This document shows, piece after piece, positions 1 to 27,561 of a DNA stretch of 27,561 bases. The stretch lies in the IMG/VR virus record IMGVR_UViG_3300031952_000111, positions 1 through 27,561 of that record. One strand, written 5' to 3'. The stretch's first letter is position 1. Every line of letters starts with the position of its first letter. Under the pieces are notes generated by a model. It had not been told where the DNA came from. It was given only the letters and a program-made list of their open reading frames with translations, and made no database searches. The stretch is from a virus. The position numbers and the translations under genes are program-made.

Positions 1-1
1 G

Positions 2-298
2 AAGAGCTCAGACCATCCGGCAGGAGAGCGGCTCCACGTCGGCAGCCTCTTAGGCTGGGAGCTGATGCCGGAGGGGTCAGCTCGGCTCAAGGTGACGAGC
101 TTCGCGCCGGACGGACAGAGCCTGACTGCCTGCGCCTATGACGATGACGCCGGATATGACCGCTGCCCCACGTGTGGATGCTGTCGGGCGACCGGCGGGC
201 GCCGGAGTCCGAAGAAGCGCGTGCGAATCACGTTAGAGGACCTCGCGGCGTACAACAAGGCGGCCATTGTCATTGAGGCGGCGATGGAGCCGGAGTAA
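2..298 (+). CDS. Small Cys-rich protein, 5' end outside the window
   Basis: The frame is open to the left edge without a stop, so the gene probably begins upstream; the ATG at 65 lacks a good Shine-Dalgarno sequence and is probably internal. The upstream part already shows the habit of this genome of using the Leu codon TTA before G (tta at 50), which supports coding there. The visible part has a CPTCGCC zinc-knuckle-like motif about 30 residues after the ATG at 65, followed by a basic RRSPKKR stretch and an acidic-amphipathic C-terminus. Only four Cys are visible, so metal binding is inferred. I do not recognise the family. It is followed after 13 bases by another Cys-rich small gene, so the two may work together. 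Confidence 0.6.
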   Translation, partial: KSSDHPAGERLHVGSLLGWELMPEGSARLKVTSFAPDGQSLTACAYDDDAGYDRCPTCGCCRATGGRRSPKKRVRITLEDLAAYNKAAIVIEAAMEPE

Positions 299-311
299 AG
301 GAGCGGGGCCG

Positions 312-602
312 ATGATTCCGTACCACGCGCACGAATGGGTCCCGGGCGCGTATGCTGACGGGATGCTCTGCCGGGAATGCCGCGTCTGCGGAGCCCTGGC
401 CGGCGACGAACCCGAGCCACTGGCTCTTGTGCCTTACATCGCCGGCAGGCGTGGGCGCCGGGTCGGCTGCCACGCCGAGACGTGCGGGGCGCGGCCAACC
501 TACCGGATCAGCGGCCTCTCGCCCGCCGCGTTCCTGTGTGATGCCCACGCGGCAGAACTGCGCGGGGCGTGCGGGGTTAGGGCGAAAGGGCAACGGGCTT
601 GA
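312..602 (+). CDS. Small zinc-finger-like phage protein (96 aa)
   Basis: The ATG at 312 is chosen because AAAGGAG (297-303) lies 8 bases upstream; a longer frame from 267 would overlap the previous gene without a ribosome site. The protein has two candidate metal sites: CRECRVCG near the N-terminus, and a second set CHAETCG with a later CDAH in the last third. The arrangement resembles the small zinc-ribbon proteins of phage early regions, but I cannot name a family. The end of the gene runs into a 9-bp-period repeat just after the stop codon. Confidence 0.6.
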   Translation: MIPYHAHEWVPGAYADGMLCRECRVCGALAGDEPEPLALVPYIAGRRGRRVGCHAETCGARPTYRISGLSPAAFLCDAHAAELRGACGVRAKGQRA

Positions 603-636
603 TCCGCAGATTACGCAGATGCTGCAGAGAAGGCCG
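603..636 (+). repeat. 9-bp-period dispersed repeat, copy 1
   Basis: Directly after the stop codon of the preceding gene comes a run with a nine-base period around the core CGCAGATNN. Its first 20 bases match the end of copy 5 (near 3457) at 19 of 20 positions. It fills most of the 61-base gap before the next gene. Confidence 0.5.
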
Positions 637-663
637 AAGATTCTCTAAGAGGAGGGTAGGGAG

Positions 664-1095
664 ATGTCGGATAGGATGATCGGGATTGTCGTGGCGGCGT
701 GCGTTCTGGGAGTCGTGCTGCTCATCGTGCTGGGGATGTGGGGATGCCCTCAGTACAACGTCTGGATGCGCGAGAAGGCCGGGCAGGGGGAGCTCGCCCA
801 GGCCACGTGGAACCGCAAGATTGCGGTGAACGAGGCCGAGGCGAAGATGGAAGCGGCAAAGATGCTGGCGCAGGCCGAGATCGAGCGGGCGAAGGGAGTA
901 GCGCAGGCGAATGAGATCATCGGCGAGAGCCTCCGGAACAACGAGGCTTACCTGCGCTACCTGTGGGTGCAAGGCTTGGCCGATAACCCAAACAAGGTCA
1001 TCTATGTGCCGACCGAGGCCAACCTGCCGGTGTTGGAGGCGACGCGCCTCCAGGTTCAGGAGGAGAAGCCGACGCCTGCGCCTGCGGGGCGATGA
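664..1095 (+). CDS. Membrane-anchored SPFH/prohibitin-like coiled-coil phage protein
   Basis: The start at 664 follows a good GAGGAGGG site. The protein has one N-terminal membrane segment (about residues 5-27, rich in I, V, L) ending at a Cys, a CPQYNVW motif, an Ala/Glu/Lys-rich coiled coil (about 40-85) and a conserved tail around KVIYVPTEANLPVLEA (about 117-132). This is the architecture of small phage proteins that resemble the C-terminal half of SPFH/stomatin membrane proteins; the full SPFH domain is absent and 143 residues is much shorter than a stomatin. I recall homologous small proteins in many tailed phages, where the function is unknown. It is expected to sit in the inner membrane with the coiled coil in the cytoplasm or periplasm. 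Confidence 0.65.
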   Translation: MSDRMIGIVVAACVLGVVLLIVLGMWGCPQYNVWMREKAGQGELAQATWNRKIAVNEAEAKMEAAKMLAQAEIERAKGVAQANEIIGESLRNNEAYLRYLWVQGLADNPNKVIYVPTEANLPVLEATRLQVQEEKPTPAPAGR

Positions 1096-1107
1096 GCCGC
1101 AAGGGCG

Positions 1108-1136
1108 TTGACTTGTGCGGGGGGATCCGGCTGAGT
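1108..1136 (+). promoter_or_regulatory. Possible weak promoter upstream of the winged-helix gene
   Basis: TTGACT (1108-1113) is followed 17 bases on by CTGAGT, then GGTG. The spacer contains a G run and a CCGG like the better promoters at 6256 and 11634, but the -10 box is poor. It lies just after the SPFH-like gene. Confidence 0.25.
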
Positions 1137-1149
1137 GGTGGCCCGGTTC

Positions 1150-1172
1150 AACACGGAGGCCACGGAGACGGA
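1150..1172 (+). repeat. 9-bp-period dispersed repeat, copy 2
   Basis: Two nine-base units (ACGGAGGCC, ACGGAGACG) in the gap between the SPFH-like gene and the winged-helix gene. Related in period and core to the copies at 603, 2380, 2841 and 3412. Confidence 0.4.
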
Positions 1173-1198
1173 CCCCTTGTGACAGGAAGGATGGGAGC

Positions 1199-2431
1199 TT
1201 GAGCCTGGACTGGATGGGACGGATCTGGAATGCGATGGCGGGGCCCGCCAGCGCGGGACTCTCGGCTGTCCAGCGCTTAGTCCTCATGGCCTGCGCCAGT
1301 CACGCGGACAAGGACGGCGGAGCGGTCAGGCCGTCCCAGGGCCGGCTTGCGCAGGAGACCGGCCTGTCACCGCGCGCCGTGCGATATGCACTCCAGACCC
1401 TGCGGAAGGCGAAGTGGCTGACCCGCGTAGGAGGCACGGCCAGAGGGGTGATCTGTTACAAGCTCATGGTGCCCGAGACTGTAACCGGTTCAGACACGGC
1501 ACCACATGCCGCCCCCCCCGGCATGGCGTGCCTACCCCCCCGGCACCACATGCCTACAATCCAGTCCTTGAACTCAGTCAATGAACCTCTCTCTCCCAAG
1601 ACTCCCAAGTCATCTGAATCCAGGGCCGGTGCAGGGCGTGTGCCCCGAGGCCCCACGGGAGAGAGAGGCTCTTCTGTTCGGAAAGCGACAGCGGCATCCT
1701 CCTTGCCTACTCCGCCGAAGCAGCGGCTGCGAAGGCCGGACGCACAAGGCTTCGCAGGACAACGCGGGCAACATCCTCCTTCGCGGAGCGCTTCGGAGGA
1801 CAAGGCGGACAACGGCCAGCGGCCAACGGCACCAACCCCGGACCTGACGCAGATCGGGCTGTTCGGTCGGCCGGCGGAGGACCTGAAGGCGATCCTGGCC
1901 CGCCTCGCTCAGGACGACGGCGAGGAGGTCCTGGACCTGGCGCGGTCGGCGATGAGTGTCCACGGCACGCGCACCGTCGGCGTCTGGCTCCGGCAGGTGG
2001 CCTCCTGGCCCCTGGGCCGATGGCGGCAGATCAAGAGCCCGGCGGCCTACCTCGGCGCGGCCCTCGAGCGCGTGGCGGCAGAGGTGGCGGTCCAGGAGGC
2101 GCGCGAACGGCAGCGCCTGGCGGATGAGGAGTTCCGGCACGTGCAACGGGACCGTGAGGAGGCGCAGCGGGCAGGCGAGTTGGAGAAGCATGCGGCCGAG
2201 AGGGCCGAACTGCATCGGCTGTTCGAGTCACTCAGCCCGGGCGAGCGCGAGCAGATCATCGTGGAGGCGACGGGGCGGCTGCGGCCCGTGATGCGGCAGA
2301 TCGTCAAGGCGGAAGAGCCGTTGGTGGGGTTCCTGGGGCACGAGGTCCGGCAGGTGCTGCGCGAACGCCGGAAAGGGCTCACCGCCGAGGCCGCCGAGAC
2401 CGCAGAGGACCGTACGAAGGAGGCAGGATGA
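1199..2431 (+). CDS. Winged-helix replication-initiation-like protein (410 aa)
   Basis: I choose the TTG at 1199: AGGAAGG lies 8 bases upstream and the product then begins MSLDWMGRIW, as related proteins do; the frame extends to a GTG at 1115 but crosses a repeat. The N-terminal 90 residues form a MarR/GntR-like winged helix (GAVRPSQGRLAQETGLSPRA, then AVRYALQTLRKAKWL), typical of phage proteins annotated as helix-turn-helix replication proteins. A low-complexity linker follows (about 100-210), encoded by poly-C tracts and palindromes. The C-terminal half (about 215-400) is helical and charged and carries no motif I recognise. The last 15 residues (TAEAAETAED) come from a 9-bp-period repeat. 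The role is probably initiation of phage DNA replication or regulation. The stop overlaps the next start (ATGA). Confidence 0.65.
   Translation: MSLDWMGRIWNAMAGPASAGLSAVQRLVLMACASHADKDGGAVRPSQGRLAQETGLSPRAVRYALQTLRKAKWLTRVGGTARGVICYKLMVPETVTGSDTAPHAAPPGMACLPPRHHMPTIQSLNSVNEPLSPKTPKSSESRAGAGRVPRGPTGERGSSVRKATAASSLPTPPKQRLRRPDAQGFAGQRGQHPPSRSASEDKADNGQRPTAPTPDLTQIGLFGRPAEDLKAILARLAQDDGEEVLDLARSAMSVHGTRTVGVWLRQVASWPLGRWRQIKSPAAYLGAALERVAAEVAVQEARERQRLADEEFRHVQRDREEAQRAGELEKHAAERAELHRLFESLSPGEREQIIVEATGRLRPVMRQIVKAEEPLVGFLGHEVRQVLRERRKGLTAEAAETAEDRTKEAG
1502..1556 (+). repeat. Tandem imperfect repeat with C8 and C7 tracts inside a coding region
   Basis: Two roughly 22-base units, each starting with a C run (C8 at 1512-1519, C7 at 1535-1541) followed by GGCA and ending GCCTA. 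The first C run is also flanked by a 7-bp inverted repeat, CATGCCG/CGGCATG. The tract lies right after the winged-helix domain of the gene, in its linker. Confidence 0.6.
1728..1800 (+). repeat. Palindromic elements inside the linker of the winged-helix gene
   Basis: TGCGAAG (1728-1734) pairs with CTTCGCA (1750-1756), and shortly after TCCTCC pairs with GGAGGA around a CTTCG core. The translated linker here is low-complexity (Arg, Gln, Ser, Pro), so the DNA looks like an inserted REP-like element tolerated in a flexible linker. Confidence 0.35.
2380..2412 (+). repeat. 9-bp-period dispersed repeat, copy 3 (coding)
   Basis: Three near-identical units CCGCCGAGG, CCGCCGAGA, CCGCAGAGG close to the 3' end of the winged-helix gene. 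It supplies an Ala/Glu C-terminal tail. The lead-in CTCACCGCCGAG is shared with copy 4. Confidence 0.55.
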
Positions 2432-2931
2432 TGGCACGGATGCTTGAGCATCGGGTGGGCTTTGGGAGCGCATGGTCCACGTCAGTCTATCATGGCTCGG
2501 TGATGATACTCTTCAACGCCATCGGCGCCCGCGGCGCAGTCACGCTGGCGGTATCAACGGGATGGAACCTGTGTGTGGAGGGCCAGGAGCGGATCCCCAG
2601 CCGTCCGAAGGCAAGGACGTGTGCTGTGCATAGGCCGGGGATGCACCCGACGGAACGGTTCCCCGAGCGCCAATCTCCGGGCTGGTCCGCCGTATTCGGG
2701 CGGGCCTATTGCTACCGTTGTCTGGATCAGCAGACGGCGGATAGGTTGCTCGAGGCGTTGATCAGTTCGGGGGACAAGGGCTTCTGGCGCGAGATGGACG
2801 CAATCTACCGCGCGGAGTTCTACGGCCCACGGCCCCGGCTCACCGCCGAGTCTACTCCGTCCGCCGCGGGCGGACTACGAAGGCCAGAAGAGGGCGCGGA
2901 GGGCGCCGAGGACGGCAAGAGGAAGACATGA
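2428..2931 (+). CDS. Conserved-type phage hypothetical protein (167 aa)
   Basis: The start at 2428 (or the second ATG at 2431) overlaps the previous stop and is preceded by AAGGAGG, which implies coupled translation. The core GARGAVTLAVSTGWNL, then GRAYCYR, then a C-terminal helix LLEALISSGDKGFWREMDA resembles in layout a small family of phage proteins that I recall as unannotated (an N-terminal strand block ending in TGW, a central Cys-containing segment, and a C-terminal helix with a conserved Trp). The last 30 residues (GLRRPEEGAEGAEDGKRK) are encoded by a 9-bp-period repeat and are probably not part of the fold. Function unknown. Confidence 0.55.
   Translation: MMARMLEHRVGFGSAWSTSVYHGSVMILFNAIGARGAVTLAVSTGWNLCVEGQERIPSRPKARTCAVHRPGMHPTERFPERQSPGWSAVFGRAYCYRCLDQQTADRLLEALISSGDKGFWREMDAIYRAEFYGPRPRLTAESTPSAAGGLRRPEEGAEGAEDGKRKT
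2841..2925 (+). repeat. 9-bp-period dispersed repeat, copy 4 (coding)
   Basis: Starts with the same CTCACCGCCGAG lead-in as copy 3, then a GC-rich inverted segment (CCGCCGCGGGCGG) and a run of units GGCGCGGAG, GGCGCCGAG, GACGGCAAG. It codes for the C-terminal tail of the 2428-2931 protein. Confidence 0.5.
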
Positions 2932-3491
2932 GGCGCGTCAAGCTGGTGTTCACGATCGGCGCCCGACTGGTGGATCATGCGGGCGTACGGTACGTCTCCC
3001 AGGGCTCCGCGATGGTTCGGGTTGACGGTCATAGCCCAGGAGGGGAATCTTCTTGGTGCTGGGAGTGGTCTGCGGAGATCAACGTGGAACGTCCCAACTT
3101 GCCGGATCGGTCTGTTCATCTGCTCTCGTGCGTGAGTTCCTTGTTCATCTACCGTACGGCTCAGTTGGTCCAATGCACAGAGGTGGAGCGATGGGGCCGA
3201 TGTATGCGCCTATCTATGAAGGGCATCGCGGCTCTGGCATTCTCGGGCTTCGAGCTCACAAGCAGACTTGCCGACAACATGGAGCAATGCCGCGTTCTGA
3301 TACAGAACGGGAGGATCGCTGGTTGGAGCATGGAATACAGCTCGGAACCTGTCCTGACAGGCTTTGTCGATCCGGTGGCCGTGCTTGGGGCTTTGAATTG
3401 GAAGCCGGGCGGCGAGGGGGCGGAGCCTCCTGAGAGAGCGGCGGAAGCGGCTCGGGGATCCGCAGATTGCGCAGATAGAAACGAGGCTTGA
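2928..3491 (+). CDS. Hypothetical protein (187 aa)
   Basis: Starts in an ATGA overlap with the previous gene. The N-terminal 155 residues look like a soluble mixed alpha/beta protein with several Cys and Trp (a CWEWSAEI strand, LLSCVSSLFIY, ALAFSGFELTS). No known motif or membrane segment is convincing. The last 28 residues (Glu/Ala-rich, then RGSADCADRNEA) are encoded by a 9-bp-period repeat. I do not recognise the family. Its place in a run of overlapping small genes suggests one early transcript with its neighbours. Confidence 0.55.
   Translation: MRRVKLVFTIGARLVDHAGVRYVSQGSAMVRVDGHSPGGESSWCWEWSAEINVERPNLPDRSVHLLSCVSSLFIYRTAQLVQCTEVERWGRCMRLSMKGIAALAFSGFELTSRLADNMEQCRVLIQNGRIAGWSMEYSSEPVLTGFVDPVAVLGALNWKPGGEGAEPPERAAEAARGSADCADRNEA
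3412..3486 (+). repeat. 9-bp-period dispersed repeat, copy 5 (coding)
   Basis: A G-rich lead-in is followed by GGATCCGCAGATTGCGCAGA, which differs from copy 1 (603) at one position over their shared 20 bases. It encodes the C-terminal tail of the 2928-3491 protein. Confidence 0.5.
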
Positions 3492-3494
3492 GAG

Positions 3495-3971
3495 ATGAGC
3501 GACGAGGAGCGGCCGTTTCCAGTAGATGAGGATGCCCCCGTTCCGCCACCGCGGGGCGAACTGCTGCCATTACACCGGGAGACCTATCAAGCCCGCCGCG
3601 TGCTGATCGGCCAGTACAGCCAGGAAAGCCTACAAGTCGAGGTGGAGAGGATCCGGAAGGAGGTCCTCTTAGCGTTCTCTATGGACTTCCTGGCTGAGGA
3701 GGAGGTGGAGCAAACCGAGGTCGTCGAGTGGCCGGCGGACTGGAAGCAGGCTTTCAAGATGCGGTGGTTCCCGGCCTGGATGCTCGGGAGGTGGCCGGTC
3801 AGGATGACTCGACTGGCGATCACGTTCCGGGCGAAGGCGCTGTATCCGGAGGCAAACTGGGCGCCGGACTGGCTCGGCCGACGGTGTTTTCTGCTGACTC
3901 TGCGTAGGGTGCCGCGGACGGCGATATCCACGGAGCGAATGTACTCGAGCAAGCTCCGACAGGGGGGATAG
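3495..3971 (+). CDS. Phage hypothetical protein with Trp-rich FKMRWFPAWMLGRWPV core
   Basis: The start at 3495 lies 3 bases after the previous stop, with a weak TTGAGAG site. A disordered Pro/Glu-rich N-terminus (1-25) leads to a helical middle part and then a conserved-looking block VEWPADWKQAFKMRWFPAWM (about 75-95) followed by RWPVRM. I recall similar Trp-Asp/Glu-Trp...FKERWFP...PV blocks in many small uncharacterised phage proteins of accessory regions. Function unknown. One of only two in-frame TTA codons that is not followed by G lies here (near 3571). Confidence 0.55.
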   Translation: MSDEERPFPVDEDAPVPPPRGELLPLHRETYQARRVLIGQYSQESLQVEVERIRKEVLLAFSMDFLAEEEVEQTEVVEWPADWKQAFKMRWFPAWMLGRWPVRMTRLAITFRAKALYPEANWAPDWLGRRCFLLTLRRVPRTAISTERMYSSKLRQGG

Positions 3972-3983
3972 TAGGCCGGGCGC

Positions 3984-4011
3984 CTGACTTGCTTGAAGTG
4001 TGTGCAAAGGC
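3984..4011 (+). promoter_or_regulatory. Possible promoter upstream of the leader ORF
   Basis: CTGACT (3984-3989), a 16-base spacer and AAAGGC (4006-4011) match the phage promoter pattern TTGACW-N16/17-TAWGST only partly. It lies in the 58-base gap after 3971. The sequence after it, GATGAAGGTAAGAGGG, resembles the start of the 11634 transcript. Confidence 0.25.
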
Positions 4012-4029
4012 TTGAAAGGAGCTGACAAG

Positions 4030-4092
4030 ATGAAGGTAAGAGGGTGGCATCCGGCGGTTCCGGCAGAAGGAGGCGTACGATGGGAGGCTTGA
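4030..4092 (+). CDS. Possible 20-residue leader peptide
   Basis: The ATG at 4030 has an excellent ribosome site, AAAGGAG (4015-4021), 8 bases upstream. The frame codes for 20 residues beginning MKVRGWHPAVP and ends in TGA at 4090-4092, overlapping an in-frame ATG (4092) of the next gene as TGATG. The position and overlap suggest a translational coupling leader. It could be a chance ORF, but the ribosome site is among the best in the window. Confidence 0.4.
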   Translation: MKVRGWHPAVPAEGGVRWEA

Positions 4093-4535
4093 TGGCGGAC
4101 AGGACCATTGAGTACAGCCTGGGCGATCTGCTCTCGATCCCTATGGCGGCAGGGGCGCGGATCTTCGGCGGGGCTTTAGTGTGCAGCGACGCGGATGGCT
4201 ACGCCGTCCCGGCTGCCGACGCCGCGGGATTCACCTTCCAGGGAGTGGCCGCCGCGGCGGCCGATAACCGCAACGGCCAGGACGCTGCCGTCCGCGTGGT
4301 CGTGAGGCGCCGCGGCCGCTACCGCCTCGACTGCGCCTCGCGCCTGGACCAGTCGGCCATGAGTGCCCGGATGTATGTCGTGAATGATCACACCGTCGGC
4401 GCGGCATGGCAGGTGGTGAATGACGTCCTGGTCGGCGTCATAGACCGGGTCGAGAGCTCCGAGGAGTGCTGGCTCTCGATTGATGCAGCCGTGCTCCGCG
4501 GCAAGACCTGGCCCAAGCCGCAACCCGGGGCCTAA
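4080..4535 (+). CDS. Decoration/cement-like phage protein (DUF2190-type fold suspected)
   Basis: AAGGAGG (4067-4073) lies 6 bases before the ATG at 4080; a second in-frame ATG at 4092 overlaps the leader ORF stop and is an alternative start. The product (151 aa) reads LLSIPMAAGARIFGGALVCS, then DGYAVPAADAAGFTFQGVAA, then a basic VRVVVRRRGRYRL strand. That order (IPVAAG..Y.GA.V....GYAVPA.D.AG....GVA...V.RRG.Y) is what I know from small all-beta capsid cement/fibre proteins encoded in head modules. Here it is far from the head genes, in the accessory block, so it may decorate the virion in addition to the 15893 gene or may have been recruited for another use. Confidence 0.55.
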   Translation: MGGLMADRTIEYSLGDLLSIPMAAGARIFGGALVCSDADGYAVPAADAAGFTFQGVAAAAADNRNGQDAAVRVVVRRRGRYRLDCASRLDQSAMSARMYVVNDHTVGAAWQVVNDVLVGVIDRVESSEECWLSIDAAVLRGKTWPKPQPGA

Positions 4536-4540
4536 CGCTG

Positions 4541-4906
4541 ATGATCCGGCGGTTCAAGAGCCGCGAGGTGCGGGAGGCGCTGGCCTGGTCGGCCGCCGGC
4601 GGGCAGGCGCTCCATCACATCCGGGGCCGGGTCGGCGTGCCGGGCATCAAGGGGGCGACGAGGGCGGCGCATCTCTTCGACCGGGACTTGGTGCGGCTGA
4701 TCCGCACGGCGCGGTCGCTCGGCCTGGCGTGTCCGAAGATCCACAGGCTGGGGGGCGAGGGGCAGCACGTGGACCTGTGGGCCGCGCCGCTCGCCCAGGC
4801 GGAGGTCCTCTGCGAGAAGCAAGCCATGCGCCACCGGAAGGCTGCGCAGGCGCGTGCGCGGAAGCGCTTTATCGAGGGCACGGCGATCCTGGACGGGGAG
4901 AGGTGA
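4541..4906 (+). CDS. DUF4031-like protein
   Basis: The start lies 5 bases after the previous stop and has a poor ribosome site, consistent with coupling. The middle part (AAHLFDRDLVRLIRTARSLG, then KIHRLGGEGQHVDLW) resembles DUF4031, a short domain in which a conserved His (HLF/HLV) is followed by a helix EL..FA..LGL and a late H.D motif (here QHVDL). The C-terminal 30 residues are a basic helix (RHRKAAQARARKRF). The function of DUF4031 is not established. It is the last plus-strand gene before the convergent minus-strand operon; I see no terminator in the 16-base gap. Confidence 0.5.
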   Translation: MIRRFKSREVREALAWSAAGGQALHHIRGRVGVPGIKGATRAAHLFDRDLVRLIRTARSLGLACPKIHRLGGEGQHVDLWAAPLAQAEVLCEKQAMRHRKAAQARARKRFIEGTAILDGER

Positions 4907-4922
4907 CCTGCTTCAACTGGCC

Positions 4923-5081
4923 TTACCGGAATTGAAGCGCAAGGATCCCCCATGCGGCCGAGCCCAGGGCTGTCAGGACCAGGGCAAGAAGAAACCCCCT
5001 GGCCGCGAGCGCGATCCACCAATCTGAGTCCGCACCGCTCCATCGTTCGGGGATCATCATCTTGGTCCCGTGCTGGTTCAT
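4923..5081 (-). CDS. Small single-span membrane protein (52 aa)
   Basis: On the minus strand an ATG at 5081 overlaps the stop of the preceding gene as ATGA, with GAGG a few bases upstream. The product has a polar N-terminus (about 20 residues, with DSDWW at the interface), a hydrophobic span about residues 23-48 (ARGFLLALVLTALGSAAWG) and a short tail ending LQFR. It is the third gene of a minus-strand operon with the HTH regulator. A lysogeny-expressed inner-membrane protein (for example superinfection exclusion) is one possible role, but this is inferred only from position and size. Confidence 0.55.
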   Translation of the reverse strand: MNQHGTKMMIPERWSGADSDWWIALAARGFLLALVLTALGSAAWGILALQFR

Positions 5082-5467
5082 AAGAACCTCGGGCGGTCAG
5101 CATCAGTGGGTTTGGGGCCGAGCGAATCGGACAGGGCCAAGGCAGCCTTTGTCCACTCGACAACGGGTCTCCACTCGGGGCCGGCATCATCTGCCGAGGG
5201 TTTGGGATACTGGCAGTTACACATGCGCCAACCTTCCCTTGGCTGTGGACACACAATCTTGTGAAGCTGCTCGGCCTTCTCGCGCGCCTCTTGCACCAAC
5301 CCCTGCAAACGAGTCAACTGTGCCAGAGTCGGCGGCGCTATGGGCGGCCCGCCGCTGATTGGTGATCCGTTCGCGTCAACGGCAACCACCGTCGCGGCCC
5401 GCCTCTCGAGGTCAACGTCCCAGACGCTACCGTCGGTCCACCGAATGCGAATGAGGCTGTTCGTCAT
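5078..5467 (-). CDS. Hypothetical protein downstream of the HTH regulator (129 aa)
   Basis: The start at 5467 overlaps the regulator's stop (ATGA), and the stop overlaps the next start (ATGA), so the three minus-strand genes are translationally coupled. The N-terminal 45 residues look like a small beta domain (SLIRIRWTDGSVWDVDLERR); a helix of about 25 residues (LTRLQGLVQEAREKAEQLH) follows, then a Cys-containing turn (ICP...CNCQ) and a C-terminal helix. No family recognised. The context suggests it is made together with the regulator. Confidence 0.5.
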   Translation of the reverse strand: MTNSLIRIRWTDGSVWDVDLERRAATVVAVDANGSPISGGPPIAPPTLAQLTRLQGLVQEAREKAEQLHKIVCPQPREGWRMCNCQYPKPSADDAGPEWRPVVEWTKAALALSDSLGPKPTDADRPRFL

Positions 5468-5784
5468 CTGCCGCCGGCGCCTCGGGGATCCAGGTAGTTC
5501 TGCAACAGGCGGGCATAAGGGCCCGGGTCCGGCGCGGACTCGGCCTCGTCCCAGCGGACGACGGTGCGGAGGGGGATATCAAAGAGTTGGGCTAACTGCA
5601 CCTGCGTCTGCCGCCTCGACGTGCGCACGGCGCGGACGATCCCGCAGAGCACAGCCTCGCGCAATGAGTGCGCCTTCTGCCGGCCGTGCTTGGCGCACTT
5701 CGCGGCGACGTAGATCGGGCGCGGGCCCGTCGTCGGCGTCCCGTCATTCCGAACGATCCAACCTCCGCCTAACTTGCCCTTCAT
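5464..5784 (-). CDS. HTH (XRE-like) transcriptional regulator
   Basis: The start at 5784 is fixed by GAGGAGGGAGG immediately upstream on the minus strand; the open frame continues to 6228 but there it only crosses the repeats of the control region. The 106-residue product has an N-terminal part with a KCAKHGRQ motif and a C-terminal helix-turn-helix, RRQTQVQLAQLFDIPLRTVV, followed by RWDEAE, matching the XRE/Cro family helix pair. The DNA-binding domain sits at about residues 55-95. It is transcribed from a consensus promoter whose -35 box lies in a perfect palindrome, so autoregulation is likely. It is probably the repressor or switch regulator of this phage, acting on the divergent promoter toward gam. 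Confidence 0.7.
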   Translation of the reverse strand: MKGKLGGGWIVRNDGTPTTGPRPIYVAAKCAKHGRQKAHSLREAVLCGIVRAVRTSRRQTQVQLAQLFDIPLRTVVRWDEAESAPDPGPYARLLQNYLDPRGAGGR

Positions 5785-5827
5785 CTCTGCCTCCCTCCTC
5801 AGTGCATGGACCCGCCGGTTTCCCGGC

Positions 5828-5856
5828 ATTCTACCGGCGACATTGACACGTGTCAA
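5828..5856 (-). promoter_or_regulatory. Sigma70-type promoter of the regulator operon
   Basis: On the minus strand TTGACA (complement of 5851-5856), a 17-base spacer, and TAGAAT (complement of 5828-5833) make a near-consensus promoter. Transcription would start near 5820, about 36 bases before the regulator ATG. Confidence 0.7.
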
Positions 5857-5857
5857 T
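5842..5857. promoter_or_regulatory. Perfect 16-bp palindrome, probable operator
   Basis: ATTGACACGTGTCAAT is a perfect palindrome that contains the -35 box of the regulator promoter on the minus strand. A dimeric repressor bound here would block that promoter. The inner half-site TGACAC recurs in the 58-bp repeats. Confidence 0.65.
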
Positions 5858-5867
5858 AGGAAATCCT

Positions 5868-5990
5868 GGAGCGGGCCGGGCGGGCCGGCCGGAGTGACGC
5901 GGCGCATAGGGCGCGCGGCGCCGTAAGGGAGCGGCGGCCGCGCGGCCCGGCCCGGCAAAGGGACCATGCCAACAGAGGGAGCGGGCCGGG
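5868..5990 (+). repeat. Direct repeat of a GC-rich 13-mer
   Basis: GGAGCGGGCCGGG occurs at 5868-5880 and 5978-5990, flanking about 97 bases of extremely GC-rich sequence with several short inverted GGCC/GCGC motifs. Purpose unknown. Confidence 0.5.
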
Positions 5991-6002
5991 CCGGCGCCCA
6001 TA

Positions 6003-6118
6003 GTGTGTCTGCGCGAGTGACACTATACGTGTTATGAGTTCTGAGACCGGCGGGGCCACAGTGTGTCTGCGCGAGTGACACTATACGTGTTATGAGTTCT
6101 GAGACCGGCGGGGCCACA
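6003..6118 (+). repeat. Perfect 58-bp tandem duplication with operator-like sites
   Basis: The unit 6003-6060 is repeated without change at 6061-6118. Each copy holds TGACAC (6018, 6076), five bases (TATAC), then GTGTTA, a spaced version of the palindrome at 5842. Identity over 58 bases implies recent duplication or active homogenisation. A tandem operator array or iteron-like block fits. Confidence 0.8.
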
Positions 6119-6255
6119 CTATAGGGGCGAGGGGTCCTCCGGGGGCCGCCGGCGGGCGGCCGGGTGTCAGCCCGAACACCGGGCAGGATCACACACTTTC
6201 TTTCCACCCCGTTCACAATCCTCCCCATTCCTTGCCGCTCCTGTCATTCACCCCC

Positions 6256-6283
6256 TTGACTTCGGGGGGAAACCGACTATGGT
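6256..6283 (+). promoter_or_regulatory. Promoter of gam
   Basis: TTGACT (6256-6261), a 16-base spacer ending AAACCGAC, and TATGGT (6278-6283). The spacer end, -10 box and following GG match the 11634 promoter closely. The predicted start near 6290 leaves only a dozen bases of leader, just enough for the GGAGG of the next gene. Confidence 0.6.
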
Positions 6284-6301
6284 GGACCGTGGAGGTCACG
6301 G

Positions 6302-6856
6302 ATGGCTGGGCATTCGACGAGCTCAAGGCAGGGCAGCGAGAAGCCGATCACGCCGGGGCAGGTGGACCGCAGGCTGCGCAAGATCGGCGAGTTAGACCTG
6401 ATGATCGAGGCGCTGGAGCAACAGATGCTCCGGCGCCTTGATGCTGTTAAGGGGGAGTTCGGGCCACGGCTTGAGCCGCTCCGGGGGGAGCGGACGAAGC
6501 GCGAGGGCGCACTGCTTGAGGCGTGCAAGGCGGCGCGGGAGACGCTGTTCGAGGGCGAGGCCAAGACCTTGCGCGTTGGGTCGGGCGAGGTGTGGGTGCG
6601 CGACAAGCCCGCGCGACTCGAGCTCCAGGAGAACGTCGAGGAGCATGAAGCCATCCCTCGGTTTGCGGGCGCCAACCTACGGTTCATCCGGACGGAGAAG
6701 CACGTGGACCGGCAACTGCTCAAGCGCGCCGCCGTGGAGGACCAGGTCAGCGACGCCGACCTGAAGCGGCTGGGGTTCGTGCTCATCCAGGACGAGGAGG
6801 TCTGGTCGGCAAAGCCGGACCACGAGGCGGTGCGAGAAGCGGTGGGGAAGCGGTAG
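6302..6856 (+). CDS. gam: Mu Gam-like host-nuclease inhibitor (DNA-end protector)
   Basis: GGAGG (6291-6295) sets the ATG at 6302. The 184-residue product has the long helical hairpin typical of Mu Gam (GELDLMIEALEQQMLRRLDA... PRLEPLRGERTKREGALLEA, about residues 28-85), the strand GEAKTLRVGSGEVWVRDKPA and the signature LRFIRTEKHVDRQLL (about 125-140), and ends in the family's usual SDADLKRLGFVL region. Gam dimers, Ku-like in fold, bind double-strand ends and block RecBCD-type exonucleases, which protects linear phage DNA. Mu Gam is about the same length. It stands alone on its own promoter next to the regulator, so it is probably an early gene. No Mu transposase genes are visible. Confidence 0.8.
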   Translation: MAGHSTSSRQGSEKPITPGQVDRRLRKIGELDLMIEALEQQMLRRLDAVKGEFGPRLEPLRGERTKREGALLEACKAARETLFEGEAKTLRVGSGEVWVRDKPARLELQENVEEHEAIPRFAGANLRFIRTEKHVDRQLLKRAAVEDQVSDADLKRLGFVLIQDEEVWSAKPDHEAVREAVGKR

Positions 6857-6882
6857 ACCTGCAGCTAAGATATGCGGCGGGC

Positions 6883-6911
6883 TTGACTTGGGATAGGCAG
6901 ACCGGTAAGCT
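6883..6911 (+). promoter_or_regulatory. Promoter of the leader RNA
   Basis: TTGACT (6883-6888), a 17-base spacer containing ACCGG, and TAAGCT (6906-6911). It is of the same type as 6256 and 11634, with the -10 box weaker against the sigma70 consensus. Confidence 0.5.
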
Positions 6912-6917
6912 ATTGAA

Positions 6918-7119
6918 GCGCACGGGAGGAGCTGCGCCCGGCTTGGGCGTGAGGTGCGGCCTCCCGATGCGGATAAACGGGTCGGATCCGACAGGCGTTG
7001 CTCGCAACCTGGCCAGGGGCGCGGGCGACGCCTGTTTTCATAGGCGCACACGGATCACATCCTCCCGTGGCTGTGTGCTGCAAGGGCCCTGGGGCCGGTG
7101 GCCTCGGGGCTCTTCTTTT
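6918..7119 (+). ncRNA. Structured non-coding leader/small RNA
   Basis: Between gam and the SEC-C gene lie 277 bases without a convincing gene. After the promoter, the DNA can form: CACGGGAGGA (6921-6930) with TCCTCCCGTG (7060-7069), ten perfect pairs; the competing CGGGAGG with CCTCCCG (6960-6966); a hairpin GCGCCC/GGGCGT (6934-6950); the 12-bp palindrome GTCGGATCCGAC (6981-6992); CAGGCGT (6992-6998) with ACGCCTG (7028-7034) enclosing TTGC-TC-GCAA; GCACAC with GTGTGC (7046/7073); and a terminator. The two pairings of 6923-6929 exclude each other, which would allow a switch. It could be a free small RNA, an attenuator or a put-like antitermination site for the packaging operon. I do not match it to a known RNA family. 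Confidence 0.55.
7086..7119 (+). terminator. Intrinsic terminator before the packaging operon
   Basis: GCCCTGGGGCC (7086-7096), a GGT loop and GGCCTCGGGGC (7100-7110) give 11 pairs with two G-U wobbles, followed by TCTTCTTTT. It ends only 15 bases before the SEC-C start codon. Confidence 0.7.
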
Positions 7120-7133
7120 GGGGAGCGCAGACC

Positions 7134-7355
7134 ATGACGCGGCCAGCCCATCGGGTGCGCAGATCGGCCCTGGCGCGCAGGGCAGGCGAGGCCATCATCG
7201 CGTCGCTCATGCATCTGGCCGTGCCGAAGGGGCCGCAGCCATACCGGCGGCCGGCTGATGGCCGAGTCGGGCGGAACGATCCATGCCCATGCGGCAGCGG
7301 GCGGAAGTCGAAGCGGTGTTGTGGGGCGGCCCGCGTGCAGGGGCGGTTCTGGTGA
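7134..7355 (+). CDS. SEC-C motif zinc-binding protein (73 aa)
   Basis: The ATG at 7134 lies a few bases after GGGGAGC and right behind the terminator. The C-terminal part has the full SEC-C signature [19 protein letters not shown] (about residues 48-66), the zinc-binding module first known from the C-terminus of SecA and common as a stand-alone or fused domain. The N-terminal 45 residues are basic ([14 protein letters not shown]) and helical. The module usually mediates protein contacts; the partner here is unknown. It is the first gene of a run reaching to the terminase, with 7 bases to the next gene. Confidence 0.7.
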
Positions 7356-7362
7356 CGGGCAT

Positions 7363-7659
7363 ATGGCCACGGCGGCTAAGTTGCGATGGGGCTTGATGCA
7401 CATCCTGGCGGGGCATGTGCCTCCGCACCTGCGGCGGCAGCGGGCCCTGCTGATGATCGAGCGGGCTGTCAGAAATCTGGGCATCAGGGAGGATAGCTGC
7501 CCGGCGTGTCGAGGGAGCGGATGGGAGGATCCAAAGACCCTCGTGAAGTGCCCGATCTGTTTGGGGTTCAAGAGCGTCCCGCGTTCACTGGCCAACCTTG
7601 TGAAGATCGTCCTTGAGCGCGGGCAGTGCGCGTTGATCTGCCGGGGGGGACGTCTTTGA
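7363..7659 (+). CDS. DnaJ-type zinc-knuckle phage protein (98 aa)
   Basis: The ATG at 7363 is chosen because the previous stop is 7 bases upstream; the ribosome site is weak. Two Cys pairs, CPACRGSGW (about residues 46-54) and CPICLGFKSVP (about 63-73), match the CxxCxGxG repeats of the DnaJ zinc centre, one pair of each site being enough to bind one zinc ion. A helix MIERAVRNLG precedes the motif. Such small proteins are frequent in phage packaging or replication regions; the function is not known. Confidence 0.6.
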   Translation: MATAAKLRWGLMHILAGHVPPHLRRQRALLMIERAVRNLGIREDSCPACRGSGWEDPKTLVKCPICLGFKSVPRSLANLVKIVLERGQCALICRGGRL

Positions 7660-7672
7660 GAGAGATCACTGA

Positions 7673-9223
7673 ATGACGGCGCGGATCATCCGGGGCGACT
7701 GCGTGAAGATGCTCCCGAAGTTGCCGCGGGAGAGCGTCCACTGCGTTATCACGAGTCCGCCGTACTGGTCGCTTCGGGCCTATGATGGAATTGAGCCGAC
7801 CATCTGGCCACCCTCCGCCGAGGCCATGGGGGGTAAGGGTTGCAAGCATCAATGGGGGCGTCAGTTGTCATGCCATCATCCTGGACAGGTGGAGCAGACC
7901 AAGTGGAAGAACGCCGTCGCCGCCGGGGCGGGCCAGACCGCCCCAGCGGGTGCCTTCTGTCGGCGGTGCGGCGCTTGGCGGGGTGCGCTGGGTCTGGAGC
8001 CGAGCATCAAGCTCTACATCGCCCACCTTGTCGGCGTGTTCCGTGAAGTCCGGCGGGTTCTGAGGCCGGAGGGAACACTGTGGATCGTCATGGGCGACAC
8101 ATGCGCCAGCGGCAAGGGGACATGCCACAATCCCGGAGGAGGCGCCGGCAGTCTGGGGACGCATGGAGCAAAGAAGGCCGCAAGCGCTTACCCGCTGGAC
8201 CGCGGGAGCGTGGCTTCCCTGCGCGAGGATGGGCTGAAGCCGAAGGATGCGTGTTTCATCCCCTTCCGATTGGCGCTGGCGCTTCAGGAGGACAAGTGGT
8301 GGGTGCGGCGGCCGATCGTGTGGGTGAAGGGGCTGAGCTTCTGCGATGGATGGAGTGGGTCAGTCATGCCGGAGTCGGTTCGGGACCGGCCGACGGCGGC
8401 CTATGACGTGATCCTCCTCTGCAGCAAGCAGAAGAACCCGTACTACGACTGGTTCGCGGCACGGGAGGCCGGGAACAGCGGGGAGAGCGATCTGCGGAAG
8501 ATGCGCGAGCAGAGGGCCAGGATCGCGGGAAGGGCCAAGGAGTTGAGCGATTCGCACTGCAAGGCATCAGCGGCGACGAACATCGGGCGCAAGCGGGGAG
8601 TAGGCGAAGCCGGAATGCGGAACTGGCGCGACGCCTGGGGCATCGGCCCGAGCCGGTTTGACCTACAGATGTGCCGGGGGTGCGCAAACGTATACCGGGC
8701 TCGGCACTGGCGGAACCTCCCGAAGCTGGGCCGGCCACCGAAGGTCCGGCGAAGGTGTCCTTGCGGCTCGACCGCATGGGTCAGCCATCATGCGGCGTTC
8801 CCGCCAGCGCTCGCGGAGAAGTGCATCATCGCGGGGAGCAGTCCGAAGGTCTGCAGTAGGTGTAGCGCGGCGTGGAAGCGCGTTGTCTCGCGGGCCAGCA
8901 AAGGCCATCCAGTCCGCCAGAGCGGACAACAGAGCGAGGCGCGGCTCTCACATGGGTCAGGTTCAGCGGATCTGGCAGGGGCATCTTACCAGAGGTGGAA
9001 GGACCGGCATCCGCGGCGGCACTTGGGATGGAAACAGATGTGTGAATGCGAGGTGAGTGATGAGGGCGGCCGGGCGGTTGTACTTGACCCATTCGCAGGG
9101 ATGGCTTCGACACTGATCGCGGCGGCGAGATTGGGGCGGGACAGCATCGGGATAGAGTTGTCCGCCGAGTACTGCAAGCTGGCGCGGGCGCGGCTGAGGC
9201 TTGCGGGCGTGGAGGTCGCGTGA
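7673..9223 (+). CDS. Orphan DNA methyltransferase, beta-class (N4-cytosine or N6-adenine)
   Basis: Motif IV is TSPPYW (residues 27-32) near the N-terminus, and motif I, DPFAGMAST, comes at residue 472 near the C-terminus, followed by GIELSAEYCKLA. This order is the beta class; TSPPYW is most usual in N4-cytosine enzymes but also occurs in N6-adenine ones. A conserved VFREVRRVLRPEGTLWIVMGD block lies at about 122-142. Between the motifs are Cys-rich inserts that look like zinc ribbons (CRRCG; CRGCANVY...CPCG; CSRC) and probably form or extend the target-recognition part. No restriction enzyme gene is adjacent, so it most likely protects phage DNA from host restriction. The stop overlaps the terminase GTG by four bases. 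Confidence 0.8.
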   Translation: MTARIIRGDCVKMLPKLPRESVHCVITSPPYWSLRAYDGIEPTIWPPSAEAMGGKGCKHQWGRQLSCHHPGQVEQTKWKNAVAAGAGQTAPAGAFCRRCGAWRGALGLEPSIKLYIAHLVGVFREVRRVLRPEGTLWIVMGDTCASGKGTCHNPGGGAGSLGTHGAKKAASAYPLDRGSVASLREDGLKPKDACFIPFRLALALQEDKWWVRRPIVWVKGLSFCDGWSGSVMPESVRDRPTAAYDVILLCSKQKNPYYDWFAAREAGNSGESDLRKMREQRARIAGRAKELSDSHCKASAATNIGRKRGVGEAGMRNWRDAWGIGPSRFDLQMCRGCANVYRARHWRNLPKLGRPPKVRRRCPCGSTAWVSHHAAFPPALAEKCIIAGSSPKVCSRCSAAWKRVVSRASKGHPVRQSGQQSEARLSHGSGSADLAGASYQRWKDRHPRRHLGWKQMCECEVSDEGGRAVVLDPFAGMASTLIAAARLGRDSIGIELSAEYCKLARARLRLAGVEVA

Positions 9224-11400
9224 AGGGCAAAGCGAGGAGGCCCGAGTCCGCACGGAAGGGGCCGGCGACGCCGGGGGCACAGCGGAAGCGGCGGCGCACC
9301 TATGAGGCGCACAAGGACCAGGCGGGGGCACGGCAGGCGGACCTGTCGCGGGCGGGGCGGGACATCGGCGACATACCGGCCGTTGCGGACCCGGAACGGC
9401 GTGCGGAAGCGACGGGTTCGCTACAGCGGTTCTTAGAGATCTACTTCCCCGAGACGTTCTACCTGCCCTGGAGTCGCAACCACCTGAAACTCATCGCACG
9501 GATCGAGGCCGCGATCCGCAACGGAGGCCACTTCGCGCAGGCCATGCCGCGCGGGACCGGCAAGACTTCCATCTTCGACCGCGCGCCCATCTGGGGCATC
9601 GGGGCGGCCCTGTCGCGCTTCGCGGGATTGATCGGGCCGGAAAAGGGCCACGCGAAGCGCCTCCTGGCGGGCATCCGCGCGGAATTGGAGTCCAACGACC
9701 TGCTCTTAGCGGACTTCCCGGAGATCTGCTACCCGGTGCGGTGCATCGGCGGGATCGTGAACCGGTGCGCGGGGCAGCACTGCCGGGGCAAGAGGACGCT
9801 GATCGAGCTGACGAAGGAGTACATCGTCCTGGCGAGGCTGCCAAGGATCGTACTCGATGCGGCCGGCGTGCCGGAGGAGAACGGGACGGGGGGCATCTTC
9901 TATGTAGCGGGGTTGACGGGCCAGGTGCGCGGGATGTTCTTAGTGGCGCCGACGGGGGAGACGCTGAGGCCGGACTTCGTGCTCTTGGACGACCCGCAGA
10001 CGCGGAAGAGCGCCCGCAGCGACACGATGACGGAGGAGCGGGAGCGGATCATCTTAGGGGACGTCCTGAAGTTGGCGGGCCCGAAGAAGGCGATCGCGGC
10101 GTTCATGGCCTGCACAGTGATCTACGAGGGGGACTTAGCAGACCGGTTCCTGGACCGGAAGCTGCACCCGGAGTGGCAGGGCGAGCGGATGAAGATGGTG
10201 TTGCGGTTCCCCGACGACGAGAAGCTCTGGGACGAGTATGCATTCATGCGGGCGGGGAGTTTCGACGAAGGAGGCCAAGGCGAGAGCGCTACGACATTCT
10301 ACGCGGCGCACCGGGAGGCGATGGACAAGGGCGCGGAGGTCTCCTGGCCGGAGCGGTTTCTGCCGGGTGAGTTGAGCGCCATCCAGAGCGCGATGAACGT
10401 GAAGATCGAGGATGAGGCGTCCTTCTTCGCCGAGTACCAGAACGAGCCCCTGCCGGCGGAGACGGATGCCTTAGAGACCTTGACGGTGGACGAGATCTGC
10501 GCGAAGGCAAACAACCGGCCGAGAGGCGAGGTGCCGGCGGGGGCCGACGTGCTCACGGCGTTCATAGACGTGCAGGAGCGGCTGCTCTACTACACGGTCT
10601 GCGCGTGGCAGGCGGGGTTCGCGGGGCAGGTCATTGACTATGGGGCATATCCCGACCAGAAGCGGGCGCACTTCACGAGTCAGAAGGCGAGCCGGACGCT
10701 GCGCATGACACACCAGGGGATGGGATTGGAGGGGTCGGTCTACGCCGGGCTCGATGCCTTAGTGAACGACCTGGCCGGGCGGGAGTGGAAGCGCGAGGAC
10801 GGGGCGGTCCTGCGCCTCGACCTGGTGCTGATAGACGCCAAGTGGGGACTGGTCACTCAGACGGTGCATCAGTTCTGCAGGGAGAGCGGGCACGCCGCGT
10901 TGCTGATGCCGAGCCAGGGGCAGGGGATCGGCGCGGCGAACAAGCCGATCTCGGAGTACGACCGGCACAAGGGGGACCGGATCGGGCATCACTGGTGGGT
11001 GCCGACGATGAAGGGGCGGCACGTCCTGCGGCAGATACTGGTGGACACGAACTACTGGAAGAGCTTCGTCCACGAGCGGCTGGGGGCGGCCCCGGGGGAC
11101 AAGGGCTGCCTCGGCATCTTCGGGCGGAAGAACAAGGCGTACCAGCACCGGATGTTAGCCGAGCACCTGACGGCCGAGTACCGGGTGCGGACGGTTGGCC
11201 GGGGGCGGACGGTGGATGAGTGGAAGCTCCTGACGGCCAAGCCCGACAACCACTGGTTCGACTGCCTGGTGGGGTGCGCGGCGGGGGCATCGTTCCGGGG
11301 GGTGGAGCTGGCGAGCAGCCGGACGGGGGGACCGGAGCGGAAGAAGATCAAGCTCTCCGAGCTCCAGAGGGAGAGATGGCGGAGAAGCGGGAGAAGGTAA
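9220..11400 (+). CDS. terL: Large terminase subunit (ATPase and nuclease)
   Basis: The GTG start overlaps the methyltransferase stop (GTGA). A basic N-terminus leads into the ATPase domain with Walker A PRGTGKT (residues 110-116, Lys115) and Walker B DFVLLDDPQ (252-260). The C-terminal nuclease domain shows the RNase H-like acidic residues in TAFIDVQE (Asp450), LVLIDAKWG (Asp539) and WFDCLVG (Asp681). At 726 residues it is longer than most TerL proteins and nearer to the GpA type. It cuts and pumps concatemeric DNA into the prohead through the portal. I see no obvious small subunit in the genes just upstream; the zinc-binding small proteins there are candidates. Eight TTA codons in this gene are all followed by G. 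Confidence 0.92.
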   Translation: MKGKARRPESARKGPATPGAQRKRRRTYEAHKDQAGARQADLSRAGRDIGDIPAVADPERRAEATGSLQRFLEIYFPETFYLPWSRNHLKLIARIEAAIRNGGHFAQAMPRGTGKTSIFDRAPIWGIGAALSRFAGLIGPEKGHAKRLLAGIRAELESNDLLLADFPEICYPVRCIGGIVNRCAGQHCRGKRTLIELTKEYIVLARLPRIVLDAAGVPEENGTGGIFYVAGLTGQVRGMFLVAPTGETLRPDFVLLDDPQTRKSARSDTMTEERERIILGDVLKLAGPKKAIAAFMACTVIYEGDLADRFLDRKLHPEWQGERMKMVLRFPDDEKLWDEYAFMRAGSFDEGGQGESATTFYAAHREAMDKGAEVSWPERFLPGELSAIQSAMNVKIEDEASFFAEYQNEPLPAETDALETLTVDEICAKANNRPRGEVPAGADVLTAFIDVQERLLYYTVCAWQAGFAGQVIDYGAYPDQKRAHFTSQKASRTLRMTHQGMGLEGSVYAGLDALVNDLAGREWKREDGAVLRLDLVLIDAKWGLVTQTVHQFCRESGHAALLMPSQGQGIGAANKPISEYDRHKGDRIGHHWWVPTMKGRHVLRQILVDTNYWKSFVHERLGAAPGDKGCLGIFGRKNKAYQHRMLAEHLTAEYRVRTVGRGRTVDEWKLLTAKPDNHWFDCLVGCAAGASFRGVELASSRTGGPERKKIKLSELQRERWRRSGRR

Positions 11401-11582
11401 GGGCGTCGGACCTGCAGCAGCAGCGGCGCAACTCGGACGAGCGGGGCTTGGTCTGCCGGGTCTGCGGCTGCCGGCATTTCGAGGTTGTCTACACGCAGAA
11501 GTTAGAGGACGGGCGGATACGGCGGAGGCGGCAATGCCGGCACTGCGGGCATCGGATCACGACGCACGAGACGCAAATCTGA
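11376..11582 (+). CDS. NrdR-like zinc-ribbon protein (68 aa)
   Basis: The ATG at 11376 lies inside the end of the terminase gene (25-base overlap) after AGAGGGAGAG. The pattern CRVCG (residues about 27-31), then RRRRQCRHCGHRITTHE (about 49-65) is the same as the N-terminal zinc ribbon of NrdR (CxxC...RRRxxCxxCxxRFTTxE). The ATP-cone domain of real NrdR is missing. I recall such short ribbons following terminase genes in several phages. It may act with the terminase or bind DNA; the function is open. The gene is followed by 219 bases without a gene. Confidence 0.65.
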   Translation: MAEKREKVRASDLQQQRRNSDERGLVCRVCGCRHFEVVYTQKLEDGRIRRRRQCRHCGHRITTHETQI

Positions 11583-11633
11583 GGGCAAAACCTCTACCGG
11601 TACAACGATTTCCGGCTTTGGGGGCCCGGAGGC

Positions 11634-11661
11634 TTGACAGGCCGGGGGAACCGACTAAGGT
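11634..11661 (+). promoter_or_regulatory. Promoter upstream of the head operon
   Basis: TTGACA (11634-11639), a 16-base spacer ending GGAACCGAC, and TAAGGT (11656-11661), then GG. It matches the gam promoter at 11 of 16 spacer positions, at the -10 box except one base, and just beyond it. Confidence 0.65.
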
Positions 11662-11667
11662 GGCAGA

Positions 11668-11770
11668 TGAAGACGTGAGAGGGCGGCAGCGCGCCGGCTG
11701 ATCCCCGGCGCGCCTGACCCAGAGTGAAACGAGCCGCACGGGGCCGTGCCCCCGTGCGGCTCTTTCTTTT
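11668..11770 (+). ncRNA. Short structured transcript ending at a strong terminator
   Basis: From a predicted start near 11668 the RNA would be about 100 nt. It holds a perfect 9-bp hairpin GCGCGCCGG (11689-11697)/CCGGCGCGC (11705-11713) with a seven-base loop, a linker containing GAGTGAAACGAG, and a terminator hairpin. No ORF with a ribosome site lies in it. It is either a small phage RNA or the leader of the head operon. Its plan (promoter, structure, terminator, gene) copies that at 6883-7119, though the sequences differ. Confidence 0.5.
11732..11770 (+). terminator. Strong intrinsic terminator before the head operon
   Basis: AGCCGCACGGGG (11732-11743), a six-base loop and CCCCGTGCGGCT (11750-11761) pair perfectly over 12 bp and are followed by a T-rich tail TCTTTCTTTT (11761-11770). 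It ends 31 bases before the gpW-like gene. Confidence 0.85.
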
Positions 11771-11801
11771 GGGCCGCCGCCCACGAGATTGAGGGCGCAC
11801 C

Positions 11802-11999
11802 GTGCCCGACGAGGTCCGCGAGAAGATCTTAGAGAACGCTCAGGCTCCGCGCCGGGTTGTGGCCGACGGCGTGGAGGTGGAAGAGCATCCGCTGGCCGAC
11901 CAGATCGCCGCCGACCGCCACTTGGACAGCAAGACGGCCGCCGACGCATCGGGGAGCCGGGGGCTCCGGTTCACGAAGCTCAAGCCGCCGGGGGCGTGA
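11802..11999 (+). CDS. gpW-like head-tail joining protein (65 aa)
   Basis: GTG start at 11802 behind GAGGG. The small size, the place directly before the portal, and the sequence plan (N-terminal helix, RRVVADGVEVEEHPLADQIAADRHL, then SGSRGLRFTKLKPPGA) agree with the short gpW-like/neck proteins found between terminase and portal in lambda-type modules. The protein is thought to join at the portal vertex after packaging to allow tail binding. The stop overlaps the portal ATG by one base (TGATG). Confidence 0.7.
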   Translation: MPDEVREKILENAQAPRRVVADGVEVEEHPLADQIAADRHLDSKTAADASGSRGLRFTKLKPPGA

Positions 12000-13480
12000 T
12001 GGCCCGAATCCTTGACCAGTATGGGCGGCCCTTCCGCGCCAGCGAGGTGCAGAGCAGGCCGCGCATCTTAGTGCGGCCTCGGGGGCTCCAGGGCCGGTAC
12101 GACGCGGCCCAGACGAACGACGACAACAGCCGGCACTGGGCGGCGGCCGACGCGCTGAGCGCCGATGAGGCCAACTCCTACTCCGTGCGGCTCACGCTGA
12201 GGAAGCGGAGCCGCTACGAGGTGTGGAACAACAGCTATGCGCGTGCGGTCGTCCTGATCTTCAGCCATGACGTGGTGGGGGACAACGGGCCCCAGCTCCA
12301 GATGCTTTTGGACGACGAGGGGTTGAACGAGCAGATCGAGGGGCGTTGGGCAGGCTGGGCGCGGCGAGCGCACCTGGCGCGCCGGCTGCGGACGATGCGG
12401 ACGGCGCGGACCGTAGACGGCGAGGGCCTGATGCTGCTGATCACGAACCCGGCGCTCCAGGATGAGGTGAAGCTGGACCTGCGGCTCTTGGAGTGCGACA
12501 GGCTCCACAGCCCGGGCCTGCTCTTGGACGACAACAACGTGGACGGCGTGATCCTGGACGATCAGTTGAACCCCGTCCGCTATCAGATATTGACGAACCA
12601 TCCCGGCGGCTCGGCCTACGCGCCGTTGGACACCCCGAAGGAATATGAGGCCCGCTGGGTGATCCATAGTTTCGAGGGAATCCGGCCGGAGCAGCATCGG
12701 GGCGTTCCGGAGATGCTCTCGTCCCTCGGCGTCTTCGGGCAGCTACGGCGCTTCATCCTGGCGACACTCCATGCGGCGGAGACGGCGGCCGACTTCTCGG
12801 CCGTCCTCGAAACGAATGCGCCCCCGAGCGGCGAGGCGGCGGACATCGAGGCATTCGACGCGGTCGAGATCGAGCAGAACCTGATGGTGACGATGCCCGA
12901 CGGCTGGGCAATGAAGCAGTTTCAGGCACAGCACCCGAACACGACGTTTCCCGACTTCAAGCGGGAGGAATTGACCGAGGCGGGCCGCGCGCTGCTGATG
13001 CCGGCCAACCTGAGCACGGGGGACTCGAGCCGCTACAACTTCGCGTCCGGCAAGTTGGACCAGGAGGCGTATTGGAAGGGCATCGGAGTAGTGCAGTCCG
13101 AGCTGGAAGACGAGGCCGCCGAGCCCATCTTCGACCTATGGCTCCAGGAGGCGCGGCTGGCCTACGGATTGGAGATCCCGGAGAAGCCCCGTCACGAGTG
13201 GCTCTGGCAGAAGCGGCAGAGCATTGACCCCCGCGAGGCGGGGGCGGAGCAGACGCGGCTCTCCTGTGGCGCACTGACGCTGCCGACGCTCTACGCCAGC
13301 CGGGGGCAGGACTGGCGCACTGAGCTTGAGAAGGGTGCGAAGTCCCTCGGCATCACGCTGCCGGAGCTGCAGGCTCTGATCCGGCAGAAGCTGTTTGCGA
13401 CGGCAGCCGGCCCGGAGCCTGCGCGGAGCGACGGGGACCCGGAGGCCATCGAGGAGGTCATCCATGCCTTACGCCAATGA
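11999..13480 (+). CDS. Portal protein (lambda family)
   Basis: The ATG at 11999 overlaps the preceding stop; the frame is open further upstream, but that part only shadows the gpW-like gene. The 493-residue product shows the lambda-portal pattern: N-terminal NSYSVRLTLRKRSRYEVWNN and Ser/Tyr-rich lead, a wing with DGEGLMLLITN, VIHSFEGIRPEQHRGVPEM (the conserved H.f...R..Q.RG.P), a helix LRRFILATLHAAETAADFSA, and PANLSTGDSSRYNFASGKLD near residue 340. It forms the dodecameric ring for DNA passage and the docking site of the terminase. The last 17 bases overlap the next gene. The one other TTA not followed by G (TTA-CGC near 13467) lies in this overlap, where the sequence serves two frames. Confidence 0.9.
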   Translation: MARILDQYGRPFRASEVQSRPRILVRPRGLQGRYDAAQTNDDNSRHWAAADALSADEANSYSVRLTLRKRSRYEVWNNSYARAVVLIFSHDVVGDNGPQLQMLLDDEGLNEQIEGRWAGWARRAHLARRLRTMRTARTVDGEGLMLLITNPALQDEVKLDLRLLECDRLHSPGLLLDDNNVDGVILDDQLNPVRYQILTNHPGGSAYAPLDTPKEYEARWVIHSFEGIRPEQHRGVPEMLSSLGVFGQLRRFILATLHAAETAADFSAVLETNAPPSGEAADIEAFDAVEIEQNLMVTMPDGWAMKQFQAQHPNTTFPDFKREELTEAGRALLMPANLSTGDSSRYNFASGKLDQEAYWKGIGVVQSELEDEAAEPIFDLWLQEARLAYGLEIPEKPRHEWLWQKRQSIDPREAGAEQTRLSCGALTLPTLYASRGQDWRTELEKGAKSLGITLPELQALIRQKLFATAAGPEPARSDGDPEAIEEVIHALRQ

Positions 13481-15773
13481 ACACGCCGCCCGGCTGCGAC
13501 GGCCGAGCGACTTCCTGCGAATAGTGGAACTCTGGGCGAGCAAGGGGATACGCGCGCTGGGCGGGCCCCTGAAGAGCAAGCCGCAGGGCGGGACGGTCGA
13601 GCAGGCGATCCGGTTCAAGGCGGACCAGTGGAGCGTGGCCGAGGCGAGGAAGTGGCTGAAGGAGCACGACTACAAGCCGATCATGTTCGAGCCCGCCACC
13701 GGCGACAAAGAGGAATCGAGCGCGGGCAAGCTGCTGGAGTGCCGGGCCATCGTGGACATCGAGGCGGTGCCGGCGGAGGAGGGCAAGGCCGAGAAGCTGC
13801 CGACCTTCAGCATCATCGCCTACACGGGCGGGGTGATCGAGCCGAGCGGGTGGTATGGGCCGGTCGTGATTGACCTGGGAGGACTGGAGGCGCCGACGCC
13901 GTTCGCGGCCCTGAAGGACCATGACCCGGGCAAGATCGTCGGGCACACGGAGGAGGTCGAGAAGTCGGCCCGGCGGCTGAAGCTCAGCGGGACGATTTCG
14001 GGCAGCGGCGAGGCAGCGCGCGAGGTGGTGGAGAACGCCAAGCGCGGCTTCCCGTGGCAGGCATCGGTCGGCCTGCGGGTGAAGAGCGCGGAGTACGTGC
14101 AGGGGGGAGCCACCGCACAGGCGAACGGGCAGAGCTTCAAGGGCCCGGTGAGCATCGTCAGGAAGTCCATCTTGAGGGAGGTCAGTTTCTGTGCTGTCGG
14201 CGCGGATGACGGCGCCACGGCGAGCATTGCGGCGAGAGCCGCCCAGATAGGAGACGACGCCATGAAGTTCGAGGAGTGGCTGAAGGCACGCGGATGGAAG
14301 ATCGAGGACCTGAGCGAGGAGCAGCAGAAGACGCTCAGGGCGAGCTACGAGGCGGAGATCAAGGCGCAGGCTGCGGCCGACGCGCCTCCGGCCGAAGGGG
14401 CCGATGATCTGGAGGGCGACGAGGACTTAGACGTGAAGGCGCAGGCGAAGGCGTTCGTGGCCGAGGTGGTGGCGAGTATCCGGAAGGAAACCGCGCAGGA
14501 GAAGGCGCGGATCGCCGCCATCGCCAAGCTCTGCGAAGGGCACCCGGACATCGAGGCGAAGGCCATCGGCGAGGGCTGGAGCGAGACGAAGGCGGAGCTG
14601 GAAATGCTGCGCGCGTCGCGTCCGGCGGCCCCGGCGATCCACGCGGCCAGCGATGAGACCGGCCCGAAGGTGATCGAGGCGGCGCTCTGCCTCGGGAACG
14701 GGCTGAGCCAGGAATCCATCGTGAAAGCGTACGGCGAGCCCATCCTTGCGACGGCGCGCAAGCGGTTCGGCGGCCCCATCGGCGCCGGGCAGTTCGTGCT
14801 GGAGTGCGCCTGGGCGAACGGGTTCACCGAACGGCACATCCACACCGGGAACCTGAAGGCGGCCCTGCGAGCGGCGTTCAGCACGCAGGCGGCCTCGGGC
14901 ATCCTGTCGAATGTGGCGAACAAGGTGCTGTTAGACGCCTTCATGCACGTCGAGCAGGCATGGCGGCAGATCGCCCGCATCCGGCCGGTCAACGACTTCA
15001 AGGCGGTGACGCACTACCGCCTGACCGGGGACATGGAGTACGAGGAGGTCGGGCCGGGCGGGGAGCTGAAGCACGGTGCCACGAACGAGGAATCGTTCGA
15101 GGTGCAGGCCAAGACCTACGGCAAGATGTTCGCCGTGACGCGCCAGGACATCATCAACGACGACCTGGGCGCATTCGACAGCCTGCGGCAGATGCTGGGG
15201 CGGGGCGCCGGCCTGAAGCTCAACAACGTCTTCTGGACGGCGTTCCTGAACAACGGCAGCTTCTTCACGGGCGGCCGTGGGAACTACATCAGCGGCGCCG
15301 CAACGGTCCTCGACAGCGCGGGGTTGACGACCGGAGTCACCGCGTTCCGCAAGATGAAGGACTCGGACGGCAAGCTGCTCGGCCTCACGCCGCGCAAGCT
15401 GCTGGTGCCGCCGGACATCGAGGCGGACGCCGATGAGCTGTACGTCGCCCGGAACATCAACACCGGCGGCGCGTCCACGAAGGCGAAGGTGCCGGACAGC
15501 AACATCCACGCCGGGAAGTACCAGCCGGTCGTGTCGGCCTACCTGAGCGACACGGGCTACAGCGGGTACTCGCTGACGGCCTGGTATCTCTTGGCCGATC
15601 CGGCCGATCTCGCCGTGATCGAGGTCGTGTTCCTGAACGGACAGGAGACCCCGACGGTCGAGAGCGCGGACGTGGACTTCGACACGCTGGGCATCCAGGT
15701 GAGGGGATACCACGACTTCGGCGTGTCGCTGGCGGATTACTACGCCGGCATGAAGAGCAAGGGCGCCGCCTAA
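13464..15773 (+). CDS. Prohead protease/major capsid protein fusion
   Basis: GAGGAGG sets the ATG at 13464, inside the end of the portal gene. The 769-residue product has three parts. Residues about 60-260 are a prohead serine protease, with the likely catalytic His153 in ALKDHD and Ser201 in WQASVG. Residues about 265-400 are acidic, Ala/Glu-rich and helical, like a scaffold (delta) domain. Residues about 420-769 are an HK97-fold major capsid protein of the Mu gpT-like type (MEYEEVGPGGELKHGATNEE, KMFAVTRQDIINDDLGAF, GLTPRKLLVPPDIEADADEL). Such fusions are a known annotation class in phages. The protein would assemble the prohead, then cleave itself to free the capsid part. The catalytic third member was not assigned. 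Confidence 0.88.
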   Translation: MPYANEHAARLRRPSDFLRIVELWASKGIRALGGPLKSKPQGGTVEQAIRFKADQWSVAEARKWLKEHDYKPIMFEPATGDKEESSAGKLLECRAIVDIEAVPAEEGKAEKLPTFSIIAYTGGVIEPSGWYGPVVIDLGGLEAPTPFAALKDHDPGKIVGHTEEVEKSARRLKLSGTISGSGEAAREVVENAKRGFPWQASVGLRVKSAEYVQGGATAQANGQSFKGPVSIVRKSILREVSFCAVGADDGATASIAARAAQIGDDAMKFEEWLKARGWKIEDLSEEQQKTLRASYEAEIKAQAAADAPPAEGADDLEGDEDLDVKAQAKAFVAEVVASIRKETAQEKARIAAIAKLCEGHPDIEAKAIGEGWSETKAELEMLRASRPAAPAIHAASDETGPKVIEAALCLGNGLSQESIVKAYGEPILATARKRFGGPIGAGQFVLECAWANGFTERHIHTGNLKAALRAAFSTQAASGILSNVANKVLLDAFMHVEQAWRQIARIRPVNDFKAVTHYRLTGDMEYEEVGPGGELKHGATNEESFEVQAKTYGKMFAVTRQDIINDDLGAFDSLRQMLGRGAGLKLNNVFWTAFLNNGSFFTGGRGNYISGAATVLDSAGLTTGVTAFRKMKDSDGKLLGLTPRKLLVPPDIEADADELYVARNINTGGASTKAKVPDSNIHAGKYQPVVSAYLSDTGYSGYSLTAWYLLADPADLAVIEVVFLNGQETPTVESADVDFDTLGIQVRGYHDFGVSLADYYAGMKSKGAA

Positions 15774-15800
15774 GCACTGGCGGGCCCTGACGGGGAATTG

Positions 15801-15840
15801 CGGGGCGCGGTGTCCGGGCACTGACCCGGACGCCGCCCCG
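15801..15840 (+). terminator. Strong stem-loop after the capsid gene
   Basis: CGGGGCG-CGG-GTCCGGG pairs with CCCGGAC-CCG-CGCCCCG (15801-15840) with two small bulges and a six-base loop. There is no T tract, so it may be an RNA-stability element or a partial terminator in the 119-base gap before the decoration gene. Confidence 0.4.
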
Positions 15841-15892
15841 AGCACATAGGAGCAGCAAAAGGACTTAACCCTCTCGATCGGAGGTTCGGAAG

Positions 15893-16291
15893 ATGGAACT
15901 CTTCGCACTGGTTGTGCTCTTGGGAGCGATAGTCGGGATGTGTGCGCTGGCGACGCCGCTGGCGACGTTCGTACAGACCGGGGTCTCGATTGACTACACG
16001 CCGGACGCCGACGTGGCGGCCGGCGACGTGATCGTCATCGGGAGCATCGTGGCCGTGGCCCCGGTGGCCATCTCGGCGGGGGTCAAGGGCGCGGTTACGA
16101 TTAAGGGTGTCGTGAGATTCCCGAAGGACACCGGATCCGGTAGCGCCTTAGACGCCGGCACGAAGGTCTACTGGGACCCGGACAGCGAGATCGTCACGTC
16201 CACGGCCGACGGCCTGAAGTGTGCCGGCTACACGGTCGGCGCGGCTGCCGCAGACGACGAGACGGTGGACGTGGACCTCTGCAGGGCCTGA
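15893..16291 (+). CDS. DUF2190-type capsid decoration protein with hydrophobic N-terminus
   Basis: GGAGG 8 bases before supports the ATG at 15893. From residue about 25 on the 132-residue protein is a small all-beta protein of the DUF2190 kind: FVQTGVSIDYTPDADVAAGD, then VVRFPKDTGSGSALDAGTKV, YWDPDSEIVTSTADG, and a final GYTVGAAAADDETVDVDL. Members are trimer-forming cement proteins on the capsid. The first 22 residues (MELFALVVLLGAIVGMCALA) are strongly hydrophobic, which is unusual; an inner ATG at residue 16 would remove most of it but has no ribosome site. It lies straight after the capsid gene and before the modification cassette. Confidence 0.75.
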   Translation: MELFALVVLLGAIVGMCALATPLATFVQTGVSIDYTPDADVAAGDVIVIGSIVAVAPVAISAGVKGAVTIKGVVRFPKDTGSGSALDAGTKVYWDPDSEIVTSTADGLKCAGYTVGAAAADDETVDVDLCRA

Positions 16292-16333
16292 GCGTAAGAC
16301 GGACAAGCCCCCGGCCCCGAATGACGGGCTTCC

Positions 16334-16362
16334 CGGCGCGCAGTCAGGCCGGTCGCGCGCCG
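16334..16362 (+). promoter_or_regulatory. Stem-loop between decoration gene and modification cassette
   Basis: CGGCGCGC (16334-16341) pairs perfectly with GCGCGCCG (16355-16362), followed by TTTG. It lies in the 112-base gap before the TylF-like gene; too few T for a clear terminator, but it could lower expression of the cassette. Confidence 0.35.
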
Positions 16363-16403
16363 TTTGCCCCCGCGCGACTGCGGAGGCCGCTGAGGCGAGC
16401 GCC

Positions 16404-16970
16404 ATGCGCGCGAGCTACGGGCAGATCGAGGAGCTGGTCCGGGCCTGCGGCGAGGTCCAAGGGGACTTCGCCGAGTTCGGGGTCTGGCAGGGCGAGACCT
16501 TCCTGCCCCTGGCCGAGGCGGCGCAGGCCTTTGGGAAGCGGGCACATGCGGTGGACAGCTTCCAGGGCTGCGGCGAGCCGGGGCCGAACGACTACGAGCC
16601 GGACGGGAGCTGCGAGTATCCCGCGGGCGCGCTCAGCACGGGCGGGTCGCAGGCGTTCCGCGACTTGGTGCGGCCCTTAGACGGCACGGTCGAGGTCTGG
16701 GAAGGCTGGATCCCGGCGATCCTCGCGGAGATGGTCGGTCAGGTCCGCGCGCTGGCCTTCGTCCACGTGGACTTAGACCAGTATGGCCCGACCCTCTGGA
16801 CGCTCCGCTGGTGCTGGCCGCGCATGAGCCCCGGCGGGATCCTCTGCTGCCACGACTGGTTCCCGGAGTACCGCCGGCTGGCGGCTGGAGCGATCCGGGA
16901 CTGGATCCTGGCCGACGGCATGGTGCCGGCCGGGACCTCGGCGAACAGGCACATATGGTTCCGGAAGTGA
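16404..16970 (+). CDS. TylF/macrocin-type O-methyltransferase
   Basis: The ATG at 16404 (188 aa) is chosen because the conserved domain starts there; the frame is open to 16221, which overlaps the previous gene. Typical TylF features: DFAEFGVWQGETFLPLAEAA (residues 21-40, SAM site), HAVDSFQGCGEPGPND (about 49-64), the metal-binding VDLDQYGPTLW (Asp123, Asp125) and SPGGILCCHDWF (about 143-154). Macrocin O-methyltransferases methylate sugar hydroxyls using SAM and Mg2+; homologues act in the synthesis of methylated surface glycans. First gene of the cassette; in this context a sugar on the virion or on the host surface is the likely substrate. The domain is nearly complete but shorter than TylF (about 250 aa). 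Confidence 0.75.
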   Translation: MRASYGQIEELVRACGEVQGDFAEFGVWQGETFLPLAEAAQAFGKRAHAVDSFQGCGEPGPNDYEPDGSCEYPAGALSTGGSQAFRDLVRPLDGTVEVWEGWIPAILAEMVGQVRALAFVHVDLDQYGPTLWTLRWCWPRMSPGGILCCHDWFPEYRRLAAGAIRDWILADGMVPAGTSANRHIWFRK

Positions 16971-16992
16971 GGTCGGGAGGGAGCGAACAGGA

Positions 16993-17490
16993 ATGCGGCC
17001 CGATTGGATGATGACCGAGTTCGCTACGCACCTGCCGCTGTTGGGTGCGTGCGTGGCGCACACGACCGGCCCGGTCCTCGAGCTGGGCTGCGGGGCCTAC
17101 TCGACGCCGCTGCTCCACGCGCTGTGTCTGGGGCGCCCCCTGGTCAGTCTGGAGAGCGACCCGCAATGGTACGCGCGGTTCAGCCATCTGGGCCGGGGCC
17201 ACCATGCGGTGAAGTTGATCAGCGGCCCGTGGGAGGAGGTCGCGCTGGGAGAGTCTTACGACGTGGCGCTCATCGATCACTCGCCGCCTCTGCGCCGGGT
17301 GCGCGAGATCGAGCGCCTGCGCGGGCACGTGCGCCTCTTCGTGGTTCACGACACTGAGCATCGGGCGTACTGCTATGAGCCTCTGCTGAACACGTTCGCG
17401 CACCGCGTCGAGTGGCAGGGCTACGCACCCTGGACCTCCGTGGTGAGCGACGAGGACGACCTGAGCTGGCTGAAGGATGCTCTCTGGTGA
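16993..17490 (+). CDS. SAM-dependent methyltransferase-like protein, paralogue A
   Basis: GGGAGGG lies before the ATG at 16993, 22 bases after the previous gene. The 165-residue protein has motif I VLELGCGAYST (residues 28-38), an acidic loop at the end of strand 2 (SLESDPQWY) that would hold the SAM ribose, and a motif IV-like strand VALIDHSPPLRR followed by LRLFVVHDTE-type strand 5 (VRLFVVHDTE, about 115-124). The C-terminus ends in a YAPWTSVVSDEDDL segment shared with the next gene. I recall similar short proteins near phage and bacterial glycosylation genes. The substrate is unknown. Confidence 0.65.
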   Translation: MRPDWMMTEFATHLPLLGACVAHTTGPVLELGCGAYSTPLLHALCLGRPLVSLESDPQWYARFSHLGRGHHAVKLISGPWEEVALGESYDVALIDHSPPLRRVREIERLRGHVRLFVVHDTEHRAYCYEPLLNTFAHRVEWQGYAPWTSVVSDEDDLSWLKDALW

Positions 17491-17497
17491 GCTGAAG

Positions 17498-17998
17498 ATG
17501 GACAACGGCGACATAGACCTTTGGAGCACGCACCTGCCGGTCCTGGTTGAGGCCGTGCTGCACACGAGCGGGGCGGTACTCGAGCTGGGCTCGGGGCATT
17601 ACAGCACGCGGGTCCTGCGCGCGCTGTCCGGGGCATACCCGGACCGCCGCTTCGTGACGTGCGACACGAACCCGCGCTGGGTCGCGAGGTTCGCGGACCT
17701 GCGCTCGGCCAACCATGAGATCGTCTGTGCGGCGGACATCTCTGTGTATGTCCGCGAGGCCTGGGAACTGGTGTTCGTGGACGAGGCGCCGGCGCAGCAT
17801 CGGATCATCCAGATGCGGCTGCTGCGTCCCGTGACGCGGCTGTTCGTCGTCAACAACACGGAGCCGGGGAGGCCGGTCTACCGATATGAGGAGCTGCTGC
17901 CGAGCTTCCCGCACCGATGGGACTACAAGCGCTATCCCGTGTGGACGAGCTACGTCAGCGATCACCCGCTGCCCGAGTGGGTCGGAAGGAGCGTCTGA
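17498..17998 (+). CDS. SAM-dependent methyltransferase-like protein, paralogue B
   Basis: I take the ATG at 17498, 7 bases after the previous stop; an in-frame ATG at 17477 within the previous gene is the alternative. The product (166 aa) is a diverged tandem copy of paralogue A: HLPVLVEAVLHTSGAVLELGSG (to residue 33), CDTNPRWVARFADLRSANHE, LVFVDEAPAQHR, TRLFVVNNTE and YPVWTSYVSD correspond block by block. The motif I Cys of paralogue A is Ser here, and the D-H-S-P-P of A is D-E-A-P-A, so the active sites differ and the two may act on different positions or form a heterodimer. The stop overlaps the next start by one base. Confidence 0.65.
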   Translation: MDNGDIDLWSTHLPVLVEAVLHTSGAVLELGSGHYSTRVLRALSGAYPDRRFVTCDTNPRWVARFADLRSANHEIVCAADISVYVREAWELVFVDEAPAQHRIIQMRLLRPVTRLFVVNNTEPGRPVYRYEELLPSFPHRWDYKRYPVWTSYVSDHPLPEWVGRSV

Positions 17999-19659
17999 TG
18001 ATGCCGCGCATCATCCACTTCATCTGGTTCGGGCCGGCGATGCCCGCCTGGGTCCAAAGGAACATTGAGGAGTTCCGCCGGCTGAACCCGGCCTACGAGG
18101 TCCGCATCCACGATGAGAGCGTGCTGCTCCCGCAGTATGCGGCCACCTACGCGCGGATCGAGGACGTTTGCACGAAGAGCGACGTGCTCGCGGTGAGCGC
18201 GCTGCAGCGCTTCGGCGGCTGGTACTTCGACACGGATTACTGGCCGTTCCGGGGCGTGGAGGGGATTGTCGAGGCCTACGGCCTGGACGGGCGGACGATG
18301 TTCGTCACGGAGCAGCACGGGCAGCGGAACCCGGCGTTGGAGACGGCGAACGGGCTCCTGGCCGCTACGACGGACTGGTCCGGCTGGCCCTGGATCGAGT
18401 CCGAGATCGTGAACAAGCCCTCCGGGCCCATCGGGCGGTGCGACTTCGGGCCGGTGCTGATGACGCGGCTCTATAAGGAGCACCCGGAGGCGTTCGTGCG
18501 CGGGAGCTGGCCCTTCTTCTACCCCGCCGAGATCGGCCGGGCGGAGCGGGTCTACCCGGTCTTAGTGAGCGGGCGGTCCCGCGTGGCCACGCGGCTCGCG
18601 CCGACCCAGGGGCAGTACCCGTTCACGATGCACCTGTGGGCGGGCGGCGAGACGGTACTCACGCCCGGCCGTGACGCCAACCTGCTCGCGCGCATCGAGC
18701 CGCGGGCCAACGCGGATGCGTTGGCTGACGGCCCCTGGCGCGGCCGGCGGGCGGTGATCCTGGCATTGGAGCTGCAATGGAAGGGGCACGTGGGGATCAG
18801 CACGGCCTGGGTCTTCCCGGCACTGGCCGAGGGCCTGGCCCGGATCGGGTTCGAGGTCGAGGTGCGGCGGGCGGAGGCGGAGCGGCAGATCGAGATCGCG
18901 GATCTGGGCGTGGTGTGGAATGGACGGCGGGCGCACTTCGGCGTGCGGATGGCCGAGGCGCGCGAGTTGGGCCTGCCCGTGCTCCAGATCGAGCATGGGT
19001 TCTTCGAGCGTTCGCAGTACGTCCAGGCCGATCACGCGGGCATCCTGCACTGGGCGTCCTGGACGAATGGAGAACTGAGGCGGCCGGCGCCGGCGGACGG
19101 TGCGGAACGCCTGGCGCGCGTCTGGCCGAGAGCGCTCAGGCCGTTCGAGCCGCGCAAGGGCTACGTGCTCCTGATCGGGCAGTTGGCCGGCGACACGCAG
19201 ATGCAGGACTCCGAGCTGAAGGCGCTGCCCGGGCTCGAGACGGCCGTGGCGCGGGCGCTGCCGAAGGGCGTCCAGGCCGTAGTCCGGCCGCACCCGTTGG
19301 ATGCGAAGCGCGACCGGCCGAGGCATCGGACGCTGCCGCGCTGCCCGGCGCCGACGCTCGCGGAGGCCATCGAGGGGGCGCGGTTCGCCGTGATGATCAA
19401 CAGCAATGCGGGCAATGAGTGCCTGGCCCTGGGCTGCCCGGTCCTGGCGCTCGGGCCGAGCCTCTACGGCCGGGCGGGCGTGGCGAAGGAGACACCCCTG
19501 GCAGGTCTGAAGGCCGCCCTGGGCGAGATGCTGGAAGGCTGGCGGCCGGACGCCGGCGCCGTGCGGAACTATCTGGAGTGGCTCGCCTGCCGGCAGTGGA
19601 ACGCCGAGGAACTGCGTGAAGGGCGGGCGTTGGATGGGCTTGTGAAGAGGGCGCTGTGA
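17998..19659 (+). CDS. Fusion of a GT32-type glycosyltransferase and a KpsC/KpsS-like capsule transferase
   Basis: GGAAGGAG precedes the ATG at 17998 (second ATG at 18001). The N-terminal part (about 1-235) starts PRIIHFIWFGPAMPAWVQRN, has the donor-site DXD motif YFDTDYW (Asp78, Asp80) preceded by SDVLAVSALQRFGGW, and fits the DXD sugar-transferase family (GT32/Gly_transf_sug). The C-terminal part (about 250-553) has VVWNGRRAHFG, IEHGFFERSQY, VRPHPLDAKRD (His432) and ARFAVMINSNAGNECLALGC with PVLALG, the pattern of capsule-synthesis proteins KpsC/KpsS (beta-Kdo transferases). The fusion would make two linkages of one glycan in the cytoplasm. Its stop overlaps the connector gene start, so it is expressed with the head genes. 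Confidence 0.75.
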   Translation: MMPRIIHFIWFGPAMPAWVQRNIEEFRRLNPAYEVRIHDESVLLPQYAATYARIEDVCTKSDVLAVSALQRFGGWYFDTDYWPFRGVEGIVEAYGLDGRTMFVTEQHGQRNPALETANGLLAATTDWSGWPWIESEIVNKPSGPIGRCDFGPVLMTRLYKEHPEAFVRGSWPFFYPAEIGRAERVYPVLVSGRSRVATRLAPTQGQYPFTMHLWAGGETVLTPGRDANLLARIEPRANADALADGPWRGRRAVILALELQWKGHVGISTAWVFPALAEGLARIGFEVEVRRAEAERQIEIADLGVVWNGRRAHFGVRMAEARELGLPVLQIEHGFFERSQYVQADHAGILHWASWTNGELRRPAPADGAERLARVWPRALRPFEPRKGYVLLIGQLAGDTQMQDSELKALPGLETAVARALPKGVQAVVRPHPLDAKRDRPRHRTLPRCPAPTLAEAIEGARFAVMINSNAGNECLALGCPVLALGPSLYGRAGVAKETPLAGLKAALGEMLEGWRPDAGAVRNYLEWLACRQWNAEELREGRALDGLVKRAL

Positions 19660-20036
19660 TGAGCGACATGCTGGCGCGCGGAGTCGAGTGGATGCACAAG
19701 CGGCGGGCCGCCTACATGACGCGGACGGTGACGTACCGGCGCGGACGGGGTTCGACGGCGGCCGAGGCCGAGGTCCTTGCCACCATCGGCCAGACGGTCT
19801 TCAGGCTGACAACTGAGTCCGGCGCGGAGCTCCGGGTCGTCATGCGGGATTACCTCATCGAGGCGGCGCTACTGAGTGACTTCGGCGATCCGGAGTTGGG
19901 CGATCAGGTGGACGAGGCAGACGATGAGCTCACCCGGACCTACGAGGTGATGAGTCCGGGCGGTGGCGAGCCGGAATGGCGCTGGTCGGATCGCGCGGGC
20001 GGGCAGCTCCGCATTCACACGAAGGAAGTGGGTTGA
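19659..20036 (+). CDS. Head-tail connector (head-closure type) protein
   Basis: The ATG at 19659 overlaps the preceding stop (TGATGA). The 125-residue product has the plan of a small all-beta neck protein that I know from phages with this module: RTVTYRRG, then AEVLATIGQTVFRLTTESG, VMRDYLIEAALL, a loop with GDQVDEAD, TYEVMSPGG, and a final WRWSDRAGGQLRIHTKEVG. It should form part of the neck below the portal and stop DNA leakage. The position between the cassette and the tail genes fits. It is translationally coupled to both neighbours. Confidence 0.6.
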   Translation: MSDMLARGVEWMHKRRAAYMTRTVTYRRGRGSTAAEAEVLATIGQTVFRLTTESGAELRVVMRDYLIEAALLSDFGDPELGDQVDEADDELTRTYEVMSPGGGEPEWRWSDRAGGQLRIHTKEVG

Positions 20037-20323
20037 TGGCTCCCGGTCCTGAACAGATGGTCAAGGTGCCTCTGCCTGAGTGGGTTGAGCTGATCGCCAA
20101 CCATGCGGCCACGAAGGCCGCCCAGGCAGTGATCGAGAAACACCTGGAGCTCTGCGAGGCGCGGAAGGCGGTGCCCGAGCAGGCAGCCGAGATCAAGAAG
20201 CAGGCCGAGCAGATTGTGAGTCTCAAGATGCGCTTCATCGCCCTGATGTTCTACATGCTCGGCGCCGGCACGCTGGGCGGGCTGTTGGGCGGCTTCGCCG
20301 GACGGCTCCTGCGGTTCTTCTGA
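20036..20323 (+). CDS. Small C-terminally anchored membrane protein (95 aa)
   Basis: The ATG at 20036 overlaps the previous stop (TGATG). A soluble helical part (about 1-62, with IEKHLELCEARKAVPEQAAE and a coiled-coil-like KKQAEQIVSL) is followed by a membrane segment about residues 67-90 (FIALMFYMLGAGTLGGLLGG) and a basic end (RLLRFF). Its place among the neck/tail genes is unusual for a membrane protein. A holin-like or injection-related role is possible, but no lysis enzyme is near. Function unknown. Confidence 0.55.
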   Translation: MAPGPEQMVKVPLPEWVELIANHAATKAAQAVIEKHLELCEARKAVPEQAAEIKKQAEQIVSLKMRFIALMFYMLGAGTLGGLLGGFAGRLLRFF

Positions 20324-20332
20324 GGCAACGGG

Positions 20333-20773
20333 ATGTCGAGGATTGCGGACATAGCCGATGCGCTGGTCGAGGAGCTGAACGGAAGCTCATTCAGCCAGGC
20401 CTTTACGGCGGTGCGGAGCACGCTGCCGCGCATGAAGCGGGAAGAGCTTGGAGACACGCTTTGGGTGTCGGTGATCCCCGGCGACTGGACGACCGAGATG
20501 GAGACGCGCACCGAATGGAAGGAGAGCCATCCGGTGACGGTGTTCTTTCAGAAGGGACTTCAGCAGGGCATCGCGGAGGAGCAGGGCGAGGTGGACGCCT
20601 TAGTGGACCTGATCGAGGAGGTCGCGGGACACTGCAAGGGCCTGATACTGAGCGTCGGCGACGCCCGGGCCGTCTGCACGGCGATGAAGGTCCTTGCCTG
20701 CGAGCCGAACGATCTCACGGTGTACCGGGCTTTCACGGGCGCGTTGATGCTGACCTTCACGCTTTCGGGGTAG
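20333..20773 (+). CDS. Tail terminator-like protein
   Basis: The start at 20333 lies 9 bases after the previous stop. The 146-residue alpha/beta protein begins with RIADIADALVEELNGSSFSQ and AFTAVRSTL, has VSVIPGDWTTEMETRTEWKE, a strand PVTVFFQKG, a helix EVDALVDLIEEVAGH and a last strand ALMLTFTLSG. This matches the layout of small phage proteins at the place of the tail terminator (lambda gpU-like position) that close the tail tube at the head end. Family assignment is from layout and position. Confidence 0.6.
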   Translation: MSRIADIADALVEELNGSSFSQAFTAVRSTLPRMKREELGDTLWVSVIPGDWTTEMETRTEWKESHPVTVFFQKGLQQGIAEEQGEVDALVDLIEEVAGHCKGLILSVGDARAVCTAMKVLACEPNDLTVYRAFTGALMLTFTLSG

Positions 20774-20776
20774 GGA

Positions 20777-21364
20777 ATGGCCTTCAGCATGAGCAGGTTT
20801 ATCTTTCAGCCGCCGCCCATGGGCGGGATGCCGACGGCCGAGAACAGCATCCGGTTCGGCTGGGGCCTGAAGGAGTTCAAGGGGAGCTTCTTCGACCGGC
20901 CGGGCGTGAAGGCGGCCCTGGACCCGATGGAGCACCGCTTCCTGAACCGCTTCGGGTTCCTGGTCGCTGAACGCGCCAAGATGCTCATGGTGGACGCCCC
21001 GAAGGGGGTGTATTCGCCGCCCGGCTTCGCGCCCTTCGCCCATGTGGGACTCCTGCGCAAGATGCTCTACTGGGCCTTCGATACAGAGAGCTGGTCCCTC
21101 ATAGTCGGGCCGAGCCTCTTGAGGGGCGGCAACTCGCCGTATGTGAACTTCACCGTCCCGGAGGTGCTCGAGTACGGCGGGAATCCCGTGCGGCGCGGAC
21201 CAGGGGGCGGGACCGTCAGCGCCCGGGGGGTGATCCGCATCTATCACTACGAGGCGCGGCCGTACGTGCGGCCCGCCTACCAGAGCGTGCTGCGTCAACA
21301 GCAGGAGATCTGGGACTACAGCCTCCGGCCCCTCGCGTTAGGGGGTGCCGCGATGGCAGCCTAA
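20777..21364 (+). CDS. HK97 gp10/Mu gpG-like virion morphogenesis protein
   Basis: Starts 3 bases after the previous stop behind GGTAGGGA. The 195-residue product has the layout of HK97 gp10-like/phage virion morphogenesis proteins: a segment GSFFDRPGVKAALDPMEHRF (a conserved F.D...V...ld....r.l..fG), AERAKMLMVDAPKGVYSPPG, the conserved H-x-GLLRKMLYWAFD, SLIVGPSLL, and late LEYGG and RIYHYEARPYVRPAYQSVL (the ARPf..pAf signature). These proteins join head and tail or complete the tail. Gene order often differs in phages, with this gene before the terminator. Confidence 0.65.
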   Translation: MAFSMSRFIFQPPPMGGMPTAENSIRFGWGLKEFKGSFFDRPGVKAALDPMEHRFLNRFGFLVAERAKMLMVDAPKGVYSPPGFAPFAHVGLLRKMLYWAFDTESWSLIVGPSLLRGGNSPYVNFTVPEVLEYGGNPVRRGPGGGTVSARGVIRIYHYEARPYVRPAYQSVLRQQQEIWDYSLRPLALGGAAMAA

Positions 21365-21379
21365 AAGGAGGACTCACCG

Positions 21380-21838
21380 ATGGCCAACAAGCTCGGGATG
21401 GAGTGCAAGTTGTACCGCTGCGCGACGCTGCTGGACGACATCGCCAACACGCCCGCGCTGGCGACCTGGATCGAGGTGACGAACGTCAAGGACCTGAAGC
21501 GGAACCTCAGCACGCGCGAGGCCGACATGACCACGCGCGACAACGACGGCTGGGAGGCTACCCGCGCGACGCTGAAGAGCGGAACTGTGGACTTCGGGAT
21601 GCTCTATGACACCGACGATGCCGGGTTCACTGCGCTTCAGGAAGCGTGGGACGGCAGCGACGAGATCGCCCTGGCCGTCATGGACGGGGACATCGAGGTC
21701 GGGGGCGCCCAGGGACTCGTCGGCAACTTCAGCGTCACCAACTTCGGCATAAACGAGCCGCTCGCCGAAGGTGTGACCGTGGACGTCACGGTGAAGCCTT
21801 CGACCGAGACGGAATGGTACACGGTGAGCGCCAGCTAA
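21380..21838 (+). CDS. Major tail tube protein
   Basis: AAAAGGAGG (21363-21371) before the ATG at 21380 is the strongest ribosome site in the window, as expected for an abundant structural protein. The 152-residue sequence shows the tube family pattern: WIEVTNVKDLKRNLSTREAD with MTTRDNDGW, ATLKSGTVDFGMLYDTDDAG, IALAVMDGDIEVGGAQGLVG, NFSVTNFGINEPLAEGVTVD and VTVKPS. It polymerises as hexameric rings into a non-contractile tube; no sheath protein is found, which supports a siphovirus tail. Confidence 0.85.
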   Translation: MANKLGMECKLYRCATLLDDIANTPALATWIEVTNVKDLKRNLSTREADMTTRDNDGWEATRATLKSGTVDFGMLYDTDDAGFTALQEAWDGSDEIALAVMDGDIEVGGAQGLVGNFSVTNFGINEPLAEGVTVDVTVKPSTETEWYTVSAS

Positions 21839-21871
21839 GCGTAGCCCACCGCGAACCTTTGGGAGGGCCGT

Positions 21872-22372
21872 ATGCACAGCTTCAAGGATGCTGCCGGCCG
21901 CGATTGGGCGGTCTCCATCACGGTCCTGGCCGTCAAGAGAGTGGAAGGACTGCTCGCCGTCAAGCTCTATGAGATGGACGACGCGAGCCTGTTTCAGCGG
22001 ATCGGCCGTGACCCCGTGTTCCTCTGCGACCTGCTCTGCGTGCTCTGTGCCGAGCAGATACACGCACGGCAGATGACGCCGGAGCAGTTCTTGGAGGGGA
22101 TGCGGGGGGACGGGTTGGCCGAGGCCGCGACGGCCATGCTCGAGGAGCTCTTGGCTTTTTTCCCGCACCCCCTCCGGGGGCTGTTAGAGAAGGCGGCGCA
22201 GAAGCTCCGGCGGTTAGAGGCGATCAGGATGCAGCTCGCGGACCAGAGGCTGAGCGGGACGGCGGACGAGGAGGCCTTCCGGCGGGACCTCGAGGCGGAG
22301 GCGCGGAAGATGGAGGAGAGCGCCTCGACTTCTGGTGCGCCGTCTATGAACTTGCCGGCGTCGCCGGGGTAG
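21872..22372 (+). CDS. Tail assembly chaperone, upstream frame (G-like)
   Basis: GGGAGGG lies before the ATG at 21872. The 166-residue product has a beta N-terminus (FKDAAGRDWAVSITV, lVKLYEM) and helices (DPVFLCDLLCVLCAEQIH, LAEAATAMLEELLAFFPHPL) with a charged C-terminus; this fits the first of the two chaperones encoded between tail tube and tape measure. Such genes normally also give a longer product by a -1 frameshift into the next frame. The downstream frame here overlaps and lacks a plausible start for its first 27 codons, in agreement with that. The chaperone coats the tape measure protein during tail assembly. Confidence 0.7.
   Translation: MHSFKDAAGRDWAVSITVLAVKRVEGLLAVKLYEMDDASLFQRIGRDPVFLCDLLCVLCAEQIHARQMTPEQFLEGMRGDGLAEAATAMLEELLAFFPHPLRGLLEKAAQKLRRLEAIRMQLADQRLSGTADEEAFRRDLEAEARKMEESASTSGAPSMNLPASPG
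22156..22162 (+). other. Candidate -1 frameshift heptamer
   Basis: T TTT TTC read as gcT-TTT-TTC in the chaperone frame is a canonical slippery heptamer (residues 95-97). The -1 frame is open from here to 22641. However, slipping here would give a Pro/Gly/Ala/Arg-rich stretch of about 55 residues before the conserved-looking part, so a later site near 22300-22325 is an alternative. Confidence 0.35.
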
Positions 22373-22641
22373 ACCCCGACCCGTTCACGTACCGCCAGCT
22401 CTTGTGGATGGCGCGCGGACGGCAGAAGGCCGAATGGGAACGGGCGAGCTGGCTCATGTGCATCCTCTGGAATACGCACGCGACGAAGCCGCGTCGGCCG
22501 GATGAGTTCAACCCGTTTGCGGAGAAGCGGCGGCAGACAGGAGGCATCCCGATCACGGCCCAGAATATCGGGCTGCTCAAGGCCCTGGTGCCGAGGAGGC
22601 GCTTGAACCGGCGCCGGAAGCCGGAGGTGCCGCAGCCATGA
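22321..22641 (+). CDS. Tail assembly chaperone, -1 frame (T-like part)
   Basis: In the -1 frame relative to the upstream chaperone the DNA codes for RLDFWCAVYELAGVAGVDPD, then FTYRQLLWMARGRQKAEWER and RPDEFNPFAEKR. This looks like the second tail chaperone of such modules (a DFW..VY.LAG..GVDP...T.R.LLWMA.GR pattern). The first in-frame ATG (22402) falls in the middle of that pattern, and no start codon precedes the DFW block, so production by frameshifting from the upstream gene is likely. The frame is given from 22321; the true fusion point is not known. The stop overlaps the next small gene (ATGA). Confidence 0.6.
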   Translation, partial: RLDFWCAVYELAGVAGVDPDPFTYRQLLWMARGRQKAEWERASWLMCILWNTHATKPRRPDEFNPFAEKRRQTGGIPITAQNIGLLKALVPRRRLNRRRKPEVPQP

Positions 22642-22745
22642 AGACCTGGTTGGGGCTGCACTGGCTTGAGTGGGTCCTGGCGCTAGTGATGATCCTGGTC
22701 ATGGCGGCGGTCATTGCTCGGGACCGCGGATGGTTCGTGCCGTGA
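22638..22745 (+). CDS. Tiny membrane protein (35 aa)
   Basis: The ATG at 22638 overlaps the chaperone stop (ATGA). The product has one hydrophobic span (WLEWVLALVMILVMAAVIAR, about residues 9-28) and ends DRGWFVP. The coupled start and the clean membrane span argue for a real gene. Function unknown; position between chaperones and a phosphoesterase gives no hint. Confidence 0.5.
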   Translation: MKTWLGLHWLEWVLALVMILVMAAVIARDRGWFVP

Positions 22746-22771
22746 CCATTGGTTGAGAGAAGGAGACGGCG

Positions 22772-23407
22772 ATGCTCTGGCTCTCCGATCTGCACTTAGA
22801 TGGCGGCGACGCGGCCGAGGACTTCAGCGCCGATGATGTCCTGGTCGAGTTCCTGCGGTTCTGGCACCGCCGGGAACGCATCGGCCTAGCGGGCGACACA
22901 GCCGACCTCGCGCAGGCGACGCTGGCCGAGATCGAGCGGGCCCATCCGCGCGCGGCGCAAGCCATCGAGGATTACGTGACCTGGCTGCTGATCGGAAACC
23001 ATGATCCGGTGCCGCAGCTCTTCGGGCACTGGACCGCCGACGCGGTCTTAGTGCGTGGCGTCTACGTCACGCACGGGAGCTGTTTTGACCCGCTGAACTT
23101 CGGCCGCTACCGCTTCATCGGCTGGGCCGGGGCGAAGGCCGGCGGGACGCTTGAGCGGGTCTTCGGCGCCGATGCGGACGACTGGGTCACGCGGCGACTC
23201 GGAGGGCTGCTGAGTTCGGGGCGATTCGGGGACGCCAGCGCCTATCGCCGCCGGGCGCTCAGTCTGATGAAGCGCATCCCCGGCGCGGAGTCTATCGTGA
23301 TCGGGCACACGCACAAGCGGGCAGTCGAGCCGCCCTACTACAACTGCGGCAACTGGACCGGCCAGGACGCCGGGCGGCGTTGCGACCACATCCTCATAGG
23401 AACCTAA
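22772..23407 (+). CDS. Calcineurin-like metallophosphoesterase (LpxH-like)
   Basis: AAGGAG precedes the ATG at 22772. All metal-site motifs of the family are present: DLH (Asp6, His8), GD (Asp42), GNHD (residues 75-78), TH (His101) and GHTH (His179, His181). The 211-residue size and the order, including YNCGNW after GHTH, resemble UDP-2,3-diacylglucosamine pyrophosphatase (LpxH) and related phage-borne phosphoesterases. It would use two metal ions (Mn or similar) to hydrolyse a phosphoester or pyrophosphate; the substrate cannot be read from sequence. It lies between the tail chaperones and the tape measure gene, 3 bases before the latter, so it is co-expressed with tail genes. Confidence 0.75.
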   Translation: MLWLSDLHLDGGDAAEDFSADDVLVEFLRFWHRRERIGLAGDTADLAQATLAEIERAHPRAAQAIEDYVTWLLIGNHDPVPQLFGHWTADAVLVRGVYVTHGSCFDPLNFGRYRFIGWAGAKAGGTLERVFGADADDWVTRRLGGLLSSGRFGDASAYRRRALSLMKRIPGAESIVIGHTHKRAVEPPYYNCGNWTGQDAGRRCDHILIGT

Positions 23408-23410
23408 CCC

Positions 23411-25435
23411 GTGCGAAGCGCTGGGGACATCAGGGCGGGCCGCGCCTTCATCCAACTCTTCATTGACGACAGCAACGTCGTCAAGCAGATGCGCCGGACG
23501 CAGTACAAGTTCGAGACGATGGGCCGCGTCTGGCAGCGGGCCGGTCTCTGGATGATGGGCGGCGGCGCGGCCATCCTCGGCTCGCTCGGCATGGCGGCCA
23601 AGAAGTTCGCGGACATGGGCTTGGAGATGCAGGCCATGTCGAAAGCCGCCGGGATGGGGGTCGAGCCGTTCTCGGAACTGATGTATGCGGCCAAGATGTC
23701 GGGCGTCGAGGTGGACAGCCTCCAGATGGCCATCCGTGGGATGCAGTTCAAGATCCACGACTTGGGGGACAACGTGACTGAAGTCGTGCAGAGTTTCAGG
23801 GAATTGGGCCTCACGTATGCCGATCTGAAGGACCTCTCGCCGGAAGAGCAGTTCAAGCTCATCGCCGACCGGCTCCAGCGGGTGACGGACCGGAGCGCCC
23901 TGGCCCAGGCAGTCTTCCGCCGTGGCGGGACGAGGATCCTCGCTATGGGTGGGGCTGAGGAGATCGGCGGTCGGATGGCGCAAGCCCGCGAGAAGGGCCT
24001 CTACACGACCGAGGCGGAGATCGCGCAGGCGGTCCGGCTGAAGCGGGGGATGGTCGAGGTCCAGGAGTCCTTCCGGATGCTCGCCTTCACGGTCGGGGCG
24101 CGGCTGGCCCCCGTGATGCAGCTCCTGACCCGGCGCCTCGCGGACTTCGTCGAGGAGCAGATACGGGCGACCCGCGAGGGGCGGGGTTCGGTCGGTTCCC
24201 TCCTTTCGTTGGGCACCGCGGCGATCGGCGCCGGGGTTGCCGTGACCGGGATGGCCCTCTCTTGGCGTCTGATAGCGTTCGCCCTGGGCGCCGCCACCGC
24301 CCCGATTAACCTCGTGGTCTTGGCGGTCATCGCCCTGGGGGGTGCCATCGCGGCGACGAACATCAAATGGAACTTGGAGACGGCCGCCATCAACGCCGAG
24401 ACGAAGGCGGTCAATGAGCTGATAGACCGCTACCTGGAGTTGAAGGCGAAGCGGGAAGGCCTGACGGTCAGCGAGCGAGCCGAGAAAGTAGACATCGGCC
24501 AGCGCTTCGTGAGGCAGGTCGAAAGCGAGATCGCCGCCCTCCAGGCGGAATGGGGCCAACTGAACAAGGAGATATCTTCGCCTGAAGCGCTGGTGGCTGC
24601 TGGCGTGGCCGGCCTGCCTCTCGGGGGCGATAAGGACATCCGGGCCCGCATGGACCATATCCTGGCCGAGATCGAGAAGCGGGACAAGATCCTGGAGAAG
24701 TTAGACGCCGAACAGGCGAAGCACAAAGGGGAACTGGAGTTAGAGGAGGAAGAGGCGCTCGCGGCCGAACTGACGGCCCTCGAAAGGGGGACGGCGGAGC
24801 GCGTGGCTGAGCTGCGTGCGGAAGCTATCCGCGAGGAGATGGAACGGGAAACGGCACTCATCAACCTGCGCTATGACCGGGAGGTCGAGAAGGCGCGGGA
24901 AGCGGCGCTGAAGATCCGTGGCGAGAAAGAGCGTGAAGTCGCGCTGACGGCCGCTCTTGCGAACGTCGAGGAAGCGCGGGAGCTCGAATTGGAGGCCGCA
25001 CGCACCGCGCGGATGAAGAAGGCGGCGGACGCGGCCAAGGACTACCGCCTGGAGCAGGAGGATGCGGCCCGGGATCGCAAGGCGCGCGAGCTGGCCATCC
25101 AGGATGAGATCGAGCGATTGAGGATCGAAAAGACGACGGCTGGACTCGAACAGGCGCGGGCACTGATTGACCTGGAGCTGCGGGAGGCCTTGCGGGGCGT
25201 CATGCCCGGCACGCGCCTGGATGAACTGATCCGGCAGCTCTATGGGATGCGGAAAGAGGGGGCGCTGGGCGGCGCGGAAGGGGCCGTCGTTACCTTTCAG
25301 TCCAGGGCCCTGTGGGGGCTCGGCGCCGGCGGCATCTTCGACCGGATCGCCAGGGCGACTGAGGAGACGGCCCGGAATACCGGGCGGCAATCCCGCGGGC
25401 TTGGTGCTGATCAACCTCGAGAGGCTTGGGCATGA
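23411..25435 (+). CDS. Tail tape measure protein
   Basis: GTG start at 23411, three bases after the phosphoesterase stop. The 674-residue protein has an N-terminal tape-measure core (RTQYKFETMGRVWQRAGLWM, then GLEMQAMSKAAGMGVEPFSE, LKDLSPEEQFKLIADRL), hydrophobic segments at about 260-320 (AAIGAGVAVTGMALSWRLIA; INLVVLAVIALGGAIAATNI) likely to enter the host membrane, and a long charged coiled coil (about 330-620). It sets tail length; at about 0.15 nm per residue the tail would be near 100 nm. No peptidoglycan hydrolase domain is seen. The stop overlaps the next start (ATGA). Confidence 0.85.
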   Translation: MRSAGDIRAGRAFIQLFIDDSNVVKQMRRTQYKFETMGRVWQRAGLWMMGGGAAILGSLGMAAKKFADMGLEMQAMSKAAGMGVEPFSELMYAAKMSGVEVDSLQMAIRGMQFKIHDLGDNVTEVVQSFRELGLTYADLKDLSPEEQFKLIADRLQRVTDRSALAQAVFRRGGTRILAMGGAEEIGGRMAQAREKGLYTTEAEIAQAVRLKRGMVEVQESFRMLAFTVGARLAPVMQLLTRRLADFVEEQIRATREGRGSVGSLLSLGTAAIGAGVAVTGMALSWRLIAFALGAATAPINLVVLAVIALGGAIAATNIKWNLETAAINAETKAVNELIDRYLELKAKREGLTVSERAEKVDIGQRFVRQVESEIAALQAEWGQLNKEISSPEALVAAGVAGLPLGGDKDIRARMDHILAEIEKRDKILEKLDAEQAKHKGELELEEEEALAAELTALERGTAERVAELRAEAIREEMERETALINLRYDREVEKAREAALKIRGEKEREVALTAALANVEEARELELEAARTARMKKAADAAKDYRLEQEDAARDRKARELAIQDEIERLRIEKTTAGLEQARALIDLELREALRGVMPGTRLDELIRQLYGMRKEGALGGAEGAVVTFQSRALWGLGAGGIFDRIARATEETARNTGRQSRGLGADQPREAWA

Positions 25436-26271
25436 GTTCTGTGCCAGACATCGTGGTAACGGAAAGACGCGGCAGCCGGTCCCTCTCGGGCGGCGAATCC
25501 GCCCGTGCCTCGCGCCGCTACTTCATCACCGGGACCGCAGACGAAGCCGAGGTCTATGCGGCCCTCGCAGGTGAGGCGCCTACGACGATGGATGGGCAGC
25601 CCCGGCGCAGCATCGAGGTCGAGGAGTACTCCGTAGACGAGAGCGATCCGGATGCCTGCGTCTGGGAGGGCACGGTCCATTACTCCTGGGAAACGGGCGG
25701 CGCGACTCCCGAGACGGGCGATTCGAGCTTCAACTTCGAGATCGCCGCCGGCACCTTCCACATAGTGCATGACCTGGCGACGGTCGGCAGTTACTACCCA
25801 CCGGGCGGCCCCACACCGCCCTGCAATAACATGATCGGCGCGACAAAAAATGGCGTCGCCGGCGTGGACATCACCGTCCCCACATATACCTGGAGTGAGC
25901 CATTCTACCTCGACGCGGACAAGGTTGATGGCGAGTACAAGGCCATCATCTTCGGGTTGGTCGGCACGACCAACCAGGCCGCCTTTCGTGGCTTTGCCAT
26001 CGGCGAGGTGCTCTTCATGGGCGCGTCCGGTTCTCGCCGCGGCATCCAGGATGATGACGACTGGGAGGTCACCTTCAGGTTCGCGGCCAGCCCGAACAAG
26101 ACGGGCCTCACGGTCGGGAGCATCACCGGGATCGCCAAGGGCGGATGGGAATGCCTCGATGTTCACACGTGTGAGAAGTACGACAGCGGACGTTGCGTCA
26201 TTTATCCGGATGCCGTCTATATCCACAGGGTCTACGAACCCGGTGATTTCAGCGACCTGGGCATAGGCTGA
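25432..26271 (+). CDS. Conserved distal-tail protein (after tape measure)
   Basis: The ATG at 25432 overlaps the tape measure stop. The 279-residue product has the pattern I remember from an unnamed phage family at this position: RRYFITGTADEAEVYAAL, an SFNFEIAAGTFHIVHDLATV segment, GVAGVDITVPTYTWSEPFYL, FRGFAIGEVLFMGASGSRRG, WEVTFRFAASPN and IAKGGWECLDVHTCE with IHRVYEPGDFSDLGIG at the end. The beta-rich sequence and the position suggest a distal tail/baseplate hub component. Function is inferred from gene order. Confidence 0.65.
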   Translation: MSSVPDIVVTERRGSRSLSGGESARASRRYFITGTADEAEVYAALAGEAPTTMDGQPRRSIEVEEYSVDESDPDACVWEGTVHYSWETGGATPETGDSSFNFEIAAGTFHIVHDLATVGSYYPPGGPTPPCNNMIGATKNGVAGVDITVPTYTWSEPFYLDADKVDGEYKAIIFGLVGTTNQAAFRGFAIGEVLFMGASGSRRGIQDDDDWEVTFRFAASPNKTGLTVGSITGIAKGGWECLDVHTCEKYDSGRCVIYPDAVYIHRVYEPGDFSDLGIG

Positions 26272-26292
26272 CCTGACACTGCGGAGGCCCGG

Positions 26293-27096
26293 ATGACCTT
26301 CGGCGATGCGTTCAAGCCAGTCAGACGCGGAGAGCCCCTCCGCGTCCCGGCGCGCGCATGGAACGCGATGCTGAACGCCGTGGGCCTGGAGCGCCGGCAC
26401 CCTCCGGTGTTCGCCGGCCAATTGCGCCCCGCCTTCCATGAAGGCGCCATCCGTGTGCGAAACGTCACCGAGAGCGACATCGGACTCGGCGGCTGTCTTT
26501 GCCTCACCGGAGGCGCCTGCACTCATCCGTTGGTCTTGGACGCCGATCTGCCGGCCGGGCATGGGGTCCGCTTCAAGACCTACGTGGTGACGCTGGACAT
26601 GATCCCGGCGGGCGACATTGGCTGGGCCTGCGCGCACGGCATCTGCGTTGTGCGCTACACGGGCGATGCCGAGGCGGAGAGTCGCCTCGATCCCGACAAG
26701 GATGGCGCCGACAGCACGCTGGCCATCGCCTGTGATCTCGGCCGGATGCTCTGCCTGGCCACGTTCGTCGAGGACGAGACGGACTATGCCGTCGTGGACC
26801 TCCATCCCAACTGGGACCGGGCGACGACGGCCGACCAGGAGGAGGGGGCGGTCACGATCGGCCGCACGAAGGGCGAAGAGGGCGCCGAGGCGGCCCTGAC
26901 CGATACCTACAATGCCGCCGATGACAGCGCCCCGCAGAAGGGCGTGGTGCTCCGCGTCGTGTTTGCCATCGTCTATGACCATGCGGGCACGAAGGTCCTC
27001 AAGTACATGACCCGAGACGTACACTTCCCGCGCGGCGTCATCCTCTACGCGGAAGGGGAGACGCCGGTCGAGGTGGATGCGGCGGAACCATGCTGA
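26293..27096 (+). CDS. Phage tail/fibre-associated protein (267 aa)
   Basis: GGAGG lies shortly before the ATG at 26293. The N-terminus MTFGDAFKPVRRGEPLRVPA with RAWNAMLNAV recalls small virion proteins in which an R(I/V)PA..WNA motif opens the sequence. The rest is beta-rich with paired Cys (GGCLCLTGGACTH; CAHGICVVRY) that may form disulfides, and a variable acidic section (about 185-215). It lies between the distal tail protein and the Thr/Ser-rich gene and overlaps the latter by 7 bases. A structural tail tip or fibre role is inferred. Confidence 0.55.
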   Translation: MTFGDAFKPVRRGEPLRVPARAWNAMLNAVGLERRHPPVFAGQLRPAFHEGAIRVRNVTESDIGLGGCLCLTGGACTHPLVLDADLPAGHGVRFKTYVVTLDMIPAGDIGWACAHGICVVRYTGDAEAESRLDPDKDGADSTLAIACDLGRMLCLATFVEDETDYAVVDLHPNWDRATTADQEEGAVTIGRTKGEEGAEAALTDTYNAADDSAPQKGVVLRVVFAIVYDHAGTKVLKYMTRDVHFPRGVILYAEGETPVEVDAAEPC

Positions 27097-27561
27097 CCGC
27101 GGTGAGGCGAACATCGGCGCATGAGCAGCTCCTGGCGATCCTGCTCATGTCCAGCCATCTGAAATATGGCGCCGGCGGGCATCTCCTCTACAACGCCGGC
27201 GGGCATCTGGCCCATACCTGCCCGACGACCACCTCTACCTCGACCTCGACCTCGACCTCTACCTCAACCTCGACCTCTACCTCGACCTCTACCTCGACCT
27301 CGACGACGGCCGCGCCCAACTGTCCGACCTGGGCTTATTGTCTTGCCTCCTGTCGTATAGCTTATTCCTGCAACTTGCCGGCCTGGTCCTGTCCTCCCAG
27401 GAGCTGCAGCGCGGGTTCGATTACCTGGACCGGCGGCACGCACTGCGTATGGAATCCGGCTACACCGCCCGCAGGCTGGACAGTGGGCACTATCGTCTGC
27501 ACTGCGACCGTCTGGGCCTTCAGCGTCATCTGCGGCCCGTGCAGCGGCACCCTTTGCTCCT
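27090..27561 (+). CDS. Thr-Ser repeat, Cys-rich virion-surface-type protein (3' end outside window)
   Basis: The ATG at 27090 overlaps the previous stop; the frame stays open to the window end (157 codons). The N-terminus (about 45 residues) has a hydrophobic LLAILLM and a short duplication YGAGGHLL/NAGGHLA. A linker of twelve Thr-Ser pairs (residues 48-71) follows, then a Cys-rich domain with many C-x3/4-C spacings and Trp (CPTWAYCLASC, CNLPAWSCPPRSC, VICGPCSG). It looks like a fibre or other exposed protein; the linker is an ideal site for O-linked sugars, which the cassette at 16404-19659 might supply. I recall similar Thr-rich linkers plus Cys-rich domains at this position in other phages. 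Confidence 0.55.
   Translation, partial: MLTAVRRTSAHEQLLAILLMSSHLKYGAGGHLLYNAGGHLAHTCPTTTSTSTSTSTSTSTSTSTSTSTSTSTTAAPNCPTWAYCLASCRIAYSCNLPAWSCPPRSCSAGSITWTGGTHCVWNPATPPAGWTVGTIVCTATVWAFSVICGPCSGTLCS
27231..27302 (+). repeat. Hexanucleotide repeat coding for (Thr-Ser)12
   Basis: Twelve units of ACCTCN (mostly ACCTCG, some ACCTCT, one ACCTCA) in phase with the reading frame. Length changes by whole units would add or remove Thr-Ser pairs without a frameshift. Silent third-base variation shows it is not a very recent expansion. Confidence 0.85.

Follow-up and report, generated by a model that had tools for sequence, protein, structure and literature searches.

A variable glycosyltransferase cassette in the head-tail operon of uncultured phages, with the decoration protein as its probable target

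The window analyzed here is the whole of a 27,561-base stretch from an IMG/VR virus record. Within it, four tightly packed genes on the + strand follow one another in the series TylF-type methyltransferase, MT1, MT2 and the two-domain glycosyltransferase GT0, flanked on the 5' side by the gene of a DUF2190 capsid decoration protein and on the 3' side by that of the head-tail joining protein (Table 1). An earlier note, made from the sequence of this DNA, had placed the four genes between the decoration and connector genes, and their presence, strand and order are as it described, with both flanks identified by Pfam. The decoration protein also matches PHROG 122 (head decoration, 4.7e-19), and the longer ORF of the protease-capsid fusion upstream of it matches PHROG 4523 ('major head and protease protein', 1.9e-72). 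The overlap of the last cassette gene with the connector start was likewise confirmed, as the GT0 stop and the start of the joining gene share one nucleotide (TGATG; ATG at 19659). In relatives, cassette genes also overlap virion genes, often by 4 nt. A scan of positions 13000-22500, which covers sigma-70-like promoters only, found neither such a promoter nor a + strand terminator-like site.

Table 1. Features of the cassette locus and the virion genes around it (window positions).
Feature	Position	Strand	Basis or remark
Portal protein (Phage_portal_2)	11999..13480	+	Pfam 2e-45 on ORF 11789-13480; start from gene caller
Prohead protease-major capsid protein fusion	13464..15773	+	Phage_capsid_4 1.6e-46; start from gene caller
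Capsid decoration protein (DUF2190/Phage_cement_2), proposed glycan acceptor	15893..16291	+	Pfam 2.4e-21
Ser82 codon, decoration protein K-x-T-G-S loop, candidate O-glycosylation site	16136..16138	+	Tracks the cassette
Glu99 codon, decoration protein	16187..16189	+	Second residue tracking the cassette, by Glu frequencies
TylF-type O-methyltransferase	16404..16970	+	Pfam Methyltransf_24 1.9e-13, TylF 2.6e-9, both above cut-off
SAM methyltransferase 1 (MT1, MT10 family), COMT-like fold	16993..17490	+	AF2 model pLDDT 91
SAM methyltransferase 2 (MT2), paralogue of MT1	17498..17998	+	ORF opens at 17477; start at 17498 backed by relative L047
GT0, two-domain glycosyltransferase, 553 residues	17998..19659	+	Capsule_synth 1.5e-6; AF2 model pLDDT 92
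GT0 domain A (residues 1-224), GT-A fold, GT44/GT32 type	17998..18669	+	VIA-align Z 16.8 to 6rth
GT0 domain B (residues 250-544), KpsC/WbbB-like retaining beta-Kdo transferase fold	18745..19629	+	VIA-align Z 17.2 to 6mgd
GT0 E332, aligned with KpsC general base	18991..18993	+	Invariant in 24 sequences
GT0 QXXXD motif (Q395-D399), D399 predicted nucleophile	19180..19194	+	Invariant; D399 aligned with KpsC D160
GT0 (K/R)XHP motif (R430-P433), putative CMP binding	19285..19296	+	R430, H432, P433 invariant
Head-tail joining protein (connector)	19659..20036	+	Phage_H_T_join_3 2.5e-29

The TylF-type enzyme scores 37.2 bits against the Pfam TylF profile (curated cut-off 23), and its start at 16404 is consistent with the starts in relatives. 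MT1 and MT2, which had been described as paralogous, are 38% identical to each other. MT1 has no match in Pfam, and MT2 none above the cut-off; PHROGs gave no match to MT1, MT2 or GT0, and fold comparison was therefore used instead. The MT1 model aligns with COMT over 152 residues (Z 16.5).

In GT0, Capsule_synth is matched above the Pfam cut-off in the C half, and sugar-binding DXD families are matched below it in the N half. The structural match of domain A to 6rth spans 170 residues, with D78 and D80 of the DXD motif invariant, and a profile match to GT44 domains was also obtained for this part. Domain B has the modified GT-B fold of retaining beta-Kdo transferases (GT99/GT107), matching 6mgd over 245 residues and WbbB with Z 15.4; the general-base role of the KpsC residue aligned with E332 is known from PMC10148158, and the (K/R)XHP motif was described in PMC12887879. 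These folds and invariant residues substantiate the reading of GT0 as an enzyme with a GT44/GT32-like and a KpsC-like domain and strengthen the assignment of the cassette to glycan modification. A tblastn search with GT0 against 50,697 phage records gave no match, and MT1 matched no cultured phage.

Single-sequence searches of viral contigs returned one relative each, and alignment queries were needed to find more; some loci (e.g., L005 and L052) were read by strand-fixed gene calls and six-frame HMM searches. In IMG/VR, 37 distinct full-length copies of GT0 were found. The check proposed in the earlier note, that the genes be sought together next to DUF2190 or connector genes, had a positive outcome: GT0 lies downstream of the decoration gene in 30 of the 37 copies and directly before the joining gene in 27 of the 35 with a visible 3' side (24 within 60 nt). 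The remaining copies with readable flanks are in other virion modules. Phages of unrelated capsid types have GT0 in their virion operons too, after another major capsid gene in L017, L019 and L028-L032, and also in L040 and L015. The position exactly between the two genes is thus the rule of one phage lineage and does not extend to unrelated phages, in which GT0 occurs elsewhere in the virion operon. A Thermoplasmatota assignment of one locus (L132) was set aside because the 4.9-kb contig itself bears the decoration gene, GT0 and the joining gene.

The earlier statement that in related modules the joining gene usually follows the decoration gene without interruption was borne out twice. Among virus contigs selected by their capsid protein (the best 80 of 588 matches), 41 of the 54 determined sites are empty and five hold cassettes, and in genomes of Planctomycetota, likely the host phylum, 41 of the 43 judged copies are empty and none holds a cassette. 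The site also takes unrelated inserts. Tyrosine integrases in three cassette records (L007, L012 and L013) imply that some cassette phages are temperate. Besides GT0, the cargo varies and includes methyltransferases, GT2, GT47, pyruvyltransferase, epimerase, deacetylase and YdjC proteins; among 107 cassette proteins, neither a convincing membrane helix (by hydropathy) nor a membrane or flippase component was found.

The decoration protein carries a residue that follows the cassette. At the position of Ser82 (window numbering, as for Glu99), serine is found in 27 of 28 cassette loci and in one of 82 empty sites; after de-replication, the counts are 22 of 23 and one of 73 (p 2e-19, a value that ignores relatedness). 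All 16 cassette loci found later have the serine, while none of ten loci with other inserts does. Glutamate at position 99 behaves similarly (18/23 cassette loci vs. 0/73 empty sites; 21/28 vs. 0/82). In seven other virion proteins, namely the major capsid, portal, joining and tail tube proteins and three further ones, the best column reaches only 2.7e-7 and none tracks the cassette comparably; the joining protein, the other neighbor of the cassette, is without any column like Ser82. Among the empty sites, the serine occurs only in prophage L178, whose virion operon includes, further downstream, a GT32-like gene and, judged by eye, genes of one pyruvyltransferase-like and one GT25-like protein. 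At one locus with GT0 (L020), the decoration protein is of another, long type that lacks the serine, and a prophage with GT32-like genes beside a fibre-like gene (G371) lacks it as well. A DUF2190 relative of solved structure decorates its capsid in the form of trimers, with 420 copies of the protein in all (PMC11948020).

Decoration and capsid proteins as a whole are slightly richer in Ser and Thr when the cassette is present; as a signal this is unsupported by independent pairs, and only the serine position, together with the glutamate, stands out. Fewer decoration proteins have a long C-terminal extension at cassette loci than at empty sites (1/28 vs. 21/82, Fisher p 0.012), a comparison that was dropped as evidence because relatedness is uncorrected in it.

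On the capsid tree, cassette presence takes six to seven changes and the serine takes five. In independent pairs, serine and cassette change in the same direction in 2.8 of 3 cases and never in opposite ones, the pairs being too few for significance. With the loop left out of the comparison, the nearest relative of a cassette-linked decoration protein is itself cassette-linked in 35 of 37 cases, and a single clade of such proteins was not rejected (p-AU 0.083). As a direct neighbor of the cassette, the decoration gene could be inherited with it. GT0 distances follow those of the joining gene (r 0.28, p 0.001) and not those of the decoration gene (r 0.07, p 0.23), which makes GT0 and the decoration gene unlike one travelling block.

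The best explanation, to which we give a probability of about 0.6, is that the cassette enzymes O-glycosylate and methylate the decoration protein in the cytosol while virions are being assembled. To judge from the gene packing, its enzymes would be made from the head-tail operon, probably late, in the cytosol along with the capsid proteins. The N domain of GT0, by its fold, would transfer a hexose from a nucleotide sugar; the C domain, because its catalytic residues are conserved, is predicted to take a Kdo-like ulosonic acid from a CMP-sugar donor and add it by the two-step route of KpsC, through Asp399, with CMP-pseudaminate as another possible donor, as in a KpsC homologue (PMC12887879). 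The TylF-type and the two COMT-fold enzymes would then O-methylate the sugars. We infer that the main acceptor is the neighboring decoration protein, most likely at Ser82, which would place glycans on the capsid surface; the near confinement of this serine to cassette loci suggests, from sequence, that the phages probably coat their own shells with sugar. To our knowledge, the characterized KpsC, WbbB and KrkA act on bacterial polysaccharides and not on proteins, which counts against a protein acceptor. Since GT0 also occurs in phages without a DUF2190 decoration protein (L015, L017 and L040), other acceptors must exist.

This last occurrence favors a different account, in which the glycan goes onto a different protein of the virion (major capsid, tail tube or fibre) and the decoration serine is a co-inherited, linked marker. 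The unrejected single clade, the glycans on mycobacteriophage capsid and tail tube (PMC12619734) and a prophage in which a Gly/Ser-rich fibre-like gene is surrounded by a methyltransferase-like gene and two GT32-like ones (L294) point the same way. We nevertheless consider it unlikely, given that no column of the seven other virion proteins tracks the cassette comparably and that GT0 distances do not follow the decoration gene. Also unlikely, and ranked below it, is alteration of host envelope glycans for superinfection exclusion or lysogenic conversion, the virion operon being a tolerated moron site. KpsC and WbbB do build bacterial capsule and O-antigen (PMC10148158, PMC12887879), some cassette phages are temperate and the site accepts unrelated inserts. 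However, cassettes occupy the site in 0/43 host-genome copies as against 5/54 virus contigs (best 80 of 588), the 107 proteins include no membrane or flippase component, the genes overlap virion genes, and the residue that tracks them is in the decoration protein rather than in a host factor; the empty promoter and terminator scan adds a weak argument, other promoter types being outside it. Among the targets listed in the earlier note, the decoration protein is favored by its diagnostic serine, and the host envelope is disfavored.

Glycosylation and methylation of virion DNA bases, as a means of evading restriction, would fit the DNA-hypermodifying phage glycosyltransferases known (Pyle et al. 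2024, as cited in PMC12619734) and the DNA N6/N4 methylase that the window also encodes. It would leave the place beside the decoration gene and the serine unexplained, and a thymidylate-synthase-family hydroxymethylase was found in 0 of 17 cassette records, which are fragments. We know of no action of KpsC-like domains on DNA, and this explanation is highly improbable. Least probable of all is that the target of GT0 is a host protein, whose modification would give control over the infected cell, with the other genes as passengers, an idea raised because its N domain resembles the protein-glucosylating GT44 enzymes in fold and profile. GT-A folds are common to many sugar transferases, the 553 residues of GT0 hold only the two glycosyltransferase domains, and neither the fusion to a KpsC-like domain nor the varying sugar cargo nor the place in the virion operon would be accounted for.

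If the decoration protein is the acceptor and the other cargo is swapped between phages, as its variation suggests, different phages would have different coats. A tentative extension, which we hold at somewhat less than even odds, is a capsid serotype system in which Planctomycetota phages carry a changing, Kdo-containing methylated glycan on one serine per decoration-protein copy. The glycan would be pyruvylated or sulfated in some phages, and the exchange of its genes would take place at one fixed position in the virion operon. The constant, phage-specific bifunctional transferase amid exchanged genes would then be analogous to bacterial capsule loci, which swap their central region.

Phage virions are seldom regarded as glycosylated. 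The GT0 family, absent from the cultured phages searched, recurs at one virion-operon site in many uncultured ones, and the serine that follows the cassette makes the where and why of a capsid sugar coat a question that can be put to one protein, one residue and one enzyme. The cassette also offers a handle on Planctomycetota phages and might serve as a marker for spotting glycosylated virions in metagenomes.

Among known enzymes, TylF/macrocin-type O-methyltransferases share the Pfam families TylF and Methyltransf_24 with the cassette enzyme, which at 188 residues covers part of the 264-position TylF profile. Domain B has the fold, the QXXXD and (K/R)XHP motifs and the general base of KpsC (GT107) and WbbB (GT99), but it is fused to a GT44/GT32-like domain and encoded in phage virion operons, with faint sequence similarity to these enzymes (E 0.0085). 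Domain A shares fold and DXD-type residues with YGT, YeGT, the catalytic domains of large clostridial toxins and SetA (GT44/GT32); GT0 is without parts for toxin delivery or processing, and this fold likeness does not imply toxic activity. In chlorovirus PBCV-1, virus-encoded transferases glycosylate the major capsid protein, and one of them (2p73, by its entry title) matches GT0 with Z 13.5; PBCV-1 is a giant virus of algae, and only the GT-A fold is common to both, at 9% identity. We know of no cassette site beside a decoration gene in PBCV-1, and of no acceptor rule readable from sequence in the virion-glycosylation cases compared. Morons and serotype-conversion genes of temperate phages are extras between virion genes and may include glycosyltransferases; in contrast to them, the cassette has no membrane components, no promoter or terminator found, and is unseen at the site in host-genome copies. 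A close parallel is mycobacteriophage Che8 and its relatives, whose phage-encoded glycosyltransferases are held to glycosylate virion proteins, according to Freeman et al. 2023 as cited in PMC11256854 and PMC12619734. Maravista, a related F1 phage, has its transferase genes close to the 3' genome end (PMC11256854), whereas the cassette lies in the head operon. The unlikeness of GT0 to the transferases of the Che8 group is one of enzyme family only, not of the way of working. The cassette would be a further form of known phage virion glycosylation, set apart from the Che8 group by its fused GT44-like/KpsC-like enzyme, by cargo that varies between phages and by the decoration protein as candidate acceptor.

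The gene order of the head-tail operon, on the + strand of the window (a 27,561-base IMG/VR virus record), is established as terminase, portal, protease-capsid fusion, DUF2190 decoration protein, four cassette genes, head-tail joining protein, and tail genes. The existence and order of the four cassette genes claimed in the earlier note were both borne out, as was the overlap of the last one with the connector start: the joining-protein ATG shares one base with the stop of the two-domain glycosyltransferase gene, GT0. Outside the cassette, a DNA N6/N4 methylase gene (4.8e-30) lies immediately 5' of the terminase, and far 5' of the terminase is a second ORF that is faintly decoration-like (PF09956, E 0.0018, below cut-off), an out-of-place position for a virion protein. 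The tail module includes, ahead of a tape-measure-like gene, a gene with a sub-threshold calcineurin-like phosphoesterase match (E 0.0018).

Coordinates of the features; gene starts were adjusted by comparison with relatives
Feature	Position	Strand	Basis
TylF	window, start 16404	+	start from relatives
Methyltransferase 2	window, start 17498	+	start from relatives
Joining protein	window, ATG 19659	+	start from relatives
Decoration protein, N-terminal extension	window 15893-15940		
DNA N6/N4 methylase	window 7673-9223		
Second, faintly decoration-like ORF	window 4044-4535		
Calcineurin-like phosphoesterase-like gene	window 22772-23407		
Radical SAM/SPASM enzyme	L025:1767-2828		
Methyltransferase copies of near-identical contigs	L047:9951-10523, L048:9951-10325		
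Right-handed beta-helix protein	L130:2764-4176		
Methyltransferase-like and GT8-like pair	L095:4426-5834		
Gene group around fibre-like gene	L294 (G371:C1:318000-330000)		

The TylF gene product matches both Pfam TylF and Methyltransf_24 above cut-off. The paralogous methyltransferases MT1 and MT2, 38% identical, have no above-cut-off Pfam match and no PHROG; the AlphaFold2 model of MT1 (pLDDT 91) resembles class I enzymes of the catechol O-methyltransferase type (Z 16.5 across 152 residues), a predicted likeness. In the GT0 model, built with 24 relatives (pLDDT 92), residues 1-224 are predicted to resemble GT-A enzymes of GT44/GT32 type (Z 16.8), and residues 250-544 the retaining beta-Kdo transferases KpsC and WbbB (Z 17.2). 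Across all 24 GT0 sequences the main catalytic landmarks of the KpsC/WbbB family are invariant: the general base E332 and the motifs QXXXD (Q395, D399) and (K/R)XHP (R430, H432, P433). PMC10148158 and PMC12887879 explain what these residues do. D399 is the alignment partner of KpsC Asp160, which can be identified from entry 8fuw, a D160N variant with Asn at the aligned position. Candidate donors are CMP-Kdo and related CMP-sugars, given that one KpsC homologue transfers pseudaminic acid (PMC12887879).

A tblastn search of 50,697 cultured phage records returned no match to GT0 or MT1, and profile-guided IMG/VR scans gave 34, later 67, loci, reduced to 37 distinct full-length GT0s. The adjacency to decoration or connector genes raised in the earlier note holds for most of these, GT0 lying downstream of the decoration gene in 30/37 copies and directly before the joining gene in 27 of the 35 with a visible 3' side (within 60 nt in 24); the remaining copies with readable flanks occupy other virion modules. 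There, an unrelated capsid gene precedes GT0 (L017, L019, L028-L029) or its C domain only (L030-L032), tail genes lie on both sides (L015), or another virion module is involved (L040). The fused form has a single occurrence in a scan of 84,980 bacterial and archaeal genomes, namely L132, which is a small phage contig; planctomycete matches are single-domain only. L132 (4.9 kb, with decoration gene, GT0 and joining gene) is binned as a Thermoplasmatota archaeon; it is probably mis-binned, or else points to an unexpected host.

The cargo accompanying GT0 varies. TylF stands beside 12 and MT10, the MT1 family, beside 11 of the 37 GT0s, and their distances are concordant across six loci (Mantel r 0.84, p 0.02). 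Other cargo, by Pfam, comprises GT2, GT47/exostosin, pyruvyltransferase (some assignments of these three fall slightly below cut-off), nitroreductase, epimerase, polysaccharide deacetylase, YdjC and radical SAM proteins; none of 107 cassette proteins has convincing membrane helices. A second cassette type (L023, L024, L033, L036) carries GT2, GT2-like, nitroreductase and pyruvyltransferase-like genes between decoration gene and GT0, and most of these cassettes add methyltransferase and sulfotransferase-like genes, the latter labelled from a weak match. The radical SAM/SPASM enzyme within one cassette is an unusual neighbour for glycan genes. One methyltransferase copy is frameshifted between the near-identical contigs L047 and L048, reflecting either sequencing error or on/off variation.

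Sampling independent of GT0 (the best 80 of 588 capsid-protein matches) gave 41 empty sites, 5 cassettes and 8 other inserts among those judged. One insert encodes a right-handed beta-helix protein, so the site accepts virion-like proteins too. Another (L095), without GT0, holds by eye a methyltransferase-like and GT8-like pair lacking Pfam matches, possibly an independent cassette. Cassette presence requires 7 changes on the capsid tree, at least 4 backed by well-supported branches, and was therefore repeatedly gained or lost at one site. Locus L133 belongs to Phycisphaerales (Planctomycetota). Judging from sequence, this capsid lineage very likely infects that phylum, because capsid-profile matches at E 1e-100 or better occur in 44/392 Planctomycetota genomes versus 0/388 control-phylum genomes (best match 9e-74). 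The 43 sites judged in Planctomycetota genomes comprise 41 empty ones and 2 other inserts, with a cassette in 0/43.

The established association concerns the decoration protein, the sole outlier when every column and residue of eight virion proteins was compared between cassette and empty loci. With relatedness ignored, a Ser in its K-x-T-G-S loop occurs in 22/23 cassette versus 1/73 empty loci (p 2e-19) and a Glu 17 residues later in 18/23 versus 0/73 (p 2.5e-15), whereas the best column of the seven other proteins reaches 2.7e-7. The Ser recurs in 16/16 cassette loci fetched later, outside the discovery set, and in 0/10 loci with other inserts; the L095 decoration protein lacks it. Independent pairs on the capsid tree agree in direction (2.8 of 3, 0 opposite), too few for significance. 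At its N terminus the window decoration protein carries an additional hydrophobic stretch (MELFALVVLLGAIVGM...) that is served by a good ribosome site and that the aligned relatives do not have; it is possibly a second anchor or a mis-start.

Plain linkage of the Ser to the cassette looks less likely: no such column exists in the joining protein, the neighbour of GT0 at its opposite end, nor do the distances among GT0s track those of the decoration protein. Outside the loop, cassette-linked decoration proteins are slightly more alike (51% vs 47%). Convergent adaptation and inheritance of a matching decoration protein with the cassette cannot be told apart, because the nearest relative of 35/37 such proteins outside the loop is another cassette-linked one and a single clade is not rejected (p-AU 0.083); either is compatible with a working link to the cassette. 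The only empty-site locus with the Ser, prophage L178, carries a GT32-like gene and, by eye, pyruvyltransferase-like and GT25-like proteins 3' of its tail genes. Prophage G371, in which GT32-like genes adjoin a fibre-like gene and the Ser is absent, is a counter-example to any simple Ser-glycan gene rule. In its gene group (L294), which perhaps serves tail-fibre glycosylation, the Gly/Ser-rich fibre-like gene is surrounded by two GT32-like genes, a methyltransferase-like gene and a weak DUF115-like match.

We predict that the cassette is a glycosylation system. Its enzymes would be expressed late together with the virion genes, the acceptor would be a protein, and the methyltransferases would methylate the glycan; the sugars used and their order of addition are presumptive. 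One DUF2190 relative of solved structure, phiCD508 gp48, decorates the capsid as trimers, 420 copies to a head (PMC11948020); a single glycan on each copy would thus coat the shell. Mycobacteriophages are already known to glycosylate their virions with phage-encoded enzymes (as cited in PMC11256854 and PMC12619734); the cassette differs from that system in its enzymes, genome place, host group and exchangeable cargo.
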